Source of the DNA: a virus
Virus record (IMG/VR): IMGVR_UViG_3300037140_000174
Coordinates: 29,070 to 93,069 of that record
Direction: 5' to 3' (one strand)
DNA length: 64,000 bases
Shown: positions 1 to 64,000 of the stretch, one piece after another
Layout: the number at the start of each line of letters is the position of its first letter
How positions within the stretch are numbered: the first letter of the stretch is position 1
Made by a program: the position numbers and the translations under genes
The notes under the pieces: generated by a model
Seen by the model: the letters and a program-made list of their open reading frames with translations, nothing else
What the model was told of the DNA's origin: nothing
Database searches by the model: none

Positions 1-2
1 TG

Positions 3-329
3 ACACCTGATCAAATTAAGCAGATGCAGACCTATGCCGGCAACTTGACTGCTGGAGGTCAAAGAGATTCTACAATTACGTCCCCTTGGCAGGGCGTTAG
101 GATGCTTGCTGATGCTTTGTCTGGGAGATCAATGAGGAACCAATTTGGACAGGCTCAAAAGCAAGGTATGGGAAGTGCTGCAAATGCAGTTTCCTCACAA
201 CCAGCTCCTGGATCCTTTAATCAACCAGTTCCATACATGGGTTCTCCAATGGGGGCTTCTGCATCAAGCGTGAATCCAATGATGAGCGCCCTTATGTCAC
301 AGCCGCCGTCGACTTACGGCATGGGTTAA
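3..329 (+). CDS. Partial virion-associated protein, C-terminal end
   Basis: The reading frame is open from the first bases of the window, so the start lies upstream. The visible ~108 residues match the N-terminal region of the next gene (34-88 there): both have TPDQ, a GGQRD motif, the segment ITSPWQGVRMLADALSG and then a Gln-rich stretch ending in A-AVSSQ. The remainder is Pro/Ser/Met-rich and looks disordered. The gene ends five bases before the next ATG, so the two were probably produced by tandem duplication. Function is unknown; a virion or internal protein is inferred only from the neighbours. Confidence 0.7.
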   Translation, partial: TPDQIKQMQTYAGNLTAGGQRDSTITSPWQGVRMLADALSGRSMRNQFGQAQKQGMGSAANAVSSQPAPGSFNQPVPYMGSPMGASASSVNPMMSALMSQPPSTYGMG

Positions 330-333
330 GCCA

Positions 334-2640
334 ATGCTCTCTGCTGAGGATTTCCTCAACACCCCGTCCAATTATGCGACGCCGGATCAACTTGCATCCG
401 TGCGTCAATACGCTGATCTTTTGACTAAAGGCGGTCAGAGGGATCAGCAAATTACGTCTCCTTGGCAGGGTGTTCGCATGTTGGCGGATGCTTTGTCTGG
501 AAATGTTTTAAGAAATCAAGCTGGTCAGCAGCAGATGCAGGGGTATGGAAGCGCTGCGGATGCAGTTTCTTCACAGGCCCCCGGTGGCAGTCCTCAACCG
601 CAACAGCAATCTGATTCGTCCTCGACTGGAGCTTCTTCAGGAGCAGCTTCTGTAAGAAATAACAATCCTGGAGCTCAGTGGCCTGGGCCTGTTGCGATGG
701 CTTATGGGGCCACTGGTTCTCAAACCGTAGGCGGCGGAAATAAGATTGCTACTTTTGACGATCCTGTTAAGGGCGCTGCTGCTCAATTGGCCCTGCTTGA
801 TAGCAAGTACACTGGGGTTCCTTTGAGTGCTGCTGTGTCTAAGTGGTCGGGTGGAAATGATTCTTCAGAATACACCAAACACATAATGAACGATACTGGG
901 TTGACCCCAGATACAGTAATAACCCCACAATTGCTTCGTAGCCCTCAGGGCATTGCTTTGGCGAAGTCCATGGCCAATTGGGAAGCTGGTGGTCAATACC
1001 CGTTGCCGGACGAAGGCTGGCAAAAAGGGCAGGCATTGGCTTTCAATGGGACCCCTAGTCAGGGGCCGCTAGCTATGCCGGGCACACCCCAGTCCGCCGC
1101 TATGGCTTTGAGAGGGCAACCGTCCACGGAGCCCCCGGTTTCAAAAGTTGGTGACCCTCAAATGGGTCCTCAATTTGCTCCTTCGCGTCCTCAGGTCACC
1201 CCACAGAAATTGAATGAGATTCTTCGTAACCCTTGGGTTGATCCTGGCCTTAAGCAAGAGTTCTATAAGAACTACATGATGCAGAACCAGCCTACTTCTG
1301 CGGCTGGGCCTGGAGGTAATTGGATATTTGATCACAACGGTAATAAGGTTTGGGTTGGTGATCTTCAGAAAGGGGAACTTAAGGCGGGTGACGTTTCCAC
1401 CCCATACATGGGCACTCTTGGCGAACCTAATGGTGGAAGTGCTGGTCAGTATAATCCAGCAGGGGGAGTTCCTGGGGTTAGGCCTCCAGCTCCGGCTCCA
1501 CAGGGCACGCCCCTTAATGATCTAATGAACGCACCCTCCCCTTGGGTGACCCCTCAAGCCCCTGTCCCTGGTGGTGCTGCTCCAGGCGCTCCTGGCCCAC
1601 AGGGGGCCATTGCTCCGCAAGGAGCCCCGACGGCTGCGGCTGCTGCAATGCCTATGGGGCAGGCTGCTATGGCCGGAGCGCAGGCTTCTGCTGCTCAAGC
1701 CACACCACAAGCTTCACCACAGGTGGCTTCGCAAGGGGCACCGCCTATTCAAACCGCGATGGCTACCCCTGAAGGTGTCAAATCCGATGCCCCACCCATT
1801 GGGGCTGGAATGCTGGGGGCGGTTCCGCCCATTGGCGCGGCCCCCACCGCCATTCCTCCTGCCCCGCAACTGGCACAGGCTGGTGGCGGGCTCCCGACAC
1901 TCAATGATTTGGCTGATTTCGCCAATCAGAATAAGTACAAGCAGGAGCTGAACACCAACAATGCGAAGCACTATGCGGATAATTCGAATGCGGTGCTGGC
2001 GGCTGGTGCTCAGGCTACGCAAAGCTTGCCGATGATTGATATGGCCGCTCAAGCGGTCAAGGATCCAAGATTCTATTCTGGTATCTTCTCAGAAGGTGCT
2101 CTTGACCTTAAGAAGCTACAAGCTGCGTTTGGTGATGACCCGAATGCTGCTGCTGCAATGGAAGTGTTCACCAAAGCTATGGCTGGGGATGTGCTAAGCC
2201 AGCTCCGGTCAAAGCTCCAAGGACTTGGGCAGGTCCGGCTTGCTGAAATCCAGTTGATTAATCAAGCCACTGCGAATATGCACAATACCCCTGCTGCAAA
2301 CTTGGCGGTTCTTAATATTATCCGCCGAAGTTACCAGCAAACATCTGCCCTTTCGCAGATTGCAGATGCTTATAACGGGCAAGCGAACCCACCGACAAAT
2401 GCTGGGTTGGAATCGACGATGCAGAAGTACCTGTTAACGCATCCAACTTTCAGCCCTGATGAGATAAAGAACTTTAGCCACACCCTCTCTCTTGATGGCC
2501 CTGCGAAGCCTGAGGCAACGACTTATTCGAAAGGTACACCACCCCCTGCTGCTCCTCCTGCATCTACGGGCATGGATTTGACACACCCTGACTTGCTCCC
2601 GAATATTCAGCAAGAAAAAGCGAGACGTGGGCTCCAATAA
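334..2640 (+). CDS. Large virion protein with internal lysozyme-like domain
   Basis: A 768-residue protein. Residues about 1-90 duplicate the protein encoded just upstream. Residues about 105-240 begin with RNNNPGAQ and contain the pattern AAQLALLDSKY, SKWSGGNDSSEY and EAGGQYPLPDEGW, which resembles the lysozyme-like domains of virion-associated peptidoglycan hydrolases that open the cell wall during DNA entry. Residues about 250-510 are low-complexity Pro/Ala/Gln and probably flexible. The C-terminal 250 residues are mostly helical and unassigned. It is followed directly by the 622-aa gene through a TAATG overlap, so the two are probably translated together and may form part of an injection apparatus. 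The hydrolase assignment rests on recalled motif shape only. Confidence 0.7.
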   Translation: MLSAEDFLNTPSNYATPDQLASVRQYADLLTKGGQRDQQITSPWQGVRMLADALSGNVLRNQAGQQQMQGYGSAADAVSSQAPGGSPQPQQQSDSSSTGASSGAASVRNNNPGAQWPGPVAMAYGATGSQTVGGGNKIATFDDPVKGAAAQLALLDSKYTGVPLSAAVSKWSGGNDSSEYTKHIMNDTGLTPDTVITPQLLRSPQGIALAKSMANWEAGGQYPLPDEGWQKGQALAFNGTPSQGPLAMPGTPQSAAMALRGQPSTEPPVSKVGDPQMGPQFAPSRPQVTPQKLNEILRNPWVDPGLKQEFYKNYMMQNQPTSAAGPGGNWIFDHNGNKVWVGDLQKGELKAGDVSTPYMGTLGEPNGGSAGQYNPAGGVPGVRPPAPAPQGTPLNDLMNAPSPWVTPQAPVPGGAAPGAPGPQGAIAPQGAPTAAAAAMPMGQAAMAGAQASAAQATPQASPQVASQGAPPIQTAMATPEGVKSDAPPIGAGMLGAVPPIGAAPTAIPPAPQLAQAGGGLPTLNDLADFANQNKYKQELNTNNAKHYADNSNAVLAAGAQATQSLPMIDMAAQAVKDPRFYSGIFSEGALDLKKLQAAFGDDPNAAAAMEVFTKAMAGDVLSQLRSKLQGLGQVRLAEIQLINQATANMHNTPAANLAVLNIIRRSYQQTSALSQIADAYNGQANPPTNAGLESTMQKYLLTHPTFSPDEIKNFSHTLSLDGPAKPEATTYSKGTPPPAAPPASTGMDLTHPDLLPNIQQEKARRGLQ

Positions 2641-4508
2641 TGCCTAACATCGACCTCACTGATCTTTCAAACGAGCAATTGCTTGCGCTAGAAGCACAGG
2701 CAAAGGGTGCGCAGTCTACTGCAGCTGATGTCGCACAAACCATTCCCTCATCCCTTGAGAAAATGACTGTTGGGCTCGGGACGTTCCCTCTTGATACCGC
2801 AGCTAATCTTAATAAGATGGGAAGTTGGGCCGCTTCAAAACTGACCCCGGCTAGCCCTCTTGCGGACGCAACTCAAAACACGCCCCCTGGTGGTCAAGTT
2901 AACGTTCCTGGGGTTGAAGGAACGGTGACTAAGGCTGCTTCTGCACCCACTGCGCCTTCTGGTAAGTCTTTCTATGACTCGGCTCAGGATTATCTCCATG
3001 ACAACATGGGGGTAGGGCCGCTCTATCAGCCTCAGGGTCACACGGCCAAGATGGCCGATCAAATGATCCAGGCTCTTCCCATGTTAGGTGGGCCTGAGCT
3101 AGCTACTGGGCGCTTTTCTGAGATTATGCCTAACCTATTGCGAGGGGCTGGGGCTATTGCTGGCGGTGAAGCTGCCAAGACAGCGGCTGATTCGGCTGGC
3201 TTCAGCAATACCGATCCCTACAGTCAGGCATTAGGAATGGCTGCTGGAACCTTTTTGCCAGCCATGCTTCGTAAAGGCATTACACCATTCCCGGCTTCTG
3301 ATGCCAATTTAGCGATGGCTAAAACCCTTAAGGGGGCTAACATTGATGTGCCTGCCGCGTTGAAGACTGGTAGCCCAACCCTCAACAGGTGGCAAACTTC
3401 CTGGGAAGGAAAAGATCCTTCAATTGATCCTCACCAGTTCACTTCTTATGCTTTACAGCAGATGGGTGTTGATCCGACCACTGCCAGTTCTAAGGGAGAC
3501 ATTACCCCAATCATCAATAAGTGGATGGGGCCTGTTGATCCTTCAACAGGTCAAAAGAGCATCCTTGCTACAAAAATGGATGATCTATCAAAGAGTACAC
3601 AATCTAATTATTACGCTCCTGACCCAAGTAACCCTCCCAATGGGGTACTTTCAGACCCCCATGGCAACCCGCTGTTGGAACCACAACTTGCTTCCGATAG
3701 GGATGCCATCTTGAAGAGATACGTTGGGGCTGGTGGCACTTTGACCGGCTCATCCCCTATTGAGCAGGTGATAAATAGTTCTTTGATGAATACCAAGTCC
3801 AATACATTGGCTTCTGGGTTGACGGGAAGCCGATATCAAGATATGCGGCAAAATATAAGTGACCGGGTTGGTGATTTGTACGCCAAGGGTGAACAGAACT
3901 CTGCTCAAGCGGTGTCAGCGTGGGGTGATGCTTTGGATTCCAACATGGCTCGTTCCTCTCCCCGAGGACAGGAGTGGCCTGAGGTATTCAAGCAGTACGA
4001 AGCTGGAAAGATTCTTCAGAATGCGAATAAAGGGTCCAAGGCAATACCGGGCACCCTTAATCCGTCTGATGTATTTAACTCAGCTTCTGGACATCCAAAT
4101 AGCGACCTTTATAAGGTATCTGAAGCGGCCACAAAGATTTCAAACATGCCCACCCCTAAAGCAGGCATGGTCGATGCGGTTGCCCCATTCCTAGGGGCTG
4201 GGCTTGGTTATGCCGGCATGAAGTATGGGGCTGGGCATGTTCCGGCTGGAGCCGATTTGTCCATCCTTGGAGATCTACTGTCTGTCCCCGGGGCCGTTCT
4301 TGGATCCAAGGTGGCTGGCCCCATCTACAATGCTACCGGGCTTCCTGGTAATCAGCTTCTGAGGGGTGGTTCTCAAGCTGCCCAACCGGGCATCCAGGGG
4401 ATGTTGGGAAGGACTGCTAACAATATGTCCTTCAACGGGCCGGCTTCGGTCAGCAACATGGCTCGTTTGCTTGCGCTTAAACAGGCGCAACAAGGCAACA
4501 GTAATTAA
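2640..4508 (+). CDS. Putative virion / DNA-ejection protein
   Basis: A 622-residue protein rich in Ala, Gly, Pro and Ser. It has a Gly-rich hydrophobic stretch around residues 165-205 and another near 510-545 (GLGYAGMKYGAGHVPAGA), which could contact membranes. No enzymatic motif is visible. The start ATG overlaps the stop of the preceding gene (TAATG). Position after a lysozyme-domain protein and before fibre genes suggests an internal virion or ejection protein, as in podovirus-like modules, but this is inference from order. Its last 234 bases are overlapped on the other strand by a membrane-protein ORF. Confidence 0.6.
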   Translation: MPNIDLTDLSNEQLLALEAQAKGAQSTAADVAQTIPSSLEKMTVGLGTFPLDTAANLNKMGSWAASKLTPASPLADATQNTPPGGQVNVPGVEGTVTKAASAPTAPSGKSFYDSAQDYLHDNMGVGPLYQPQGHTAKMADQMIQALPMLGGPELATGRFSEIMPNLLRGAGAIAGGEAAKTAADSAGFSNTDPYSQALGMAAGTFLPAMLRKGITPFPASDANLAMAKTLKGANIDVPAALKTGSPTLNRWQTSWEGKDPSIDPHQFTSYALQQMGVDPTTASSKGDITPIINKWMGPVDPSTGQKSILATKMDDLSKSTQSNYYAPDPSNPPNGVLSDPHGNPLLEPQLASDRDAILKRYVGAGGTLTGSSPIEQVINSSLMNTKSNTLASGLTGSRYQDMRQNISDRVGDLYAKGEQNSAQAVSAWGDALDSNMARSSPRGQEWPEVFKQYEAGKILQNANKGSKAIPGTLNPSDVFNSASGHPNSDLYKVSEAATKISNMPTPKAGMVDAVAPFLGAGLGYAGMKYGAGHVPAGADLSILGDLLSVPGAVLGSKVAGPIYNATGLPGNQLLRGGSQAAQPGIQGMLGRTANNMSFNGPASVSNMARLLALKQAQQGNSN

Positions 4509-4667
4509 GTGGAACCAACTTGGGATTGATGTTAGAACCCAGGTTACGATGAAGGCGAGTGTGTAACCAAAGGCTATCATCTGCCCATTTGTTTGCCCTG
4601 AAGGTCTTATGTTCTTCAGGAAATAAATGGACCACAGAACGATAGCTATTTGTAAGATGTACCACAT
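4275..4667 (-). CDS. Small membrane protein on the opposite strand
   Basis: This leftward ORF of 130 residues begins with ATG six bases after a perfect AAGGAG in the leftward sense. Residues 3-20, 28-46 and 48-63 are hydrophobic and look like three transmembrane helices; a basic KRKQ follows, then a polar tail. The 160-base gap between the two late genes codes only for the membrane part, while the tail lies antisense to the end of the 622-aa gene. It is the only leftward gene seen in the late region. The ribosome binding site supports translation, but the tail could be fortuitous. Confidence 0.45.
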   Translation of the reverse strand: MWYILQIAIVLWSIYFLKNIRPSGQTNGQMIAFGYTLAFIVTWVLTSIPSWFHLITVALLRLFKRKQTSHVADRSRPVEGHIVSSPSQHPLDARLGSLRTTPQKLITRKPGSIVDGASHLGSKNGPGDRQ

Positions 4668-4682
4668 GAATTTCTCCTTTCT

Positions 4683-4696
4683 AGGAGGCTGATATT
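4683..4696 (+). promoter_or_regulatory. Strong RBS followed by probable ATT start codon
   Basis: AGGAGG at 4683-4688 is followed after five bases by ATT (4694-4696), which opens the frame encoding PRNGSGTY, the conserved N-terminus of many phage tail-collar fibres (commonly M-x-I-PRNGSGTY). No ATG, GTG or TTG lies between the upstream in-frame stop at 4682-4684 and this point. The nearest conventional start would be TTG at 4805, which would delete the conserved N-terminal segment. Confidence 0.6.
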
Positions 4697-5623
4697 CCGC
4701 GCAACGGTTCAGGGACTTACACTCTTCCGCAGTCGCCCTTTGTTCCAGGGACGACGATATCTTCGGCTGCGGTAAATTCTGATTTTTCAGATGTTGCCAA
4801 CGCCTTGACTGGATCAGTTTCTGTTGATGGTCAAACCACCATCACTGGTCAGTTGAAATTCCCAAATGGGTCGGCTGCTGCCCCATCTCATACGTTTGCA
4901 TCAAATCTTACGACGGGGATGTATTATATTGGAACGAAATATTTGGGTTTCACTACGGGTGGAACCCAAATTGTCGCCTTCAATGGTAATAGTCAAGGTT
5001 CTGGTCAAAGTGGAAATGTAATCGAAATTAATACTGCGACTGGAACTATTTATCCTAACCCAGTTGGTTTTATTGGGGATTTTGCAGGACCTACGGCTCC
5101 CGCTGGTTGGCTTCTTTGCTATGGACAAGTTGTCAACACAAGTGATTATCCAGAGCTTTTTGTAGCTCTAGGAAGTACCAACACTTATGGAGGAAATGGA
5201 ACTACTACATTTGGTATCCCTGATTGTCGTGGCCGTGCTTCTTTTGGTAAAGATAATATGGGAGGTTCGGCTGCCAACCGAATTACTTCGGCTGGTGGTA
5301 ATTTTGATGGCACGGTTCTTGGGGGCACAGGCGGTCAGCAGAATTTTACCCTTACGACAACCCAACTGCCGGCCATTAAACCAGCAATAACGATTACTGA
5401 TCCAGGGCATCTTCATATTACGTCTAATCTTGTCGTCAACGGAGGTGGAAGCGATAATATCCTTACGAGTGGGGGTATTATTAATATTACTGCACCTAAC
5501 ACAAACACAGCTGTGACCGGAATAACGGCTGCTTTTACCAGCAATCTTGGTTCTGGGAATGCTACTCCGGTTCTGTCACCTTCAATTATTTTCAATAAGA
5601 TAATCTTTGCAGGGCGTGTATAA
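4694..5623 (+). CDS. Tail-collar-domain fibre protein
   Basis: A 309-residue protein if read from ATT at 4694. Its N-terminus (PRNGSGTYTLPQSPFVPGTT) is the conserved attachment segment of phage tail fibres. The middle contains a GMYYIG / LGFTTGGTQIVAFNG segment typical of fibre repeats. Residues about 155-215 form a Phage Tail Collar domain: GDFAGPTAPAGWLLCYGQ, then YPELFVALG and FGIPDCRGRASFGKDNMGG. The C-terminal HLH and IIFNKII region resembles trimerisation tips of collar-type fibres. It overlaps the spike gene by TAATG. Role: adhesion to the host surface. Confidence 0.85.
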   Translation: MPRNGSGTYTLPQSPFVPGTTISSAAVNSDFSDVANALTGSVSVDGQTTITGQLKFPNGSAAAPSHTFASNLTTGMYYIGTKYLGFTTGGTQIVAFNGNSQGSGQSGNVIEINTATGTIYPNPVGFIGDFAGPTAPAGWLLCYGQVVNTSDYPELFVALGSTNTYGGNGTTTFGIPDCRGRASFGKDNMGGSAANRITSAGGNFDGTVLGGTGGQQNFTLTTTQLPAIKPAITITDPGHLHITSNLVVNGGGSDNILTSGGIINITAPNTNTAVTGITAAFTSNLGSGNATPVLSPSIIFNKIIFAGRV

Positions 5624-8508
5624 TGGTTTCGTTGCTCAGATATTATAATGAATTGCGGGAGTGGTCGGTTATCTCAGGCAATGATTTAGACATAGGACGT
5701 ACTCCGGTTTCAGATACTAATTACACACAGACGCTAGACAATATTCAAATTGCCTACACTACTCTGACAGTTTCACGGGTTATTTCCCTACTCCCTGCCA
5801 GTAGCTTTGCCCCAGGGCAGCAGATAATAATTCGTGATGATTCTGGCTCTGCTTCATCTACTGTAACGATCAGTGCTAAGCCCAATGGTACTGATAAGAT
5901 AAATGGTAGTAACACTACTCAGATTATGGTCAATGCTCCGTTTGGGGCAGTGTGGCTGGAATCAAATGGAGTCAGTAGTTGGACTACGGGGAATCTGGTT
6001 CAGGCACCCACTCGTGTCAGCTTAGGTATTGACTCTAGGACTCCGGTTTCAAATGTAAACTATACGGTACTGGCTACCGATTATAATATTGCTTACATTA
6101 CTCTGACAGCTTCACGGGTCGTGTCCCTGCCTGCTGCTAGTAGCTACTCATCTGGTCGACTTCTGGCTATTCGTGATGATTCTGGGTCAGCATCAGCTAC
6201 CAAGACCATTAGTGCTAAGCCCAATGGCACCGATGATATTAATGGCAGCAACACTACTCAGGCCATGATTAACTCCCCTTTTGGGGTGGTTATGCTGGAG
6301 TCAGATGGAGTCAGTAATTGGACTGTATATCTGGTTCAGGCACCCACTCGTGTCAGCCTAGGCATTGATTCGCGTACCCCAGTGGCCGATACTAACTATA
6401 CGGTACTGGCCACTGATTATAATATTGCCTATACGTCCTTGACCGCTGCTCGCACGGTGCTTTTGCCTGCTGCTAGCAGTTATTCACCTGGTCGGCTTTT
6501 GGTGGTTCGTGATGATTCTGGGCAATCTACGTCAACTATTACAGTCAGCATCTCTCCTAATTTGAGTGACCTTATTAATGGAGTCAACAGCAGTACAGTT
6601 GTTCTTAATAGCCCTTGGGCGATGGCTTTTATCGAGTCAGATGGTGTATCTAAATGGACCATCAATCCAGATCTGGATGCCAAGCTGACGCCACACGGCG
6701 ACACCAATTTCGTAATGGTGGCGGCCGACACCACTACCAATATCACCGCGACTTATACCGCGCCGAGGACTGGGACGCTGCCGGCTGCAAACGCGGTAGT
6801 GGCCGGTGCCCCATACCTCGTCGGAGATCAAGCTGGCGGGGTTACCAAAGCCTCCCCGCTTACACTCGCTCGAGCTGGGTCTGATACTGTCAACGGTGGC
6901 GTGTCGATCATCGCCATTGACAATCCGAACAATGCCGCGATCGGCTTTTCTGACGGGGTCTCGAAGTGGAGCTTCTTCAGCCTCGTTTCGAGGTTCATTC
7001 AGCCGTTCACCGGGGCCATCAATCGGACGCTGGCCTCGATCTTCTCGGATTGGCCGGTTAGGCCACAGGATTTCAGCACCCTAAGCGGCAACCCGGTCGG
7101 CACCGGATCGGATGACACGCAGGCAATCCAAGCCGCTATAAACACGGGAAAGACCGTTTATCTCCCCAAGACCGCCAGCGGCTATCTGTTGAACAGCACG
7201 GCTCTGAATTGCACGACGGCGGGGCAACTCATCTACGGCGACGGTATCGAGGGCGGGACGATCATCAATGTCGGGACCGGCTTTATCGGTATAGGCGCTG
7301 GTGCCCCAACGGCGGGCACGAACGGGGTATTCAAATTCAATAGCGGCGAGCCTGGCCCGCATATTCGTGGCCTCACAATCACCGGCGCGCAGCCCAACAA
7401 CGTCACGACCTCCGCCTCATCGAACACCATCGGCACAGGAAGCAAGACCTTCACCGTCGGCTCTGGTCTCACGTATTTCGTGGCCGGGTACACAGTCTAT
7501 ATCTACGACACCGCCAACCCGGCCAACACGATGACCGGGTCGGTCAGCAGCTATTCCGGCACGACGCTGGTCGTCAGCATCTCGTCGGTAACGGGTTCCG
7601 GGACCTTCACCACCTGGACCATCCAGTGCGCGGCGCTGGCCAACCAGAACCAATACCCTCCTGCCGTTTGGTGTGCATATTCAAGCACCACAGCCTCTCA
7701 GGCGCGGTTCATTCTTGAGGATATTCTGATCTACGGGTTCCCGACCGGGATCGACATGCGCGGCAACAATGGTGGGGCCTATCTCAGGAATGTTTGGCTC
7801 GGGTGCCTCGGCAACAATATCCTGATTGACGGCTGTCTGGATGTTGTTCAGATCAATTCCCTTAGAGTATGGCCGTTTGGTTTGAAGAACAATGCTGAGT
7901 TGGCCATTTTTTGTGCCGGTGGCACAAACGGAATCTATGTCTACCGTTGTGACGGCTTGTATATTGATAACGCGACGTTCATTTGCAACGACCAACTGCA
8001 AATTGACACCTCAGTGGCGTCTGCCTACAGTCTTGGCGGCGGAATGTTCGGTGTGGCAGCGGCGACCGAGTTTGACAGTTTCAACGGTATCATCATGAAT
8101 GATGCTGCCGGCATTGGCGGATCATCATTTTCGGTGGCTGGCAGTTTTCTATCTATGGGTGGACCGGCCTTCATCAGCACCAATATAGCGGCCGGACACC
8201 TGAATATCTCGACTTCCATTTTCAACTGTCAGTTTGACCAGACCGCACTTGCTTGCGGTGGCGGCTTGCTTAACGCGACCGGCAATACGTTCGTCTGCGG
8301 GAACTTCGCTCGCAGCAATACCGTCATCAACGTCACCTCCGGAACCGTTATCCTCATCGGGAACACACCGGATGGCCCGACCGTTTCTGGAAATTTCATA
8401 ACCACAGCGGCAGGATCGCAATTCCATCGAGTGATTGGTAACGGCAAAAATACTGGATGGACCAACTCTCTTGGGGCAAATACAAACGCCATCTACGCTA
8501 ATAACTAA
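5623..8508 (+). CDS. Tail spike with four tandem repeats and beta-helix domain
   Basis: A 961-residue protein. Four tandem repeats of about 112 residues start near 22, 137, 249 and 352. Each has (S/K)xTPxxxxNY/F, RDDSG-like, P-G/LSD-ING and ESDGVSKW-like motifs. From about residue 470 a pectate-lyase-type beta-helix begins: PQDFSTLSGNP, GTGSDDTQAIQAAI, VYLPK; many phage depolymerase spikes have this start. Base composition changes inside the gene: 23 of 60 bases are G/C at 5701-5760 against 37 of 60 at 7081-7140. Repeats 1-3 are AT-rich and repeat 4 plus the beta-helix GC-rich, which implies recombination. Polysaccharide binding or cleavage is inferred from fold type. Confidence 0.8.
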   Translation: MVSLLRYYNELREWSVISGNDLDIGRTPVSDTNYTQTLDNIQIAYTTLTVSRVISLLPASSFAPGQQIIIRDDSGSASSTVTISAKPNGTDKINGSNTTQIMVNAPFGAVWLESNGVSSWTTGNLVQAPTRVSLGIDSRTPVSNVNYTVLATDYNIAYITLTASRVVSLPAASSYSSGRLLAIRDDSGSASATKTISAKPNGTDDINGSNTTQAMINSPFGVVMLESDGVSNWTVYLVQAPTRVSLGIDSRTPVADTNYTVLATDYNIAYTSLTAARTVLLPAASSYSPGRLLVVRDDSGQSTSTITVSISPNLSDLINGVNSSTVVLNSPWAMAFIESDGVSKWTINPDLDAKLTPHGDTNFVMVAADTTTNITATYTAPRTGTLPAANAVVAGAPYLVGDQAGGVTKASPLTLARAGSDTVNGGVSIIAIDNPNNAAIGFSDGVSKWSFFSLVSRFIQPFTGAINRTLASIFSDWPVRPQDFSTLSGNPVGTGSDDTQAIQAAINTGKTVYLPKTASGYLLNSTALNCTTAGQLIYGDGIEGGTIINVGTGFIGIGAGAPTAGTNGVFKFNSGEPGPHIRGLTITGAQPNNVTTSASSNTIGTGSKTFTVGSGLTYFVAGYTVYIYDTANPANTMTGSVSSYSGTTLVVSISSVTGSGTFTTWTIQCAALANQNQYPPAVWCAYSSTTASQARFILEDILIYGFPTGIDMRGNNGGAYLRNVWLGCLGNNILIDGCLDVVQINSLRVWPFGLKNNAELAIFCAGGTNGIYVYRCDGLYIDNATFICNDQLQIDTSVASAYSLGGGMFGVAAATEFDSFNGIIMNDAAGIGGSSFSVAGSFLSMGGPAFISTNIAAGHLNISTSIFNCQFDQTALACGGGLLNATGNTFVCGNFARSNTVINVTSGTVILIGNTPDGPTVSGNFITTAAGSQFHRVIGNGKNTGWTNSLGANTNAIYANN

Positions 8509-8555
8509 AGTTGCTATATATTGTAGTCGCAACATATCAAAATCAGGAAAAGTAG

Positions 8556-9158
8556 ATGAGTTTCACCAACGGTGTATATACACCCCCATCTGGAGCTGAA
8601 AATGCCTTCCCTGGGCAAGTCATTGCTTCAGCGACGTGGAATGCTATCTTCACCGATATTGCAAACAACGGCCTAACCGTTGTCGGCACATCTGGTGCCA
8701 ACACCATTAAAGGGAACAATACTAACGCGACAGCCACTGTTGCTGATCTGACCGTGCCTCAAGCACAGTCAATGTTGGGGATGAGTATTTTTACGGTAAA
8801 GTTAACTGGAGTTAACTTTAATGCTGCAAATACAGATAATCCAATTAGCATAACTTTGCCGAGTGGGTTTACTCGTTACTCTGTGGCTTCATGTGTTTTG
8901 TCTGGAGCCAGTGGTTCTTTGAGCACAGCTACTTGTGCGATGTATACGAATGCTTCAGCAGGCGGTGTTGTTGTGTTTGGAAGTACTGCAATTACAGTTA
9001 CTTCGTCTGCTGAGAATACAATCAATAATACCCAAATTATCACTCCTTCTGCTTTAATAACTGAGAGTTTTAATGTTGCCACTCTTTATTTTAGGACACT
9101 CACAGCAGAAGGTATAGCACAAACCGGAAATGTAACTCTTTATATTCGTCCAATATAG
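8556..9158 (+). CDS. Short tail-fibre-like virion protein
   Basis: 200 residues, ATG after AGGAAA. The N-terminus (FTNGVYTPPSGAENAFPGQV then ATWNAIFTDIANNGL) follows the layout of the collar fibre N-terminus: an opening YTPP/YTLP, then a segment preceding a short helix. The rest is Thr/Asn/Ser-rich beta-type sequence (ISITLPSGFTRY, ATLYFRTL, VTLYIRPI) without catalytic motifs. It may be a fibre tip or decoration protein that shares an attachment site with the neighbouring fibres. Specific function unknown. Confidence 0.65.
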   Translation: MSFTNGVYTPPSGAENAFPGQVIASATWNAIFTDIANNGLTVVGTSGANTIKGNNTNATATVADLTVPQAQSMLGMSIFTVKLTGVNFNAANTDNPISITLPSGFTRYSVASCVLSGASGSLSTATCAMYTNASAGGVVVFGSTAITVTSSAENTINNTQIITPSALITESFNVATLYFRTLTAEGIAQTGNVTLYIRPI

Positions 9159-9173
9159 CTTAAGGAAGTGAAC

Positions 9174-9980
9174 ATGGTGTTTAAGCCTGTTTGTATCGAC
9201 TTGTATCAGCACGACGCTGTTGAAGATTTCAACAAAGTTAAAGCTCAAGGCATCCCCTTCTTGATCCACAAAGCAAGTGAGGGAATGACTGAAGTTGATA
9301 AGCAATATAAAGCCCGACGAACTGAATGGCTTAAAGGGGATGCTATCAAAGTTACTGACATTGATGGTCAAATTCTTCTTTTGAAGCCTCGTATTGCAGC
9401 TTATCACTTTTTTGATGGGGGAGACCCAGTAGCGGAAGCCAACCACTTCTTAAATACCGCTGATATTCAACCAGGAGAAGATGCAGTAATTGATTGGGAA
9501 CAAGTTGGGGCTAGTGGTCACCAACCGAATGCCGAATCAGCAGATATTTTCTGCAAAGTGCTCGAAGCAAAACTTGGGTTCAGCGTTATTGTATATTCTG
9601 GGAATGTTGCTAAAGAACAATTGAAAGGAATTGATCAAAGGTTCCGTGGCAGGCGCTTGTGGTTGGCGAGCTATGGGAAAACATTCACCGTGCAGCAGAG
9701 CTGGGCTCAATCTGGTCCTTGGCTTTGGCAAGATGATGGAGATAAATACGGCCCTGGTCCCACCAAAATTCCGGGGGTAAACAACTATTGTGATAACTCA
9801 ACAATCTCTTCTTCAATGACTGTGAAGAAGCTCTATTCAGATTGGGGTGGGCCGGCTGTTGTTACTACCCCGATAGTTCTGAACGAAGCCAAACTTGTTC
9901 CTGATCCTGAAAGCATGATTATCCAAGGATTGGAAGGAGAATTGAATGAGTTGGGAGGGTGGATTAAAAGCCGCCTATAG
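9174..9980 (+). CDS. GH25-family lysozyme (endolysin)
   Basis: About 268 residues. It has the glycoside hydrolase 25 signature order: IDLYQHD near the N-terminus, IPFLIHKASEG, AAYHFFDGGDP with EANHF, then AVIDWEQ, whose Asp/Glu match the family catalytic pair. VIVYSG, LWLASYGK and LWQDDGDKYG follow. Such enzymes cut the glycan strand of peptidoglycan. ATG at 9174 lies seven bases after AAGGA; an earlier in-frame GTG at 9168 is too close to that site. No signal peptide is visible, so release would need a holin, and several candidates follow. The 3' end overlaps a small membrane-protein ORF. Confidence 0.88.
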   Translation: MVFKPVCIDLYQHDAVEDFNKVKAQGIPFLIHKASEGMTEVDKQYKARRTEWLKGDAIKVTDIDGQILLLKPRIAAYHFFDGGDPVAEANHFLNTADIQPGEDAVIDWEQVGASGHQPNAESADIFCKVLEAKLGFSVIVYSGNVAKEQLKGIDQRFRGRRLWLASYGKTFTVQQSWAQSGPWLWQDDGDKYGPGPTKIPGVNNYCDNSTISSSMTVKKLYSDWGGPAVVTTPIVLNEAKLVPDPESMIIQGLEGELNELGGWIKSRL

Positions 9981-10038
9981 TGTAGGGCTGTGGGGGTTAT
10001 TCATCTTCACAGTTATGGTTCTTTTGGCCAAAGTGTGA
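9946..10038 (+). CDS. Tiny membrane protein overlapping the endolysin 3' end
   Basis: A 30-residue ORF in another frame from the endolysin. AAGGAG at 9934-9939 sits six bases before its ATG, an ideal site lying inside the endolysin gene. Sequence MSWEGGLKAAYSVGLWGLFI continues hydrophobic to AKV, so it is one transmembrane helix with a short polar N-terminus. A holin-accessory or lysis-timing role is possible from position, but nothing in the sequence proves it. Confidence 0.5.
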   Translation: MSWEGGLKAAYSVGLWGLFIFTVMVLLAKV

Positions 10039-10056
10039 AACAAAACGGAGTGTGTA

Positions 10057-10239
10057 ATGAAAGGTTATCGAACTTACGTTGTAGGCTTCTTTATGGCAGT
10101 GGGGCCGGCTGCGATCACTTACCTGCTTGGCCTCGATTGGACCAAGTTGATCGGCCCAAATGGAGCACTGCTCGTTGCAGGCATACTTACCATTGCAATG
10201 AGATCAATAACCACGACACCCCCTAGACAAGGATCTTAA
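10057..10239 (+). CDS. Small membrane protein, holin candidate
   Basis: 60 residues starting MKGYRTYVVGFF. There are two hydrophobic segments (about 7-24 and 34-49) separated by a short WTKLIGPN turn, and a polar C-terminus. Two-helix proteins directly after endolysins are frequent holins. It lies 18 bases after the tiny membrane ORF and four bases before the lipoprotein gene, so all are probably in one lysis operon. Other membrane proteins downstream are equally possible holins. Confidence 0.6.
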   Translation: MKGYRTYVVGFFMAVGPAAITYLLGLDWTKLIGPNGALLVAGILTIAMRSITTTPPRQGS

Positions 10240-10242
10240 CCC

Positions 10243-10614
10243 ATGCTGAAAAAGATCGTTGCACTTACCTTGGCACTTTCCCTCGGTGGATGTGCTGGAT
10301 TCCAAACGTTCCTCACGAATTTGAACACGAATGCCAACCAATACAGCCAACTGGTTGGTAAAGATCTGATCCTGGTCGCGAACATTCTTGTTCAGGCCGA
10401 ATGTGCCCCGGCCACTCAGACTGGTGGGCAGGTTGTGACAAACATTCTTAAGATTGTTGCCCCTAACTCCAAAGCGGCAGCGAGCGTACAGAATGTACTG
10501 GCAACGAATGCTCAGGTAGCTGGCATTTTGTGCCCGTTTGCTTCGGCTATCCAGGCTAGTGTTGGGACGGTGCCCTCTGGTACGCCTACACAAATCATAC
10601 CAGCAACTTCGTGA
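10243..10614 (+). CDS. Predicted lipoprotein
   Basis: 123 residues with a classical lipoprotein signal: MLKK, a hydrophobic core LTLALSL and lipobox LGGC (Cys17). The mature part is Asn/Ala/Thr-rich with two more cysteines (AECAP, ILCPF) and helical heptad-like stretches. Within a lysis cassette it might act as an outer-membrane spanin-like or superinfection-exclusion lipoprotein; the sequence does not decide. It starts four bases after the preceding stop. Confidence 0.65.
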   Translation: MLKKIVALTLALSLGGCAGFQTFLTNLNTNANQYSQLVGKDLILVANILVQAECAPATQTGGQVVTNILKIVAPNSKAAASVQNVLATNAQVAGILCPFASAIQASVGTVPSGTPTQIIPATS

Positions 10615-10621
10615 GGGTCAA

Positions 10622-10795
10622 ATGGCAACAGCTAATCAAACCACCACTGTCAAAGCAGCAGTCGTTGCTGTTTTGAATAAGCACTTCGTCTCAAAGCTAG
10701 CCGCTTCTTGGCTGTCTGGGGTAGCAGATGAAATCACTCAGGCTGCTATCAGTGCTTACGAAAACAATGCCTCAACCTCACCAGTCGGAAATTGA
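10622..10795 (+). CDS. Small hypothetical protein
   Basis: 57 residues beginning MATANQTTTVKAAVVAVLNK, preceded by GAGGG seven bases upstream. An upstream in-frame start at 10538 would overlap the lipoprotein gene by 77 bases and is less likely. Mostly helical with an amphipathic Val/Ala region; no recognised family. It overlaps the start of the winged-helix gene downstream. Confidence 0.5.
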   Translation: MATANQTTTVKAAVVAVLNKHFVSKLAASWLSGVADEITQAAISAYENNASTSPVGN

Positions 10796-11144
10796 GGAAC
10801 TCAAAGAACGGATTGCTCAGCTAGAGGCTACGCTTTTAGCTGGGCAATCTGATTGGCTTGAATTCGGGCTTAGCACTACAGAGTCACGTTTGTTCGCATC
10901 ACTCATGAACCTGACTTTACTGCATCGTGGATCATTGCAGCTTCTAATGAGGGATACCCATAAGGAAGCAGTAAGTGAAAATGCCGAAACGGTAGCCATG
11001 TATCGTATAAGGAAAAAACTTAAGAAATATGGCATTGAGATAAAATCAAAGACAAGAACTGGCTACTATTTGACCCCACATGACAAAGCGAAAGCGAGAG
11101 CCCTTTTCGGAACAAGACATGGAAACATTGCTAAAGTGGCTTGA
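10770..11144 (+). CDS. CtrA/OmpR-type winged-helix DNA-binding protein
   Basis: 124 residues from ATG at 10770 (an upstream TTG-type start is possible). Residues about 8-28 form a coiled-coil (EIEELKERIAQLEATLL). Residues about 40-105 match the C-terminal DNA-binding domain of response regulators: TTESRLFASLMNL, HRGSLQLLM, a VAMYRIRKKLKKYGIEI recognition helix and RTGYYL wing; CtrA-like proteins have VDVYICKLRKKL...GRGYRL. No receiver domain is present. A phage-borne effector acting on host cell-cycle promoters or late phage promoters is inferred. It overlaps neighbours on both sides. Confidence 0.7.
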   Translation, partial: PQPHQSEIEELKERIAQLEATLLAGQSDWLEFGLSTTESRLFASLMNLTLLHRGSLQLLMRDTHKEAVSENAETVAMYRIRKKLKKYGIEIKSKTRTGYYLTPHDKAKARALFGTRHGNIAKVA

Positions 11145-11244
11145 TGAGCACGTAACAAAGGATTGGCAGATCGGTCCTGTTCAGTTCGTAGTGTATGTGG
11201 CAGCCATTTTGTTCGTCATAACTGAAATAATCCGGAGAATCTGA
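11119..11244 (+). CDS. Small single-pass membrane protein
   Basis: 41 residues, METLLKWLDEHVTKDWQIGP followed by a hydrophobic helix (VQFVVYVAAILFVITEII) and RRI at the end. The ATG lies inside the end of the winged-helix gene in another frame, and the stop is two bases before the next ATG, so spacing fits a coupled gene. The short acidic/basic N-terminus followed by one helix resembles accessory lysis or Rz-like inner-membrane proteins, but there is no periplasmic domain. Confidence 0.55.
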   Translation: METLLKWLDEHVTKDWQIGPVQFVVYVAAILFVITEIIRRI

Positions 11245-11246
11245 TC

Positions 11247-11495
11247 ATGCGTGCATTCGTAGCTTTGTTGCTCTTGACGTCCACTGCTTTCGCGCAGGAG
11301 CGTTCGGCTCCCCTAAGCTTGGCGCAAGCTAGGCAGCTATTGTCCGCCGTTGGCGTGAGCGTAGGTAAGGTTTTTGCGGTCGACCCTACCCCCGGTGCCC
11401 GTTCAGATCGCTACGCCCTTACCCGCTTAGACAGCCACCAAAAGCGCCCCAATGTCTTTCAGCTTGAGATTGAAATAACTCCTCTAGCAAAATAG
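11247..11495 (+). CDS. Small secreted protein
   Basis: 82 residues. A signal peptide is clear: MRAFVALLLLTSTAFA with a probable cut before QERS. The mature domain (SLAQARQLLSAVGVSVGKVF and DRYALTRLDSHQKRPNVFQLEIEI) is short and unrecognised. ATG is two bases after the preceding stop. It could act in the periplasm during lysis or exclusion; the sequence does not tell. Confidence 0.6.
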   Translation: MRAFVALLLLTSTAFAQERSAPLSLAQARQLLSAVGVSVGKVFAVDPTPGARSDRYALTRLDSHQKRPNVFQLEIEITPLAK

Positions 11496-11502
11496 GATCA
11501 AA

Positions 11503-11763
11503 ATGCCCCTGATCTCAATCATAATCGCACTTGTCGGCGGTCAATCTATTGGGGCAATAGCGGCAGGGCTTTCCATAGCTGATTGGATTGGTATCGCAGG
11601 TACGCTAATCTCAGCCGAACCAACTTTGGTCAAAGCCTTTTCAGAACTTCACCCGGCTTTTGATATTCTAGCAAAACACCTAGGTAACGGGGCTGAAGCA
11701 GCGGGGGGAGCTGCCTACCAATCCCTCGGTCCACACTATCACGGAGGCCCTAAAAGCCCATAA
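11503..11763 (+). CDS. Small hydrophobic protein
   Basis: 86 residues. The N-terminus is strongly hydrophobic (ISIIIALVGGQSIGAIAAGL then WIGIAGTLI), suggesting one or two membrane helices. The C-terminus is Gly/His/Pro-rich and polar (HYHGGPKSP). It sits between secreted and holin-like genes in the lysis-region operon. Family not recognised. Confidence 0.55.
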   Translation: MPLISIIIALVGGQSIGAIAAGLSIADWIGIAGTLISAEPTLVKAFSELHPAFDILAKHLGNGAEAAGGAAYQSLGPHYHGGPKSP

Positions 11764-11787
11764 CGGCGCAAATGCTAGGGGTTAAAA

Positions 11788-12105
11788 ATGAACGATTTTC
11801 TATCTTCTTTATCCCTTGATCCCAGTGCGTTAGTAGCCGGTGCTTTAGGTGGGGTGGTTGCAATCTTTGCGTTGAGGCAAACGAAACCGTTCGATGCAGT
11901 GGGTAGTGTACTCATCGGAGCTATTCTAGGCAACTATTTATGGGGTCTGACGTTTAAGTGGTTAGCATGGGTGCCTGTAACCCCTTCTCTCGCTCAAGCA
12001 TTGACGGGGATGGGCGGTATGGGTTTTGCCCAAGCGATCATAACCCTAATGAAGAATGCACCAGCAATGTTACAGCAGCGAAAGGACACAAACAATGAGC
12101 CCTGA
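11788..12105 (+). CDS. Membrane protein, holin candidate
   Basis: 105 residues with three probable transmembrane segments (about 15-30, 40-58 and 68-90), a short polar N-terminus and a charged C-terminus (QQRKDTNNEP). Size, three helices and a charged tail fit a class I holin-like protein, and the gene lies in the lysis region. It overlaps the next gene by 11 bases in another frame. Competing holin candidates are at 10057 and 12095. Confidence 0.6.
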   Translation: MNDFLSSLSLDPSALVAGALGGVVAIFALRQTKPFDAVGSVLIGAILGNYLWGLTFKWLAWVPVTPSLAQALTGMGGMGFAQAIITLMKNAPAMLQQRKDTNNEP

Positions 12106-12448
12106 TCTTGCTGCTCAATTGAGCGGTTCTCTCCCTTACGTGTTCTCAATTTTGGGGGTAGTGGTTTTCGTACTTAGTTTGATGGTATCTCAGCAAATAG
12201 GACTGGATCCTAATCGGATACCCCCTTGGTGCCACTTGAAGCGAGCTGGGGTCCTCTTGTTAGGAATAATTTGCTTAGCAGATGCTTTTCAGCTAAGCAC
12301 AGTGCCAACTTGGCACCGATTTTGGGGAATGCTATCCGTAGTTATGATATTAACTGGATCAGCATTTTCAAGAAGTACAGATGGTAAGATAAGAAGCAAA
12401 TTCAGAATACGTTCTGAAACCGAAGTAATAAAGAAAGCGATTTTCTAA
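12095..12448 (+). CDS. Membrane protein of the lysis region
   Basis: 117 residues from ATG at 12095, eight bases after AAAGGA. Three hydrophobic segments (YVFSILGVVVFVLSLMV, RAGVLLLGIICLADAF, RFWGMLSVVMILTGSA) precede a basic C-terminus (KIRSKFRIRSETEVIKK). It is the last gene before the late-region terminator. Possible antiholin or holin partner of the preceding gene; unproven. Confidence 0.55.
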   Translation: MSPDLAAQLSGSLPYVFSILGVVVFVLSLMVSQQIGLDPNRIPPWCHLKRAGVLLLGIICLADAFQLSTVPTWHRFWGMLSVVMILTGSAFSRSTDGKIRSKFRIRSETEVIKKAIF

Positions 12449-12470
12449 GCTCGGTCTCCTCCCACCAACT

Positions 12471-12503
12471 GCCCTCGTCATTAATTTGACGGGGGCTTTT
12501 TTA
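12471..12503 (+). terminator. Rho-independent terminator of the late operon
   Basis: A 10-bp stem (GCCCTCGTCA / TGACGGGGGC, one G-T pair) with loop TTAATT is followed by TTTTTTATT. It lies 22 bases after the last lysis-region gene and before the GcrA-like gene, separating two transcription units on the same strand. Confidence 0.92.
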
Positions 12504-12563
12504 TTCCTGGCGTATTTAGGGGGTGTGCCCTAGTTTTTTAGGCATGACTAAATGGAGAAAAGC

Positions 12564-13199
12564 ATGAAACTAAAACCTAACCAAAAATGGACTCAAGACG
12601 TGGTTGATGAAGTCAGGGCTTGTGCAGCTAGAACCCTGTCTTCTGGGGAAACTGCAAAATACATTAGCGATAAACTTGGAAAGTATCTTTCACGAAACAC
12701 TATTATTGGGATTGCTATGCGAGCAAAACCAGTAATCACTTTTGGTGCTCGTCCGCCTCGTGGTGGTAAGAAACGGCAAAAAGTAATTACGCTAACGGCA
12801 CCCAAGAAAATTGAACTTAAAAAGGAGACCGTTAACAACTCTGGTATGAAAGCCATCAACATCAGGCGTAAGCGTGCCAAACTTCTTGAAGAATTACCTG
12901 CTGAGATAGTTGTTGCACCGGAGCCTATTGTTGTTGATGAAGATAAAGCTTGCACAGTATTGGATCTTACATCCAAAAATTGTCATTACCCGATGTGGGG
13001 TGAAACCGCAGGACCTTATGTGTTCTGTGGGTTGCCAACGGCAAAGAAGCCTTACTGTGCTGTTCACAGGCGAATCGCTGGACGTCAATACAATACTTCT
13101 AAACGTGACCCATCAGCGTCCTTGACGGCAGTAATAGTGCCTGAGAAGCCGCCAAAGTCCAAGGACGAATGGTCAACCATGAATACCCGCTTACGCTGA
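12564..13199 (+). CDS. gcrA-like: GcrA-like cell-cycle transcription factor
   Basis: 211 residues from ATG at 12564, which has GGAG six bases upstream; an earlier in-frame ATG at 12552 lacks such a site. The N-terminus (KWTQDVVDEVRACAARTLSS then GETAKYISDKLGKYLSRNTIIGIAMR) is the GcrA DNA-binding helix bundle, normally W-T-E...G-S-A-xx-IA-x-LG...SRNAVIGK. The C-terminus keeps the RNA-polymerase-binding pattern CHYPMWGE, YVFCGL and PYCAVHRRIAG. The middle is basic and longer than in host GcrA. GcrA acts with sigma70 at methylated GANTC sites in alphaproteobacteria. The 3' end overlaps the converging SbcC-like gene by 115 bases. Confidence 0.85.
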   Translation: MKLKPNQKWTQDVVDEVRACAARTLSSGETAKYISDKLGKYLSRNTIIGIAMRAKPVITFGARPPRGGKKRQKVITLTAPKKIELKKETVNNSGMKAINIRRKRAKLLEELPAEIVVAPEPIVVDEDKACTVLDLTSKNCHYPMWGETAGPYVFCGLPTAKKPYCAVHRRIAGRQYNTSKRDPSASLTAVIVPEKPPKSKDEWSTMNTRLR

Positions 13200-14671
13200 T
13201 CTGAAGCACGTTCGGCTAGCGTTTCAGCTAGATCAAGAACGCCTGTTGGGCTTAAATGTGCGCTGGGTTCATCAAAAAATTCTATGGAGTTGATGAGCCC
13301 AGCCTTTTCCATGATTAGATTCGCTAACCCCAAATCACCGGCTAGGCTCAACCGCTGAATCTCACCCCCGGACCAGGCTTCAAACTTAACTGGTTCTGCG
13401 TGCCCTGGGGAACGGATCAGGACTACAAAGCCTTTGGTGATGCCACCCGACTTGTTTTCCCGCTCAATGTCAAATTCTACAGCCCAATCAGTGAGCCCAA
13501 GATTGGCTAGATTGTTGTTTACCTCGATTTCAAGCTGACGAAGTGATTCCTCAACAATAATAAGCCGAATACGCTTGAACCCAGTGACCCAGAAGCTGAC
13601 AGCTACGTGCTCTTCCTCAACTTTAGTTATCTGCTGGGCTATAGATTCAATTTTATCTTTTACAGCCTTTAAGCTGGAACGCTTCTCAGCTATCAGTGTT
13701 GAGAAGTGATTCTCACGTTTCATCTCTTTTGAAATTGAAGACTTCAAGTCACTGATTTGGGATTCACGGTCTTGTTCCCAGCGTGTAAGCCTGCGAAGCT
13801 TATCCTCAAAATCGGATTTGTTTTGCTGAATTGCTTTTAAGTCGGGATTTGGTACTTTCTGATTGCAGGTCGGGCACAAGCCTTTGCCAGCGTGCTTTGC
13901 AATCCTAGCCTCTAAGCTAATTAGAACTTTTTTGACGTCCTTAATCTCTTTTTCTTGGTTATCCTTTATGATTAAGGATAACTGCCGCTCAAGATCCTTG
14001 ATTGCAGCATTTTGGTTCTCAGTGAAATTGGCTTCCTTATCCTTAAGGATTGAGATATCGTCCTTGATCGTTTCAATCTGACCCTTATGCTTGGCTAAGA
14101 TCAGTTGGAATTGTGACTTCTCAGCAGCTAGTTCCTTTGCTTTGTCATCTGCAAGCTTGCTCTTATCCAGCCAATAATCAAGTTCCAGGATTTCTGAGAA
14201 CAGGGTCAGCTTATCAGCAGGTTTGAGATCAAAAAATGAATCCCCGAACTGTGGCAGGATAACTGAATGGACAAAAGCTTCAGGAGTCAGCCTGAGGTAC
14301 TTTTGTAGCCCGTCCTGCTCAATAGGGCGGTCACTGGCTGCGTCTGCTTCGAGCGTCAGCCCATTAGGGCTTTGGCTTCGGCGCACCCTGAGCCTTTTGT
14401 GGCCTATTGTGAGGGTGACGGTTACGGAACAGCTTTTGGCCCCCCAAGAAACTACATCACCAGCCTTAAGGCCTCTTAGTGTCCGGCCGTATAGGCACCA
14501 AAAAATAGCATCTAACAGTGATGATTTCCCACACCCATTGGTTTCTAGCCGTGGGTTATCTTCATTGCGCCCGGTGAGGCTATATAAGCCACTTCGTTTT
14601 GGCACTTTAAAGACATGTTCCCCAACATATGATCGAAAATTATCCAATATTACTTCATGGATATCAAACAA
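13085..14671 (-). CDS. sbcC-like: SbcC/Rad50-like recombination nuclease ATPase subunit
   Basis: 528 residues, comparable to T4 gp46. An interrupted Walker A (SLTGRNEDNPRLET then NGCGKSS, Ser/Lys near 49-50) lies at the N-terminus. A zinc-hook CPTC at 266-269 splits the coiled coil. The C-terminal half has the ABC signature SGGEIQR (434-440) and Walker B IEFFDEPS (463-470), with AHLSPTG after it. It pairs with the phosphoesterase encoded immediately upstream in the operon (8-base overlap), giving a double-strand-end resection complex. TTG is the only sensible start. The 3' end converges on the GcrA-like gene. Confidence 0.92.
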   Translation of the reverse strand: MFDIHEVILDNFRSYVGEHVFKVPKRSGLYSLTGRNEDNPRLETNGCGKSSLLDAIFWCLYGRTLRGLKAGDVVSWGAKSCSVTVTLTIGHKRLRVRRSQSPNGLTLEADAASDRPIEQDGLQKYLRLTPEAFVHSVILPQFGDSFFDLKPADKLTLFSEILELDYWLDKSKLADDKAKELAAEKSQFQLILAKHKGQIETIKDDISILKDKEANFTENQNAAIKDLERQLSLIIKDNQEKEIKDVKKVLISLEARIAKHAGKGLCPTCNQKVPNPDLKAIQQNKSDFEDKLRRLTRWEQDRESQISDLKSSISKEMKRENHFSTLIAEKRSSLKAVKDKIESIAQQITKVEEEHVAVSFWVTGFKRIRLIIVEESLRQLEIEVNNNLANLGLTDWAVEFDIERENKSGGITKGFVVLIRSPGHAEPVKFEAWSGGEIQRLSLAGDLGLANLIMEKAGLINSIEFFDEPSAHLSPTGVLDLAETLAERASDQRKRVFMVDHSSLDFGGFSGTITAVKDADGSRLEVLY

Positions 14672-15650
14672 GCAGTTTACTTCCAGCTTTTTTGATGTTA
14701 TTCGCTACTTTCTCGGCTTTACAGAAGTCAGTAAACACTTCCTCACGGGTTCGTGAAGTGCCCGGCTCAAGCTTCGTTCGTTCTTTGCGCTTTGAAGGGG
14801 CTACTTTCAGATCAACCCCATATACGTCCACACCCATTTCCGCACAAGCTTCTAAAGCACGCCGTTTGTGAGCAGCCCATTCAACGACTTCTTCTCGTGC
14901 TAATTCAATCATGACCTTGACTTGATCCCCTTCACGCAGGTCTTCGTTATCAAGTATCTCATCTGCGTCATGAATTTGCAGCACCCATTTATGAGGCGCT
15001 GGAAAGTACAGGTTCTGTTCCTTGCCATTTTTAATGATCAATACTCTTGGAGAAAAATCATCTCCGAATCTTACATGGTAGGGAGCCCCCACATAAGTTA
15101 TGCCGCCCACCCGTTGTGGTCGGTGTATGTCCCCTGCCCAGGCACCTAGGGGTCGTTTTGTCTCAATAGCTGCTGCGCTCAAGCCCGACAAACGGGCTCC
15201 TGTTTCAGCAATGGCCCCGTCTAACGCCTGATGAAGAACTACTCCTGGAGCTTTATCAGGAATTATGCTGGCAGTCTTATCCAAAGCTTGTTGGTTCGGT
15301 TGATGTGGAATCATAGCCATTCCATGCTCTTTAAGGAATGTGGGCTCAACTACGAACTCAACCCCTTCGATGCAATTCAAGAACTTAAAATAAGGATTGT
15401 CTGGGTCGATAAAGTCATGATTACCCTTGAGGATGTAGATTGGTGGCTTCAGCCCAATCAGTTCGTCAATTATCCTGTTTACTAGCTTTGACGAATGTTT
15501 ATCCTTTTTCTCCGTAATGTCACCAAGTATAAAGGTAGCCGTGGTGTTGTATTTCTGTTGCTGCTTCGCGAGCCACTGGAATAGTTCAAATCGGTGCTCA
15601 TCCCGAGCACGATCGCTTAAATGCAAATCTGAAGTTATCAGCCAAGTCAC
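14664..15650 (-). CDS. sbcD-like: SbcD/Mre11-like nuclease subunit
   Basis: 328 residues. Calcineurin-like phosphoesterase motifs occur in order: SDLHLSD at the start, GDITEKKD, KGNHD, LHQ and GDIHRPQ. These bind the two metal ions used to cut DNA ends. Equivalent to T4 gp47, partner of the downstream SbcC-like ATPase. The start is GTG inside a GTGA overlap with the preceding gene, implying translational coupling. The C-terminal third (REEVVEWAAHKRRALEACAE) is probably the ATPase-binding region. Confidence 0.92.
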   Translation of the reverse strand: MTWLITSDLHLSDRARDEHRFELFQWLAKQQQKYNTTATFILGDITEKKDKHSSKLVNRIIDELIGLKPPIYILKGNHDFIDPDNPYFKFLNCIEGVEFVVEPTFLKEHGMAMIPHQPNQQALDKTASIIPDKAPGVVLHQALDGAIAETGARLSGLSAAAIETKRPLGAWAGDIHRPQRVGGITYVGAPYHVRFGDDFSPRVLIIKNGKEQNLYFPAPHKWVLQIHDADEILDNEDLREGDQVKVMIELAREEVVEWAAHKRRALEACAEMGVDVYGVDLKVAPSKRKERTKLEPGTSRTREEVFTDFCKAEKVANNIKKAGSKLLV

Positions 15651-16099
15651 TTCTTGGTCATCCTCAAAAGCATGGCGTTACTTCTAGCTAGGTTTTGAGA
15701 CAATTGACCTGTTCTGTTTCTCATGGTTGTGCTTATGATCTCACCCATCATTCCAGCCCCTTGTTTGACTGGTTTCCAAATTTTTAGGTTCTTACCAGAG
15801 GTAAGATAACCCAATCCTGATGGTTTATATAAACACTTATCCGGCCATTCGGGTTCAAGCTTATTGAGTGAATAACTTTCATATTCAGGAACTGATCGCA
15901 TCCTGATGAATTGATCGTCAGCAATTAGGGCCTGCATAGGTTTACCCATATGAAGGCCAACACGCATCCTGATTAGGATTGTCTCTCGAAAACCTTTTAA
16001 CCTAAGCGGTATTTCACCCCTATTGTTAGACTCAAAGTGAGCCCATGTCATGCCCTTTGATCGGCGCATTTCCCTTTCAATTTCTTCAGCGGTTCTCAT
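15647..16099 (-). CDS. Hypothetical protein, paralogue of the next gene
   Basis: 150 residues from the ATG that overlaps the upstream stop (ATGA). Shares with its upstream neighbour the pattern HFE-x-NxRGEI, then MRVGL-x-x-GxPxQAxI, IR-x-xS, LxKLxPxxPxxxLY. No catalytic motif recognised. Both lie between nuclease genes of the recombination cluster, suggesting a DNA-metabolism or accessory role. A longer start at 16114 is possible. Confidence 0.6.
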   Translation of the reverse strand: MRTAEEIEREMRRSKGMTWAHFESNNRGEIPLRLKGFRETILIRMRVGLHMGKPMQALIADDQFIRMRSVPEYESYSLNKLEPEWPDKCLYKPSGLGYLTSGKNLKIWKPVKQGAGMMGEIISTTMRNRTGQLSQNLARSNAMLLRMTKK

Positions 16100-16470
16100 C
16101 TCTTTGGTTTCCATAGGGCAGTGAAGTGTTTCGGTGATTTGGGTGATTGTTTCCAGTCGTTAGGATATAAATTGTCATTGGGACAATTTGGGTTCAATTT
16201 AGTCAGCACACACTTATCGTCAATATAGTGTTGTGCTGATTTAGTTCGGATTATGTGCCCCCGAAATATAATGGCCTGTACTGGCCTTCCAAGGAACAAC
16301 CCAACTCTCATATAGAAGGTATAACCGCGTGTGTGAATCTCACCCCTATGAGTGTTCTCAAAATGATCCCAGCTAAAATACTGACCAAGAATTGTCTCGA
16401 TAGCTTCGATAAGATTCTTCTCATGCTCCTCTTTTGCGGCTTCCCAGTAGGCTAAGGCGGAATCGCGCAT
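16096..16470 (-). CDS. Hypothetical protein, paralogue of the previous gene
   Basis: 124 residues. Like the 15.6-kb protein it has DHFENTHRGEI, FYMRVGLFLGRPVQAIIF, IIRTKSAQHY and LTKLNPNCPNDNLYP. The core is about 80 residues with alternating strands. Tail regions differ. It overlaps the PDDEXK nuclease gene by 19 bases and the paralogue by four, so all three are probably translated from one message. Function unknown. Confidence 0.6.
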   Translation of the reverse strand: MRDSALAYWEAAKEEHEKNLIEAIETILGQYFSWDHFENTHRGEIHTRGYTFYMRVGLFLGRPVQAIIFRGHIIRTKSAQHYIDDKCVLTKLNPNCPNDNLYPNDWKQSPKSPKHFTALWKPKR

Positions 16471-16958
16471 TTTAGAAAATCCTCGAAAAGCACTACCCTC
16501 AGGTTCATTTTTGGTACGATGATGATTGAGTACTTCGGTAGCTGAAGCGCCTCAATGCCGGCCAAGGTTAAACAGGCTACGGTTGGCTGTCTATTTTGTT
16601 TTGCGATAAGCAGTGGTAATTTGCCATATCGCTTAGCCTGCATCTTAGCTTCGTTCCAGAAGTCAACTAAGTGTCCTCGGTTACTCAACAAACCAACATA
16701 GTCTAGGTTCGCGTATGCCTTTACCTCTACCATGAATTTAGAGATGAAAATGTGGCCAGCAGGATGGATACAGGATATATCCCCAGCCTGTGCCGCCATA
16801 CGCTTCCCTTTGGCGTGAGCCACTGTGGAGCGCCCACCACTAGTTGCGCTTCTCCAAAACACATCCTCCTGTTTGCCATCAGTTATCCACATAGATAATT
16901 TTGTGCATATTAATCTTTCAAATGAAGAACCCTTCCTTTTTCCTCCTCCAGAAATCAT
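16452..16958 (-). CDS. PDDEXK-type nuclease, Holliday-junction-resolvase-like
   Basis: 168 residues from the ATG in an ATGA overlap with the HNH gene (TTG at 16973 is an alternative). N-terminal GKRKGSSFERLICTKLSMW and RSATSGGRSTV fit archaeal-type resolvases and related phage nucleases: a conserved Glu in the first helix, then GDI (metal-binding Asp) and VEVKAY (E-x-K). A structure-specific nuclease resolving recombination intermediates is likely, matching its place beside SbcCD and RecA. Exact substrate not deducible. Confidence 0.75.
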   Translation of the reverse strand: MISGGGKRKGSSFERLICTKLSMWITDGKQEDVFWRSATSGGRSTVAHAKGKRMAAQAGDISCIHPAGHIFISKFMVEVKAYANLDYVGLLSNRGHLVDFWNEAKMQAKRYGKLPLLIAKQNRQPTVACLTLAGIEALQLPKYSIIIVPKMNLRVVLFEDFLKCAIPP

Positions 16959-17482
16959 AATACGTGCTTCCAATGATTTCCTTTTAATATGCTTCTTAAG
17001 GTTCCTCTAGAAATTTCAAATTTAGCAGCCAAATTCTCCTGACTTATCCAAATCCCACTATCCCGTATTTTTCTTATTTCGCGTACTTTCTCAGGGTTCA
17101 GCTTCGTCTTATGATTCTCAAACCATTTAACTCCAGGCGGATTTTTATTCGTCCCATTTCTGACACTATCTTCATGATTGTGAGTCTGGGTCCCCCATTT
17201 CAGATTTATTTCTGAATTATTCTCTCTATTGTCATCCTTATGAAGGACGTATGGGTAACCATATTTATTTGGAACAAAATGTATCCCAACGAGGCGATGA
17301 ACCATTATTTTTGTGCCTACGTTGTTCTTGTATAGTGTTACATACCTATATCTGCACCTCGTTCCAGGACCTCCTGATTGTTTCTTAGGTTTATGGGTAC
17401 CAACACATCTAACATTTCCAATGTTCGAAACTTCATACAGCTTCACATAACCTTGAATTGGTACCCATCTTTCTTTGATCAT
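16955..17482 (-). CDS. HNH homing endonuclease with NUMOD4 domain
   Basis: 175 residues. NUMOD4 at the N-terminus: ERWVPIQGYVKLYEVSNIGNV. The HNH core follows: MVHRLVGIHFVPN, VLHKDDNRENNSEINLKWGT, HNHED. The C-terminus holds a helix-turn-helix DNA-binding segment (EVR-IRKIRDSG, ISQENLAAKFEISRGTLRSIL). Such enzymes cut intron- or intein-less alleles and spread by repair. It is free-standing and fits between two genes with only an ATGA overlap downstream, so it does not disrupt its neighbours. Confidence 0.88.
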   Translation of the reverse strand: MIKERWVPIQGYVKLYEVSNIGNVRCVGTHKPKKQSGGPGTRCRYRYVTLYKNNVGTKIMVHRLVGIHFVPNKYGYPYVLHKDDNRENNSEINLKWGTQTHNHEDSVRNGTNKNPPGVKWFENHKTKLNPEKVREIRKIRDSGIWISQENLAAKFEISRGTLRSILKGNHWKHVL

Positions 17483-17488
17483 TTAAGG

Positions 17489-17917
17489 CTATCCCTCCCG
17501 CCAAGCAATGACCCCGGACGTAGAACGCGGCCTAGTTCGTACCGCGTGACTGTCATTGCCAGATATGGCTAGGACTACTCCAGGTTTGATCACTGCAATG
17601 ACTTTGAAGACATGGTGGGGCATTACCCCAATAACCCCAGGAGCTGGCCCAGGGGCTGCATGACCCCAATGTTCCCAATTGCGGGCGAGATTATACTCAA
17701 CCCCAGGATCGCTGCCAACAAGTCTACGCATTTCCCAGCCACACCAAGCGGAAGGCCGACCATCACGGCTTGCCACGGCAACTTGTGAAGAGTGATGTAC
17801 AAGTAACTTGTAGTGAGCGTGGGCTACAACAAAACTCTTACCGTGATGGTGGTACTTATGAGCTTGTGCTCCTGAGCTAATGAAAAGCGCGAATAGGATC
17901 AAAACTACGGTCCGCAT
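17489..17917 (-). CDS. Secreted WCGW-motif protein, CHAP/NlpC-like hydrolase candidate
   Basis: 142 residues with signal peptide MRTVVLILFALFISSGAQA. The mature part has WCGWEMRRL, ARNWEHWG, PGVIGVMPHHVFKVI and GNDSHAVRTR. A Cys followed later by HHV matches the layout of CHAP/NlpC-type cysteine hydrolases, and similar WCGW proteins are common in rhizobia and their phages. GGAG stands seven bases before ATG. A secreted protein is unusual inside a recombination cluster; it may have its own promoter in the 130-base gap upstream. Activity not proven. Confidence 0.6.
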   Translation of the reverse strand: MRTVVLILFALFISSGAQAHKYHHHGKSFVVAHAHYKLLVHHSSQVAVASRDGRPSAWCGWEMRRLVGSDPGVEYNLARNWEHWGHAAPGPAPGVIGVMPHHVFKVIAVIKPGVVLAISGNDSHAVRTRPRSTSGVIAWREG

Positions 17918-17958
17918 TCGTGTCTCCTTTTTAATGGTAACGGCCTGCCCCGGCAGCT

Positions 17959-17996
17959 TACGAGATGCCTAGTGATACTCTCTACGAGACGCCTAG
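17959..17996. repeat. Direct repeat in the gap before the secreted-protein gene
   Basis: TACGAGATGCCTAG (17959-17972) and TACGAGACGCCTAG (17983-17996) differ by one base, centre spacing 24. They lie in the only sizeable gap between recA-like and the secreted protein, so they may be a regulator binding site for the latter. No convincing -35/-10 pair was found. Confidence 0.4.
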
Positions 17997-18047
17997 ATCG
18001 TAAAGTGACCGTGAGCGGGGCCGGTCCAGGGCGTCTACCGTTTCGGT

Positions 18048-19070
18048 TTAACCATACTTTTTTCTTGTAGGCAAGAACGTGACTTCAATCTCAGACCAAG
18101 CCTTCTTAACCGCCTTTGACACCGAAGCTTGTTCTTTCCTGTAGTCAGTATTACTCAATTTATCAAGTTCTTTGAGGTAGTCCTTTACCTGTGCCTCAGA
18201 AAGGTCGATATCAGCTAATCGGCCCACTTTCTTCAGCCAATCAACTGATGCCCCCATATCGTCAATACCATAACCGAATATAAAATCGAATTCAGCTTCT
18301 CGGAATGGGAGCCCCACTTTGTTCTTCTTTACCTTACCCTTTATCCCAACCCCGTAAGGACGCTCAACCTTCTTAATTGTGCGTTTGATTTGCCCCATAT
18401 TGGCAAGCCACAGGATCTGACTTGCGTAGAAATCCAATGCACGGCCACCTGAGCGTTTGTGCTTTTCCCCCATCATAGCTCCAATATTATCCCTGACCTG
18501 GGATATGATTAGGAGCAGCACTTTTGCCCGTTTAAGCTTTTCAGTAGTGGTTCTGAAGAACTGGCTTAGAGCCTTAGCCTTGGCTGTGCCATAGGTGCCC
18601 TTGCCAATGTCAGTTTCCATTTCAGTTTCATCTGAAAGGGAATCAAGGCTATCAAGGATGTATATCCCAGGTTCACCACTTTTGATTTGTTTATCTAGGA
18701 ACCTGTTTACGTCCCTGGCGAACTCTTCAACCGTGACAAACGGATTATCAATATTGCCGAAATCAATCTTCTCTAACGGCAGGCCCATCGCAGCGGCATA
18801 GTCATGCTCAAAGGCAGCCTCAGCGTCGCGGTAAGCTGCAGCTCCACTGGGGTATGCCTGGACAAAATTGATCAATGCTTCAGTACCTAAGGCGGTTTTC
18901 GCGGTGCTCCGGTCACCCACAATGTTGGTGACTTTCCCGAGAGCATATCCTCCTCCCAAGGCGCAATCAAGAACTGTGCAGCCAGATGGGATAAAGCTGA
19001 TAGCTTCCTTATCTTCTGCGAAATAGGAGGTTTTCTCAGCTTTAAGTGTTGCCCTGGTTCTTTTGGCCAT
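18048..19070 (-). CDS. recA-like: RecA/UvsX-like recombinase
   Basis: 340 residues from ATG at 19070, one base after the upstream stop. Walker A is GDRSTAKT (52-59), unusual in having Ala where most RecA proteins have Gly before Lys. DAEAAFEHDY carries the catalytic Glu region, IYILDSLDSLSDE is Walker B, and ISQVRDNIGAMMGEKHKRSGGRALDFYASQILWL matches the L2/core region of RecA. It forms filaments on ssDNA for strand exchange. Neighbours include ssDNA-binding protein and a UvsY-like candidate, giving a T4-style recombination-dependent replication set. Confidence 0.92.
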   Translation of the reverse strand: MAKRTRATLKAEKTSYFAEDKEAISFIPSGCTVLDCALGGGYALGKVTNIVGDRSTAKTALGTEALINFVQAYPSGAAAYRDAEAAFEHDYAAAMGLPLEKIDFGNIDNPFVTVEEFARDVNRFLDKQIKSGEPGIYILDSLDSLSDETEMETDIGKGTYGTAKAKALSQFFRTTTEKLKRAKVLLLIISQVRDNIGAMMGEKHKRSGGRALDFYASQILWLANMGQIKRTIKKVERPYGVGIKGKVKKNKVGLPFREAEFDFIFGYGIDDMGASVDWLKKVGRLADIDLSEAQVKDYLKELDKLSNTDYRKEQASVSKAVKKAWSEIEVTFLPTRKKYG

Positions 19071-19071
19071 T

Positions 19072-19314
19072 TTATCCGAACTTTGGTGCTTTATCGTAAG
19101 CAACCTTGAATGTTTCAGTACACACTTTGACTAACTGTTCTTCTGTCATCAATGAATCTACGGCAAGCACTGAGGCTACATCAAGCATGGCGATTGTGAA
19201 TAAGCGTTGAAATTGCACACCATCCAAAGTGTTCCCATTTTGCAATTTCATGAAAAGAGCTTTTAACTCTTCGACCAATTCACAATGCACGTTGTATAGC
19301 TCACTTTCTTTCAT
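19072..19314 (-). CDS. Small helical hypothetical protein
   Basis: 80 residues from ATG at 19314 (GTG at 19320 possible). Entirely helical character: ESELYNVHCELVEELKALF, FQRLFTIAMLDVASVLAVD. It lies one base before recA-like and overlaps the preceding small gene, so it is co-translated with both. No family recognised; a recombination accessory role is only positional. Confidence 0.55.
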   Translation of the reverse strand: MKESELYNVHCELVEELKALFMKLQNGNTLDGVQFQRLFTIAMLDVASVLAVDSLMTEEQLVKVCTETFKVAYDKAPKFG

Positions 19315-19498
19315 CGTCACGCCTTTTCAATAATTCAACCCAAGAAGTGAACCCAGCCCGTTCAATAAGCGCCGCTTGCTTTTCCCAACGCGCATAAGGA
19401 ATCTCGTCATTCATGACTTCGTTGAGGGGGCGTTTGTCAGCCCATTCAGGGGTTCTCCCCGCCCTCCTCAACTGTTCTGTTCTGCGGTTAGTCGTCAT
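19301..19498 (-). CDS. Small basic hypothetical protein
   Basis: 65 residues from ATG at 19498, overlapping the end of the ssDNA-binding protein gene by 11 bases. Basic N-terminus (TTNRRTEQLRRAG) and C-terminus (KRRDDERK) flank a helical middle (YARWEKQAALIERAGFTSWV). Could bind nucleic acid; unrecognised. Confidence 0.5.
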   Translation of the reverse strand: MTTNRRTEQLRRAGRTPEWADKRPLNEVMNDEIPYARWEKQAALIERAGFTSWVELLKRRDDERK

Positions 19499-20609
19499 CC
19501 TCACTTTTAGATGACACCGCAGCGCGGCGTTGCTTCAGCTTATCCCTGATGCTTTGCTTCGGTTTCTCCTCAGGCTCATCTTCATCCTCAGGGTCAGCTA
19601 CTGCCCTACGGCGCTTCGGCTTCTCCTCAGGCTCATCCTCAGCATCATCTTCAGGCTCAGGCTTTGCAGCCGCACGCCGTCGTGGCTTCTCTTCAGGCTC
19701 GTCATCATCAGGATCAGGCCGCCTACGCTTCGTCTTTTCCTCAGGCTCATCTTCATCTTCAGGATCCGGCTTCAGTGCGGCCCTACGGCGGGGCTTAGGT
19801 TCATCCTCGTCATCATCAGCCGCACGGTCACGCTTCCCACGTGCAGGTTTTTCGTCATCATCATCCTTGTCAACCCTGACATGCCCATCAAACACTTCAG
19901 AAATGTGGGCATAGTCGTGGTATTCAAGGCAATCCGGAACTGGATTCTCAGCTACAAATTCCAACCAATCATCCTGAAGCTTCTCGTCGTCATGAATAGG
20001 TGACTTGGCCTGAAGCTTCATTTTTGAGGCTGGGTACTTTGTGGTCATTCCGGTTCCTTCCTTATAGAACCGGATATCACATCCCTCTTCAGGGTCATCC
20101 ACAAAGATTGCTTCTTTCGTATCCTCGTCAAGCGATAGATTACAAAAATCCTTATCCAAGGTGAAAGGTGCGTCCCAAAGCTGAGGACCTTCATCTTCAT
20201 CAAGGCGGTCAATGACCCACATCAAAATGCGGTGCCTAGGCTGAAGCGCCTTAGCCGTCTTTTCATCTCCGTCAGCTTCAGCTTCCCTACGGGCCTCAGC
20301 AATTGGATCTTTGGCACTCTCAAGCTGCTTCAGGTCAGGGTACAATTGTTTCATCTTTGAAATGCTGAGATAGCTCTGGTTATCAACGCCAATGCCGTAA
20401 TTGACGTGGATATCAAAGCCGTAATGCTTCGCACCTTCCCAGGTGGGGGGCAGGATGCGGATCAAGTTCTTACCGTCACGCACCTTATACCGCTTGAATT
20501 TTGACTTGATGTAGCTGTCGAAGCTACCCCCGCGCATGTTGGCACGTTCACGTACATCTTCACGCGAACGCTCAGTATAACGGAACGACCTTTTAGCTTC
20601 CTTTGCCAT
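19488..20609 (-). CDS. ssb-like: Single-stranded DNA-binding protein (T4 gp32-like) with long charged tail
   Basis: 373 residues from ATG at 20609. The N-terminal 225 residues resemble T4-type gp32: SFDSYIKSKFKRYKVRDGKNLIRILPPTW, YGFDIHVNYGIGVDNQSYL, CDIRFYKEGTGMTTKYPASKM. The last ~130 residues are repeats of the type DEDEPEEKPKRRR, alternating acidic and basic blocks about six times. In gp32 and SSB the acidic tail recruits partner proteins; here it is much longer and mixed charge. Placed between a UvsY-like candidate and recA-like. Confidence 0.85.
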   Translation of the reverse strand: MAKEAKRSFRYTERSREDVRERANMRGGSFDSYIKSKFKRYKVRDGKNLIRILPPTWEGAKHYGFDIHVNYGIGVDNQSYLSISKMKQLYPDLKQLESAKDPIAEARREAEADGDEKTAKALQPRHRILMWVIDRLDEDEGPQLWDAPFTLDKDFCNLSLDEDTKEAIFVDDPEEGCDIRFYKEGTGMTTKYPASKMKLQAKSPIHDDEKLQDDWLEFVAENPVPDCLEYHDYAHISEVFDGHVRVDKDDDDEKPARGKRDRAADDDEDEPKPRRRAALKPDPEDEDEPEEKTKRRRPDPDDDEPEEKPRRRAAAKPEPEDDAEDEPEEKPKRRRAVADPEDEDEPEEKPKQSIRDKLKQRRAAVSSKSEDDD

Positions 20610-20754
20610 CACCGGCACCTTTCGATTTGTTTACGAGACGATCCACGAAGTTTTCCTTTTCACGATAAAAGGAAGCAAATATGGCATTAAACATGAGCCA
20701 CACAATGCCTGCCAGCAAGCAGGCAAATCCAAGCCATTCCGGAATACTCCTCAT
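20593..20754 (-). CDS. Small membrane protein coupled to ssb
   Basis: 53 residues: MRSIPEWLGFACLLAGIVWL, then MFNAIFASFY and a charged end (REKENFVDRLVNKSKG). The ATG sits in an ATGA overlap with the stop of the 159-aa gene, and the stop is 17 bases inside the ssb gene. One or two membrane helices. This coupling on both sides argues that it is translated. A membrane protein in the replication cluster could anchor replication complexes; unproven. Confidence 0.6.
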   Translation of the reverse strand: MRSIPEWLGFACLLAGIVWLMFNAIFASFYREKENFVDRLVNKSKGAGDGKGS

Positions 20755-21230
20755 CCCTTATTCTCTCTATTCAATGCTAGCCGCTTACGACGCTGTTGGT
20801 AAGTGAAAGTATCAGTCTCATTGGTTCCTTTCACTGAGCTTTCCTGAAAATACCCCGTTACGTGAAGCTGCACCAAATCCCTCAGCATATACGAACGTTG
20901 AGAAAATGCATCCTTCAAAGCTGAGAGCAATGCTGCTTCCTGAACTGCCTTAAGGTAAGCTTCCTGCGCCTTTTTGTGCTTTGTATTCGTCTGTATTTGA
21001 CCCTTTATAAGGGCTTCAGTGATCTTTTCATCCTTGAACTGATTGCGTACAACGCCATCAAGTTCTGCATCAACTACCCCAAGGGCCTCCTTGAGTGAAT
21101 CCCGCTGAGCAGCCGCTTGCACATAAGCTTCGGATACGCGCCACAGAAGCATTGGCTGTTGCATGAGTTCGTCATCAAGCGATGACTTATCAATCCTCAG
21201 AAGGCTCTTAAGTTCGTCTATGTCGGTCAT
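20751..21230 (-). CDS. Candidate UvsY-like recombination mediator
   Basis: 159 residues, almost wholly helical. The layout (DELMQQPMLLWRVSEAYVQA, an ELDGVVRNQF segment, KITEALIKGQI, then long helices KAVQEAALLSALKDAFSQRSYMLRDLVQL) is what I recall for phage UvsY-type mediators, which load RecA/UvsX onto SSB-coated DNA. Its place beside ssb and recA-like genes supports this. Similarity is structural impression only, with no invariant residue. Confidence 0.5.
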   Translation of the reverse strand: MTDIDELKSLLRIDKSSLDDELMQQPMLLWRVSEAYVQAAAQRDSLKEALGVVDAELDGVVRNQFKDEKITEALIKGQIQTNTKHKKAQEAYLKAVQEAALLSALKDAFSQRSYMLRDLVQLHVTGYFQESSVKGTNETDTFTYQQRRKRLALNRENKG

Positions 21231-21245
21231 GTTTATTAATACGTC

Positions 21246-22196
21246 TTAGCGGTCCAAATCCAACGCCATGGCCACTGAATGAAGCAGCGGTGCGAAGCGA
21301 TCAGAAGCTGCGTAGGGTGTTAGAAACGGCTCAAGAACTGCAAGCAGGGGCTTCACTTTTTGTTCGCTGTTGGTATTCAGTAGAACCACCATCAGGTAAT
21401 TGACGATGTTTATCCTGATGCTTTCAGCATCCAACCTACCATCCAGGTCCTTGATAATTTTGATGGCTGCCCCCCATGAGCGTCCTTTGTTGCCTATCAA
21501 CATGCGACACAGGTCAATGACTTCCTTATTTTGACCACCACTTTTGATTACTTCCCGTGCCTCAGAAGCAGTTTCACAGAACGTGCAAGCTTCAAGGAAT
21601 ACTAGGGCCTGTCGTGGGCTCCCACCACAGCCCTCAGCTATGGCTTCCAGCACTTCATCAGATTGGTCAATTTTCTCTTGGTCAGCTACTTTGGTTAGTA
21701 GTTCGAGAATTTCCTCTTCAGGAACTGGCTTTAATGCGAACTCAACACATCTGGTTTTTATTGTCTTGGGAATTTTGCCCGGCTCAGTAGAGCACAGAAC
21801 CCAGTAAACGTGATTTGGTGGTTCTTCAATTGGCTTTAAGAGGATGGTCCAAGCCGCAGCACTAAGACGGTGGCACTCGTCAACGATAATAACTTTAACA
21901 GGTGAGGAACCAATTGCACGGAACCTAGTATGTTCCACAATTTTGCGCATGTCATCAGCGCCAGAATTGGCTGCTGCGTCTATCTCTTCAACATTTTGTT
22001 GAGTAGCTTCACCCCCACACCAGACGTTAGCCAAAACACGGGCCAGGGTGGTCTTTCCGGTCCCAGATGGGCCGGTGAATATGAAGGATTTGGCACGTTT
22101 ATCCTTCACTATGCGCTTGAGTGAAGCGACAACGTCGTCCTGCCCAATTACTTCTGTGAAGGTCTTGGGCCTATAAACCGTGTGAAGGGATGTCAT
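21246..22196 (-). CDS. Clamp loader ATPase (DnaX/RFC small-subunit-like)
   Basis: 316 residues. YRPKTFTEVIGQDDVVASL box, Walker A GPSGTGKT (42-49), Walker B VDECHR (DECH at 106-109), sensor 1 LCSTEP and the arginine-finger TRC (148-150). The C-terminal helical collar is shorter than in DnaX and there is no zinc-binding CxxC insert. It opens the sliding clamp and loads it at primer ends. It is equivalent to T4 gp44 as the only loader subunit seen here. Confidence 0.92.
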   Translation of the reverse strand: MTSLHTVYRPKTFTEVIGQDDVVASLKRIVKDKRAKSFIFTGPSGTGKTTLARVLANVWCGGEATQQNVEEIDAAANSGADDMRKIVEHTRFRAIGSSPVKVIIVDECHRLSAAAWTILLKPIEEPPNHVYWVLCSTEPGKIPKTIKTRCVEFALKPVPEEEILELLTKVADQEKIDQSDEVLEAIAEGCGGSPRQALVFLEACTFCETASEAREVIKSGGQNKEVIDLCRMLIGNKGRSWGAAIKIIKDLDGRLDAESIRINIVNYLMVVLLNTNSEQKVKPLLAVLEPFLTPYAASDRFAPLLHSVAMALDLDR

Positions 22197-22202
22197 TAAA
22201 GC

Positions 22203-24809
22203 CTATACGTCCCGGTGTGACCAAAATTTCCCTAATGGCTCTAATTCAGCCCAGTTCTTGCCAAGAGAAATTTCGATAGATAATGGGACGTTAATCCATT
22301 TATAATCGAACTTTAGCATCTGTTTCATGATAATTTCTAATGCAGGCTCAAGAAGCTTTTCATCTTCAGGAATGAAAAAGCTTAAATCGTCATGCACGTT
22401 CAAAACTGGGTGCATGTACCAGTTTCCAGATTCTGACGCTATTATGGATAGCCTATTCATGGCGTCACACACCAATTCAGCCTCCGCACCTTGAATCGGC
22501 ATATTCACTGCTTGATTCCTGGTCAGTGGGTAGTTGTGCCGCCTTCCAGTGAGTGTCGTAACATATCCCTCATCATAGTAGCGTCTCATGGTCTCATCTT
22601 GCCAAGAGTGGACGCCGGCAAATATTTTCCAGAATTCATCCATTAGGTCGTCCACATCACCTTGATCTACGTCATACTCAGTGGCTGCCGTCAGATACCT
22701 TTTGACTGATGTGGAAGCAGCACCAAAGAAAGCGGGGAAAACTAACTTATTTTTTATTAGAGATCTAAAACCCTTCATTATTTTTGCGTCTTTAATGTTT
22801 TCTTTGCCCCCTATGAGCCCAGGGGCTTTGTGGGCTGCTTTTAGAGCCCATTCCATATGGATGTCGTAGTCCTCCCAAAGAGCTTTCACCAAGTATTTGT
22901 CGCGTGAGCACATAGCCCCGGTGCAAGCTTCTAGCTGCCCATAGTCCACAGCCACCATCAAGTGCCCTTTAGGTGGAACAATTGACTTCCGTACCCAAGA
23001 ATCATTTCTTTTTGGAAAGTTCTGAAGGTTTGGCGAACTACTACTCAGCCTGCCGGTCTCCGTAAATGTGGTGTTGAATGAAGTGTGGAGCTTACCGTCA
23101 GGATAAATAATATCTCCAACCCCAAGCTCAAGCCCATCAACGTAGGTGGATTTGAGTTTGGATTTGTTCCTAAGTTCGACAATCAGCTTAGCCAAAGGGT
23201 GGTCAATTTTATCCAACACATTTTTGTCAACGGAATAGCGAGTGTTATTTTCTTCAACAATTGTCACTTCCTTACGCTTAAGATAATCTCTGAAAAGCTT
23301 GATTGCATCTTCACCCAGTGGGTTGAATTCTTTATTATCCAGTACATACTTTTTGACCACCTTAAGATCATGGATCTTGGCCATGATCAGATTCACTTCA
23401 CCCTCAAGCTTTTTCTGTGAACTCTTTATCTCGTCTTGATTTACAATCACACCTAGGCTTTGCATGATTGCAACAGTGCATTGCCTAGGGAGTGCTTCTA
23501 TGTAGGCATCATAAACCTGAAGCTCTCGCATTATCTCATTTTGAGTAACCCAGAGCTGAAGCGTAATCTTAGTATCTACCCCATTGTAGATCAGTATTTC
23601 ACCTAGGTCAGATTTTGACATATCCTTCTTATCAAGCTTGAAGAAGCTTTTGTAGGAAGTGCCAAAATACTGCTTACATAGGAAATCTAGTTTTTGATAT
23701 GGAGAAGCGTGATCTTCTTCACTGTTGCCTTGTTTGCCTTTACGCTCATCAATGAAATGAGCCTGCATCATGGTGTCTTCCCAGACATCATGCCTGACTA
23801 CATCTTTAGCGTAGAGCCAGATGAACCACTCTAATTCAAAGGGAGCATTGTGAGCTATCTTTATAGTGTCATCACGAAGTATTCTCTGAAACTCAGCACC
23901 AATTTTCAGCTTCTGCTGATCTGTCCATTTTGACTTAGGGTGATCCCAAGCGAAGGCTACGTGGGTAGCCTGAAAACTAATTGCCATCGACATGATGGCG
24001 GCCCCTTTGCTGTACGGCCTCAGCCCTTTGGTCTCAATATCTACGGCTTTGACCTCCGCTTTCTTTGCCTGCTGAAGCAGACCCATCAGTAACGCGAAGT
24101 GCCCAGGTTCAGAACCGTCAAAGCACTGAATCCCAGCTCGCATCTGATCTTCAGTCGGGATGGCAGTAGCAGCACGAAGTTTTGGGGCCAATTCAAAAGC
24201 CCGCTTCAAATCCATTTTGAAGCAATGACCCAACCTTGATCGTAATGGCTTCTTTTTGTCATAAGCCATTTTAATCAAGTCAGTAGGATCATAGGTGGGC
24301 ATGAAATACCCCACCCACTCACCTATTTTGACTTTGAAGATGCGTCCACGCATCCCTACGAGGTCATTTGACCCCAAAACCTGGGATAAGGCACCGTGGC
24401 CTAGACCGATTATTAGCTTTGGATTTGCTGTTTCAATACTCTTTGTGACTAGTGGACGGCAACACTCAGTTTCCTGCCATGATGGCTTCTTAGTGTAGTC
24501 ACGCACTACGTTGTCAAAGGAGCAGAATTTAAGTGTCTCTTCAGGTATTTCTGCAATGTGCAGATTGCCAAACGGTTCCCCAGATTTATCGTCAGCTTCA
24601 GTAGGCCCGCTCCCTAGGAAGTAGACGAGTGTATTTTTAGCCAAAATAGGGGCCATTTTAGGCGTGGTTACGTCCGCCTTGTTAAGCGGGCAGGCGGCAC
24701 AGCCAATGCGTGACAGCGTCTGGGCGCTGGCCTTACCCCCCGACGTTGGACCCCTACCAGTGGCCTTTGCAATGGGTTTACGGGCCGGTTTGGTGAAGAA
24801 AAATGAAAT
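22203..24809 (-). CDS. polA-like: Family A DNA polymerase with UDG-like N-terminal domain
   Basis: 868 residues if read from ATT at 24809, which follows GGAGG by seven bases in the leftward sense. An ATG 51 codons later would cut off CAACPLN, a Cys pair expected in the family 4 uracil-DNA-glycosylase-like domain (then GSGPTEADDKSGEPF, LIIGLGHGA, YDPTDLI). Next comes 3'-5' exonuclease: VDIETKGL, HNAPFELEW, YNGVDTK. The polymerase domain has LSSSSPNLQNFPKR, VDYGQLEACTG (motif A), KGFRSLIKNKLVFPAFFGAA (motif B, altered) and VHDDLSFF (motif C). Replicates the phage genome; SPO1-type polymerases share this fusion. Confidence 0.93.
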   Translation of the reverse strand: MSFFFTKPARKPIAKATGRGPTSGGKASAQTLSRIGCAACPLNKADVTTPKMAPILAKNTLVYFLGSGPTEADDKSGEPFGNLHIAEIPEETLKFCSFDNVVRDYTKKPSWQETECCRPLVTKSIETANPKLIIGLGHGALSQVLGSNDLVGMRGRIFKVKIGEWVGYFMPTYDPTDLIKMAYDKKKPLRSRLGHCFKMDLKRAFELAPKLRAATAIPTEDQMRAGIQCFDGSEPGHFALLMGLLQQAKKAEVKAVDIETKGLRPYSKGAAIMSMAISFQATHVAFAWDHPKSKWTDQQKLKIGAEFQRILRDDTIKIAHNAPFELEWFIWLYAKDVVRHDVWEDTMMQAHFIDERKGKQGNSEEDHASPYQKLDFLCKQYFGTSYKSFFKLDKKDMSKSDLGEILIYNGVDTKITLQLWVTQNEIMRELQVYDAYIEALPRQCTVAIMQSLGVIVNQDEIKSSQKKLEGEVNLIMAKIHDLKVVKKYVLDNKEFNPLGEDAIKLFRDYLKRKEVTIVEENNTRYSVDKNVLDKIDHPLAKLIVELRNKSKLKSTYVDGLELGVGDIIYPDGKLHTSFNTTFTETGRLSSSSPNLQNFPKRNDSWVRKSIVPPKGHLMVAVDYGQLEACTGAMCSRDKYLVKALWEDYDIHMEWALKAAHKAPGLIGGKENIKDAKIMKGFRSLIKNKLVFPAFFGAASTSVKRYLTAATEYDVDQGDVDDLMDEFWKIFAGVHSWQDETMRRYYDEGYVTTLTGRRHNYPLTRNQAVNMPIQGAEAELVCDAMNRLSIIASESGNWYMHPVLNVHDDLSFFIPEDEKLLEPALEIIMKQMLKFDYKWINVPLSIEISLGKNWAELEPLGKFWSHRDV

Positions 24810-24826
24810 GTCTTAGCCTCCAATTC
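24801..24826 (-). promoter_or_regulatory. RBS and probable ATT start of the DNA polymerase
   Basis: In the leftward sense the DnaA-like gene ends ATT GGA GGC TAA; then GAC and ATT (24809-24807) follow. GGAGG lies seven bases before ATT. No ATG, GTG or TTG is present in this frame until 24656, yet the intervening codons encode conserved domain residues. Confidence 0.6.
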
Positions 24827-25118
24827 TGGCTTTGACTTTTTCTACATCATCCCCAGTTTTGAGTGGCTTGCCGTCAATCAGCATTTGAGATACTTTATTT
24901 ATCGCGTAGTAGACAGACGAGTGGTCACGCTTCCCAAACCTCATGCTGATATCCCGCAATGATCGGAAGGTTAGCTTACACATGCAGTACATGGCGATGT
25001 GCCGCCAATAAGTGACGCTGAGTGTCTGTACGTCTGGAGCCACCAACACATCTATCGGAATTTCAGCGATTTCCGATACTGCATTTAACACGTCATCAAT
25101 TGTGACGGTTTTGATCAT
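24813..25118 (-). CDS. Stand-alone DnaA domain IV protein
   Basis: 101 residues from the ATG in an ATGA overlap with the sliding clamp gene. The sequence matches only the DnaA DNA-binding domain: VLNAVSEIAEI, WRHIAMYCMCKLTFRSLRDI, then FGKRDHSSVYYAINKV, the DnaA box-binding signature (usually GGRDHSTVLHA). The AAA domain is absent. It may mark the phage origin or repress initiation by occupying DnaA boxes. It lies between clamp and polymerase genes. Confidence 0.88.
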   Translation of the reverse strand: MIKTVTIDDVLNAVSEIAEIPIDVLVAPDVQTLSVTYWRHIAMYCMCKLTFRSLRDISMRFGKRDHSSVYYAINKVSQMLIDGKPLKTGDDVEKVKARIGG

Positions 25119-26140
25119 CCCATATTGCTTATCAGTTGAAAGAAGTTGCTCCCCGATGTGCATACACAACACTCCTCCGTAATTGCTATCTTTTCAGAAA
25201 TACTCAGTGAGCGTTGCAGGAGCTGAGCACTCACACCAGCTTCCACATCAGGGTGCTTGAAAGGTAACACGTCCCTGACAATGCCCATCGAGGCATCAGT
25301 GACTACTGTTACCTTTCCACCCTTCACAGTCAGGATGGTTTTTGCAGATTCAGGGTCAGCTACAATGCGTGCTCGTGAAAGCGCATTGTCTAATAGCTTC
25401 GGCACGTCTACCATTTGTGGAGTTGTACTTATCTTTTTCTTTATCTGACCGGCAAAATCAAGAGGACGATCATTTTGAATTATCCTACCATAAACGGTTA
25501 CCTCACCAATTGAGGCAATTGCCCAATCCTTGCTCAGTGAAAGTGTGGCATCCTCAACTTCTGGGATTTTAAGCACAGTTTCACAAAAAGAAGTTGGAAT
25601 CATGTAATCAGGGAGTTTTGGGTTTCCCTTTATTGTAGTGATATATCGCGTCAATGTATCCCCATCACAGGAATACATAGTTATGGCTTTATCTTTCTGA
25701 GTAATTGAAACCCCTTTCAGGGCAGGCATAGCCTCACTCTTAGCCACAGTCATTAAGCAACGATCAAGGCCATTTAGGAAGTCACTGTCAATTTTGACCG
25801 TAATATCCGGTGCTTCTTCAGGCTCAGTAAATAGAAATTCATCGTCAGGATGAAACGGAAGCTTGAAAGTACTCTTACCAGCCTTGATGACTAGATCATG
25901 CCCTTCAAAATCAATCTCAACTTCCTCAGAATAGCTATTCTTGAGTAGCCCAAGCAGTGTCTTGCCATCAACCCCGAATGATTGCTCAGTTTCACACTTG
26001 GTTACAATCCCAAGCACGTCATTGTAGGCTGCTACTTCACTGCCATTGAATGTGAAGCATTTGAAGATTGGGACTAGGTCACCATCAGCTAATGCACGGC
26101 CAACTAGCTCCAAAGTATCAACCAGTTCTTTTCTATTCAT
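25115..26140 (-). CDS. dnaN-like: DNA polymerase sliding clamp (DnaN-like)
   Basis: 341 residues, about the length of bacterial beta clamps. Three-domain layout with DnaN-like segments: LVPIFKCFTFNGSEVAAY, SKSTFKLPFHPDDEFL, VTVYGRIIQNDRPLDF and the end region. It encircles DNA and tethers the polymerase. The N-terminus overlaps the homing endonuclease stop by ATGA and the C-terminus overlaps the DnaA-like gene by ATGA, so the three are coupled. A bacterial-type clamp with an RFC-type loader and family A polymerase is a mixed replisome. Confidence 0.85.
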   Translation of the reverse strand: MNRKELVDTLELVGRALADGDLVPIFKCFTFNGSEVAAYNDVLGIVTKCETEQSFGVDGKTLLGLLKNSYSEEVEIDFEGHDLVIKAGKSTFKLPFHPDDEFLFTEPEEAPDITVKIDSDFLNGLDRCLMTVAKSEAMPALKGVSITQKDKAITMYSCDGDTLTRYITTIKGNPKLPDYMIPTSFCETVLKIPEVEDATLSLSKDWAIASIGEVTVYGRIIQNDRPLDFAGQIKKKISTTPQMVDVPKLLDNALSRARIVADPESAKTILTVKGGKVTVVTDASMGIVRDVLPFKHPDVEAGVSAQLLQRSLSISEKIAITEECCVCTSGSNFFQLISNMG

Positions 26141-26781
26141 ACTAACCCCTTTGATCTTAAGCGAAGGCTGATAGCTCGAATTGCTTTTTTCGATGTTTCA
26201 AACAAACCGAGATAAAATCTTTCTCCCTTTATTGAAACATCTGCTCTAAATTTATTGTGGTGAGCACGCACATTTACACTCTTAGTTCTTCTCCTATTAT
26301 TGTTTTGAGTATCCCAATCTGCCCAGCAACAATTCCATTTAGCGTAAGGCCCGTCATTATCAATTCTCTCAATAGTTAATCCCTCAGGGGCTTCTCCCAT
26401 ATCAGATAAGAAGTTTTCAAAAACAAGCCATCTAGTACACACCACAATCCCTCTGCCACCATATCGATTATAGGACTTAGCTTTTTTATTTGTGCAGCGT
26501 TGCACCATTGCGTTCCAGACTTGGTTTGTTTTAGATTTTGAAAAATGAGTGGTGTGCCCATGTTTGAAATTTCGTTCACGCCGGTAACACCCACAGCTCC
26601 TTGTGCTCCCGTACCTCAGTTCACCTGACCTAACCAAACAAACGGTTCCACAATCACACTTACACTTCCACCTAAATTGTCCCTTCTTGTTCCCCTTAGC
26701 CCCAATTTCTACTGTATCCCTTGATAATACAATCAACTTTCCAAAACGCTCACCAGTCAAATCTATCAGTTTCTTATTCAT
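26137..26781 (-). CDS. HNH/AP2-type homing endonuclease
   Basis: 214 residues. The N-terminal zinc motif is GERFGKLIVL, WKCKCDCG and TRSCGC. The HNH-type core follows: WNAMVQRCTNKKAKSYNRYG, GRGIVVC-RW, FLSDMGEAPEGLTIERIDND and NCCWADWDTQNNNRR. A C-terminal AP2-like strand set (FRADVSIKGERFYLGLFET) binds DNA. The gene slots exactly between methyltransferase and clamp genes, overlapping eight bases upstream and four downstream. Confidence 0.88.
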   Translation of the reverse strand: MNKKLIDLTGERFGKLIVLSRDTVEIGAKGNKKGQFRWKCKCDCGTVCLVRSGELRYGSTRSCGCYRRERNFKHGHTTHFSKSKTNQVWNAMVQRCTNKKAKSYNRYGGRGIVVCTRWLVFENFLSDMGEAPEGLTIERIDNDGPYAKWNCCWADWDTQNNNRRRTKSVNVRAHHNKFRADVSIKGERFYLGLFETSKKAIRAISLRLRSKGLV

Positions 26782-27670
26782 TTAATGGTTGCCTGAAAAC
26801 CAATAGGAATTCGTGGGAAGGTACGAGTTTGGTTCCTTTCCAGGCGTTACTAGCACGAGTCGCCGCAGACGCAAAATTCTTACTCAACACCACTTGTTGC
26901 CAGTAAATGAAACCAGCTTCTCGAAAGTTATCTATGGTATGGCCAGGAAAATCAATTAACTCACCTGTTTTTTTATTGCGGAATGGCCCTACGACAATAC
27001 ATACGAAAGCACCCGGCTTCATTAACTTAGCATGAGCTAGAGCACTCAGGAACATGGCCCCATTGAATTCGTCATAGGACGACATGTTGCTTAAGTCATC
27101 AGATTGATCACTGTACTTCTCAAGATCATGGTAGGGCGGGCATGTTAGGGCGAAATCAAACTTGGGTAGTTCAGGATCCAGGAAACGCCCATCACCAAGA
27201 ATATAACTAGCACCAGTGAGGCCAAGAGAATTGAGAACTGCCACGTTTTCATCTATTTGCTCTTGCCTGATGTCAAAGCCGGTGTATTTGTATCCCATGA
27301 TACTAGATACGAGTCCTCTTGGGGGACCCCCCGCAAATGCATCCAAGACGGTGGACCCAGTCGGACCCCCATAACGCAGTAGTATCCATTCGACCAATGG
27401 AGCAGGAAAGACTGATACTGTGCCAGTGTAGACGGAGTCATGATCCTTCCTCATAGTTTCAGCGCGGGAACCGTCATGCCCGGTTTCCCCGGTCAGCCTG
27501 CGCCAATCACGCACGCTGCGGCGGATCAATTCATCAACCCGCCAAACAGTTGTAGTAGTCTGGAACCACAGCTTTCCAGGCCCAGGTCGGACATAACCCT
27601 GCTGAGCACTTAAAAGAAGGGGGCGCTCTGTGTATAAAGTGCGCCCCCCTGAAGTTCGTTTAATTAGCAT
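26774..27670 (-). CDS. DNA methyltransferase (beta-class N6A/N4C type)
   Basis: 298 residues. VFPAPLVEWIL, VLDAFAGGPPRG (motif I, 108-119) and TCPPY (motif IV, 176-180) are present. The order X, then I, then IV with CPPY fits single-polypeptide amino-methyltransferases with circular arrangement. It probably protects phage DNA from restriction. No nuclease partner gene is nearby. A role at GANTC or other cell-cycle sites cannot be read from sequence. Confidence 0.8.
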   Translation of the reverse strand: MLIKRTSGGRTLYTERPLLLSAQQGYVRPGPGKLWFQTTTTVWRVDELIRRSVRDWRRLTGETGHDGSRAETMRKDHDSVYTGTVSVFPAPLVEWILLRYGGPTGSTVLDAFAGGPPRGLVSSIMGYKYTGFDIRQEQIDENVAVLNSLGLTGASYILGDGRFLDPELPKFDFALTCPPYHDLEKYSDQSDDLSNMSSYDEFNGAMFLSALAHAKLMKPGAFVCIVVGPFRNKKTGELIDFPGHTIDNFREAGFIYWQQVVLSKNFASAATRASNAWKGTKLVPSHEFLLVFRQPLNE

Positions 27671-27890
27671 TTTCTCTTGTTTCGCCAGCCATCATCATGC
27701 TTGAAATCTTCTCCAGCATTCCCTGAAGATTCTTCAGGACCTGAAAAGGTAGATGAATTGCTGAGTGGTACGTGGCAGTTTCGTCATTCCCATCAAGAGA
27801 AGTTCCAAATGAAATTGTCACTGAGTTATCCCGATATGACGTGACAGACATATGGTTGACAAAGATGGCAGGCACTTCGTTCTGCTTCAT
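27660..27890 (-). CDS. Small protein, DUF3467-like
   Basis: 76 residues: PAIFVNHMSVTSYRDNSVTI, ATYHSAIHLPFQVLKNLQGM. The pattern of an N-terminal FVN strand, hydrophobic beta strands and a Leu-rich amphipathic helix resembles DUF3467 proteins as I remember them. It is co-transcribed with the methyltransferase (11-base overlap). Function unknown. Confidence 0.55.
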   Translation of the reverse strand: MKQNEVPAIFVNHMSVTSYRDNSVTISFGTSLDGNDETATYHSAIHLPFQVLKNLQGMLEKISSMMMAGETRENAN

Positions 27891-27891
27891 T

Positions 27892-28650
27892 TCACTTCCC
27901 TTTCCTGGAAGGCTTCACAACATCGTCCTTATGAGTGAGCCTGAAAACGCCACCAGGAAGCTTTTCAAGCTTGTGGCCCTCACTGGTGAGCTTCGTCAGA
28001 ACATTGTAGAACTTACCTCCAGTAGCCTCCTTGATGTCCTTTGATGTCGCCCCCTTTTCATAGAGTTCTACCGCCTTAGCGGTTTTTGTCCCAATGATAA
28101 TGCCGAATTTATCCTTCGCTCCGGTGATATTAGCGTAACTGGAGGGCTCACGCTTTTTCTTTGGCTGTTTTGCAGCAGGTTTGGCCACCTTGCCACCTCC
28201 CGCAGGCTTCTTGCTCTTTGCTTTTTTGGCGGCTTGAGCTTCAGCTTCTTCATTTTCGGATTCGGCTTCAGCTTCCTCAGAAGCTGAGAGCTCTTCATCA
28301 GACTCAGCGGCTTCCTCAGGTTCATCAGCCGGCTCATCATCAGCTTCTTCAGTGTCATCAGCTTCTTCAACTTCAGCCTCATCTTCAGGCTCATCCTCAG
28401 CCTCTTCAGCGACCTCAGCCTCAAGATCAGGGAACTCCTCAATCTCATTCTTTTTGTTTCTGGCTTCAGTAGCTGCATTAAACCAATCAGCAGCTTCCTG
28501 GGATATGGTATCAAACAGGTCATCGTCCTTGCTGCACGCAATGTCAAAACCACGGATCAATGCCACCAAGTAATCCTGGCGACTGTCAAAATCTTCCTCC
28601 TTTTTACGCATCTTCCATGCTTTACGCAGTTCTTGCTCAATTTCAGACAT
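27892..28650 (-). CDS. Acidic-linker protein with C-terminal winged-helix-like domain
   Basis: 252 residues from ATG at 28650, with GGAG eight bases upstream. Residues 1-65 are a helical domain (DSRQDYLVALIRGFDIA). Residues about 70-140 are nearly all Glu/Asp/Ala/Ser, followed by a Lys/Ala/Pro-rich stretch. Residues about 175-240 form a compact domain: KTAKAVELYEKGATSKDIKE, FYNVLTKLTSEGHKLEKL, GGVFRL. The last domain is homologous to the C-terminus of the 41.3-kb protein. DNA or nucleoprotein binding inferred. Confidence 0.65.
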   Translation of the reverse strand: MSEIEQELRKAWKMRKKEEDFDSRQDYLVALIRGFDIACSKDDDLFDTISQEAADWFNAATEARNKKNEIEEFPDLEAEVAEEAEDEPEDEAEVEEADDTEEADDEPADEPEEAAESDEELSASEEAEAESENEEAEAQAAKKAKSKKPAGGGKVAKPAAKQPKKKREPSSYANITGAKDKFGIIIGTKTAKAVELYEKGATSKDIKEATGGKFYNVLTKLTSEGHKLEKLPGGVFRLTHKDDVVKPSRKGK

Positions 28651-29225
28651 CACGCTTGCTCCTGAAGAAGGGACTTGAGCGTCCCAGTGAAGTCATAGTT
28701 ACGGAGTTCATTTAGGCGGGCTGTGTCAAAGCCAAGGATACGCCTTAACCGCATATTGAGGTTTTGGCGCTTTCTTTTGACTTTGGGCTTACCCCTTAGA
28801 GCTTCTGGGTTATTCTCAATAATGTCAAGAGCCATTTGTAGCTCTTCCGGAGCCTCAGCCAACAAGGCTGAGACGTAACCATTGTTCGTCACTTCCCCTA
28901 TACGTCCGGTAGCCAGTTCTGGTGCATCCACCGATGTTTCTTCGTGGACTACACGCTTACGTTTAACGTAGCGTGCGTTATCGTGCATATTGTTGGTCAT
29001 GGCCATTTTGAAGAGGCCCATGAAAATCTGGGGTTCTGTAATTGAGGGGTAGGATTCAACTATCTTCAGGTAAATCAAATAGGCGTCTTGGAGCAGGTCT
29101 TCGAAGTCATTTATCGGATCACAGCGCCATTTATTTCTGCTTATGAAATTACAGGACCATGCTCGTATTGGGCCTTCCCACTTTGGCGTCCAGTTAAGCT
29201 TCGAGCGTAAACGCTTCTGCTGCAT
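28650..29225 (-). CDS. Sigma factor-like protein (region 2)
   Basis: 191 residues from ATG at 29225, eight bases after GGAGG. FEDLLQDAYLIYLKIVESYP, IFMGLFKMAMTNNMHDNARY and VKRKRVVHEE match sigma region 2 of small phage or ECF-type sigma factors (DLxQExxLxxL...FxxxlxxiaxNxxxDxxR). A clear region 4 is lacking, though LRRILGFDTARLNEL could be a degenerate helix-turn-helix. It probably directs host RNA polymerase to phage late promoters, like T4 gp55. Confidence 0.7.
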   Translation of the reverse strand: MQQKRLRSKLNWTPKWEGPIRAWSCNFISRNKWRCDPINDFEDLLQDAYLIYLKIVESYPSITEPQIFMGLFKMAMTNNMHDNARYVKRKRVVHEETSVDAPELATGRIGEVTNNGYVSALLAEAPEELQMALDIIENNPEALRGKPKVKRKRQNLNMRLRRILGFDTARLNELRNYDFTGTLKSLLQEQA

Positions 29226-29308
29226 CGGCCAAGCCTCCAATTAGTGAAGGTGCCGACGCTAGCGAATTAACAAATTGGCCGTCAACTTAAATCTACACGA
29301 GATCCCAC

Positions 29309-30283
29309 TCATTTGTATTTATCAACGAGCTTTAGAACTTGTTGTTCAGACAATTCTCCAGGATCTTTTATCCCTTCTGGCAATGCGCCGATAATTACGT
29401 TTTTTGAGTGTAGCCAATCAGCCGCATAGAAAGCAGGTTCAACTGCATCTTGATCAAAGAGAACCACAACCTTTTTGAATCTACGCCTAAGCGCACTTAG
29501 AATGCAAATCTGGTCAATACTCATTGTGACACCAAAGACACAAGTGGCCCTAGCCCCATATTGCTTCCCGTAATAGTCCAGTTTCAGGGCATCAAAGGGG
29601 CCTTCTACTATAAAGAGTGTATCGTCCCCTTTTTGAAGCTTTTCCTCAAAGCAAACAGTGTGCTTCACTGCTTCAGACGAACTGAGGTATCTGGGTGCAT
29701 TGACTGGGTTGCTGATTGCGCGTCCTGTCCACCCTACCAAGTCACTGTTAGAATCATAGAATGGGATAACCACCCTATCCTTCCAACGTCCGCTTAAAGC
29801 ACACTGCAATTCATATTCTTCAACCAAGCATGAAATGCTGGTGAATCCCCTCCTCTTGAGATAGTTCCAGAACTTCTTGGTTGGCCCATCCTTTTTTACA
29901 GTTCTGAACTCTTCAGGCAACTCAAGGGGGTGGGCTGAGGGAGCCCATTTGTCGGGCTTAGGGGGCTCACTGGTGGCGGTTAAACTGGCCAAGGCCTCGT
30001 CAAGGTTGGACGGATCGGGGCGACTGTACTGCCCCGCTACCAGTTTAGCCTGCCCAAACGAGCATCCAAGCAGGCCCTGGATAAGTTTTTGGGGGCTTTT
30101 ACCCCTATGAGCACCATTCCTGAGGCAACCCCAATTCTCAGTGGTAAGGCTGATCCCAAGATGTTCAGATGGATCGTCGTCACCACAGAACGGGCAGTGA
30201 ATCGACACTTCACCACGCTTGGTGTTGCCACTTTTTGTAACATACCCAATGTGGTTATCATCTAGAAATTCTATCCAGTTCAT
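29309..30283 (-). CDS. dnaG-like: DNA primase (zinc-finger and TOPRIM)
   Basis: 324 residues. The zinc motif is C30-PFC33 with H41, C53 and H59. TOPRIM: IVEGPFDALK with EGPFDA at 227-232 and LFDQDA at 275-280. The central RNA-polymerase basic region is KDRVVIPFYDSNSDLVGWTGRA and PRYLSS. It makes primers for lagging-strand synthesis with the DnaB-like helicase encoded upstream. The start overlaps the XRE-like gene by ATGA. Confidence 0.92.
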   Translation of the reverse strand: MNWIEFLDDNHIGYVTKSGNTKRGEVSIHCPFCGDDDPSEHLGISLTTENWGCLRNGAHRGKSPQKLIQGLLGCSFGQAKLVAGQYSRPDPSNLDEALASLTATSEPPKPDKWAPSAHPLELPEEFRTVKKDGPTKKFWNYLKRRGFTSISCLVEEYELQCALSGRWKDRVVIPFYDSNSDLVGWTGRAISNPVNAPRYLSSSEAVKHTVCFEEKLQKGDDTLFIVEGPFDALKLDYYGKQYGARATCVFGVTMSIDQICILSALRRRFKKVVVLFDQDAVEPAFYAADWLHSKNVIIGALPEGIKDPGELSEQQVLKLVDKYK

Positions 30284-30504
30284 TTGGATTTTTTGGGCGT
30301 ATTTACATAGAAACTAATTGGATCCAGGCAGGCCCAATGACAAAGGGCTAAAAAGAAACGCACTGTAATTGGCCTCCCTGCTTCTGCTCTCCCCCAGGTT
30401 CGCCTATCAACGTGAAACTCTTTACTAATTTCACGGATACTATAGGCCAGGGCTTCACGTTTTTCCTTCACCATTTTGCTGAACCGTTTCCAATCCACTT
30501 TCAT
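30280..30504 (-). CDS. Small helix-turn-helix protein (XRE-like)
   Basis: 74 residues. FSKMVKEKREALAYSIREIS followed by KEFHVDRRTWGRAEAGRPIT is a helix-turn-helix of lambda-repressor type: RxxxxxSxxxxAxxxxV-xxxTxxRxExGxxxT. No dimerisation domain. Overlaps dCTP deaminase by 50 bases and primase by four. Possibly a repressor of replication genes. Confidence 0.65.
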   Translation of the reverse strand: MKVDWKRFSKMVKEKREALAYSIREISKEFHVDRRTWGRAEAGRPITVRFFLALCHWACLDPISFYVNTPKKSK

Positions 30505-30958
30505 GACTTATCTCCTCTATGGCTCTGACAGCTCCTGCTCTCTGATTGTTATATTTTCCCCGATAAGGTTGTTCAGTTGGCTCATCCAATAATTGAAATA
30601 CAATTTGCGCTATTGGCATCCCACTAATGAGCCTTAAGTGATCCCGACTATTGTTTGTGATCTCAAGTGTGAGGTATCCACACCATCCTGGCTCTATAAT
30701 CGTATTTTGTACGAACAACCCCTTTCTAGCCCACGATGATTTATCAGCCACTTGAGCCAACAAATCATTGTGCATACTGAAACGCTCAATTGAAGAACCT
30801 AAGAAAAACTCGCCAGGGAACAGCAGCATGCTTTCAGCTACCCGGATATCATACCCAGTAGACGACAACCCATAGGTCATGCCATGAGCTACTGTTCGCT
30901 CAACAAACGGCGTGATTAGAGTTCTACGTCTGCGGATAGACTGCGCACTCAAGATCAC
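30455..30958 (-). CDS. dcd: dCTP deaminase
   Basis: 167 residues. SSTGYDIRVAE, ADKSSWARKGL, FVQNTIIEPGWCGYLTLEIT, GMPIAQIVFQLLDEPTEQPY and GKYNNQ match the Dcd/DUT family. The conserved Glu in IEPGW is the deaminase catalytic residue. It converts dCTP to dUTP on the route to dTTP. GTG is the start, within a GTGA overlap with the upstream zinc protein gene. No thymidylate synthase is in the window. Confidence 0.9.
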   Translation of the reverse strand: MILSAQSIRRRRTLITPFVERTVAHGMTYGLSSTGYDIRVAESMLLFPGEFFLGSSIERFSMHNDLLAQVADKSSWARKGLFVQNTIIEPGWCGYLTLEITNNSRDHLRLISGMPIAQIVFQLLDEPTEQPYRGKYNNQRAGAVRAIEEISHESGLETVQQNGEGKT

Positions 30959-31149
30959 AAGGGTAACTCCAATTGAGCTTTACGAAATTCAAAGCAGCCA
31001 CAATATTTACAGCCTACATTTGCCATATTATCGTAGCTATCAAAATGTCGGTAATACGGATGTCCACATACACATTCAGCTTCCTGATCGAAGCTTTTAT
31101 TCCACACTAGTTCTGTTCTGTGCCTTTCAAGATAGGGTTGTTCATTCAT
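30955..31149 (-). CDS. Small zinc-ribbon protein
   Basis: 64 residues. Metal-binding pattern CVCGHPYYRHFDS then GCKYCGCFEF, i.e. CxCxH...H...CxxCxC. Coupled by ATGA to the helicase and by GTGA to dcd. Small phage zinc-ribbon proteins of this type occur beside nucleotide and replication genes; role unknown. Confidence 0.65.
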   Translation of the reverse strand: MNEQPYLERHRTELVWNKSFDQEAECVCGHPYYRHFDSYDNMANVGCKYCGCFEFRKAQLELPL

Positions 31150-32693
31150 AGTCTAACCTTCCCTGCAAGAAGTTGCTTAAGCATGTCAGCACCGGCTTTA
31201 TTCGATTTGTAGAGCGGGTAGTCAGCAGTCCTGCGCATAAGCAGATCATAAATAAGTACGCGCTGGCTTTGACCCGGACGCCATACCCTACGCTCGCTTT
31301 GTTGTCGGTCAATTGGCGAATCGGGTTGCTCAAAATATATCAAGTAGTTGGCGGTTTGTAGATTTAGAGAACTCGAACCAGACTTATCATTAAGAACCAA
31401 AACAGTACAATCAGGGTTATCCTTGAACAACCGTAATTGCCCAATTGGGTCTTTTTGCTTCCCCCAGATTCTAGCGTGGTTGATCTTCAGCTTCTTGAGA
31501 CGGTCACTTATTATCGTATTCGTAAAGACAAAATGGTGGAAAATAATCGCTTTACGCCCGAACGGTAAGGATATAAGTATATCCTCCAACGCTTCCAACT
31601 TAGGGTTATCCTCGAGCCGAATCTGAATTTTGTCATCATCTGTGCCTTTCAAGGTCATGAAGCCAGATGAAAGCTGTCTCAGCTTAAGGTATTCTGACTC
31701 CACTTCACGATATTGTCCGTCTTTGATTGCCTCACGAAGCTTCTTGGTTGAAGCCTCGGCATACACATTGGAAGCGTCTGGGCAGTTGACGTTCTTGATT
31801 ATGTATTCCTTAGGAGGCATGTCGTAGAATTCATCAATGCCGTAATAAATAGAACAGTTCTTTATCGTCCGTTCCAGCTTTGGCATCAGCTTCTTTTTAA
31901 ATGTGTGTTTGTATCCTCCGAAGTATCCCTGCTTACTGTCAAAAAATAAATCGCGGTAAAAGCCCATTGTCGGGCCTAGCGTCTCACCGAAATCAATTAA
32001 GTAATACTGCGGCCATAGGTCCTGCAAATCCTTGCCAAAGGGCGTCCCCGTAAGCCCCATGACCCAATCACACTGGGCTGAGATAGCCCTGCACATGCGG
32101 TAATAGAGTGAAGTCACTCCTTTACATTTATGGATCTCATCCATCACCAACATGTCGAAATCAGCAAAGTACTTCCTCACTTGCTTCGGGGTTAGCGTCC
32201 ATTTTGTTTTGCCCTTTTTTGAAGTAGCTGTCTCACTGACCATCGCAAGAGCAGACTGATAGCAAATAACGAATAAATCGCCAGGAGCAGACATTGCAGA
32301 CAAATTATCGTTGCCACTACCCAGTAAAGGGACGCATAGAAGATCTGGAGCATGTTTCTTTACCTCTTCAACCCAGGTTTCTACGCTAGTGATGTAGGGC
32401 ACAAATACGATGGCTTTAGGCTTATCACCACGCTGCTTCCTATACTTCAGCAGCATCAAGGTTAGCAGCGTCTTGCCACCCCCCATGTCAATGTGAAAGA
32501 TGAAGCGTTTAAGTTCAAGCAAAATTAGGAAGCAGGCTAGCTGATGGTCCCACGGCTTGATCTGCCCAAAGTCAGGCTTGGGCTTAAGTTCAGACAATGC
32601 TGCCAATAGCTCTTTGCGGGAGCAATCCTTTAACCAATCAAACGAGTCAAGCTTCCTAGCTAGGAACTCATCTATGATTCGTTTGTTAAGCAT
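31146..32693 (-). CDS. SNF2/SF2-type DNA helicase
   Basis: 515 residues. Motifs: KPWDHQLACFLILL (Q-like), DMGGGKT (69-75), DEIHK (185-189), GLTGTP (213-218), a second RecA domain with AIIFHHFVFTN, LNDKSGSSSLNLQTANYLIYF and RRVWRPGQ. The RxxRxGQ end is typical of SNF2 ATPases. Phage homologues remodel forks or displace proteins (compare T4 UvsW and Dda roles). It starts close to the small 75-aa gene. Confidence 0.9.
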   Translation of the reverse strand: MLNKRIIDEFLARKLDSFDWLKDCSRKELLAALSELKPKPDFGQIKPWDHQLACFLILLELKRFIFHIDMGGGKTLLTLMLLKYRKQRGDKPKAIVFVPYITSVETWVEEVKKHAPDLLCVPLLGSGNDNLSAMSAPGDLFVICYQSALAMVSETATSKKGKTKWTLTPKQVRKYFADFDMLVMDEIHKCKGVTSLYYRMCRAISAQCDWVMGLTGTPFGKDLQDLWPQYYLIDFGETLGPTMGFYRDLFFDSKQGYFGGYKHTFKKKLMPKLERTIKNCSIYYGIDEFYDMPPKEYIIKNVNCPDASNVYAEASTKKLREAIKDGQYREVESEYLKLRQLSSGFMTLKGTDDDKIQIRLEDNPKLEALEDILISLPFGRKAIIFHHFVFTNTIISDRLKKLKINHARIWGKQKDPIGQLRLFKDNPDCTVLVLNDKSGSSSLNLQTANYLIYFEQPDSPIDRQQSERRVWRPGQSQRVLIYDLLMRRTADYPLYKSNKAGADMLKQLLAGKVRL

Positions 32694-32913
32694 TGTTTTC
32701 TAGTTCCTCACGCGTCTTTGCCCCCTTCTCATATTTCTCTTTAAGCCGAAGGAAGTAAGCCTGAGCCATATAGACAATTATATCTGGTTCATGTTTTGCA
32801 AAAATCCCGCACGTTATCTCCTCAGTAGATTTTATCGCCCCTTCTGGGGAGTCAAACAGCCCCTCAATTATCTCCTTCATCTCCCGCTGGGAGGTTCTCC
32901 CAATAAACGCCAT
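32686..32913 (-). CDS. Small hypothetical protein
   Basis: 75 residues, helical: MKEIIEGLFDSPEGAIKSTE and VYMAQAYFLRLKEKYEKG. The first 11 codons overlap the end of the DnaB-like gene, so the true start may be the second ATG (32880). It overlaps the SNF2 helicase start by eight bases. Family unrecognised. Confidence 0.55.
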   Translation of the reverse strand: MAFIGRTSQREMKEIIEGLFDSPEGAIKSTEEITCGIFAKHEPDIIVYMAQAYFLRLKEKYEKGAKTREELENNA

Positions 32914-35332
32914 TCATCAGTGTTGAGTCCACCATGTAAGCACCGATCCCATATTGCTGTGAGATACAGATAGTGATTTTATCCTCATCATTACGGCCAC
33001 CAGCCACATGCAAACGGGCCAAGCCCAACTTGTGCTCTGCCTTCGTTTGCGTGTACGTGATCACGGTATCAGCATGGGCTATCTTACTGTACGCCTCAGC
33101 TACGTTGTCTGAACCCACTAGCTTTGATTTGGCTGCGCTGCGGTGGCTTTGGCTTACCACGGCTCCAGCTATGTTGCGGCTTACCAGTAGCCCCCTAATG
33201 CGTTTATAGGTGTCATCAATGGCTAGCCTGAAGTTAGCCGCATCAAGCTTCATCAAATCAGGATAATCAATGATTAGCAGGTCTGGGATAAACCGCTCAG
33301 TTTGCTCCAGGTTATCCAAGTATGCTTCGAGCTGGTTTACAGTGAGGCTGCCAGTGGGGAACTGTTTTATGTAGATGTTATCCAACCATCTAGTTCCAGC
33401 CTTATCTATCTTTTTGGCTAGCTTCGCTTTGATGTTTGGGTCATCAAAAGATAAAGTTGGTGTGACCCTTACATCTGCAAAGCCACTAATGCGATCAAGT
33501 TTATCCTTTTCGAAGTGAATTGTTTGAAAGCTTTCCTTACGCTTTGAGATGGCAAAGAACGCTTGTAAATACCTTTGAGCGCAACGCGCCTCTGACATCT
33601 CAAGCGTGATATGACAAACCCTGACCCTGTGGATCAGAGCCATTTTGGCTAGGTGGATGAGCGCCCAGGTATTGTGGACAACAAGGTTACCCGCGATGAA
33701 ATTGTGAGTTCTTTCAACTGAAAGGTCATATGTTCTGACTCTACCGGCTTTTTCTATTGAAACTACTTTATCATAGAAAATGCTACCAACTCGGTCATTG
33801 CAGGTATAATTGGTTCGCGCGCCTGACAAACCATGTTTTCTTATTAGTGTGTTTAACTTCCTCTGTTTGCCAAAAAACAATCCAATATCATCGTCAAACT
33901 TAACAATTTGACGCTTTCCTTTTATAGAAACAGTCCAACTGCAATATGGCTTTCCAGCCACAATTTGCCATCGTTCCCTTACCTTTGAGACGAGGCCGAA
34001 TCTGGTTAGAAGATGATCTACCTGACGTGCAAGCACTTTGCTTGTTGTTCCATATTCAAAACAAGCCCCGGTTTTTTTATCAAAGATGGAGCCGTCACAA
34101 GTGAATAGGGCTGATAGGAACTCAGCAATTAACTTCTTTTTTAGCCTAAAGATAAAGTCTGGGATTACTTTAGCGTTTGATTTTTTTCCAATTAATTCAT
34201 TCGTCTTTAGCAAATTGACGATGTTATTCTCTTTCCCGTGACTTGTGACCCAATATTCTCCAAACACTTTTTTACTTGGAGTAAGGGTGCAGCCCACAGT
34301 TTCTGCACAACGGATAAAATCTGCAACTACTTCATGATCATGTTTCGTGAATGTTGGGGTTGAGGCTTTTGTGAGCCCCCCATCCGCAATTAAATACCCA
34401 AGTAGTCTTAATTGCTCGCGAGGAAATTCCTCATTTCCAAAAAATGGTAGCTCAATTGGAGCTGCAATTGCCTCACCTACCCTAACCTCAGAAGTGAGCT
34501 TCCAACCTGATTTAGTTAGAAGTGGATGATTATCAGTTAGAGTTACTGTGCGCCCAGTTCTGGTTGTAACCTTGACTACGTTCTTAATCCCATTGAAGGC
34601 AAGTCTTGCAGGCTTTGCCTCAAAACGCATCGTATCTTCATTAAGAGAAGCAACGCTAACTCCTACCATATCAATATTCTGAATTGGCACATAACTGCCA
34701 TCAGCTAGGAGGACTTGCTCCCCTTCTGCAATACATTTCCCGGCTTTGGTGTTGGCGATGTAGAGCCACATCTCTTTACGAGTTGGGCCAAATCCTCGTT
34801 TGTCCAACTCAGGTATGCCTGTAGGTAGAGCAACTGTTGAATTGTCAAGGAATCCAAGCGCTCGCTTTTTATCACTGAGTCGAGTGCCTGGGTCAAATAT
34901 TCCCAGCGTTTGCTTATTCGCCTTAGATAAAAGACCCTCTGCTTCTTCAAGTGACTCTTCTGTGTCACGTTGGAGCGCCTTTGCTAGCTCTACTGCTATG
35001 CCACGAAGTGATTGACGCTTAACGAACGTCTCGAGCTGCGCCATCACATATTCGGAGTTTATCCCGACTTGGGCAGCATGAATGGATTGGATTATATCAG
35101 TGTAGAGCTCAGCCTCACGAACATTCTTAGACTCTAGCTTGTCACTGAGGATATCAGCTAGATGATCCTTTGGTGGCTTTTTGTACTTGTCGATGAAATC
35201 GTAGATACGTGCAACAATGGTTCTGTAAGGGCCACCAAATAGATCAGCCTCAACCACATTGCGAATAGTCAAACAACGCTCTTTATCAAAAGATAAGAGC
35301 GTGATAAGATTCTCCTGTAAGCTTCCTAGCAT
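32864..35332 (-). CDS. dnaB-like: Replicative DNA helicase (DnaB/gp41-like) containing an intein
   Basis: 822 residues before splicing and 467 after. The N-terminal 180 residues are the helical DnaB-like domain. Walker A is interrupted after ANTKAGK (199) by an intein and resumes with TWALIHLAKM, giving AGKTW after splicing. Downstream: VCHITLEMSEARCAQRYL, LLIIDYPDLMKL (Walker B), AGAVVSQSHRSAAKSK (arginine finger/sensor) and VAGGRNDEDKITI. It unwinds the fork and works with the primase. Start ATG directly follows the preceding stop. Confidence 0.92.
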   Translation of the reverse strand: MLGSLQENLITLLSFDKERCLTIRNVVEADLFGGPYRTIVARIYDFIDKYKKPPKDHLADILSDKLESKNVREAELYTDIIQSIHAAQVGINSEYVMAQLETFVKRQSLRGIAVELAKALQRDTEESLEEAEGLLSKANKQTLGIFDPGTRLSDKKRALGFLDNSTVALPTGIPELDKRGFGPTRKEMWLYIANTKAGKCIAEGEQVLLADGSYVPIQNIDMVGVSVASLNEDTMRFEAKPARLAFNGIKNVVKVTTRTGRTVTLTDNHPLLTKSGWKLTSEVRVGEAIAAPIELPFFGNEEFPREQLRLLGYLIADGGLTKASTPTFTKHDHEVVADFIRCAETVGCTLTPSKKVFGEYWVTSHGKENNIVNLLKTNELIGKKSNAKVIPDFIFRLKKKLIAEFLSALFTCDGSIFDKKTGACFEYGTTSKVLARQVDHLLTRFGLVSKVRERWQIVAGKPYCSWTVSIKGKRQIVKFDDDIGLFFGKQRKLNTLIRKHGLSGARTNYTCNDRVGSIFYDKVVSIEKAGRVRTYDLSVERTHNFIAGNLVVHNTWALIHLAKMALIHRVRVCHITLEMSEARCAQRYLQAFFAISKRKESFQTIHFEKDKLDRISGFADVRVTPTLSFDDPNIKAKLAKKIDKAGTRWLDNIYIKQFPTGSLTVNQLEAYLDNLEQTERFIPDLLIIDYPDLMKLDAANFRLAIDDTYKRIRGLLVSRNIAGAVVSQSHRSAAKSKLVGSDNVAEAYSKIAHADTVITYTQTKAEHKLGLARLHVAGGRNDEDKITICISQQYGIGAYMVDSTLMNGVYWENLPAGDEGDN
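33671..34735 (-). mobile_element. Intein with LAGLIDADG endonuclease in the helicase Walker A
   Basis: Residues 200-554 of the ORF. It starts with Cys (CIAEGEQVLLADGSYVP), has block B GRTVTLTDNHPLLT, two LAGLIDADG motifs (L-GYLIADGG and FLSALFTCDGS), block F VRTYDLSVERTHNFIAGN, and ends with His-Asn followed by Thr as the +1 residue. These are the expected splice residues. Insertion in the P-loop between Lys and Thr is a classic intein site, so splicing is needed for helicase activity. Confidence 0.95.
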
Positions 35333-35656
35333 TTAGGATTTGAGATTGTTAATTGAATTAAGGGCAGCTTGCATTTTTTTTTGCAGTTGCTGTTGGTTCG
35401 GACCGAATGTGTTTTGCGCCACGGTAGGGTTATTCCAATAGGGATTTTGTGCTCTGCTGATACCGCCTAATCCTTGGTTCGGGGCAGACTGCGTTTGGCC
35501 TTCACCCTCACTGGCTCGTCCCTGGAACCATTTCTTAAACTTCAGCCCTTCAGCATAACCAATCCTTTTACCGATCTGAAAATAGACATAAGCCACTGCG
35601 CAAAGAGCTGCCCCTTCCCCTACTGCCATGATCCCCAAATCAATAGCTTTGCTCAT
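35333..35656 (-). CDS. Small protein with N-terminal membrane helix
   Basis: 107 residues. MSKAIDLGIMAVGEGAALCA plus VAYVYFQIG is a hydrophobic helix, followed by a basic segment and a Gln/Asn/Pro-rich disordered tail (NPYWNNPTVAQ, QQQLQKKMQAALNSI). Coupled by ATGA to the upstream gene and contiguous with the helicase. Unknown function. Confidence 0.55.
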   Translation of the reverse strand: MSKAIDLGIMAVGEGAALCAVAYVYFQIGKRIGYAEGLKFKKWFQGRASEGEGQTQSAPNQGLGGISRAQNPYWNNPTVAQNTFGPNQQQLQKKMQAALNSINNLKS

Positions 35657-36123
35657 TTTCGCTCCATTGCTTTGACGATGAGGCCACTCAACCCGCTCTC
35701 ACGATAGGACGGGAAGTGACGGTCGAATACTTCCTCAATTCGGTGAAGGTTGGTAATCACAGTCCCCAGGCTAACAGGTACACGTTGAGCCTTCAGTTCG
35801 TCTATCACCAAGTTAATCAAGAACTTCATCATGGCCATCCGCATGATTTTATGCGTCTTGGTTACCTTCCAGTTAACCTCCATAAATTGTACGACTATGG
35901 GTGTGTTCTTATCCCACGCTTTACGCATTTGCCTTGGTAGGTGGCTGTAGGGAAGTTTGACATTGAGAGCTGCTGTTAGTGCATCATAGAGCAGGTCTGG
36001 TTCGTCAGAACCAGCTCCTGAGGATACCAAGAGCTGTTCTGCTGCGGTCTTCACTGTTGCCAGTTCGCTTTGACTGAGAACCGGCAACAGTGAAAGAACC
36101 TGACGAAGCTTCGTATCTACCAC
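35653..36123 (-). CDS. Hypothetical helical protein
   Basis: 156 residues when started at GTG 36123, which has AAGGA six bases upstream and overlaps the preceding TAG. A longer version would run 66 bases deeper into that gene. Helical throughout: LRQVLSLLPVLSQSELATVK, IMRMAMMKFLINLVIDELK, VITNLHRIEEVFDRHFPSY. First genes of the replication operon often encode loaders or regulators, but no motif supports this. Confidence 0.55.
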   Translation of the reverse strand: MVDTKLRQVLSLLPVLSQSELATVKTAAEQLLVSSGAGSDEPDLLYDALTAALNVKLPYSHLPRQMRKAWDKNTPIVVQFMEVNWKVTKTHKIMRMAMMKFLINLVIDELKAQRVPVSLGTVITNLHRIEEVFDRHFPSYRESGLSGLIVKAMERK

Positions 36124-36539
36124 TTCAGTTCCTTGACCACATAGAATTCCTTCACACGAAGCTTCAAATCTGAATAAGTTGGGATACACACAATGTCACT
36201 GACTTTGAATTCTACGAGCAGAAGCCTATCTTGTCCTCGTTTCCTTGGGTTCCCACGAACTGGGCTATTGCAAGAATCATCCCTGCACCATTTCTCAGTG
36301 GCTACACTCAAACCATTGCTACAATCAACCATAGGATTAGAATCCCACCTCGTGACATAAACCGTATCCCCAGGCTTGTAAGTGACAGTAGGATTATAAG
36401 GCCCTCTCCAATTCGCACTCACATACTTGTAAGCACGAACCACTTGATCAGGATGCTTCTTCATTAGGTTCTTGAAGTTCTTTCGAGTTACATAAAGAAC
36501 CTTCTTACTTCTAAGCTTCTTACTAACTTTCTTAACCAT
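36117..36539 (-). CDS. Conserved phage hypothetical protein
   Basis: 140 residues, very basic N-terminus (VKKVSKKLRSKKV). The pattern YKPGDTVYVTRWDSNP, DCSNGLSVATEKW, LLLVEFKVSDIVCIPTYSDLKLRVKEFYVVKEL recalls widespread phage proteins with a Cys-x-GL-H/S-VA motif and a C-terminal DIVCIP...KxR segment. Role unknown. It is the promoter-proximal gene of the replication cluster; ATG follows AAAGGAA. Confidence 0.6.
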   Translation of the reverse strand: MVKKVSKKLRSKKVLYVTRKNFKNLMKKHPDQVVRAYKYVSANWRGPYNPTVTYKPGDTVYVTRWDSNPMVDCSNGLSVATEKWCRDDSCNSPVRGNPRKRGQDRLLLVEFKVSDIVCIPTYSDLKLRVKEFYVVKELKW

Positions 36540-37049
36540 TTCTAGTTCCTTTCTTGGTTACATTCCATAGATGAACCCCCGCTAAGGCAGGCAGGCGTAA
36601 GTGTGGACGCGCCCGTTCCTACCTTAGCGTTACTCAATTCATAGAGAACTCGTCTTAAGACACTATAGTTCACTACAAACGATCAGTTCGCGTCTATAAC
36701 CAGAGTATCCAATTATGGCACTTCGTTCCCATACCGAAGCGTGGAAGGATCAGAACCACGGGCGTCTATGTTTACTTATGCCCATAGACAGGCGTAGCGC
36801 CTTATTTTTGCTCTGGTTTCCAGCCTTATCCCCTGATTAGGATACATGGCTGCGGTCGGGGGTTCCTCGTGCCCGGACGCTTCTTCACCAGGGATTCTGC
36901 TGGTCCAGAATGGATTTTGGGGGGTGCTGCGAGACTCAGTCGGCTTTTTAGCCGGGTAAGCTGGAATCTCTGGTTGACCTATCTGCTTTAATGGGGCATA
37001 TAAGGTCAGCTACATCCACATTCCAGCTTGGTAGCAGCATGTGGATCAG
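36540..37049. promoter_or_regulatory. Long structured non-coding region before the replication cluster
   Basis: About 510 bases without a plausible gene. Inverted repeats: CGCTAAGG (36580-36587) / CCTTAGCG (36622-36629); palindrome GTCTTAAGAC (36652-36661); GTCTATG / CATAGAC (36764-36789); AGGCG-TAG-CGCCT followed by TATTTTT just after it; CGGCT-TTTT-AGCCG (36941-36954); and an outer stem AAGCTGGAAT (36958-36967) / ATTCCAGCTT (37020-37029) enclosing TGACCT / AGGTCA. A rightward TTGACC...TATAAG pair (19-base spacer) is weak. It probably holds the promoter of the replication operon and perhaps a small RNA. Confidence 0.55.
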
Positions 37050-37083
37050 AACCCCTGGAGCACCATAACCCGCTCCAGGGGTT
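37050..37083. terminator. Strong hairpin after the NYW-family operon
   Basis: A perfect 12-bp stem AACCCCTGGAGC / GCTCCAGGGGTT with a 10-base loop, six bases beyond the stop of the 37.1-kb gene. A T-rich stretch (CACTTTTATA) follows only in the rightward sense, so it may serve either strand. Confidence 0.6.
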
Positions 37084-37088
37084 CACTT

Positions 37089-37430
37089 TTATACAGCTTG
37101 TTTTGCGTCTAAAGCAAGTCGTTGTTTTTGCCGTTCTGAATAAGCAAACGCATTCCAATAATTCAGAAACATAAAAGAGATTGGATAATTATGACAATAA
37201 TTTTCTTCTAACCCAAGGGCATACAAGTATCTGCCAGCATTGTCGTTTAGAATTTCACGTCTTGGTTCAAGTTTGGGGCCTTTAATGTATGGATGCCGTA
37301 CAATTCTTTTTTCCATTTCACGATGGTCTGTAAAAACCAAATAATAAAAGAATGGTTTTCCATTTAATTTCTTACAATGCTCAAGTAGTTCTTCTTTTGA
37401 CTTTACAGCCCCTTCAGGAAATTCAGGCAT
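37089..37430 (-). CDS. NYW-family small protein 1
   Basis: 113 residues from ATG at 37430, with GGAGG just upstream. N-terminal FPEGAVKSKEELLEHCKKL, a central KPFFYYLVF, and the C-terminal signature FMFLNYWNAFAYSERQKQR. Shares first and last segments with five more proteins in this window (37.4, 37.8, 38.0, 57.6 and 58.0 kb). Tandem, overlapping genes. Function unknown; no catalytic residue set is visible. Confidence 0.65.
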   Translation of the reverse strand: MPEFPEGAVKSKEELLEHCKKLNGKPFFYYLVFTDHREMEKRIVRHPYIKGPKLEPRREILNDNAGRYLYALGLEENYCHNYPISFMFLNYWNAFAYSERQKQRLALDAKQAV

Positions 37431-37746
37431 TTGCTCCCTCCTTGAGACGACAAGCGTGGGCGAACGCATCCCAATAATTCAGAAACATGAACGAGTTTGG
37501 AATATCGTATCCATGTATTGGTTCCTCTAATCCAATAGAGGATAAATAACGGCGAAAACCGTCTGCTAGGACACACTTGTTACTGATATGTTTTGATTCT
37601 TCTATCCATGGCTTGGATAATTTTCTTTTTATTATACTTAGGTCTGCTTCCAATAAATAGAATGTGAATGGTTTTCCATTCTGTTTGTCACAGAATTCAA
37701 GTAGTTCTTCTTTTGTTTTGATTGCGTCTCTAGGCCATTCACGCAT
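37423..37746 (-). CDS. NYW-family small protein 2
   Basis: 107 residues. WPRDAIKTKEELLEFC at the N-terminus, KPFTFYLLEADL in the middle and SFMFLNYWDAFAHACRLKEG at the end. Closest relative is protein 1 (GLEE and YDIPNSFMF/YPISFMF also match). ATG follows AGGAG. It overlaps protein 1 by eight bases. Confidence 0.65.
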   Translation of the reverse strand: MREWPRDAIKTKEELLEFCDKQNGKPFTFYLLEADLSIIKRKLSKPWIEESKHISNKCVLADGFRRYLSSIGLEEPIHGYDIPNSFMFLNYWDAFAHACRLKEGANA

Positions 37747-37751
37747 TTTGC

Positions 37752-38048
37752 TTACTCCTTTCTTTTAATTTGCAGAACATAAGCGAAAGCATCCCAATAA
37801 TTTGGGAACGCCAGAACTTGTTCATGCATCTGAGTAATCAAATGTGGAAAGTAACCACCCAAATTGTCATGCATTGGGGTTTTGTTTCCAAATCTTCTAA
37901 ACCATGGTGGGGTTACAATTGATTTTTTGATGTGCATATCTTCGTCAAATGCTGGGTGGAAAAGATAACAGACAAAACTATCTTTCCCTTCCCCATAAGC
38001 AAGTATCTCTTCCTTTGTTTTGAAAGCACCCCTGGGCCAGTCAGTCAT
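37752..38048 (-). CDS. NYW-family small protein 3
   Basis: 98 residues: DWPRGAFKTKEEILAYGEGK, FVCYLFHPAF, and the end LAFPNYWDAFAYVLQIKRKE. More divergent in the middle. Five bases separate it from protein 2; its ATG overlaps the end of protein 4. Confidence 0.62.
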   Translation of the reverse strand: MTDWPRGAFKTKEEILAYGEGKDSFVCYLFHPAFDEDMHIKKSIVTPPWFRRFGNKTPMHDNLGGYFPHLITQMHEQVLAFPNYWDAFAYVLQIKRKE

Positions 38049-38364
38049 CTGCGGCCTCCATTTGTCTTTGTTTACACTTCATGGAGTAGGCAAGAGCGTG
38101 CCAGTAATTAGCGAAGATAAAATTGTTTATCCACAAAGCATTCCCTTTTTGGAGGTTGCAAGTTTCAAGATGCCTTCCTCCAATAGAATCAACGAAAACG
38201 AAGACGTTTCTTTTAATGAAAGGAGAATATACCTTTACTTTAGATATCACCCCACCAGGGTCGCATTTGTCGTCATCTACCGTGTAGAATGTTTTGTGTT
38301 TTTTGCAGAGCAGAAGAAACTCTTCAACCGATTTAATTGCGCCTTTGGGATAGTATTTTGCCAT
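38041..38364 (-). CDS. NYW-family small protein 4
   Basis: 107 residues: YYPKGAIKSVEEFLLLCKKH, KTFYTVDDDK, and NFIFANYWHALAYSMKCKQR at the end. First gene of the tandem set; the region before it carries two strong hairpins. Same unknown family. Confidence 0.62.
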   Translation of the reverse strand: MAKYYPKGAIKSVEEFLLLCKKHKTFYTVDDDKCDPGGVISKVKVYSPFIKRNVFVFVDSIGGRHLETCNLQKGNALWINNFIFANYWHALAYSMKCKQRQMEAADD

Positions 38365-38385
38365 GGGGTTGTCTCCATAAAGGGA

Positions 38386-38469
38386 AGGGCCGGTTCAACC
38401 CAGGAGGAGGCCTTGGTCAAACCGGCCCTGAGCACACGGGCCGTTGTCGGGGGGACGGGGGAGCCCGTG
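38386..38469. terminator. Two stable hairpins between DUF4262 gene and NYW cluster
   Basis: AGGGCCGGTT (38386-38395) pairs with AACCGGCCCT (38420-38429), 24-base loop; CACGGGC (38435-38441) pairs with GCCCGTG (38463-38469). They lie just after the stop of the DUF4262 gene in its direction of transcription. No T-run follows, so they could attenuate or stabilise rather than terminate. Confidence 0.5.
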
Positions 38470-38476
38470 CGCTATC

Positions 38477-38950
38477 TCAGTGCAGTATTTTCACCTGTTT
38501 CAGAACCGGCACTACATAATTTTTGTTGCATTTTGCATCATCAGGGAAGTGCCCTTCCGGGTCAGGGAGTACCAACTGCTGCACCGTGTATTCGTCAGTG
38601 CCGAAATACTCACCAGCTTGAATAGTAAATCTGATTTTTGCTTCAGGTTGAGTATCCCAAGCCATAAGTGACATTGCACCGCCTAGGTTCACGCTGGAAC
38701 CATTGTCAAATGGTTTACCACGTTCAATCAGCATTTCTGAAAGTTTATTGAGAGCTTGACCCATCATATGTGGATTGAAATTGCCAATGATCAAAAGCTC
38801 AGGAAGCCCCTTGATGTGATTGCCTATGGTGTAGGAGAACCCTGTTTTTCGTGGCTCAGGGGTAACCCCTATGATTTGCCTGCCATGTATCGCTATGTTG
38901 CTGGCTATATGAAACTGGATCTCATCAATGGTTTTTCTAACCTTTTTCAC
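38477..38950 (-). CDS. DUF4262-family protein
   Basis: 157 residues. HGRQIIGVTPEPRKTGFSYT, IGNHIKGLPELLIIGNF, GEYFGTDEYTVQQLVLPDPE and GHFPDD match the DUF4262 pattern (hG...V......aFaYTiGl...hPEl...G and vlQ...pD..G.fPw). Found in many actinobacteria, proteobacteria and phages; biochemical function unknown to me. ATG follows AAGG. Confidence 0.75.
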   Translation of the reverse strand: MKKVRKTIDEIQFHIASNIAIHGRQIIGVTPEPRKTGFSYTIGNHIKGLPELLIIGNFNPHMMGQALNKLSEMLIERGKPFDNGSSVNLGGAMSLMAWDTQPEAKIRFTIQAGEYFGTDEYTVQQLVLPDPEGHFPDDAKCNKNYVVPVLKQVKILH

Positions 38951-38952
38951 CT

Positions 38953-39159
38953 TTAGCCCCTTCCTTTGAGTTGACCGTCTTGCAAGGTTTCACCGGCTTT
39001 CAACTGATCCCCGCAAGAGTTCCGGAACCTTGCCTTGTTGCGCCTACACGCTCGCCCGTTGACGGCCACGGATGCGGGGGCAATGCCAACCCTTGCGGTA
39101 ACAAAAACTAGCCTATTTAGCGCCCTAAGCGCAGCCTGCTGGCAAGCTTTTTGAGGCAT
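38953..39159 (-). CDS. Doubtful small basic ORF
   Basis: 68 residues, Arg/Ala/Cys-rich (CQQAALRALNRLVFVTARVG, RACRRNKARFRNSCGD). AGGGGG precedes the ATG by seven bases, and the stop is two bases before the DUF4262 gene. Composition is unlike its neighbours and no family is recognised, so it could be non-coding leader sequence. Confidence 0.3.
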   Translation of the reverse strand: MPQKACQQAALRALNRLVFVTARVGIAPASVAVNGRACRRNKARFRNSCGDQLKAGETLQDGQLKGRG

Positions 39160-39207
39160 GGGGTACCCCCTTTGCCCTAAATGGCCTAGGCTACTGTACA
39201 GGGCTTG

Positions 39208-39423
39208 CTAAGCCATGAGTTTGGTTCGCACCCTTTTGGGTGTAGGCGGTTCTGGTTCTATAACTTTGAGTGCGTGGGTTCTGCACATATTGATGAGTTT
39301 TGTGTGATCGACAAGGAGCCGACCAAGCACATCACGATCAACTTTAACTGTTCGTTTCAACCCATCAACAAGGTCATGGAGGGTTTCAAAGTCATCCTTA
39401 GTGGTGAGGAGGGTTACGGGCAT
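39208..39423 (-). CDS. Small hypothetical protein
   Basis: 71 residues. Helical N-terminus (DDFETLHDLVDGLKRTVKVD, VLGRLLVDHTKLINMCRTHA) and a Pro-rich basic end (EPEPPTPKRVRTKL). ATG lies directly after the stop of the preceding gene. No family recognised. Confidence 0.5.
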   Translation of the reverse strand: MPVTLLTTKDDFETLHDLVDGLKRTVKVDRDVLGRLLVDHTKLINMCRTHALKVIEPEPPTPKRVRTKLMA

Positions 39424-39615
39424 TTAATAGTCATCATGTTCGAACGCCTCCTGGCAAGCAGTTTTACATTCAGTGGCGGAACCATATGGCCCCATCAGTT
39501 CGCTAATTGGGCGCTCAAATGTATCTATGATCTGCCAGTAGTAACCAAGCATCACATCCCCATCAGGGTCCTTTGTTGACCCGTCAAAGTTATAGATCAT
39601 TGCTTCTTGTGGCAT
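39424..39615 (-). CDS. Small hypothetical protein
   Basis: 63 residues from ATG at 39615, which has GGGGAG five bases upstream; the longer ATG at 39654 lacks one. Contains MIYNFDGSTKDPDGDVMLGY then YWQIIDTFERPI and a C-terminal acidic end. Overlaps the previous gene by 26 bases. Unknown. Confidence 0.5.
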   Translation of the reverse strand: MPQEAMIYNFDGSTKDPDGDVMLGYYWQIIDTFERPISELMGPYGSATECKTACQEAFEHDDY

Positions 39616-39862
39616 TTTGACTCCCCATACTGACGGTTTCAAGGTAAGTGTCATGGACCCCGGCTACTGCGTAGATGAGTATGCTTTTGTGTGGGCCTTC
39701 AGTGACGAGCTGCTGGGCCATTGCCCGGGCCTGTGGTAGAGTTGGATACTCATACCGTTCATTCTGCATGTTTTTGCGTCGAATAACGGTGTAGTAGTCA
39801 GCATGGGATATTACCCATGCTCTCCAAGCAGCAGGGCTTTCATATTGAGCTTCACGTTCCAT
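39590..39862 (-). CDS. Small hypothetical protein
   Basis: 90 residues. DYYTVIRRKNMQNERYEYPT, LPQARAMAQQLVTEGPHKSI and LIYAV resemble short phage proteins with an alternating strand-helix-strand fold (RYE-(Y/F)xTxxxAxxxA...ILIYAV). Overlaps the methyltransferase by 11 bases. Unknown function. Confidence 0.5.
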   Translation of the reverse strand: MEREAQYESPAAWRAWVISHADYYTVIRRKNMQNERYEYPTLPQARAMAQQLVTEGPHKSILIYAVAGVHDTYLETVSMGSQNATRSNDL

Positions 39863-40472
39863 GGTCTTCTACCTCCGCGTCAATAACCCAATGTGAGGCT
39901 TGTCTTCCATCTCCGGTCATGCCGAACCATTGCTTGGCTGTGAGGGAATAACCTTTGAACAGCTCCCAAATGTCATCGTTGTGGGTCAGCTTCATGAAGC
40001 TGGTTCGGTTGATGGTAGGGTCAAACGGTTCGCAGGCCATTTTAGCAAAAAAGCGACCCCCCGGCTTTAGCCATTTGCGAGCTTTTTGGACAATGCCCCA
40101 TTGTTCTTTGAATGGTATCATCTGCAATGTGCAAACATCGATGACACAATCAATGGATGAGGGGTCAAGTTCGAGAGTGGTTATGTCAGCGACAATAAGT
40201 TCTAGATTAGGCGCAGGTTTGTTTTTGTAATGGTTTAAGAGACGTGAAATAGCTGCTGAGGAACCATCAACAGCGGTGACTGTAAATCCTCTCCCCACGA
40301 GGGGGATTGTTTGCGCTCCAGTTCCACACCCCAAATCAAGGAATGTTACGGATGAGGAAGGGACCGGGGTGGCCCCATAGTGCTGCATGACAAGGGACAT
40401 TATGAGTTCGTCTGGAAATGTGTGCCAAACGAACTCACGATGGATTTTATCCCATTCAGGATTGAACGGCAT
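39852..40472 (-). CDS. Class I SAM-dependent methyltransferase
   Basis: 206 residues. SAM-binding motif I FLDLGCGTGAQTIPL, motif II VTAVDGSS, then VADITTLEL and DVCTLQMIPF, KWLKPGGRFFAKM. Methyltransf_11/25-like small-molecule or macromolecule methyltransferase. There is no DPPY or PCQ motif, so base methylation of DNA is unlikely. Substrate unknown. Confidence 0.8.
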   Translation of the reverse strand: MPFNPEWDKIHREFVWHTFPDELIMSLVMQHYGATPVPSSSVTFLDLGCGTGAQTIPLVGRGFTVTAVDGSSAAISRLLNHYKNKPAPNLELIVADITTLELDPSSIDCVIDVCTLQMIPFKEQWGIVQKARKWLKPGGRFFAKMACEPFDPTINRTSFMKLTHNDDIWELFKGYSLTAKQWFGMTGDGRQASHWVIDAEVEDHGT

Positions 40473-40756
40473 TAGTTTATCTCAGATGGGTTAACTAATG
40501 TTTTGTTTTTGAAACCGCTGTTTGCGGCATCCTGAACTATTTCTGCAAAAGCCTGAACATTGTGTTCGAGTGAGACAAGATCAGGTGACTTAACCGCGAG
40601 GCTGACCCCAATCAGCCCGGCCAATGTGATGTCGACTGACAATGGGGAAAGCTCGTGTTCCATAGCGTACTTGCTAATGAGCTTCGTTAGGTCGAAGTCA
40701 ACTAGCTTTTTGACTTCGTTCATTGTGAGCACAGTTTTCTCAACATCGTCATCCAT
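40472..40756 (-). CDS. Small hypothetical protein
   Basis: 94 residues from ATG at 40756, preceded by GAGGG; ATG at 40771 is an alternative. Acidic start (MDDDVEKTVLTMNEVKKLVD) and a region ITLAGLIGVSLAVKSPDLVS that may be buried helix. It is the first gene after the terminator of the operon to the right. Confidence 0.5.
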   Translation of the reverse strand: MDDDVEKTVLTMNEVKKLVDFDLTKLISKYAMEHELSPLSVDITLAGLIGVSLAVKSPDLVSLEHNVQAFAEIVQDAANSGFKNKTLVNPSEIN

Positions 40757-40783
40757 GTTAATGACCCTCATTTGTGGAAGATG

Positions 40784-40814
40784 AAAAAGGGCCAGATCAT
40801 TACGACCTGGCCCT
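40784..40814 (-). terminator. Rho-independent terminator, end of the accessory operon
   Basis: In the leftward sense AGGGCCAG (loop GTCGTAATGAT) CTGGCCCT followed by TTTTTC. An 8-bp perfect stem with U-run, 18 bases after the stop of the 83-aa basic gene. Confidence 0.88.
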
Positions 40815-40831
40815 CTGTACTCTACGCTACC

Positions 40832-41083
40832 TTACCAGAAGTAGCGGTGTGGTTTTTTGTGAACGGGCCACGCCGCATTATCTGCTTCAACTTTCCCAAG
40901 GAAAACTGCTCGGGTTAGTTTGTCTGCTTTGCGACGATGTGGGCGTCTATGAAAAACAATATCCCACCAAGCAGGCCAATTATTCAACCAGCGGTATTCG
41001 TCACCAAGCTTTTTTGCTTTCCATCGATCAAAACGCCCACCCCTTGTGTTGCTTCGTGGACGTTTGCGTTTGTGGTTCGCCAT
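40832..41083 (-). CDS. Small basic protein
   Basis: 83 residues from ATG at 41083: ANHKRKRPRSNTRGGRFDRW, EYRWLNNWPAWWDIVFHRRP, HRRKADKL, PVHKKPHRYFW. Strongly basic and Trp/His-rich, as in small RNA- or DNA-binding phage proteins. Upstream in-frame ATGs (41098, 41194) are possible. No family assigned. Confidence 0.55.
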   Translation of the reverse strand: MANHKRKRPRSNTRGGRFDRWKAKKLGDEYRWLNNWPAWWDIVFHRRPHRRKADKLTRAVFLGKVEADNAAWPVHKKPHRYFW

Positions 41084-41262
41084 GACTTTTAGCTCCATTT
41101 TTGGTGCTAATTTGTCATGTTCAATCTCCTTTGGTTGTTGGAAGCTGTTTGGCTGACCCCTCATGTCGCGGAACCGCTTCAGGCGGATCCCCACACCCTT
41201 TAGACAGCCTAATCTAATCCATTTTAAAGTGAGGAGGGGAAGTGAGGACTAGTCACACCCAT

Positions 41263-41286
41263 TGGCTCACCATTTTCGGTGAGTCA
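41263..41286 (-). terminator. Hairpin after the winged-helix/histone-like gene
   Basis: TGGCTCACC / GGTGAGTCA, 9 bp with one G-T pair, loop ATTTTC, 27 bases after the stop. No U-run follows in the leftward direction, so termination may be partial. Confidence 0.4.
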
Positions 41287-41312
41287 CACCGATTCTGGAT
41301 CAGAGGTAGATT

Positions 41313-41867
41313 TTACTCCGCAGTTTTGGCGGTGATCTTATACCGCGTAACTTTTCGGTTACCTTCACCGTCAACTGACGTTTTCTGGACAGTGTGACCG
41401 CGCGCCTCAACCTCAGTCAGGAGGTTGAATTGGTTGCTGCCAACTGCTTCCTTCACCTCGGCAAGGGTTGCCCCTTTGCCTTTGGCGTAGATAGCTGCCG
41501 CGTTGGACTTGATGCTTCCCTTGCGAAAGCCGAACTTGTCCAGCTTTGCAGGGTCAACAGTGCGTTCCTTGCGTTCAGCCTTGGCTTCCTTGGGAGCCTT
41601 GGCAGGCTTCTCAGCCTTAGCCGCCTTCGCAGGCTTGGCTACCTTCGCGGGCTTACCAACCTTGGAGGGCTTGGCTTCCTTGGCATGACCATTTGCCTTG
41701 GCTTTAACGGGCTTACGAGCCGGGGCATCAGCTTCGTCAGCAGCGAGGGCCGAATCGGGGGCCCTCGCTACTTCAACCTTTCCTTTAGCCATCTTAGTCA
41801 ACTCACTTTCATTGTTCTTGTCACGCACCAGAGCTTTAGGGAGGTCTGGGATGATCGAGGTTGTCAT
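41313..41867 (-). CDS. Histone H1-like tail plus winged-helix-like domain
   Basis: 184 residues. About residues 26-110 are Lys/Ala/Pro repeats (KPAKVAKPAKAAKAEKPAKA), as in histone H1-like proteins. Residues about 112-180 are KFGFRKGSIKSNAAAIYAKG, GATLAEVKEAVGSNQFNLLT and EVEARGHTVQK, homologous to the C-terminus of the 27.9-kb protein. It probably binds phage or host DNA. ATG at 41867 would give a nearly leaderless message from the promoter just upstream; ATG at 41792 is an alternative start. Confidence 0.65.
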   Translation of the reverse strand: MTTSIIPDLPKALVRDKNNESELTKMAKGKVEVARAPDSALAADEADAPARKPVKAKANGHAKEAKPSKVGKPAKVAKPAKAAKAEKPAKAPKEAKAERKERTVDPAKLDKFGFRKGSIKSNAAAIYAKGKGATLAEVKEAVGSNQFNLLTEVEARGHTVQKTSVDGEGNRKVTRYKITAKTAE

Positions 41868-41876
41868 GATGGCACC

Positions 41877-41905
41877 GATATGAAACCGTTTCTCTAAACT
41901 GTCAA
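41877..41905 (-). promoter_or_regulatory. Sigma70-type promoter
   Basis: Leftward CTTGACA with -35 TTGACA (41905-41900), a 17-base spacer and -10 CATATC (41882-41877). The -35 and spacing fit the rhizobial housekeeping consensus (CTTGAC, N17, CTATAT). Expected transcript start is about 41870, only a few bases before ATG at 41867. Confidence 0.65.
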
Positions 41906-41911
41906 GGAGTT

Positions 41912-42184
41912 TTAATCGGTCAATTTGGCTTTGCCGTTGGCGAGCGAAACATTACGCTTTCCGCAAGCCAAAGCAACCGCAGCGACGGTGGTGAATTGGG
42001 GGCGTCTTGTCTTGCCCGTGAACCATCCACGGATAGCCGCCACACTGACTCCAGAGTCAGTGTGAAGTTCCGTGTATGATTTCTGCGAATCTGATACTGC
42101 GGTTCGCAGTGCATCAATGATCGGGTCCTTATCCACAAACGAATAGGACTTGTACTTGATGAAGCCACGTACTTTCTTAGCCAT
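41912..42184 (-). CDS. Helix-turn-helix protein
   Basis: 90 residues. SDSQKSYTELHTDSGVSVAA then IRGWFTGKTRRPQFTTVAAV resembles XRE-type DNA binding (SYTELxxxSGVSxxxIxxWxxGxTRxPxxxTxxAxxxA). Basic N-terminus. GGAG eight bases before ATG. Possible regulator of the adjacent promoter at 41.9 kb. Confidence 0.68.
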   Translation of the reverse strand: MAKKVRGFIKYKSYSFVDKDPIIDALRTAVSDSQKSYTELHTDSGVSVAAIRGWFTGKTRRPQFTTVAAVALACGKRNVSLANGKAKLTD

Positions 42185-42208
42185 AGTTCTTTCTCCTGGT
42201 TGGTTTGG

Positions 42209-43297
42209 TTACTCAGAAATTGTGTCAGCAGACTCAACATCCGCAGGCAGTTCCTCAACAAAGCGCGGTTGGAGCCGCTTGGTTCGCTTCCCTGAGTTTA
42301 GATGTTTGACCATCAAGCCATAGAGGATGTTTTGTGAAGCCCCGGCAGAGGACGTCAATGGTGAAATGCCGGGGTCGTTTAGAGGGAAGCTTGAAAGCTT
42401 CCGCCTAATATCAATGTTCACTGAGAACTTGTGACCATTGAAACTCCAAAAATCAAGATGATTGGAAAATATCCCAGCCATCATATAAAGGAAACCCGCG
42501 TTCAGATGAGGGGATAGTTCCCTATACTGAACTGTACGAATACCCCACACTTCGTCAATCACATCAAAGAATAATCTGACGTTATCACGAAGCTGACTGA
42601 GCGTGACTTTCTCAGCCAAGTTGTCCAGTTGGGTACCCAGTTCGCCGATGAGGATCGCTTTGCCAGCACCAACATGTCCGTGGAGCCGGGCGCTGATTTT
42701 CAGCACGTTTAGTGCTGTGATCAGCTTTCCGCGTTTCATGTTTTGATCCCATGAAACCTTGCCACCAAGGGCGAACGAAGTATTGCCTTCGTCCGTCATA
42801 TTGAAGATGGCGGCAATCGTCCGGTGGTTCTCCCGCATATTGCGCAGGAGAATGTTTGGCGAAACTTTCACCCGGTCTGAGTTGAGCACTCGAAACCGCT
42901 CACGTTCCCAGACCACGTTAGTTTTGAAATGAATAGCAGCTCCTAAAAACACAGGGGTTCCCGGATACATTGCCATGGCGTTCATGCAGGCGTTGACTCG
43001 CTGCTGGCCATCAATGATGTAGCAGGGGTCTTGAAGGAACCAGTCGTCTTTGACGCTACGCACTTTGTCACCCCGCATCCCAATTTCAATGTCGGGGAGA
43101 GATACACCGCCCTTCACGGCGAGTGTGAGCTTTGAAAGCTTGCCCAAGGGCAATGCCTCCCTTTGGTACTCATCGATCAAAAGGTGTCTGAGGCTTGCAG
43201 AATCAATTACCCCTCTGAGGATGACAGTGCCACCACGCAATGGGCTTTCTTGTAGAGCCCCGCTGGTTACTTTGATGGACTTCAAGTCCGTTGCCAT
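42209..43297 (-). CDS. DGQQR-domain protein (ParB/DndB-like)
   Basis: 362 residues. The key region IDEYQREAL, LPDIEIGMRGD, CYIIDGQQRVNA is the DGQHR/DUF262-type core, where DGQxR is the catalytic or nucleotide-binding motif. The rest (VWERERFRVLNSDRVKVSPN, LRNMRENHRTIAAIFN) resembles DGQHR proteins such as DndB, a regulator of phosphorothioate DNA modification. No other dnd genes are near. It may interfere with a host DNA-modification or defence system; inference only. Confidence 0.6.
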   Translation of the reverse strand: MATDLKSIKVTSGALQESPLRGGTVILRGVIDSASLRHLLIDEYQREALPLGKLSKLTLAVKGGVSLPDIEIGMRGDKVRSVKDDWFLQDPCYIIDGQQRVNACMNAMAMYPGTPVFLGAAIHFKTNVVWERERFRVLNSDRVKVSPNILLRNMRENHRTIAAIFNMTDEGNTSFALGGKVSWDQNMKRGKLITALNVLKISARLHGHVGAGKAILIGELGTQLDNLAEKVTLSQLRDNVRLFFDVIDEVWGIRTVQYRELSPHLNAGFLYMMAGIFSNHLDFWSFNGHKFSVNIDIRRKLSSFPLNDPGISPLTSSAGASQNILYGLMVKHLNSGKRTKRLQPRFVEELPADVESADTISE

Positions 43298-43333
43298 TTG
43301 GATCTCCTTTGGAGTTGGAATGGCGGTTGAGGA

Positions 43334-43705
43334 TTATTTGCTGATGACGACGTACTTTGTGCCTTTGCCAGTGGTTCCTTTCTTTTTTCTGAGGAATTTT
43401 GCTTTTTGCAGTTTGTAGGTGGAGTTTGATGTGCTCTTTGGGGAGCCTCCTAAAGCAACAACAATTTTTCTTATGTCAGCAGCGTTTACTTCCTTCAAGT
43501 GGTGTGTGGAAATATACGCGGCGACCTGTTCGTGCATAGCCGAACCATCGTTCGTTGTGGTGGCTTTTACTTTGCCACCAGAAGCTTTGGCCCCTTTGAC
43601 GGGGACGAAAGTTGGACGGCCCAACGTCATACCTTCTAAAGCCCAGGCCACTTTGCCGAGCTTTTTCTCCTCAACGTAAAGCTCTTCTATCTTGAAGATA
43701 CTCAT
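43334..43705 (-). CDS. Small predicted DNA-binding protein
   Basis: 123 residues. The N-terminus EELYVEEKKLGKVAWALEG is followed by a basic linker (KGAKASGGKVKATT) and a C-terminal domain: QVAAYISTHHLKEVNAADIR, KIVVALGGSPKSTSNSTYKL, FLRKKKGTTGKGTKYVVIS. The last domain has winged-helix features (helix, helix, basic beta wing). ATG is coupled by ATGA to the RMF-like gene. Confidence 0.58.
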   Translation of the reverse strand: MSIFKIEELYVEEKKLGKVAWALEGMTLGRPTFVPVKGAKASGGKVKATTTNDGSAMHEQVAAYISTHHLKEVNAADIRKIVVALGGSPKSTSNSTYKLQKAKFLRKKKGTTGKGTKYVVISK

Positions 43706-43872
43706 GATTCCTGTTTCTCCTTCTTGTTAAGTTCGTCCATGAATCCAGCACGCCATTGTTCCCAATTGTAGGAGTAGCGTGGGTGTGGATTAGATAAGAA
43801 AAGGGCGCGAGCTTTATGAGCTTCGAGCCCCTGTTCGTAGGCAACACTGCTTGTTGCTGGGTAATCCTCCAA
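43702..43872 (-). CDS. rmf-like: Ribosome modulation factor (RMF)-like protein
   Basis: 56 residues. AYEQGLEAHKARALFLSNPH, PRYSYNWEQWRAGFMDEL matches RMF: A-(F/Y)-xxG...A......NPY......W..GW. RMF binds 30S subunits and dimerises ribosomes into inactive 100S particles. Start is TTG six bases after AGGAGG, and the stop overlaps the next ATG (ATGA). A phage copy could lower host translation or protect ribosomes late in infection. Confidence 0.68.
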   Translation of the reverse strand: MEDYPATSSVAYEQGLEAHKARALFLSNPHPRYSYNWEQWRAGFMDELNKKEKQES

Positions 43873-43897
43873 TTTTCTCCTCCTGTTAGCTGGAACG

Positions 43898-43946
43898 TAA
43901 GTGTTCCCTGAGTGGCACCTGTGAAGATGCCACCTAGTAACACTTA
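43898..43946 (-). repeat. Nested stem-loop element, copy 1
   Basis: Leftward RNA: outer stem TAAGTGTT / AACACTTA, internal loop ACTAGG / CTCAGGG, inner 7-bp stem TGGCATC / GGTGCCA with loop TTCACA. The stop codon of the VWA gene (TAA) is the start of the outer stem; AACAGGAGGAGAAAA follows 20 bases later. Confidence 0.8.
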
Positions 43947-45110
43947 GAAGGCTGATTCTATTTTGATGACGTCGCCGAATGGCGGTACATATTGCGCGAG
44001 GGTGCTGTCAGTGGCGTAGGCAGCCCAAAGCGTTGGAATGCCCAAGTCCTCACCCCATGAAGTAGTCATCATGTCAGTGAGGTAAACGATGCACGACGCG
44101 TCACAGGCATGTTCCTTTATCCACCTGAACGAGTCATCAAAATCAGTGCCACCACCGCCTGCTGGGTTTGGGATTACCAAATCACCAGCATGGAATTCAT
44201 CCACACGTTCAACGGCAGCATCTGCGTAAATGATCGTGAGCTTGTCAGCGACACCCTGGTTGAGTGCCCCAGCCATTTCACTGATCATGGCTCGCATCAG
44301 GTCGTCTTGAATTGAGCCTGATGTGTCAATCACTCCGACCAAGTGATGTAACGCATCCGGGATGTGACCCGGCAAGATCAAGCCGGAGCTGATATAGCGC
44401 CGGTTTGGCCGTGACCAAGAATGGTCCTTGGTCATGCTTTGGTCGATGAATTGCTGTGTCAGGTCACGCCAAGATACTTTGGGTTCTTCAAGCTGTTGGG
44501 CTAGCCGTGCCAAGTGAGCAGGCAGCCTTCCAGCATTCTGTGATTTGGCTACGTTTATGGCAAGCCGAACGTTGGCTTCCCATTCAGCGGCCACTTCTTC
44601 AGGCACAGCCGCACCATCAATGTCGATGGAAATGCCGCACCCCCCGCCATCCAAATCACCCGGTGTCAGAGTGATTGTCATGGTAGGTATTTTCGGCAGT
44701 CGTTCGTAGATCTCTTCAGTGCTCATGCCGTCATATTTGGGATCATGCAGTCGTGACTTTGGCAGTACAAACGGCACCTTGAGCAGGTCGGAATTGATCA
44801 CGTAGTCACCAGCAAAGTTCCAACGAAGTGGATCCCGCTGGCCGCGCCTACTGAAGTGTTTGTAAGCGCAGTGTAATATCTCATGTGCAATGACACCAAC
44901 CAGTTTGTCCTCAGTAAGTTTGAGGACGAAGTCAGGCCAGTAGTACATATGCACACCATCAACTGCCATCGTTTCACAGTGTTGACCCCGGATGTTTTTA
45001 TCCTGGATCTCCAATGTTTCAAGGTGCAGCGCCAAGCATCCGAAAAATGGTTGGCTGACGATTAACTGCGATCTCGCCTTTACAATGGCTTTGTGAGCCT
45101 GCTTATTCAT
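43944..45110 (-). CDS. VWA-like protein with metallopeptidase domain
   Basis: 388 residues. VIAHEILHCAYKHFSRRG (HEILH at 76-80) is a zinc-binding motif as in DUF2201 metallopeptidase-like N-termini. The C-terminal half has a MIDAS-like VGVIDTSGSIQDD (261-267 core), then IIYADAAVERV, GGGGTDFDDSFRWI and CIVYLTDM. VWA proteins partner with MoxR ATPases, and a MoxR gene lies upstream in the same operon, together with a DUF3150 gene. The complex probably remodels or activates a protein target; target unknown. Confidence 0.85.
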   Translation of the reverse strand: MNKQAHKAIVKARSQLIVSQPFFGCLALHLETLEIQDKNIRGQHCETMAVDGVHMYYWPDFVLKLTEDKLVGVIAHEILHCAYKHFSRRGQRDPLRWNFAGDYVINSDLLKVPFVLPKSRLHDPKYDGMSTEEIYERLPKIPTMTITLTPGDLDGGGCGISIDIDGAAVPEEVAAEWEANVRLAINVAKSQNAGRLPAHLARLAQQLEEPKVSWRDLTQQFIDQSMTKDHSWSRPNRRYISSGLILPGHIPDALHHLVGVIDTSGSIQDDLMRAMISEMAGALNQGVADKLTIIYADAAVERVDEFHAGDLVIPNPAGGGGTDFDDSFRWIKEHACDASCIVYLTDMMTTSWGEDLGIPTLWAAYATDSTLAQYVPPFGDVIKIESAF

Positions 45111-45136
45111 TTTCTCCTCCTGTTTGGTTAAAGTAA

Positions 45137-45862
45137 CTAATTGAAATCTTTTGGTGGATTATCACTCAGCCACAAGATAAGTCTTTCAAGTTGCCATTTT
45201 TCTTCAGCGTCCCTAGCAGCGTCCCCAACAGCGGTCCTAGCAGCGGCCCTAGCAGCGGTCCTAGCAGCGTCCCCAACAGCGGTCCTAGCAGCGTCCCAAG
45301 CAGCGGCCCTAGCAGCGTCCCCAACAGCGGTCCTAGCAGCGGCCCTAGCAGCGGCCCTAGCAGCGGTCCTAGCAGCGGCCCTAGCAGCGGTCCTAGCAGC
45401 GCCCCCAACAGCGTCCCAAGCAGCGTCCCTAGCAGCGTCCCAAGCAGCGTCCTCAGCAGCGTCCCAAGCAGCGGCCCTATAAGCGGCCCCAGCAGCGTCC
45501 CCAACAGCGTCCCAAGCAGCGTCCCTAACAGCGTCCCAAGCAGCGTCCCCAGCAGCGTCCCAAGCAGCGTCCCTATAAAATTTTCTTGATATGGATATTG
45601 TATTCCTTGGTCTGTTATCTTTTGGTCTTTCTATTTCGAATAAATGAAGGACATGGGCAGCACAATCACAACCCCATAGTCCTATTCTTTTTTCTATTTG
45701 TTTGTCTTTTATTGCTAATTTTATGGCGGCTTCGTAAACTTCATTTAGTGAGAGTTGGAGGCTTTGTGCTTTAATCCAAGTTCCACCTCCAAAAAGGATG
45801 GACAACTCTACTAATTTTTCTGGTTTTGGATCAAGTTTTGAGAGTTGTGAGAATGTAATCAT
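45137..45862 (-). CDS. Ala-Trp-Asp repeat protein, Imm5-like
   Basis: 241 residues. Residues 1-95 form a helical domain (LNEVYEAAIKLAIKDKQIEK, CDCAAHVLHLFE). Residues about 98-220 repeat AAWDAARDAAWDAV-like units; later ones lose Trp to AARTAARAAA. The end returns to EKWQLERLILWLSDNPP. This layout recalls Imm-5-like putative immunity proteins seen in phages and bacteria. Repeats are hydrophobic-acidic and helical. Function unknown; interaction scaffold or immunity are guesses. Confidence 0.65.
   Translation of the reverse strand: MITFSQLSKLDPKPEKLVELSILFGGGTWIKAQSLQLSLNEVYEAAIKLAIKDKQIEKRIGLWGCDCAAHVLHLFEIERPKDNRPRNTISISRKFYRDAAWDAAGDAAWDAVRDAAWDAVGDAAGAAYRAAAWDAAEDAAWDAARDAAWDAVGGAARTAARAAARTAARAAARAAARTAVGDAARAAAWDAARTAVGDAARTAARAAARTAVGDAARDAEEKWQLERLILWLSDNPPKDFN
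45205..45578. repeat. Imperfect tandem coding repeats
   Basis: Units of 12 bases or multiples, with AGCAGCG followed by TCCC, GCCC or GTCC and TAA/TAG-free linkers, run for about 370 bases inside the Ala-Trp-Asp gene. They keep all six frames open and are probably prone to slippage and length change. Confidence 0.85.
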
Positions 45863-45875
45863 TTAGGTTATCCTT

Positions 45876-45924
45876 TAAGTGTACCCTGAGAAGCCTCATT
45901 ACTGAGGCTTCCTAGCTACACTCA
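45876..45924 (-). repeat. Nested stem-loop element, copy 2
   Basis: Leftward RNA: outer TGAGTGTA / TACACTTA, internal loop GCTAGG / CTCAGGG, inner 8-bp stem AAGCCTCA / TGAGGCTT with GTAA (GNRA) tetraloop. The TGA stop of the 114-aa gene opens the outer stem; AGGATAACCTAA precedes the next ATG, so this junction lacks the usual AGGAGG. Confidence 0.8.
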
Positions 45925-46266
45925 GCGGGTCTCAAACGTGATCCGCTCTTCATTATTCTCCTTCAGGTACTGCTCATAGGTTCGGTAGTCGGCTTCCTTG
46001 AAGGCTTTTTGATCGAAGCGGGTGGTGGGTATGAGTGAAAGCTTGGCTTTGAAGAGCTCACCAAGTATGAAGCCTTCCTTGCCCTTGCGTTGCTTCTTTA
46101 TGTCGGTTTTCACTGCATCATCAATGATTTCGCAATTTTTGGTGACCGCTTTTAGACGAGCAGCCACGTCAATTTGCTCTTCACGGGGCATTTTTGGAAG
46201 CAGTCTGACAAGCATTTCAAGAGCGTCAGATGCTTCTAGAAGTGAAGTTTTTACTGACTTCTGCAT
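45922..46266 (-). CDS. Hypothetical phage protein
   Basis: 114 residues, helical: LLEASDALEMLVRLLPKMPR, IDVAARLKAVTKNCEIIDDA. Then KGKEGFILGELFKAKLSLIP-TTRFD and YEQYLKENNEERITFET. The second half recalls short phage proteins with a GE-x-F-xA-x-L...R-x-D and a C-terminal TR-x-TFE-x-R. AACAGGAGGAGAAA precedes ATG. Function unknown. Confidence 0.55.
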   Translation of the reverse strand: MQKSVKTSLLEASDALEMLVRLLPKMPREEQIDVAARLKAVTKNCEIIDDAVKTDIKKQRKGKEGFILGELFKAKLSLIPTTRFDQKAFKEADYRTYEQYLKENNEERITFETR

Positions 46267-46351
46267 TTTCTCCTCCTGTTAGGTTTGGCCGGAACTGTTT
46301 TTCAGTTTCTGAGTTTGTGAAGTAGCAGGTCGCCGTTTTCAGTATCTTCAT
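46226..46351 (-). CDS. Possible 41-residue peptide
   Basis: ATG at 46351 follows AACAGGAGGAGAAA, the RBS used by verified-looking neighbours. The frame codes MKILKTATCYFTNSETEKQF and continues to SRSI, overlapping the 114-aa gene by 41 bases. Codons after LTGGEN simply read through the next RBS, so the functional part may be the first 25 residues, or this may be a leader peptide. Confidence 0.38.
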   Translation of the reverse strand: MKILKTATCYFTNSETEKQFRPNLTGGENAEVSKNFTSRSI

Positions 46352-46388
46352 TTTCTCCTCCTGTTTGCAAATCAGCAAAACTTAAATA

Positions 46389-46410
46389 GGTGGGAAGTTG
46401 CCTTCCCACC
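46389..46410 (-). repeat. Intercistronic GNRA hairpin
   Basis: Leftward GGTGGGAAG GCAA CTTCCCACC, nine base pairs with GCAA tetraloop, 11 bases after the MoxR stop. Same location as the nested elements but without the CTAGG/CTCAGG internal loop. Confidence 0.65.
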
Positions 46411-46420
46411 AAAACACACC

Positions 46421-47473
46421 CTAAAGTTGCAAGTCTTTGTTTCGATTCGCAAAATCGCAGAAGGCTTGCGTTTCTGTTAGGCTTGCGTCTCGTTTGCAAC
46501 CATCAAGCGTCAGGCAGATCTCGAACTCACGGCCAAAGTCAGGCCGTGAGGCATATTGCAGTATTTTCCCCAGGTTGTTCCTGGTGGCCCCACGAGCCAG
46601 CATTGCCACCAGCGCATATCGCGATGACGGCTGCTTGGGGATGGGGCAGGTTTTTGGAGCTTTCAAAACGTCCTCCAGTGAAGGGAGGTCCAGCGTTTTG
46701 ATAAAGTTGCTGAACTCGATGCCTGCACCTTCACCGACGCAAGCAATGGTGCTTTTTGTCAGCGTGATTGGGTCGGTGTGCAGTTTGCAGATGCGTGACA
46801 CCATCTCCCAAGTACGCGGGCAGGGGAAGGCTTTTTCAGCCGCCCTCGCCGTTGCTACTACTTTGTTATCCTTACCCTTTTTCTCGGTGTCAGTGGTGTC
46901 AAACATCGAGTGGATGAGGGTGGGCCGGAACTTGATGAAGCCCAGCACATACTCATGGTAGCCCTGTTGAAGTCCGTAGCTGTAGAATTCCTCAGGGCTT
47001 GGCTCCACTTCAAGCCAAGCGAACCGGCTGGCTAAAGCGGTTGAGATGGTTTGTGCGCCAGCCCGATGCTTCTGGTTGTTGCCAGCCGCACAGCGGTACC
47101 AACCGGGCGGGATGACATGTGGCCCAGCCCGGCCATTGAGTACGATCTGGTACATGGCGGATTGCATCGCTTTGCTGCAATCAGCGGCCTCATCAAACAG
47201 AATGATGCCACGTTCGCCGTCACGCTCAACTGTGGGCCAGAAGTCAGGCCGTGCCCACGTTGAAAGATCACCACTGACTTTTGGTAAACCACGAAGGTCG
47301 ATAGGGTCCATCTGTGCGAGCCGCACGTCAATGAGTTTGATCTTTTCCTCATTGGCAATTTGCTGCCACGCGTCGGACTTGCCCACTCCAGGCGGCCCCT
47401 CCATGAATACGGGGATGCCCGCACGCATGAAGACTTTGCATAGGGCTTTGGCACTTCCTATTGTTTCGGTCAT
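46421..47473 (-). CDS. MoxR-like AAA ATPase
   Basis: 350 residues. Walker A GPPGVGKS (26-33), RLAQMDPIDLRGLP, Walker B IILFDEAAD (91-96 core), sensor AAGNNQ, ALASRFAWLEVEPSPEEF and PRTWEMVSRI. This is the MoxR subfamily. Together with a DUF3150 and a VWA protein it forms a three-gene set also known from other phages and mobile elements. The pair is thought to act as chaperones or metal-insertion machines. ATG follows AACAGGAGGAGAAA. Confidence 0.88.
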   Translation of the reverse strand: MTETIGSAKALCKVFMRAGIPVFMEGPPGVGKSDAWQQIANEEKIKLIDVRLAQMDPIDLRGLPKVSGDLSTWARPDFWPTVERDGERGIILFDEAADCSKAMQSAMYQIVLNGRAGPHVIPPGWYRCAAGNNQKHRAGAQTISTALASRFAWLEVEPSPEEFYSYGLQQGYHEYVLGFIKFRPTLIHSMFDTTDTEKKGKDNKVVATARAAEKAFPCPRTWEMVSRICKLHTDPITLTKSTIACVGEGAGIEFSNFIKTLDLPSLEDVLKAPKTCPIPKQPSSRYALVAMLARGATRNNLGKILQYASRPDFGREFEICLTLDGCKRDASLTETQAFCDFANRNKDLQL

Positions 47474-47538
47474 TTTCTCCTCCTGTTTGAAGCAAAGTGC
47501 TTCTCACAGCCACCCTAAAAGGTGGCTGGAAGCAACAC

Positions 47539-47778
47539 TTAGAGATCAAGTGAGCCGTCACCCACAGCTTCAAGTGGATCATAATCAGGGTCAATTTCGC
47601 AAGGTTGCCCCATGCCGTAAGTAGATGCGTAAACGTCGGCTTGTTGACGTTTGAGTTTGTCAGGCTCACGCCGGATGTAATCGTTGACGGCTTCAAAACG
47701 CCACGCATCCTTTCCGTAGCTTCCTTCCCACCCAAGATTGATTACATCTTCAGGTGAGTTGACTTGTTTTCTTTCCAT
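47539..47778 (-). CDS. Small hypothetical protein
   Basis: 79 residues from ATG at 47778 behind AACAGGAGGAGAACT. DVINLGWEGSYGKDAWRFEA, VNDYIRREPDKLKRQQADVY, acidic C-terminus (EIDPDYDPLEAVGDGSLDL). Between the HExxH protein and MoxR genes in the operon, so possibly a substrate or adaptor. Unknown family. Confidence 0.6.
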   Translation of the reverse strand: MERKQVNSPEDVINLGWEGSYGKDAWRFEAVNDYIRREPDKLKRQQADVYASTYGMGQPCEIDPDYDPLEAVGDGSLDL

Positions 47779-47802
47779 AGTTCTCCTCCTGTTTGTGCTA
47801 CA

Positions 47803-47847
47803 CAGTAGCGTTGAGCGCACCACTGAGGATGCGCTCCGTCGCTGCTG
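47803..47847 (-). repeat. Nested stem-loop element, degenerate copy
   Basis: Outer stem CAGTAGCG / CGCTGCTG (one G-T pair), inner stem GAGCGCA / TGCGCTC with a 10-base loop. Same architecture and position (just after the HExxH gene stop, before AACAGGAGGAGAA) but the internal loop lacks CTAGG/CTCAGG. Confidence 0.6.
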
Positions 47848-47848
47848 T

Positions 47849-48565
47849 TCAGTCGAAGTCATCAATGCTGTTGAACTGTTCAAACAGTTCGTTCAGTTCG
47901 CCGCCTCGTTTGGCTTCCAGGAACTGTTCCGTCATTGTGGTGATTCTTTTGTTGTAGTCATCAGTGCCCTGCTGGATGTATGCTTCCAGCGAAGGAGGAT
48001 CGATGTCCTCCTTATAGGTTTTCTCGAGCCATTCACTTTGATTGGCCGGAAGTTGCGCCAGCACCTTCAGCATTAAGGGTCCCTGCCCCTTGTACGCTTT
48101 GCGTTCGTAGGGCATTAGTTCGCTGTCCAAGCCAGCCATCCGTGCCAGCTTGGCAATTTTGTTGTTGATCGGCTTGCCGGCGTAGGACATTTTGTCCTTT
48201 TCACTGTCGTGGACGAGGAGCCCGTGAGCAAGGTCACTCACATGGATCATCTCATGGCAAAACGACAGCATGATTTTTGCCGGGTTTTCGAGAGCCATTG
48301 TGACGTAGAATTTGTCAGTTTTGATGCTGTCGGTTTTGCCCTGGACGGTTGGCTCACCAGGGAAGGACTTGACGAAGCTGAGGCACAGGGATCGTTCATC
48401 GGTAGCTATGTCAAGCTCTTTGGTGATGATGCCGAAGGCACTGTTGATGGTATTGAGCCAAATGCCGTTGGGCTCGTAGCTGTGTAACTGTTCGCTGAGA
48501 ACGGCTTCCAAGGCTCCAATCAAGCCCAGCGAAGTTGCTGATGGCTTGCAAAATTCGAGCTTCAT
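47849..48565 (-). CDS. SprT-like metalloprotease candidate (HExxH)
   Basis: 238 residues from ATG at 48565. KIMLSFCHEMIHVSDLAHG has HEMIH (104-108) and a further His at 114, as in zinc proteases of SprT-like type. The C-terminus is helical and acidic (ELNELFEQFNSIDDFD). In an operon with MoxR, DUF3150 and a second HExxH protein (VWA), it may cut or be regulated by that complex. Catalysis is inferred only from the motif. Confidence 0.7.
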   Translation of the reverse strand: MKLEFCKPSATSLGLIGALEAVLSEQLHSYEPNGIWLNTINSAFGIITKELDIATDERSLCLSFVKSFPGEPTVQGKTDSIKTDKFYVTMALENPAKIMLSFCHEMIHVSDLAHGLLVHDSEKDKMSYAGKPINNKIAKLARMAGLDSELMPYERKAYKGQGPLMLKVLAQLPANQSEWLEKTYKEDIDPPSLEAYIQQGTDDYNKRITTMTEQFLEAKRGGELNELFEQFNSIDDFD

Positions 48566-48603
48566 AGTTTTCTCCTCCTGTTTGTGGGAATGATGTTGCT
48601 GGT

Positions 48604-48646
48604 AACAACATCGTAGGAGAGCACCGAAATGCTCTTCGTCGTTGTT
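48604..48646 (-). repeat. Nested stem-loop element, degenerate copy
   Basis: Outer stem AACAAC / GTTGTT, inner stem AGAGCA / TGCTCT with CCGAAA loop. A second small hairpin GATGTTG / CAACATC overlaps its right side. It begins two bases after the stop of the 71-aa gene. Confidence 0.55.
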
Positions 48647-48647
48647 G

Positions 48648-48863
48648 TCAGGCAACATCGTCACCAACGGTGACGATGATAACCAGAATCAGAGCGACGC
48701 AGCCTGAAGCTGCGGCCTCAAGTTCGTGAATACCAACGGAGACGCTGGCAAGAACTAAAATATTGCCAAGTTGTTCTGCACGGTGAAAGAGCATCTGGTG
48801 CGTTTTACACAGGGCTATCCATTTGGCAATCAGTTCGCGGAGGTGTGGAACCTTGATCCGCAT
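48648..48863 (-). CDS. Small membrane protein
   Basis: 71 residues from ATG at 48863, with AAGGGAA upstream. Amphipathic N-terminus (RIKVPHLRELIAKWIALCKT) then LGNILVLASVSVG and SGCVALILVIIVTVGDDVA, one or two membrane helices. Coupled in the operon after the 40-aa membrane peptide. Unknown. Confidence 0.55.
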   Translation of the reverse strand: MRIKVPHLRELIAKWIALCKTHQMLFHRAEQLGNILVLASVSVGIHELEAAASGCVALILVIIVTVGDDVA

Positions 48864-48900
48864 GTCATTTCCCTTTTGAGGTTGGGGTGAGGTTCCCGGC

Positions 48901-49023
48901 CTACCACCAATCGAGGTTGTTGTAGGTGGCGTTTTTGTCGGGGTATTTCCAGTTGAGGTAACCAGCCCCAACGAGCGGAACTACCAAGAGGGCCAGCATT
49001 CCCAGCCCCTGTAAAAGGTTCAT
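48901..49023 (-). CDS. 40-residue membrane protein
   Basis: MNLLQGLGMLALLVVPLVGA followed by GYLNWKYPDKNATYNNLDWW. One membrane helix with a short aromatic, probably periplasmic tail. ATG lies four bases after AACAGGAGGAGAAC, the operon's standard RBS. Too short for routine gene callers. Confidence 0.65.
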   Translation of the reverse strand: MNLLQGLGMLALLVVPLVGAGYLNWKYPDKNATYNNLDWW

Positions 49024-49044
49024 GTTCTCCTCCTGTTGATGCAT

Positions 49045-49089
49045 GATTGCATCCTGAGTAGCACTCGTAAGTGCTACCTAGATGAAATC
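49045..49089 (-). repeat. Nested stem-loop element, copy 3
   Basis: Leftward RNA: outer GATTtCAT / ATGcAATC (one mismatch), internal loop CTAGG / CTCAGG, inner stem TAGCACT / AGTGCTA with TACG tetraloop. TGA of the DoxX gene lies at the edge; AACAGGAGGAGAAC and ATG follow. Confidence 0.78.
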
Positions 49090-49555
49090 AAAAGCCCAAA
49101 GCCCACATTAGGAAGTGGTCAATGCTGAGCGGCCCCGAACCGGCTGCTATGACCGGCAGGAGCAACAACATCAACAGAACTTCAGGCAAGTAGAGAACGC
49201 AATCAGCGTAATCTACTTCGTCAACTGGCCCCCACGCGGGGATGCGTTTGAGCCCGTCAGTGCAGGTAGCTACTGCAAGGATACCCATGAGCCCAATGGC
49301 TGCCAGTACAGTCAGGAAGCCAAAGGCAACGCCTAGGCCGCCGAATAGCTCAACACCAGGCACGAACCATTGCATGTACTTGATGCAAGGAATGCCACAG
49401 CTTTTCAGCGTCGTGACCAGCGCAGCGTGACGCGCCGGAACGAACATTTTATGGTAGCCGCTTGAGATGAAGAAAAAGCCAATCAGCACCCGGTTGAGTG
49501 TCCAGATGAGTTGGTAGCCACCGATACCCGATAGACACACATCAATTAATTTCAT
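49088..49555 (-). CDS. DoxX-family membrane protein
   Basis: 155 residues from ATG at 49555. LIWTLNRVLIGFFFISSGYHK-MFVPAR, PCIKYMQWFVPGVELFGGLG and further helices (LTVLAAIGLMGILAVATC, LPEVLLMLLLLPVIA) give the four-helix DoxX/DoxD layout with R...FxxSGxxK and PxxE/ELxGG. DoxX proteins sit in the inner membrane and act in redox or sulfur metabolism in bacteria. Rare in phages; role here unknown. Confidence 0.7.
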   Translation of the reverse strand: MKLIDVCLSGIGGYQLIWTLNRVLIGFFFISSGYHKMFVPARHAALVTTLKSCGIPCIKYMQWFVPGVELFGGLGVAFGFLTVLAAIGLMGILAVATCTDGLKRIPAWGPVDEVDYADCVLYLPEVLLMLLLLPVIAAGSGPLSIDHFLMWALGF

Positions 49556-49577
49556 TTTTCTCCTCCTGTTTAGTGCT

Positions 49578-49624
49578 TGGCGCACCCTGAGTGGGAGGCC
49601 GAAGCCTCCCACCTAGCTACGCCA
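49578..49624 (-). repeat. Nested stem-loop element, copy 4
   Basis: Leftward RNA: outer TGGCG / CGCCA, internal loop TAGCTAGG / CTCAGGGTG, inner 8-bp stem TGGGAGGC / GCCTCCCA closed by a UUCG tetraloop. The TAG stop of the DUF3150-like gene is inside the internal loop; AACAGGAGGAGAAAA follows. Confidence 0.82.
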
Positions 49625-50492
49625 TGAAGGATTTGACTTTCTTCAGGATTGCTTCAGCGTCACGGGCAGTGGCACTGCGAACCTTTGGGTCCACCCGCAA
49701 CACTTCGGGGCTGTGCTCAAGCAGCTTGGCTTCCAACTGCTGCTGGAGGTCAACCAGCCGTTGATCCTCCATGATGTTCAGGGAGGGCAGTAAGTCAGCC
49801 AGGGTCTTGATGTTGAACACCAACGAATCACGGAAGGTGTTTTTGGCGTTTTCGCCGCCAACGGCCGGCTCATAGGAGCGCAGCTTTTCCACCATTTTGC
49901 CGGTGGCGTCTGCGATCCGCAGGAACACGTCGTTGGTGGCCTGCTTCAACCGCTCTTCGGTGCGCCGCTCAATGTCCTTGGCAATTGCCTTGACTGATGC
50001 ATCCGTGAGCTTGGCACGGAAGTCACCAGCTTCGGCAATGGCTGAAATTTCACTGTCGAGATAGAAGCGGTTCTTGAGCGTGCTGGGCTCAGGGTAATCC
50101 TCAACATTGAACATGGTTTTCAGCCGGTCCCGCGCTTCGTCAATCACTGACTGGAAGTTGGTGATGAACTCATCGCGGGATGCCTCAAACTTGAGACGAG
50201 CGGTACGCATGGATTGCGTGTAGTGAGCATGGCCAGCAGTTGCCAGGATGCGTGTGCCGTCATCAGTCCATGGCAGCGTGAGCATCTTGTGGGTGGCTGA
50301 AGCCATTGAAGCGGCTCCACGAACCTTGGTCAGGAACTTAGGTGCTACGAGTGATTTGGTGTAGCGCCCTGATTCCTTGCGATCTGAATTGTGGCGCTCA
50401 GCCACTTCTTCAGTCACTTCACGATCAACGAGTTGGCCCGTCCAAAGTCCGATATGCACTGTGGCCAACATGGCACGTTCTGATAGTTTCAT
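49617..50492 (-). CDS. DUF3150-like protein
   Basis: 291 residues from ATG at 50492, behind AACAGGAGGAGAAA. TVHIGLWTGQLVDREVTEEV, YTKSLVAPKFLTKVRGAASM, ATHKMLTLPWTDDGTRILAT, FITNFQSVIDEARDRLKTMF. The order L.I..W.G, then K..I.P..L..., then T.PW.D.G.R.L and a long helical end fits DUF3150. That family is typically encoded beside MoxR ATPase and VWA/CobT-like proteins, both present here. Function unknown. Confidence 0.72.
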   Translation of the reverse strand: MKLSERAMLATVHIGLWTGQLVDREVTEEVAERHNSDRKESGRYTKSLVAPKFLTKVRGAASMASATHKMLTLPWTDDGTRILATAGHAHYTQSMRTARLKFEASRDEFITNFQSVIDEARDRLKTMFNVEDYPEPSTLKNRFYLDSEISAIAEAGDFRAKLTDASVKAIAKDIERRTEERLKQATNDVFLRIADATGKMVEKLRSYEPAVGGENAKNTFRDSLVFNIKTLADLLPSLNIMEDQRLVDLQQQLEAKLLEHSPEVLRVDPKVRSATARDAEAILKKVKSFMA

Positions 50493-50521
50493 TTTCTCCT
50501 CCTGTTTGGCAGATGAAGCAA

Positions 50522-50567
50522 AGTGCTTCATCTAGGGCACCAATTAAGATGCCCTAGGGGCTGCACT
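50522..50567 (-). repeat. Nested stem-loop element, degenerate copy
   Basis: Outer AGTGC / GCACT, inner TAGGGCA / TGCCCTA with a 10-base loop. CTAGG is present in the flank on one side and CCTAG on the other, so the internal loop differs from the consensus. Located one base after the 196-aa gene stop. Confidence 0.6.
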
Positions 50568-50568
50568 C

Positions 50569-51159
50569 TTAGGCGTCGTCAACTTCCACGACCATTGGTT
50601 CGTGAATCTCACCTTCAAGTGGTTCCCAATCAACTTGGCCCTTACGGGCTTTTTCGAGAGCCACTGCCTCAGCATCGTCGGTATCATGAGCTTGAAGCGT
50701 CACCCTGGTTACGACAGTTTGCCTTGCACTGAGTCGGACCTGAAACTCACGCAGCCTTTCTGGTGTTTCAAATACACCACCAACCTCAACCATCTTTCTG
50801 ATGGCAGCCGCCGCTTCTTTTGGCGTGGCATCACCAATGATAGAATCTTGATAACTTTTGGCCGCCCAATACCCATGAAAGAGGAATCTTGATTCTCCAG
50901 GTGACAATTCAAGCCATCTCCTGGCTGTACCTTGGATGTCATAGTGACGTAGCCAGTTGACACGGGCTGCTTTGAATGGGATGGCAACTACTGCGGCCCA
51001 TCCAGCTACACAGCCGGTGGTTCCACACTCACCGGCTCGGTCCCATTTGTTGATGTCTTCATGAGTAGCTTTGTCAGCCAGCCAAGCCCGCATGTAGAAC
51101 TTGTCGTCGGGCAGCGTGTCGAGAAAGCTGGCAAGTGCCAGCATGTTCGCTTTATTCAT
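50569..51159 (-). CDS. Conserved phage hypothetical protein
   Basis: 196 residues. MLALASFLDTLPDDKFYMRA, GECGTTGCVAGWAAVVAIPF, ARRWLELSPGESRFLF, TPKEAAAAIRKMVEVGG. The CG-TxGCxAGWA motif with a later LxLxxxExxxLF is recurrent in phage proteins of unknown function, perhaps metal or redox related through the two Cys. C-terminal 60 residues acidic. RBS AACAGGAGGAGAA. Confidence 0.6.
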   Translation of the reverse strand: MNKANMLALASFLDTLPDDKFYMRAWLADKATHEDINKWDRAGECGTTGCVAGWAAVVAIPFKAARVNWLRHYDIQGTARRWLELSPGESRFLFHGYWAAKSYQDSIIGDATPKEAAAAIRKMVEVGGVFETPERLREFQVRLSARQTVVTRVTLQAHDTDDAEAVALEKARKGQVDWEPLEGEIHEPMVVEVDDA

Positions 51160-51200
51160 ATTCTCCTCCTGTTTTGTGCCTTTAGGGTTAAAGACACGTC

Positions 51201-51297
51201 AAAGCCCGGCAGGGAAACCGGGCTTTAGCTTGCCTTTTTAAATAGCCTGTAACCGGCTAGCGGTGCCCTAGGGTTAGTTTTTTGGGCTTAACCCTAG
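51201..51297. repeat. Two intergenic hairpins after the 177-aa gene
   Basis: AAAGCCCGG / CCGGGCTTT (51201-51226) and CTAGGGTTA / TAACCCTAG (51268-51297). The second is nested in ACCGG / CCGGT. They occupy the same position as the nested elements further along, but the conserved internal loop is missing. Confidence 0.5.
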
Positions 51298-51335
51298 CCC
51301 GGTAGCCTCATTTTGAAAGCTTACCAATGATCGCC

Positions 51336-51869
51336 CTAGCGGCAGTGGTCTAGAAGATACAGTTCAACGGCAACCTGCCATCGTTCAGGTGTTTGGTATT
51401 TCCATACCCCAGGGGCTATGCATCTCAGGCTAACTGTTGGGCTGCCTGAGATGCTTGTTAACTGCTTCCCGCGTTCGGGATGAAGCCCGAACCAACGAGC
51501 TACTTTGCCGTCATCAAGGTAAATTGTTCTGTGGGTGTTCATTTTGCTGCCCATCTCAGGGCAAACGCTTAAAAGTGTATCTAGTATCTTCAAGTATCGG
51601 TAATGTAGCTTTGTAGGGTCGGCTTTTATTTTTTGCCTGACACATTCCAATGCAATTGGCACTGGAACAAAAGGCAGTGTGGCTGGATGAATGTTCATCT
51701 CTTCATACTTCTTGGTCATGGTATTCAGGCAACCACAGATAACGATTTTGTCAGTGGTTGACAGTTTATCCCAAGCTATGATCATGTTTGGTGATTGGGA
51801 TGTTATCTTTACTGGGTACGAAGTGCCACCAAAACGCTTTCTTTTTCTTATTACCCACTCAATTTTCAT
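51336..51869 (-). CDS. Hypothetical protein, first gene of the accessory operon
   Basis: 177 residues from ATG at 51869 behind AACAGGAGGAGAAC. Contains WVIRKRKRFGGTSYPVKITS, KIVICGCLNTMTKKYEEMNI, RTIYLDDGKVARWFGLHPER, ERWQVAVELYLLD. Mixed alpha/beta, basic N-terminus. No family recognised. Confidence 0.55.
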   Translation of the reverse strand: MKIEWVIRKRKRFGGTSYPVKITSQSPNMIIAWDKLSTTDKIVICGCLNTMTKKYEEMNIHPATLPFVPVPIALECVRQKIKADPTKLHYRYLKILDTLLSVCPEMGSKMNTHRTIYLDDGKVARWFGLHPERGKQLTSISGSPTVSLRCIAPGVWKYQTPERWQVAVELYLLDHCR

Positions 51870-51890
51870 GTTCTCCTCCTGTTGGTGCCT

Positions 51891-51931
51891 ATTGCACCCT
51901 GACAAGCATTGAGATGCTTGCTAGCTACAAT
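51891..51931 (-). repeat. Nested stem-loop element, copy 5
   Basis: Leftward RNA: outer ATTG / CAAT, internal loop TAGCTAG / TCAGGGTG, inner stem CAAGCAT / ATGCTTG, CTCA loop. It lies before the first gene of the operon, so here it is in the 5' leader rather than between two genes. Confidence 0.72.
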
Positions 51932-52936
51932 TGGCGATGAGGGGCGGTCAGTGACTTTGGATCACCAACCGCCCTCACCAATAATTCAGGAGAAGAGGAG
52001 AAATAACGCCTTATGCTGCGGTGTTTTTTGGGTTCGACTGAAGCTGCTTTGCGAGTTGGGGTAGTGGCGTTGGTGACGCTGAGGGATGCCTAAGTATAAC
52101 TAAATTGCCCTTTAGGGGTTTCGCCCCGATTGTGGAGGCCGGGTATTTTTACGTATAGGCCATTTCAAGCGGCACCATGCTTTGTGGGGTTGTGGATTTT
52201 GCTAGCTGGCTTACAGGAATGCCAAAAACTCACGCGGCGCAGTATTTGCGGCGTGACTACGGGGGGCGTGGCATTACTGAAACGAGGACTTGAAACCCCG
52301 CATCAGGCGCTATTCTTTACTACTGTTCACCGCCTTAGTGACGTGGGGCTTTTGGATTGCTATCACTTGCCCCGTCATATCGCGGGTGCGCTTACGTAAC
52401 GGTGTAAGCGATACCTGCAACGCGGGTACAATGTGACCATCCTTTTTGGCTGATTTGTGCCAAAGCTTTAGCTTCATGCTTTGCACACCCTGCGGTGCTT
52501 TATAGTGCACCGCATTTGTAGCCATTGCGCTTGCCACAGCCCGGCTATACTGGCCTACAGCGGCTTTGCCGGGCCTATCACTACGCGGCAACGCATTGAC
52601 CGGCAGGGCCGTATTGCTGGCCCTACGCTTGCCCTTGCTATGCCCGTATTGTGGCGCACGCATTCTTTTAGCCCAAAGTTGTAATAGCACGTCAATTGCA
52701 GTAACCGTTAACCGGCTTTTTCACAGCGTTTGAAGTGACCCCAGTTTTTTCGTAGGCCCCGCATTTTGCCGCATGGGCTGGCTACACGTACAGCGTGGCC
52801 AATTCAAACCGGGGCACGAATCACAAATAGCTTTTGGCCCCGGTAACGGGCACACTGGGCAATTGTGCGCCACCAATACCGAAGTCACAACGAGTATCTA
52901 GGAATACTTCCTAATGAGTTATCAACAGTTCTTTCG
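51932..52936. other. One-kilobase region without convincing genes
   Basis: Contains a nested hairpin GGGCGGT-CA-GTGA / TCAC-CA-ACCGCCC (51942-51974), AGGGCC / GGCCCT near 52607, repeated AAAACTC/GGGGC patches, GTTAAC near 52706 and a mild TTTTTC after CCGGC. One weak leftward ORF is listed separately. It may hold the promoter or leader of the accessory operon or an origin; no DnaA boxes or iterons were identified by eye. Confidence 0.45.
52310..52663 (-). CDS. Doubtful basic ORF
   Basis: 117 residues from ATG at 52663, or only the last 55 from ATG at 52477. Basic throughout (GHSKGKRRASNTALPVNALP, KLKLWHKSAKKDGHIVPALQ). No strong RBS and no family recognised; it lies in a hairpin-rich region and may not be translated. 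Confidence 0.3.
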   Translation of the reverse strand: MRAPQYGHSKGKRRASNTALPVNALPRSDRPGKAAVGQYSRAVASAMATNAVHYKAPQGVQSMKLKLWHKSAKKDGHIVPALQVSLTPLRKRTRDMTGQVIAIQKPHVTKAVNSSKE

Positions 52937-53380
52937 TTATTTTTTGAGACTAATTCCTAATAGTGAGGAAGCGTTTTTCCACACTTCGCTCATCCTGTTC
53001 CAGGAGTAATCTTCAGTTTGGTTCCTGATGAAAACAGCTTTGTTCCGTTGTCTCTGATGATAAATTTTAGCAGCCAATGACATTGATCTATTGGCTCCAA
53101 GGTCTGCATCTAAGTAGTGAACGTGTTTTGTTTCTTCCACCGCTAAAGCTTCGACAGCAGCACGAACTGTTGGGATTGTATTAAAAAGCCATTTCCTTTG
53201 AGCAGGTGCAAGATCGCTTCCTGGTGACCCTATAGGAGAACCAACATTCGTGTGTAATCCAGGTGTCCTAATTCCTGAGAGCTGCATCGCTTCGCGCTCA
53301 GCTAATTGCTTGGCAAGAAGAGGACCAGCAATAGGAATACCACCAAGAAGTGCTAGAGCTTTACGTCGTGTTGTTTTCAT
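52937..53380 (-). CDS. Tat-signal-like hypothetical protein
   Basis: 147 residues. The N-terminus MKTTRRKALALLGGIPIAGP has a twin-Arg and hydrophobic core as in Tat signals. The rest is helical with basic patches (RSMSLAAKIYHQRQRNKAVF) and no cofactor-binding motif. It could be exported or be membrane-associated. It has its own leader after a terminator-type hairpin. Confidence 0.55.
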   Translation of the reverse strand: MKTTRRKALALLGGIPIAGPLLAKQLAEREAMQLSGIRTPGLHTNVGSPIGSPGSDLAPAQRKWLFNTIPTVRAAVEALAVEETKHVHYLDADLGANRSMSLAAKIYHQRQRNKAVFIRNQTEDYSWNRMSEVWKNASSLLGISLKK

Positions 53381-53394
53381 GAGAACTAAGTACG

Positions 53395-53431
53395 AAAAGG
53401 GGCTAAGGAACCTGACTTCCCTTAGCCCCTT
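53395..53431 (-). terminator. Terminator after the 53.5-kb winged-helix gene
   Basis: Leftward AAGGGGCTAAGG / CCTTAGCCCCTT, 12 bp, 11-base loop, running into TTTTCG. 49 bases after the stop. Confidence 0.75.
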
Positions 53432-53479
53432 CTAGTTATTGGTCCTCGTGGCTCAGGGCCGTAGATTTGGCATCACCTC

Positions 53480-53824
53480 CTAGGCAGCAACATGCTGCTC
53501 GTTGTGTTGAGGAACTGACCTGTGCTTGATCAGCTCGATCTTATATACGGTGTAGCCGTTCACAGGTTCTATTGGAACCCGCTTCGCTACGCCATGAGCT
53601 ACAAGGGAAGCTATTTTGTTGCGGTGAGCACCGCCCAAAGCAGCCTTTATCTGTGCCTGGGTAGCACCTCGGGGCCGCAAAGCCATTGCAACAGCGAACG
53701 TATCTTTTGATCCAATGCGGCCAGTTGAATTGGCCTCATTGATCTCATGTGCTGATGGCTTCGGCCCAAAAAGCTTGGTAATCCAGTTATCAACGACCGG
53801 CGTGTATTCACTGTATGCTGACAT
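53480..53824 (-). CDS. Winged-helix-like regulator
   Basis: 114 residues from ATG at 53824. VDNWITKLFGPKPSAHEINE, DTFAVAMALRPRGATQAQIK, ALGGAHRNKIASLVAHGVAK, VNGYTVYKIELIK. It is a close paralogue of the 56.3-kb protein (LGPKPxA...AxAMALRxxGxTxAQI...N-GxTVYK). A helix-turn-helix followed by a beta wing fits DNA binding. It has no Lys/Ala tail, unlike the paralogue. Terminator follows. Confidence 0.65.
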   Translation of the reverse strand: MSAYSEYTPVVDNWITKLFGPKPSAHEINEANSTGRIGSKDTFAVAMALRPRGATQAQIKAALGGAHRNKIASLVAHGVAKRVPIEPVNGYTVYKIELIKHRSVPQHNEQHVAA

Positions 53825-53833
53825 GATATGCAC

Positions 53834-53974
53834 TCACTCTGTTTTGGGTTGCAACAATGTTCGTGACGAGCTAGCCTATATGCCCGCTAGCGCACATATA
53901 AGCGTCTAAACTGAATAACTGATATCTACTGTTCAAAGTTGCACACTTTGTGCAAAAACTTAGGAGTACACAAA
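53834..53974. promoter_or_regulatory. Divergent regulatory region
   Basis: Lies between a leftward winged-helix gene and the rightward gene set. Contains GCTAGCCTATATGCCC and GCTAGCGCACATATAAGC in tandem, GCGCACATAT being identical to part of the palindrome at 57.0 kb. Palindrome TTGCACA-CTT-TGTGCAA (53939-53955) stands just before the AGGAG of the rightward gene. Likely operators; -35/-10 hexamers not convincing. Confidence 0.5.
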
Positions 53975-54211
53975 ATGCCAAGAGGTAAAGCTGCACAAGT
54001 CATGGGGATATGGCTAAAGAGGGAAGGAGATCAAATGGTAGTCACGGCTGAAGACATTTATGGCCGTGACGTAGAATTAATCAGAACTCATGTTGAGGGG
54101 CCAATCAGCCATAATATCAGCGAACACGGTATTCAACGCCTCTTTGACAAAGCATATTGGGATGCGTGCAACAAGAAGGTTGAAGAATACAACGCAAGGA
54201 AGCAAAAATGA
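53975..54211 (+). CDS. Small hypothetical protein
   Basis: 78 residues from ATG at 53975, eight bases after AGGAG. MGIWLKREGDQMVVTAEDIY, GISHN-like ISHNISEHGIQRLFDKAYW and a basic end. It is the first gene of a rightward set of small genes. Unrecognised. Confidence 0.58.
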   Translation: MPRGKAAQVMGIWLKREGDQMVVTAEDIYGRDVELIRTHVEGPISHNISEHGIQRLFDKAYWDACNKKVEEYNARKQK

Positions 54212-54348
54212 GCTATTCAATTATCCCACTGTTGATCAGGCTGGCTCTATTTGCAGGGGGTATCATGTTCCTAATCATGCAGCAGCCAATCCCAGCAATA
54301 ATCACGCTTCTGGCAACACTTCTAATATATAAAGGAGAAGAAAGATGA
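54208..54348 (+). CDS. Small membrane protein
   Basis: 46 residues: MSYSIIPLLIRLALFAGGIM, FLIMQQPIPAIITLLATLLI, YKGEER. Two hydrophobic helices. AAGGAAG before ATG; ATGA overlaps the next gene and its start overlaps the previous stop. This tight coupling supports translation. Confidence 0.62.
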   Translation: MSYSIIPLLIRLALFAGGIMFLIMQQPIPAIITLLATLLIYKGEER

Positions 54349-54515
54349 GATTGGAGCTAGGAATTATGTTGAAACCTGCACTAGAGGTTAATTGGTTTGA
54401 GGCAACAACAGCAGAAGCTGCAATGCTTGCAATCAAGAATCAGTTGGAAGCAGCCCAGGTGATTTGGCCAGAACTAAGGGTGTTTGAAATCAAGGAGAAG
54501 AAAGATGATTTGTGA
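54345..54515 (+). CDS. Small hypothetical protein
   Basis: 56 residues: MRLELGIMLKPALEVNWFEA, TTAEAAMLAIKNQLEAAQVI, EIKEKKDDL. AAAGGAGAAGAAAG precedes ATG. Helical; overlaps both neighbours by a few bases. Unrecognised. Confidence 0.58.
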   Translation: MRLELGIMLKPALEVNWFEATTAEAAMLAIKNQLEAAQVIWPELRVFEIKEKKDDL

Positions 54516-54942
54516 GAAGTGCAAAGGTACGAATTGGGTAACTGTTAAAGATCCTCCTTGGTCACGCAACATCAAGAAGCAGCCATGCCCGGATTGCACG
54601 GGTGGGTTAGCGCATTGCTGTGATGGGATACAAGAACAACCAGAACTGGTAATCGCGCTGATGGAGTTATTTGGGCAGGGTAAAGTAAGTGAAGATACAG
54701 AAGCAGCGATTAGACTTAAGTGGGTAGAAGATTGGTTCCAAGCGCACAGGAAGTATAGGGAAGCAAGTGAGGAGTATAATAAAAGACTTGAATTGGTTAG
54801 AGCTGAAAGGGAACTGGGGAATTGGACGATGAATTTACATCAGGAATATAGGAAGCTGAATGAAGCACAATCCAACGCACTAAAAGCAGACAACATATTG
54901 TATGAGAAGCTTCTTGTAGTTGATCCATTATCAGGAGAATAA
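54505..54942 (+). CDS. Zinc-finger protein, DnaJ-type CxxCxG
   Basis: 145 residues from ATG at 54505. ICEKCKGTNWV and CPDCTGGLAHCC form a CxxCxG...CxxCxGG pair as in DnaJ-like zinc domains. The rest is a long charged helix (EASEEYNKRLELVRAERELG). Possibly a phage adaptor protein; role unknown. AAGGAGAAGAAAG precedes ATG. Confidence 0.6.
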   Translation: MICEKCKGTNWVTVKDPPWSRNIKKQPCPDCTGGLAHCCDGIQEQPELVIALMELFGQGKVSEDTEAAIRLKWVEDWFQAHRKYREASEEYNKRLELVRAERELGNWTMNLHQEYRKLNEAQSNALKADNILYEKLLVVDPLSGE

Positions 54943-54945
54943 GCA

Positions 54946-55104
54946 ATGAACCAAGAGGAAAGACTTTGTCCTGTATGTGAGATAAGAACTAAGGAACCAG
55001 GGAATTATATGTGTGAGGATTGCTATAGATCAATTCAATGGGACGAAGCTAAGATTCACGAATGGGGTATTGAAAGGGTAGGAACTGTGAAGAAGCGTAG
55101 ATGA
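54946..55104 (+). CDS. 52-residue zinc-ribbon protein
   Basis: MNQEERLCPVCEIRTKEPGN, YMCEDCYRSIQWDEAKIHEW, then basic KKRR at the end. CPVC and CEDC form a treble-clef-like knuckle. AGGAG seven bases before ATG. Fits the small-gene set; role unknown. Confidence 0.6.
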   Translation: MNQEERLCPVCEIRTKEPGNYMCEDCYRSIQWDEAKIHEWGIERVGTVKKRR

Positions 55105-55159
55105 GGCTATGTTTTCATATATTAAGGTATATGAATGGTTCTTGATATCGTAGTTCCTA

Positions 55160-55184
55160 ATATCGTATCCTAAGGATACGATAT
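55160..55184. promoter_or_regulatory. Perfect hairpin/palindrome
   Basis: ATATCGTATCC-TAA-GGATACGATAT, 11 perfect base pairs. ATATCGTA occurs again just upstream (CTTGATATCGTAG near 55144). No U-run follows, so an operator or mRNA-stabilising stem is more likely than a terminator. Confidence 0.5.
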
Positions 55185-55215
55185 TATGGCTGGATGAGGC
55201 AGGATTAGCCTATAT

Positions 55216-55383
55216 ATGAGCAGGATTAGGCCCCATATGAGCACGACGACATCAGCGACGATTTACCAGACGACACCGACTAAGACGACGATGGAATGTA
55301 TCCTACGAAGCTTCTTATGCATCCTAGGAAGCTTCTTCATCCTGTTCTTTGTCTTCGTGGGCTTGACAAACTCAATGGACTAG
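55216..55383 (+). CDS. Small membrane protein
   Basis: 55 residues from ATG at 55216 or 48 from 55237. Thr-rich N-terminus (MSTTTSATIYQTTPTKTTME) then one membrane helix (ILRSFLCILGSFFILFFVFV). It ends 33 bases before the HTH gene. RBS weak. Resembles the 33-aa membrane ORF at 55.9 kb in hydrophobic core. Confidence 0.42.
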   Translation: MSRIRPHMSTTTSATIYQTTPTKTTMECILRSFLCILGSFFILFFVFVGLTNSMD

Positions 55384-55416
55384 ACAAATTAAATTATTTG
55401 TGTTGAACATGTTTTT

Positions 55417-55899
55417 ATGAAAAATGCAAGGGATGCAGCTTTTATCGTGAGATTCATGCGTGGTCAAACTTTAGCTGAGATTGGGACGTCTTATGGGGTG
55501 ACACGTGAACGTGTTCGTCAGATTTTGTCAAGGCATGGGATTACACGCAATCAAGGTGGGGCTTCATTAAAAAAGACTAAGAAGCAAGAACTTAAGAACC
55601 AATTGAAGAACCAAAAGACGAAGATGAATAAGGGGTGCTCTTGGGATCAATACAAAGGGCTCAGAAGTGATAGGATCACAAGGTTCTTCAACCAACAGAA
55701 GAATAATTCTAAGCGGCGTGGGATAAAATGGAAGCTTACCTTGTGGCAATGGTGGTCTATCTGGGAAGAATCAGAGCATTGGGATGAACGCGGACGTGGG
55801 AAGCTAAAATATTGCATGTGCAGGAAGGGGGATGTTGGAGCTTATGAAGTTGGCAATGTGTTTATTGAAACTAACCTCTTTAATCTTCAAAGCAGATGA
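55417..55899 (+). CDS. Helix-turn-helix protein with HNH-like C-terminal domain
   Basis: 160 residues. N-terminal RGQTLAEIGTSYGVTRERVR and QILSRHGI resembles sigma region 4/HTH. A basic linker follows. The C-terminus NSKRRGIKWKLTLWQWWSIW, YCMCRKGDVGAYEVGNVFIE is a recurrent phage domain (RGI-x-W...LT...WW.iW...Y.M.R..D.G.Y...NV.I) probably related to homing nucleases. A mobile DNA-binding gene is inferred; nuclease residues not certain. Confidence 0.6.
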   Translation: MKNARDAAFIVRFMRGQTLAEIGTSYGVTRERVRQILSRHGITRNQGGASLKKTKKQELKNQLKNQKTKMNKGCSWDQYKGLRSDRITRFFNQQKNNSKRRGIKWKLTLWQWWSIWEESEHWDERGRGKLKYCMCRKGDVGAYEVGNVFIETNLFNLQSR

Positions 55900-55947
55900 G
55901 GTTGGATGAGGCTTCGCCTAGATGAGGCGAAGATAAAGAACAGTGAG

Positions 55948-56049
55948 ATGAGCCAGATGAGGGAGCGGGATGAGCCCTGTTTATTATTCTTAGGATTTAT
56001 CTTCTGGTTCGTATCCCTCTTAGTGTTCTTCATCTTCGTGTGGTTCTAG
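55948..56049 (+). CDS. 33-residue membrane peptide
   Basis: MSQMRERDEPCLLFLGFIFW, FVSLLVFFIFVWF. Charged N-terminus, then one strong membrane helix. No clear RBS beyond GTGAG. Listed because charge bias and hydrophobic pattern look selected and a similar peptide lies at 55.2 kb. Confidence 0.38.
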   Translation: MSQMRERDEPCLLFLGFIFWFVSLLVFFIFVWF

Positions 56050-56082
56050 GTCTTAGTCTTCTTCCAAACAAATTCCAAACAA

Positions 56083-56119
56083 ATAAAAAGGGCCGCGAAG
56101 CTGGATGCTGCGCGACCCT
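56083..56119 (-). terminator. Rho-independent terminator
   Basis: Leftward AGGGTCGCG / CGCGGCCCT (one mismatch) followed by TTTTTATTTG. Six bases after the stop of the 35-aa membrane gene. Confidence 0.8.
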
Positions 56120-56124
56120 GGATG

Positions 56125-56232
56125 TCAGTGGAGCTTGTGAGAACGCGATTTGCGTTTGCGCTTTGGCGAACCATAGTTCAAGGCGAACCATAGCAAGCCA
56201 CCGATAACCGGGCCAATGAAGCTAAGCCACAT
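56125..56232 (-). CDS. 35-residue membrane peptide
   Basis: MWLSFIGPVIGGLLWFALNY then GSPKRKRKSRSHKLH: one membrane helix with a strongly basic tail, as in small phage toxins or membrane anchors. AAAGG lies six bases before ATG, and terminators bracket the gene on both sides. Good evidence that it is a real gene. Confidence 0.6.
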   Translation of the reverse strand: MWLSFIGPVIGGLLWFALNYGSPKRKRKSRSHKLH

Positions 56233-56252
56233 TTACGACCTTTCATGCTGAA

Positions 56253-56288
56253 ATGAAAACGGGCCAGCCCGGTTAAGGGCCAGCCCGT
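56253..56288 (-). terminator. Rho-independent terminator
   Basis: Leftward ACGGGCTGGCCC / GGGCTGGCCCGT with loop TTAACC (12 bp, two G-T pairs) and TTTTC after it. 11 bases beyond the winged-helix gene stop. Confidence 0.82.
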
Positions 56289-56298
56289 CAATGTGGCA

Positions 56299-56808
56299 TT
56301 ACGCGGTAGCTTGAGCGGGTTCACCTTGCGCAGGCTCATTGACCGGCGCGGGCGGGTTGACCGTAGCAGGCACCGCCTTGGGCTTGCGCGCCTTACCCGT
56401 AGCCTTTTTGACTTTGGGCTTGGCCGGCAAGTCACCCGTTAAAGCGGCGTTGGCGGCCGCCTCACTGGTGCGCTTGACGCGCTCTTCACCTTTGGGTGTC
56501 AAGGTCACCTTGTAAACCGTGTGACCTTGCTCATTGGGGGCTACCATGGCGCGCTTGAAGTCACCTGCCGCAATCAAGCCACGCATGCGGTTGAGTTGAG
56601 GCGCGCCGGTAGCCATCACAATTTGAGCACCGGTTACCCCGTCAACTCGCAAAGCCATGGCATTGGCCAAAGCCTGCTTACCGGGGCGCAAGCCCAACGC
56701 ATGAACGGTTGAAAGCAATTCAGCGGTTGGCTTAGGGCCAAGCTGCTTATCATGCCAGCCCTTGAGCAAGGTTGCGTAGGGCTTCAAGTGGGTTTGAATG
56801 TCAGTCAT
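56299..56808 (-). CDS. Winged-helix-like regulator with Lys/Ala/Pro tail
   Basis: 169 residues. LKGWHDKQLGPKPTAELLST, ALANAMALRVDGVTGAQIVM, APQLNRMRGLIAAGDFKRAM, GHTVYKVTLTPKGEE match the 53.5-kb protein through the DNA-binding domain. A 60-residue tail (KPKVKKATGKARKPKAVPAT) is histone-like. It probably acts on promoters; the shared upstream motifs suggest auto-regulation. Bounded by a terminator. Confidence 0.65.
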   Translation of the reverse strand: MTDIQTHLKPYATLLKGWHDKQLGPKPTAELLSTVHALGLRPGKQALANAMALRVDGVTGAQIVMATGAPQLNRMRGLIAAGDFKRAMVAPNEQGHTVYKVTLTPKGEERVKRTSEAAANAALTGDLPAKPKVKKATGKARKPKAVPATVNPPAPVNEPAQGEPAQATA

Positions 56809-57409
56809 AGCACATTGCCTTTAAATGCGGTCACCGCTTGTGGCGGCGGGTGACCTGTTGGCCGCATTGCGTAGCACTAGCCCAATGAAGGGCTTTGGCT
56901 AGGGCGCAGCAAGGTTGCTAGGGCTTTTTGAGCCGCACCCTACGTTTGGGCTGTAGGGCCTTGCCGGTGAACCAAGTGGCCTATATGGCCGCTTCAACAC
57001 GCCTAACATGGCGCATATGTGCGCCACTGTCAATTGCTATACTCACAATTATTTATGCACTCGCAACTAGCCTGCCATGCACCCAAAGCATAGCTTAGGA
57101 GTTGACGCGAGGATACGAACCATTGCAGCCGAGGAACCATACGAACCTGTAGCCTAGGCTACACTTGAGAACCAATAGGAACCAAATGTTGTTGTAGGAT
57201 AAAGAACTAGACGATCAAACAAACAAGGATACACTTGTGCATCAGGCGGACGTTTGTTTGTTTGGAGCTGGACGAACCAGTGGTAGGTAGGTAGGAAGCA
57301 ACGATAAAACAAATAGATACCGACGATGAAAATGGTCCCCCTCCCCCTCCGAGCTCGTGCCTCGTGCGCGGTCGTTGCTGAGATAGAATTCGGAATTTAT
57401 AATTTTGAT
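56809..57409. promoter_or_regulatory. Regulatory gap with palindromic motifs
   Basis: About 600 bases without a gene. GGCCTATATGGCC (56978-56990), TGGCGCA-TATG-TGCGCCA (57009-57026) adjacent to a leftward TTGACA (57031-57026) and AACAAACAAG / CGTTTGTTTG near 57220-57260. The motif pair recurs upstream of the 53.5-kb paralogue. TTGACA spacing to a recognisable -10 is uncertain. Confidence 0.5.
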
Positions 57410-57637
57410 TTACGTTTTGGTTGATTTTAACTGTGTTAAAAGGGTTCCTGTGAATGAGGGAACAATGGTCAGCTTCCAGCGTTTCCTAGCGGCATACTGC
57501 TCAAACCAGTCAATATGCTTCCCAATGGCCCACCTAAGAATTAGCGCAGCATCAATGATTTTGTAATTGACTAGGAATATTCCTGCACAGAAGTATCCTG
57601 AATCCACTTGAATAATGTCTTCATCATGGTTCTTCAT
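57410..57637 (-). CDS. Small hypothetical protein
   Basis: 75 residues from ATG in an ATGA overlap with the next gene. QVDSGYFCAGIFLVNYKIID, AALILRWAIGKHIDWFEQYA, RKRWKLTIVPSF. The pattern FCAGI...xxAApILRWxxGK...xW-x-(V/L) recalls short phage proteins of unknown role. Ends the leftward set at 57.4 kb. Confidence 0.58.
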   Translation of the reverse strand: MKNHDEDIIQVDSGYFCAGIFLVNYKIIDAALILRWAIGKHIDWFEQYAARKRWKLTIVPSFTGTLLTQLKSTKT

Positions 57638-57990
57638 CAAAATGGTATCCTAGCCTCATGACGCACATTGATTATCAAGTTGTAGCGAAGCGCGAACCAA
57701 TAGTTCGTGAATAGAAACTGTATGGCGAAACTTCGCTTGGTATCAATATTTAATGCATCTAAGGATAAGTCTTCCCAGCTCTTGACCGGCTTTAATTGAA
57801 GAACACTTGATAATATGTATCCTGGCTCCTTATAGTGCTTAAATATCTCAGTGTGATCATTGATCATGAACTTTGTTGGTTCGTCATAATATATCCCTGC
57901 TGCATATAGAAACACTTCTTCATGCTTCGCCTTATCTATCAGTTCTTGTAGTTCTTGTCTCGTAGCTATTGCTCCTGTCGGTCTTTTCAT
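57637..57990 (-). CDS. NYW-family small protein 5
   Basis: 117 residues from ATG at 57990. RPTGAIATRQELQELIDKAK, EEVFLYAAGIYY, ...IQFLFTNYWFALRYNLIINV. Same first and last signatures as the 37-38 kb genes but longer middle. ATGA-coupled downstream, overlapping protein 6 by four bases upstream. Confidence 0.6.
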   Translation of the reverse strand: MKRPTGAIATRQELQELIDKAKHEEVFLYAAGIYYDEPTKFMINDHTEIFKHYKEPGYILSSVLQLKPVKSWEDLSLDALNIDTKRSFAIQFLFTNYWFALRYNLIINVRHEARIPF

Positions 57991-58316
57991 TTTTGCTTCC
58001 TGCGTTCTGCGTAGGCCATTGCGAACCAATAGTTCGTGAAGATCCAACAACGCTTCTCATTTTGGTTCTTACCCATATTGATATCCTCGAAGTTAAGTGA
58101 AAATGTTCTGTATCCATAGTGCTTGGTTTTCAGGAGCAACTTCGTTATCCTGGGGCTACGCTCCCAAAGTTGAGCTTTGTTGACGAACTTGGTTTCTCTT
58201 GTAGTTCGCATCTTCATTATGGTATTTGAAGGAACCAATAGATAAAGAACCGTATCTGGGATACTTGCCAGTTCCTTAATTTCCTTGAAAGTTGTGATCA
58301 CTCCTACTGGTTTCAT
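57987..58316 (-). CDS. NYW-family small protein 6
   Basis: 109 residues from ATG at 58316. PVGVITTFKEIKELASIPDT, VLYLLVPSN, ...WIFTNYWFAMAYAERRKQ. Most divergent member. Coupled by ATGA to the DUF3307 gene. Confidence 0.58.
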   Translation of the reverse strand: MKPVGVITTFKEIKELASIPDTVLYLLVPSNTIMKMRTTRETKFVNKAQLWERSPRITKLLLKTKHYGYRTFSLNFEDINMGKNQNEKRCWIFTNYWFAMAYAERRKQK

Positions 58317-58669
58317 GTCGGATACGTCAAGATAAGAGCTGCATAGTGCAGAAGCTGGTCGAAGCCGATCAATACAAAGAACCAATGCCTTTCATTGTTC
58401 TTGAAGAGCCATGCAGTCCCCCTGGAAGTGATCGCATCTGTCACGAAGTGAAGAGCTGCATTGATCGCTACCCATTTAAAGAACCATTGTGGTTCGCCAA
58501 TTATCTCAAGAAGCATTACAAGAACTAAAAGTGTGACTGAGTAGATAAGAACATGTTCTGAGAGCCAGATCCATGAACTGCTCTTGTTCTTGGCCATTTC
58601 ATCTGACTGTAGGAGAAAGTCTCCTACGAAGTGCGCTATCAAGATCAATAGTAGGATATGTATCTGCAT
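58313..58669 (-). CDS. DUF3307-family membrane protein
   Basis: 118 residues from ATG at 58669 (ATG at 58732 possible). HILLLILIAHFVGDFLLQSD, EMAKNKSSSWIWLSEHVLIY, WVAINAALHFVTDAITSRGT, FVLIGFDQLLHYAAL. The family pattern HfxGDFxLQ, H...Y, HfxxDxxTs, DQxxH is complete: a four-helix membrane protein whose His/Asp residues may bind metal. Function unknown. Confidence 0.75.
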   Translation of the reverse strand: MQIHILLLILIAHFVGDFLLQSDEMAKNKSSSWIWLSEHVLIYSVTLLVLVMLLEIIGEPQWFFKWVAINAALHFVTDAITSRGTAWLFKNNERHWFFVLIGFDQLLHYAALILTYPT

Positions 58670-58740
58670 CTTGAATCTTTCTTGGGGATAGGTTGGTGCT
58701 TTAGATTGCCCAGAATTTTTTTTAGAAATCATACGTCATA

Positions 58741-58769
58741 TTAGCATTTTGGTTGCTGCGGCGTATAAC
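58741..58769 (+). promoter_or_regulatory. Putative promoter of the right-hand gene set
   Basis: TTAGCA (58741-58746), 17-base spacer, TATAAC (58764-58769). Four of six and five of six bases match sigma70 consensus. 25 bases before the ATG at 58795. Confidence 0.5.
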
Positions 58770-58794
58770 TACTTCAGACAATCAAGGAGTGCTC

Positions 58795-59046
58795 ATGCCG
58801 AAGTTCAGAAAGAAGCCAGTAGTCATTGAAGCTGTGCAGTGGTTCAAGGAGGGCGATCATCCCAATGTCGTGTTAATGAAGAGCATGGGTGGTCAATCCT
58901 GGCTATCAGATAAGTGGGTTATTCAGACTTTGGAAGGATATCATGTGGTCACTCCTGGGGATTGGATAATCACTGGAGTCTTGAATGAACAATACCCTTG
59001 TAAGCCCGACATTTTCGAAAAGACTTATGAGCCGGTAAATGAATAA
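58795..59046 (+). CDS. Conserved phage hypothetical protein
   Basis: 83 residues from ATG at 58795, behind AAGGAG. MPKFRKKPVVIEAVQWFKEG, WVIQTLEGYHVVTPGDWIIT, GVLNEQYPCKPDIFEKTYEP. The PGDW-(I/V)-xxG...(Y/F)PCKPDIF-xxxYE end is widespread in phage genomes; function unknown. First gene after the promoter. Confidence 0.72.
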   Translation: MPKFRKKPVVIEAVQWFKEGDHPNVVLMKSMGGQSWLSDKWVIQTLEGYHVVTPGDWIITGVLNEQYPCKPDIFEKTYEPVNE

Positions 59047-59233
59047 GAGGCCGATCCGGAACATTAGGATTCCAAAGAAATACTGGACCAAAGCAGAGTG
59101 TATTCCAAATGAGGGATACATAATTCCTAGGCTTAAGGAAAAGCAAAAAGATATACAAGCCATTGGCTTCCCACTTACGAAGCAAATCTATGATGAGGAG
59201 GAATTACCACTTATATTGACAGTTAAACGCTAA
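59039..59233 (+). CDS. Small basic hypothetical protein
   Basis: 64 residues overlapping the preceding gene by eight bases: MNKRPIRNIRIPKKYWTKAE, GYIIPRLKEKQKDIQAIGFP, IYDEEELPLILTVKR. Unrecognised. It ends just before the leader hairpin of the NusG-like gene. Confidence 0.52.
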   Translation: MNKRPIRNIRIPKKYWTKAECIPNEGYIIPRLKEKQKDIQAIGFPLTKQIYDEEELPLILTVKR

Positions 59234-59242
59234 TACGTTAAT

Positions 59243-59274
59243 CCTCACATCTGCTTAGTCTTTTGACTGTGAGG
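59243..59274 (+). promoter_or_regulatory. Leader hairpin over the NusG-like RBS
   Basis: CCTCACA (59243-59249) pairs with TGTGAGG (59268-59274), and the latter is part of GTGAGGGG, the only Shine-Dalgarno-like sequence before the start. GTC-TTTT-GAC forms a smaller stem inside. Folding would hide the RBS, so translation could be regulated. Confidence 0.5.
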
Positions 59275-59286
59275 GGTACTGGCTCT

Positions 59287-59763
59287 TTGTCTTGGATAGT
59301 GGCCATGTGCAAAGCCAACCAAGAAAGCATTGCCGAATATAACCTTACTCGGCAGGGCTATGAGCATTACTGTCCCCGGTTCCAGCAAAAAGTTCCAAAT
59401 AAGCCTACCCTCATTAAGCCACTTTTTCCGCGATACATCTTTATCCTGATCGATAAGATGTGGCATTCCATCAGGGGAACACGCGGGATCAGTCATGTTT
59501 TGCTGAGTGATAATGGCCCACAATCAATTCCAACATCTATAATTAAAGAAATTCGTAGCCGAGAACAAAATGGGTTTATTAATTTGAGTGTCGAACCAAA
59601 ATTCAAGCCTGGGGAACAGGTCAAGACTGATGAAGGCCCGCTTGCTGGCCTTCTTTTGATCTATGAAGGAATGAGCTCCAATGATAGGGTAAAGGTGTTG
59701 GCCAGCATCCTTGGTCGCAAGGTTGTGGTCACCCTTCCTGAAAAATCTCTAGCTGCTGCTTAA
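59287..59763 (+). CDS. nusG-like: NusG/RfaH-like transcription elongation factor
   Basis: 158 residues from TTG at 59287 (frame extends upstream to GTG/TTG at 59263-59269). SWIVAMCKANQESIAEYNLT, RQGYEHYCPRFQQKV, LFPRYIFILID, WHSIRGTRGISHVL is the NusG N-terminal domain; KFKPGEQVKTDEGPLAGLLL and RVKVLASILGRKVVVTL is the KOW domain. It binds RNA polymerase and affects pausing or antitermination. It probably works for the right-hand virion genes. Confidence 0.85.
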   Translation: MSWIVAMCKANQESIAEYNLTRQGYEHYCPRFQQKVPNKPTLIKPLFPRYIFILIDKMWHSIRGTRGISHVLLSDNGPQSIPTSIIKEIRSREQNGFINLSVEPKFKPGEQVKTDEGPLAGLLLIYEGMSSNDRVKVLASILGRKVVVTLPEKSLAAA

Positions 59764-59832
59764 AAGTGTGTGTACCAACCCAGCTTTTGGCGAGCAGTTT
59801 TCCCGCAATCGAGAAAACTGGACGGTGGTAAC

Positions 59833-60060
59833 GTGGTGATTTCAGGCACAGGAATAATCAAGTGGTTCGATTCAATTAAGGGATTTGGATTCATCACGCC
59901 CGCAATAGGCGGTCTTGATATTTTCATTCACGCAAGTGAATTGCGGAAGTCAGGGATAGATAAAGTGAATGAGGGGGATAAAGTTTCTTTTGAAGTTAAG
60001 AAAGGGCCTAAGGGATCAGCGGCAACTAACATCAGTTTGACTTCCACGCAAGATGTGTGA
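59833..60060 (+). CDS. csp-like: Cold-shock-domain protein
   Basis: 75 residues from GTG at 59833; a longer version starts at GTG 59770. ISGTGIIKWFDSIKGFGFIT has RNP1 KGFGFI, and DIFIHASELRKSG has RNP2. DKVSFEVKKGPKGSAATNIS completes the five-strand CSD. It binds ssRNA/ssDNA and may keep phage mRNA unstructured. A hairpin CAGTTTTC / GAAAACTG lies in its leader (59798-59823). Confidence 0.85.
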   Translation: MVISGTGIIKWFDSIKGFGFITPAIGGLDIFIHASELRKSGIDKVNEGDKVSFEVKKGPKGSAATNISLTSTQDV

Positions 60061-60268
60061 CATGAGTAATATTCCAATTCTGCCTGTTAGTGAAGTTATT
60101 GCTAAATGTGGAAAGTGTGAAGCCAGTTTTCATTTTGACGCTAGCCTTCTTTCTTGCCCGGTTTATCAGCCACATGATTGTCCTTTGCGTGGAGGAGAGT
60201 GGGTTGCTTTGAAAAAGAAACTCGTATCTGACTATTTGTTAACTCTTTCAAAAGCAGGGTTAAGCTGA
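60053..60268 (+). CDS. Small zinc-binding protein
   Basis: 71 residues. CGKCEASFHFDAS, SCPVYQPHDCPL: two Cys pairs (CxxC and C...C) that could bind one zinc. ATG overlaps the end of the cold-shock gene; stop overlaps the next ATG (TGATG). Unknown. Confidence 0.55.
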   Translation: MCDMSNIPILPVSEVIAKCGKCEASFHFDASLLSCPVYQPHDCPLRGGEWVALKKKLVSDYLLTLSKAGLS

Positions 60269-60573
60269 TGCCTAAACTCTACATTACTGTATATTCTCGT
60301 TCTGCGCGGGATGCTTCAAATCTTATTGTGCCCGCACCACAAGTTCCTCCGATTGCTGAATATGCAGTTGAGATTGAATTGGGAAAATCTAATCAAAGTG
60401 AAGCTTTTGCACAAAACGCAACTTTTGTCATGGTTAAACCAGATATTGCATGTTGCCTTGGATTTGGTGAGAACCCAAAAGCAATCGATGGGGTACATTC
60501 TTTAGACGCTGGAGAAATTCGCTGGTATGGTGTGTACCCGAGGCACAAAATTGCCGTCATTGAAAACAGCTAA
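60268..60573 (+). CDS. Conserved small virion-type protein
   Basis: 101 residues: PKLYITVYSRSARDASNLIV, PAPQVPPIAEYAVEIELGKS, NQSEAFAQNATFVMVKPDIA, EIRWYGVYPRHKIAVIE. Beta-rich; similar small proteins lie in virion gene clusters of several phages. Probably a capsid or tail accessory protein. Confidence 0.55.
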   Translation: MPKLYITVYSRSARDASNLIVPAPQVPPIAEYAVEIELGKSNQSEAFAQNATFVMVKPDIACCLGFGENPKAIDGVHSLDAGEIRWYGVYPRHKIAVIENS

Positions 60574-60585
60574 GGAATTAATTTT

Positions 60586-61176
60586 ATGATGGGTTCACAG
60601 AGGGAGGCTGACGCTCTAACATCTTTGCTCGCATTAGCTGCTGATCCCGAAAAGGTAAAAGATCAGCTTGCTAAGTTGCAGGGCGCTATAGCAAGACATA
60701 AACAAGTCAAGGAAGAGGCAGCCAAGATAAAGGCCGAGGCCGAGGCTGCCATTATACGTTCTGAGAACCGCATCGTCGAAGTGAACAATTATGCTGCAAA
60801 TACTAGGAAAGAACTGGATGTTGAGTTGAATAAATTAAGTGCTGAACGTAGTAAGTTTGAGTCTGAAAAGGCTATTCAGGATGTAAATGTAAGGGCCACA
60901 TTGGATAAAGCGTCAGCTAATGCAGCCAATACTAAACAATTAGCAGATTCTGTAAAAGCGGCACAAGAAGCACACGATACTTCTGTAAAAGAACATTCTA
61001 ACTGGGTTGCTCAGGTAAAAGCCTCCTTCCTTGAAAAGGAAAAAGGATTGATGGCTCGAGAGCAACAGCTTTCTGAAAAGGAAATGTTCATCAAAGAACG
61101 TGAGGGTAAGGTTGCTGCTTCTGAGCATAGCTTGGCTCAGCGGATTCAAAAAATGCGTGATTTGGTAGAGGGTTAA
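60586..61176 (+). CDS. Coiled-coil virion-region protein
   Basis: 196 residues, almost entirely coiled-coil: VKDQLAKLQGAIARHKQVKE, IIRSENRIVEVNNYA, KELDVELNKLSAERSKFESE. Long helix proteins in virion clusters can be scaffolds or tape-like spacers; it is too short for a tape measure. Function unknown. Confidence 0.62.
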   Translation: MMGSQREADALTSLLALAADPEKVKDQLAKLQGAIARHKQVKEEAAKIKAEAEAAIIRSENRIVEVNNYAANTRKELDVELNKLSAERSKFESEKAIQDVNVRATLDKASANAANTKQLADSVKAAQEAHDTSVKEHSNWVAQVKASFLEKEKGLMAREQQLSEKEMFIKEREGKVAASEHSLAQRIQKMRDLVEG

Positions 61177-61177
61177 A

Positions 61178-61543
61178 ATGTCGGCTCTCGGTACAGCCCT
61201 TGCTTTTGTTACTCATGCCTCAGCTAATTCTGTATTGATTGAGTCGGCCATTGATTTTGCTAATACTGGGGATAATATAATTGTTCCGGCAGTTAGTGGA
61301 CAAGGAATATACGTTTTCAAATATTTTTTGGTGGTAGGGGCGGCTGTAGATCTTACATTTTGGGATGGGCCATCGGTGTCAGGGAATAAATTGACTGGGG
61401 TTATTAGTTTGGCCACTAACGAAGCTATGGTGTTTACTTTCGATACTCGCCCCTGGTATTCAACTACGTTGGGAAATGCTTTTATAATTAATGCTAGCAA
61501 TTCTTCTCAAGTTAGTGGTAGAGCTTATTACCTTCAAGGATGA
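61178..61543 (+). CDS. Small virion structural protein
   Basis: 121 residues starting one base after the previous stop. VLIESAIDFANTGDNIIVPA, GIYVFKYFLVVGAAVDLTFW, VTGVISL-like LTGVISLATNEAMVFTF, STTLGNAFIINASNSSQVSG. Beta-rich jelly-roll-like pattern seen in phage head-decoration or baseplate proteins. It is the last AT-rich gene before the GC-rich block. Confidence 0.6.
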   Translation: MSALGTALAFVTHASANSVLIESAIDFANTGDNIIVPAVSGQGIYVFKYFLVVGAAVDLTFWDGPSVSGNKLTGVISLATNEAMVFTFDTRPWYSTTLGNAFIINASNSSQVSGRAYYLQG

Positions 61544-61602
61544 TCTTTTAATTAGTGACGTGACATGACCATAGAACTCGTCCTGAAGAGGAGCGCGCCT
61601 GA

Positions 61603-62724
61603 ATGTCTGTGACCCCGAACCAGATAGTGATCTACGGATCAGCAAACATGCCGGAGGCTGATGGCGTGACCATCGGCGGCGCTGTGGACTTCACCAAGCG
61701 CGTGACATTCTACGACATCCCAGCTACGGGTGCGCTCGACGTCGTCTCGTCATCCGCCTCCGATACCGCCGTCAAGGTCCAGGTCACCGGCCGCGATTCC
61801 AGCGGCACGATCCAGACCCCGGCGGCGGTCACGCTCACCGGCACCACCCTCATCGCCAGCACGTTCGGCGGCCAGACATTCCAGCGCATCAACGCCGGCG
61901 TCATCACTGGCGGCGCCATCAACACCCTGACCAACCCCGGCGGCACCGCTGCGGTCGGCGACGTCGCCGTCATGGCGCACACGCGCGCGATCTCGGCCCA
62001 CACCGCTCAGGTCGGCTCGGCGAACACGTCCGGCATCACGCCCCCGATCTTCAAGCTGCAGGCCGGCGACGGCGCCACCATCGGGGCGCTCACCTACGCG
62101 GGCCTCGGGCTCATCATCAGGATCACCGGCGGCACCGGCGCCAGCCAGCTCCGCTACATCAGCGCCCAGTACGCGGCCGGCGCCTACGGCACCGACGTCG
62201 TGGCGGTCAACCGCGACTGGGGCGTGATCCCGGACGCGACCTCCACCTACGACATCGCCTACGGCATGCTCTTCGACATCCTGCCCAACGCGGTGCTCGC
62301 CATCACCCGCATCTTCGCGACCGCCACCGCCGACGTGCCCGGCGGCTCCTCGCGCACGTTCTACGAGAAGGCGTTCGTGGTGAACCAGAACGGCACCACG
62401 GCGCTCACGCCGGCCGCCATCCAGGTCCTGAGCGAGACGCCGTCGCTGCCGGCCGGCGCGCTGCTCGACCTCGCGCTGACCAAGGTCCTCAACGACACGG
62501 CGACCGACGCCAACCGGCAGACGCTGCCGACCAACGGCGACTCCTCGTCGCTGACCTTCGTCACGCAGCCGTCCGCGATCAGCGTCATCGCCTCGCCGGG
62601 CTCGCTGCCGGCGGGCGGCCTCGCGGCGGAGGCGCAGGGCGTCTGGTGGAGGCTCACGCTGCCGGCGGGCACCTCGGTCTATGACGGTGCCTCGCTCTTG
62701 AGGACTACTGGTTCGACCACGTAA
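61603..62724 (+). CDS. GC-rich virion protein
   Basis: 373 residues behind GAGGAG. MSVTPNQIVIYGSANMPEAD, GAVDFTKRVTFYDI, YISAQYAAGAYGTDVVAVNR, WRLTLPAGTSVYDGASLL. Beta-rich and Thr/Ala/Gly-rich, as in phage tail or head structural proteins whose families I cannot place. Base composition is far above its upstream neighbours: 48 of 60 bases at 62401-62460 are G/C against 25 of 60 at 60841-60900. Recent recombination from a GC-rich host or phage is likely. Confidence 0.65.
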   Translation: MSVTPNQIVIYGSANMPEADGVTIGGAVDFTKRVTFYDIPATGALDVVSSSASDTAVKVQVTGRDSSGTIQTPAAVTLTGTTLIASTFGGQTFQRINAGVITGGAINTLTNPGGTAAVGDVAVMAHTRAISAHTAQVGSANTSGITPPIFKLQAGDGATIGALTYAGLGLIIRITGGTGASQLRYISAQYAAGAYGTDVVAVNRDWGVIPDATSTYDIAYGMLFDILPNAVLAITRIFATATADVPGGSSRTFYEKAFVVNQNGTTALTPAAIQVLSETPSLPAGALLDLALTKVLNDTATDANRQTLPTNGDSSSLTFVTQPSAISVIASPGSLPAGGLAAEAQGVWWRLTLPAGTSVYDGASLLRTTGSTT

Positions 62725-62747
62725 GCCTTCGGCTCGGCTCGACCGCA

Positions 62748-63821
62748 ATGGCTGTCTCCCACCACCACACGCTGACCCAGGCCGATTTTACCGGCACGGT
62801 GACGGTGCTCAACTCGGCCGGCGTCACCGCCACCGTCAACGGCAGCGACCTCTGGCACCCCTCCGACGCCAACAGCGTCCACGATGAGTTCTTCACGCTC
62901 GGCGGCAACACGCTGGTCAACTCGACGGCCTCCGGCGCCGGCATCAACTGGGCCGCGTCCGGCGGCATCTCGCTCGCCGGCTCGAGCAACACCATCGTCA
63001 TCAGCTCGCCGGTGGTCCCGGCCTTCGCCACCATCAACCAGTTCGAGCCGTACCAGCTCGCCGGCACGTCCGCCGCCTCGATCGGCCAGTCTTCGATATA
63101 CTTTGAGCACGTCGTCATCCCAGGGGCGATGTCGATCAACTGCCTGCAGCGGCTCGGCAGCGTCTCGGTGCCTAACTTCACGGGGTCCTCGAACCACGTC
63201 GGGGGGTGGACGAATCAGTGGGGGTACACCGAGACGGTTGGCGTCTACACGCGGCAGAACGGAGCCAGCAGCGGATCGTTCTCGCTGCTCACGTCCTCGA
63301 CCTGGTCGATGGGCATGTCGGCCACCGGAACGGTCAGCAGCGATGGCGCCACCACCGTCCGGTTCTCCCAGAGCATCCAGTTCGGCTTCCCGAGCGCCTT
63401 CAACACCGCCGGCGACTACACCAGCGGCACGTTCTCCTCGACCGGCAACACGTCGAGCGCTGCCACGTCGGTCACGATGGCGAACATCCTCTCCAACGTC
63501 ACCGGCCCGGTGATCATGCAGATACCGCTCGGGATGACGCTCTCGGCCGACGAGTACGTGTTCGCGTTCCTGGGCGCGAGCAACAACGCCTCGACCGGCA
63601 CCGCGACCACCGCGATGTCGATCTCGGAGTTCATCCTGAGCGGCTACACGTCCGGGCTCAAGAGCATGGGGCAGACCGCGACCGCGACCGGCGCAAGGCT
63701 GGTCATGGGCAACGGCGTCTACAGCGTGCAGAGCGGGGCGCTCCCAAACACCTTCGCCAGGGGCGACGTGAACAATAACTCCAACCTGACAAAATACTTC
63801 GTGATGGGATATGACATCTGA
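62748..63821 (+). CDS. GC-rich virion protein, fibre-like
   Basis: 357 residues. AVSHHHTLTQADFTGTVTVL, SSIYFEHVVIPGAMSINCLQ, GWTNQWGYTETVGVYTRQN, SLLTSSTWSMGMSATGTVSS. Ser/Thr/Gly-rich beta structure typical of fibres or spikes. It follows the 373-aa gene by 23 bases and ends TGATG with the next. No clear enzymatic motif. Same GC-rich segment. Confidence 0.65.
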   Translation: MAVSHHHTLTQADFTGTVTVLNSAGVTATVNGSDLWHPSDANSVHDEFFTLGGNTLVNSTASGAGINWAASGGISLAGSSNTIVISSPVVPAFATINQFEPYQLAGTSAASIGQSSIYFEHVVIPGAMSINCLQRLGSVSVPNFTGSSNHVGGWTNQWGYTETVGVYTRQNGASSGSFSLLTSSTWSMGMSATGTVSSDGATTVRFSQSIQFGFPSAFNTAGDYTSGTFSSTGNTSSAATSVTMANILSNVTGPVIMQIPLGMTLSADEYVFAFLGASNNASTGTATTAMSISEFILSGYTSGLKSMGQTATATGARLVMGNGVYSVQSGALPNTFARGDVNNNSNLTKYFVMGYDI

Positions 63822-64000
63822 TGAAAAGAGCCGTCATCCACAATGAGGCTGTCCGGTTCTCTCAGAGCATGGCTGAGGTTCCATTGAGGGATTTCAATTC
63901 GCCCATCATGAGCACCGCTGCCGGCTTCCACAACGACACGCTCGATCTATCGACCGCCCGCATCATCGAGGGCGCGACCTGGACGCGTCAGCGCATCGTG
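63821..64000 (+). CDS. Partial virion-region protein, N-terminal end
   Basis: 60 codons open to the window edge: MKRAVIHNEAVRFSQSMAEV, PLRDFNSPIMSTAAGFHNDT. ATG overlaps the preceding TGA (TGATG). No family assignable from this fragment; co-translation with the fibre-like gene is implied. Confidence 0.65.
   Translation, partial: MKRAVIHNEAVRFSQSMAEVPLRDFNSPIMSTAAGFHNDTLDLSTARIIEGATWTRQRIV

What the first reader, a model, noticed from the sequence alone, without database searches (positions are those of the whole stretch)
43884..51935. Repeated nested stem-loop element between genes of one operon
Five places (43898-43946, 45876-45924, 49045-49089, 49578-49624, 51891-51931) can fold, in the sense of transcription, into: outer stem, internal loop (GUAG)CUAG(G) opposite CUCAGG(GU), inner 6-8-bp stem capped in three cases by UUCG, UACG or GNRA tetraloops. 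Stem sequences differ at each copy while pairing and internal loop are kept, which is the signature of selected RNA structure. The stop codon of the upstream gene often lies in the element, and most copies precede an almost identical RBS (AACAGGAGGAGAAA). Degenerate copies sit at 47803, 48604 and 50522. This could be an RNA processing site, protein-binding element or translation insulator. I do not recognise it from known families.
Basis: partly seen in the sequence, partly recalled or inferred. Interest (0 to 1): 0.85.

Follow-up and report, generated by a model that had tools for sequence, protein, structure and literature searches.

The report
Two-state RNA hairpins between phage genes
Nearly every gap between genes in one operon of this virus, and of one distant relative, encodes an RNA hairpin kept in shape while its letters change, placed just before the ribosome-binding site and able to fold in two competing ways; it probably marks where the long messenger RNA is cut or separated into gene-sized pieces, but nothing has been tested in the laboratory.

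Summary
Five minus-strand copies with a CUAGG/CUCAGG(G) internal loop exist. In an alignment with one copy from a distant relative (IMG/VR 3300018063_000194), 97.3% of pair cells are paired and 14 of 19 pairs change on both sides (0/500 shuffles). The invariant G·U pair and one-sided orientation point to RNA. No Rfam family matches.

This gives A–[9–11-bp inner hairpin]–B–C–(A)ACAGGAGGAG–start. A:B and B:C overlap and exclude each other, with similar predicted energies in 17 of 18 elements. The layout occurs at nearly all junctions of this operon and of the relative's operon, including 'degenerate' copies lacking the CUAGG motif; B:C hairpins of ≥5 bp occur at 12/19 starts versus 5.4% in shuffles (P ~2e-11). 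I found no true copies in the pattern scans of bacterial genomes or other viral contigs.

Best explanation: an intercistronic mRNA boundary element with T7 RNase III-site geometry. Cleavage would leave a 3'-terminal hairpin upstream and a 5'-terminal hairpin plus exposed ribosome-binding site downstream. Cleavage is inferred. The main rival is a ribosome-operated switch or insulator without cleavage.

The parts
43896..43948 (-). Element E1 (after the VWA gene): A arm, CUAGG/CUCAGG motif, inner stem 43911-43934, B arm. Overlapping B:C hairpin GGAAC-ACTTAC-GTTCC at 43892-43907; SD AGGAGG 43879-43884
   Evidence: CM R1 67.2 bits; covariation; linker/B:C table
45874..45926 (-). Element E2: CUAGG/CUCAGG hairpin with GUAA loop; no canonical SD and no clear B:C hairpin
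   Evidence: CM R1 68.3 bits; fold
49042..49092 (-). Element E3: CUAGG/CUCAGG hairpin with UACG loop. B:C hairpin GATGCAATCATGCATC at 49038-49053; SD 49029-49034
   Evidence: CM R1 57.3 bits
49575..49627 (-). Element E4: CUAGG/CUCAGG hairpin with UUCG loop. B:C hairpin GGTGC-GCCAA-GCACT at 49572-49586; SD 49562-49567
   Evidence: CM R1 64.9 bits
51887..51935 (-). Element E5 in the operon leader: CUAGC/GUCAGGG hairpin. B:C hairpin GGTGC-AATAG-GCACC at 51884-51898; SD 51875-51880
   Evidence: CM R1 52.3 bits
51176..51240 (-). Same A-inner-B-C architecture, other internal loop: inner 51200-51227; B:C GTGTCTTTA-ACCC-TAAAGGCAC 51176-51197
50512..50566 (-). Same architecture ('degenerate copy at 50522'): inner 50533-50556; B:C GATGAAGCA-CTT-TGCTTCATC 50512-50532
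48592..48651 (-). Same architecture ('degenerate copy at 48604'): inner 48618-48635; B:C GATGTTG..CAACATC 48592-48612
47797..47850 (-). Same architecture ('degenerate copy at 47803'): inner 47813-47836; B:C GCTAC-TGT-GTAGC 47797-47809
47489..47542 (-).
46364..46425 (-). Weaker case: inner hairpin 46389-46410 and B:C TTTGC..GCAAA 46364-46379, 9-nt linker, A:B doubtful
42209..51869 (-). Operon carrying the elements (DoxX protein, N4-type ATPase, VWA/DUF2201 metallopeptidase, DUF3150-like protein, unknowns); most starts have (A)ACAGGAGGAGAA

Best explanation
The elements are intercistronic mRNA boundary devices with two alternative folds. In fold I the A and B arms close a ~20-bp hairpin whose ~10-bp upper stem ends in a conserved internal loop. 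This is the geometry of phage T7 RNase III processing sites. A host double-strand endonuclease (RNase III) would cut the 3' side of the internal loop, near CUCAG^GG. The upstream mRNA then ends in the inner hairpin. The downstream mRNA starts with B, which is now free to pair with C and forms a 5'-terminal hairpin a few bases before an exposed SD. Both new ends would be protected and each gene would get the same standard leader. Shown: structure, covariation, the overlapping third strand, spacing, position between stop codon and SD, near-equal predicted energies. Inferred: cleavage, the enzyme, and stabilisation.
For: Covariation with different letters at each copy. A blind extra copy was found by the model in L007 (E 2.7e-6). 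B:C hairpins of >=5 Watson-Crick bp directly 5' of the SD occur at 12/19 starts against 5.4% in dinucleotide shuffles, P ~2e-11, and in 0/12, 0/2, 0/7 and 0/3 AGGAGG starts of T7, TM4, ZHS and SSP002. Inner stem is 9-11 bp in 15/17, and the linker from inner stem to B:C hairpin is 3 nt in 10/17 and 2-4 nt in 14/17, so the B:C hairpin starts where an RNase III-type cut would fall. T7 R0.5, R1.1 and R4.7 upper stems are also 10 bp. T7 R1.1 has an asymmetric 4/5-nt internal loop cut to 47+13 nt (PMC6121014), and its computed fold shows a 7-bp hairpin just downstream. The two folds differ by less than 4 kcal/mol in 17/18.
Against: No transcript data. The record has no RNase III gene (PF14622), so a host enzyme is needed. 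If the host is alphaproteobacterial (GcrA homolog), note that S. meliloti RNase III wants longer duplexes than the E. coli enzyme (PMC6121014). T7 R-sites do not consistently show the B:C arrangement. E2 lacks the B:C hairpin and standard SD. A nearly invariant internal-loop sequence in seven copies is more than RNase III needs.
Confidence: 0.42

Rival explanations
1. Ribosome-operated switch or insulator without cleavage. A ribosome stopping at the upstream stop codon covers A, which frees B to pair with C; a ribosome loading on the SD covers C, which lets A:B form. The element would couple or insulate translation of neighbouring genes and keep the SD free of upstream pairing.
For: An upstream stop codon lies in or just before the A arm in 15-16 of 18 elements, and the two folds are nearly isoenergetic. 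B:C ends 1-8 nt from the SD in most cases. The SD is almost identical at all genes.
Against: The SD appears open in both folds, so the expected effect on initiation is modest. This does not explain why the inner stem stays at 9-11 bp, nor the nearly invariant internal-loop letters in one subset.
Confidence: 0.3
2. Binding site of a phage or host RNA-binding protein that recognises the CUAGG/CUCAGG internal loop, for example an autogenous translational repressor acting on several genes.
For: The internal loop is nearly invariant in seven copies across two phages while the stems vary.
Against: Other junctions of the same operons keep the geometry and B:C hairpin but not this loop. No candidate protein was identified.
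Confidence: 0.13
3. Transcription element: nascent-RNA antitermination or antipausing, like HK022 put RNAs, which also form two adjacent stem-loops and need no phage protein.
For: Fold II is two tandem hairpins with a fixed short linker; put RNAs are ~70 nt with two stem-loops (PMC9378689).
Against: put occurs at two places downstream of early promoters, not before each gene. Model R1 finds nothing in HK022 27.0-40.8 kb, although that stretch may not contain both put sites. The tight tie to stop codons and SDs is unexplained.
Confidence: 0.08
4. DNA-level element (mobile palindrome or recombination site) that has spread between genes.
For: Many copies at gene boundaries; short palindromes are common mobile or recombination sites (general knowledge).
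Against: Stem letters differ at every copy with compensatory changes, an invariant G-U pair is kept, all copies are in transcription sense and sit between stop codon and SD.
Confidence: 0.03

Closest known systems
Phage T7 RNase III processing sites (R0.3 to R18.5)
   Same: Intercistronic hairpins in polycistronic phage mRNA; ~10-bp upper stem, asymmetric internal loop, lower stem. R1.1 also has a computed hairpin just 3' of the loop.
   Different: Most T7 sites share upper-stem letters (AAGGUC..GGCCUU) and have a different loop; here stems change freely. No consistent overlapping B:C hairpin or common SD in T7. Model R1 finds nothing in T7.
Start-associated sequences (SAS/ESAS) of cluster K mycobacteriophages and cluster EF Microbacterium phages
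   Same: Repeated module before many starts: a highly conserved SD-containing sequence plus an upstream inverted repeat in the intergenic gap (PMC3203893, PMC7302621).
   Different: The SAS/ESAS repeats are conserved in sequence, and the authors found little support for an mRNA hairpin; here the sequence varies and the pairing is kept. Model R1 and the B:C test are negative in TM4.
HK022 put RNA
   Same: Two adjacent stem-loops in a phage transcript (PMC9378689).
   Different: Two sites per genome, near promoters; no SD or stop-codon association; no R1 match in the part of HK022 tested.
RiboJ-type synthetic insulators (from own knowledge)
   Same: Proposed outcome is alike: a cleaved transcript whose new 5' end is a hairpin followed by an exposed SD.
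   Different: RiboJ uses a self-cleaving ribozyme; here there is no ribozyme match in Rfam and no conserved catalytic core across elements.

Membership tests
T7-type RNase III processing site | Intercistronic hairpin with ~10-bp upper stem and asymmetric internal loop | tested here: met
   Inner stems 9-11 bp in 15/17; N/GG or 0/1 bulge plus A x C mismatch; T7 R0.5/R1.1/R4.7 10 bp
T7-type RNase III processing site | Cleavage by RNase III in the internal loop | not testable with these tools
   Needs in vitro cleavage or 5'-end mapping
T7-type RNase III processing site | Sequence or structure match of the same family | tested here: not met
   CM R1 gives no hit in the whole T7 genome
SAS/ESAS | Sequence-conserved 13-bp SAS and 17-bp inverted repeats | tested here: not met
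   Stems differ at each copy with compensatory changes; no R1 match or B:C hairpin in TM4
SAS/ESAS | Located immediately upstream of translation starts of many genes | tested here: met
Any Rfam release 15 family (including self-cleaving ribozymes) | Score above gathering threshold | tested here: not met
   0 matches in the window; permissive hits are incoherent
HK022 put RNA | Two stem-loops in the nascent transcript | tested here: met
   Fold II has two tandem hairpins with a 2-4 nt linker in 14/17
HK022 put RNA | Binding to RNA polymerase beta' zinc-binding domain, antitermination | not testable with these tools
   Needs transcription assays; R1 has no match in HK022 27.0-40.8 kb
Intrinsic transcription terminator | G+C-rich hairpin followed by a U run | tested here: not met
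   Both hairpins are followed by (A)ACAGGAGGAGAA, no U run

The most novel reading that the evidence does not exclude
A dedicated, modular, bistable RNA boundary element has been installed at almost every gene junction of an operon. Its two folds are selected to be nearly isoenergetic, so that terminating and initiating ribosomes, or a cut, set the state and give each gene an equal, insulated leader. That would be a natural counterpart of engineered ribozyme-plus-hairpin insulators, made without a ribozyme.
Probability: 0.3. Interest if true: 0.75.

Novelty: new variant of a known kind. Interest (0 to 1): 0.57.

Why it matters
Repeated intercistronic hairpins in phages are known, but a module with a covarying interrupted hairpin whose 3' arm is shared with a second hairpin at the ribosome-binding site, kept over a whole operon in two distant phages, was not found in Rfam or in the papers searched. 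If it processes or insulates each gene, it shows how a phage equalises and protects expression along a long mRNA, and it offers a compact insulator design. The two-fold prediction can be tested directly with simple reporters and RNase III.

Tried and rejected
Rfam: none. IMG/VR pattern scans with CTAGG..CTCAGG..SD and B:C..SD variants: only L007 is real; the rest lack the paired stems. L134 (a 465-kb contig) has one two-hairpin-plus-SD leader without the CUAGG motif. Genome-contig scan: 34 pattern hits, none with a convincing inner stem (best 5 bp). Protein searches for further relatives of the operon genes in IMG/VR gave only L007, L011 and L012; L011 and L012 have no AGGAGG starts. The ATPase/DUF3150/VWA cassette in Planktothrix phage Pag-Yong1 lacks the hairpins. 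A strict three-strand test requiring full overlap of A, B and C was weak (5 of 19 against a mean of 1.97 and a maximum of 5 in shuffles), because B:C often uses the GG of the internal loop and only part of the A-pairing strand; the separate B:C test is significant. The R1 hit at record position 19.75 kb (E 0.006-0.016) looks like a chance hairpin. Phage-encoded RNase III: none. Self-cleaving ribozyme: no conserved core across elements.
Full report
Setting. The window is part of a 93,069-base IMG/VR virus record. The elements lie in a minus-strand operon at about 51.9 to 42.2 kb. It encodes a DoxX protein, an N4-type ATPase (phrog_1297), a VWA/DUF2201 metallopeptidase-like protein, a protein related to a DUF3150 gene of cyanophages, and unknown proteins. 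Most starts carry (A)ACAGGAGGAGAA. No near DNA relative was found among named phages. The DNA polymerase is about 32% identical to those of Edwardsiella phage ZHS and SSP002-like Vibrio phages.

Four copies match CTAGG..CTCAGG exactly and one is CTAGC..TCAGG. A pattern scan of IMG/VR found one real relative, L007 (IMGVR_UViG_3300018063_000194, 28 kb), with TGAGTGCA ACTAGG ATGGCCCA TTAC TGGGCCAT CTCAGGG TGCATTC followed by ACAGGAGGAG. L007 shares two operon proteins at 28-40% identity. In the six-sequence alignment 97.3% of pair cells are standard pairs, 14 of 19 pairs change on both sides, and none of 500 shuffles or six slides comes near. The covariance model then found a seventh copy it was not trained on, L007:7475-7529, at E 2.7e-6. 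All six training copies keep a G-U pair next to an A x C mismatch, and all are in transcription sense, which points to RNA rather than DNA.

The larger architecture. Folding the leader of each gene shows that most junctions, not five, carry a two-tier hairpin. It also shows that the 3' outer strand B can pair instead with a segment C just before the SD. Directly 5' of the SD, hairpins of at least 5 Watson-Crick pairs occur at 12 of 19 starts in the two operons, against 5.4% in dinucleotide shuffles (P about 2e-11). In other sequence they are less common: 22 of 173 AGGAGG starts in background loci, many of which were chosen by related patterns, and none in T7, TM4, ZHS or SSP002. The layout is uniform: inner stem 9-11 bp in 15 of 17; linker 3 nt in 10 of 17 and 2-4 nt in 14 of 17; then the B:C hairpin; then usually 1-8 nt to AGGAGG. 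An upstream stop codon lies in or just before arm A in 15-16 of 18. CUAGG/CUCAGG is thus one frequent internal-loop type in a broader class. A stricter test asking for complete overlap of A, B and C was weak, because B:C often begins in the GG of the internal loop and shares only part of B with A.

Two folds. With B:C forced or C kept single-stranded, the predicted energies differ by less than 4 kcal/mol in 17 of 18 elements (median about -1.6 in favour of B:C). This rests on nearest-neighbour energies and hand-chosen B and C segments, and no null for the balance was computed.

Mechanism. The geometry matches T7 RNase III sites: T7 R0.5, R1.1 and R4.7 have 10-bp upper stems, and R1.1 has an asymmetric 4/5-nt internal loop cut into 47 and 13 nt (PMC6121014). 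A cut at the matching place here would fall where the B:C hairpin begins. The upstream RNA would end in the inner hairpin, and the downstream RNA would begin with a hairpin followed by an open SD. This explains the fixed inner-stem length, the short linker and the shared B strand together. Cleavage is inferred. The record has no RNase III gene. A GcrA homolog hints at an alphaproteobacterial host, whose RNase III may prefer longer duplexes (PMC6121014). The main rival is a switch set by terminating and initiating ribosomes, or a passive insulator. Protein-binding and antitermination readings are less likely.

Known systems. No Rfam family matches. SAS/ESAS modules of cluster K mycobacteriophages are alike in position, but they are conserved in sequence and their authors saw little support for mRNA hairpins (PMC3203893). 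HK022 put RNA has two stem-loops but only two sites (PMC9378689). The new points are the shared third strand, free stem drift, and use at nearly every junction of an operon.

Reach. Outside these two phages no true copy was found in IMG/VR or in 84,980 species genomes with exact patterns. Patterns only catch the CUAGG/CUCAGG subtype or close B:C forms, so relatives with other loops could be missed. The ATPase/DUF3150/VWA cassette occurs in other phages without the hairpins, so the element belongs to this phage lineage and not to those genes.

Noticed in passing
window 45137-45862 (-): Gene with roughly 30 copies of a 12-base repeat encoding A/D-rich tetrapeptides (DAARAAARTA...); Pfam finds an Imm5-like putative immunity domain.
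   Followed up: partly
window 32864-35332 (-): DnaB-type helicase gene interrupted by an intein with a LAGLIDADG endonuclease domain.
   Followed up: no
window 12552-13199 (+): Homolog of GcrA, an alphaproteobacterial cell-cycle regulator; suggests the host group.
   Followed up: no
window 62000-64000: G+C content jumps to 0.67 against about 0.47 in the rest; the ORFs at 61603-62724 and 62748-63821 match no Pfam or PHROG family.
   Followed up: partly
window 54000-56000: Strong positive GC skew (+0.26) near where transcription direction changes; possible origin or control region.
   Followed up: no
window 51920-51980 (-): A second long hairpin (GAGGGCGGT...GACCGCCCCTC) directly upstream of element E5 in the operon leader.
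   Followed up: no
L134 (IMGVR_UViG_3300034072_000926, 465 kb), gene leader at about 1.1 kb: One leader with two tandem hairpins (CCTGAA..TTCAGG, GTGC..GCAC) before AGGAGG in a jumbo-sized contig; possible independent case of fold II.
   Followed up: no
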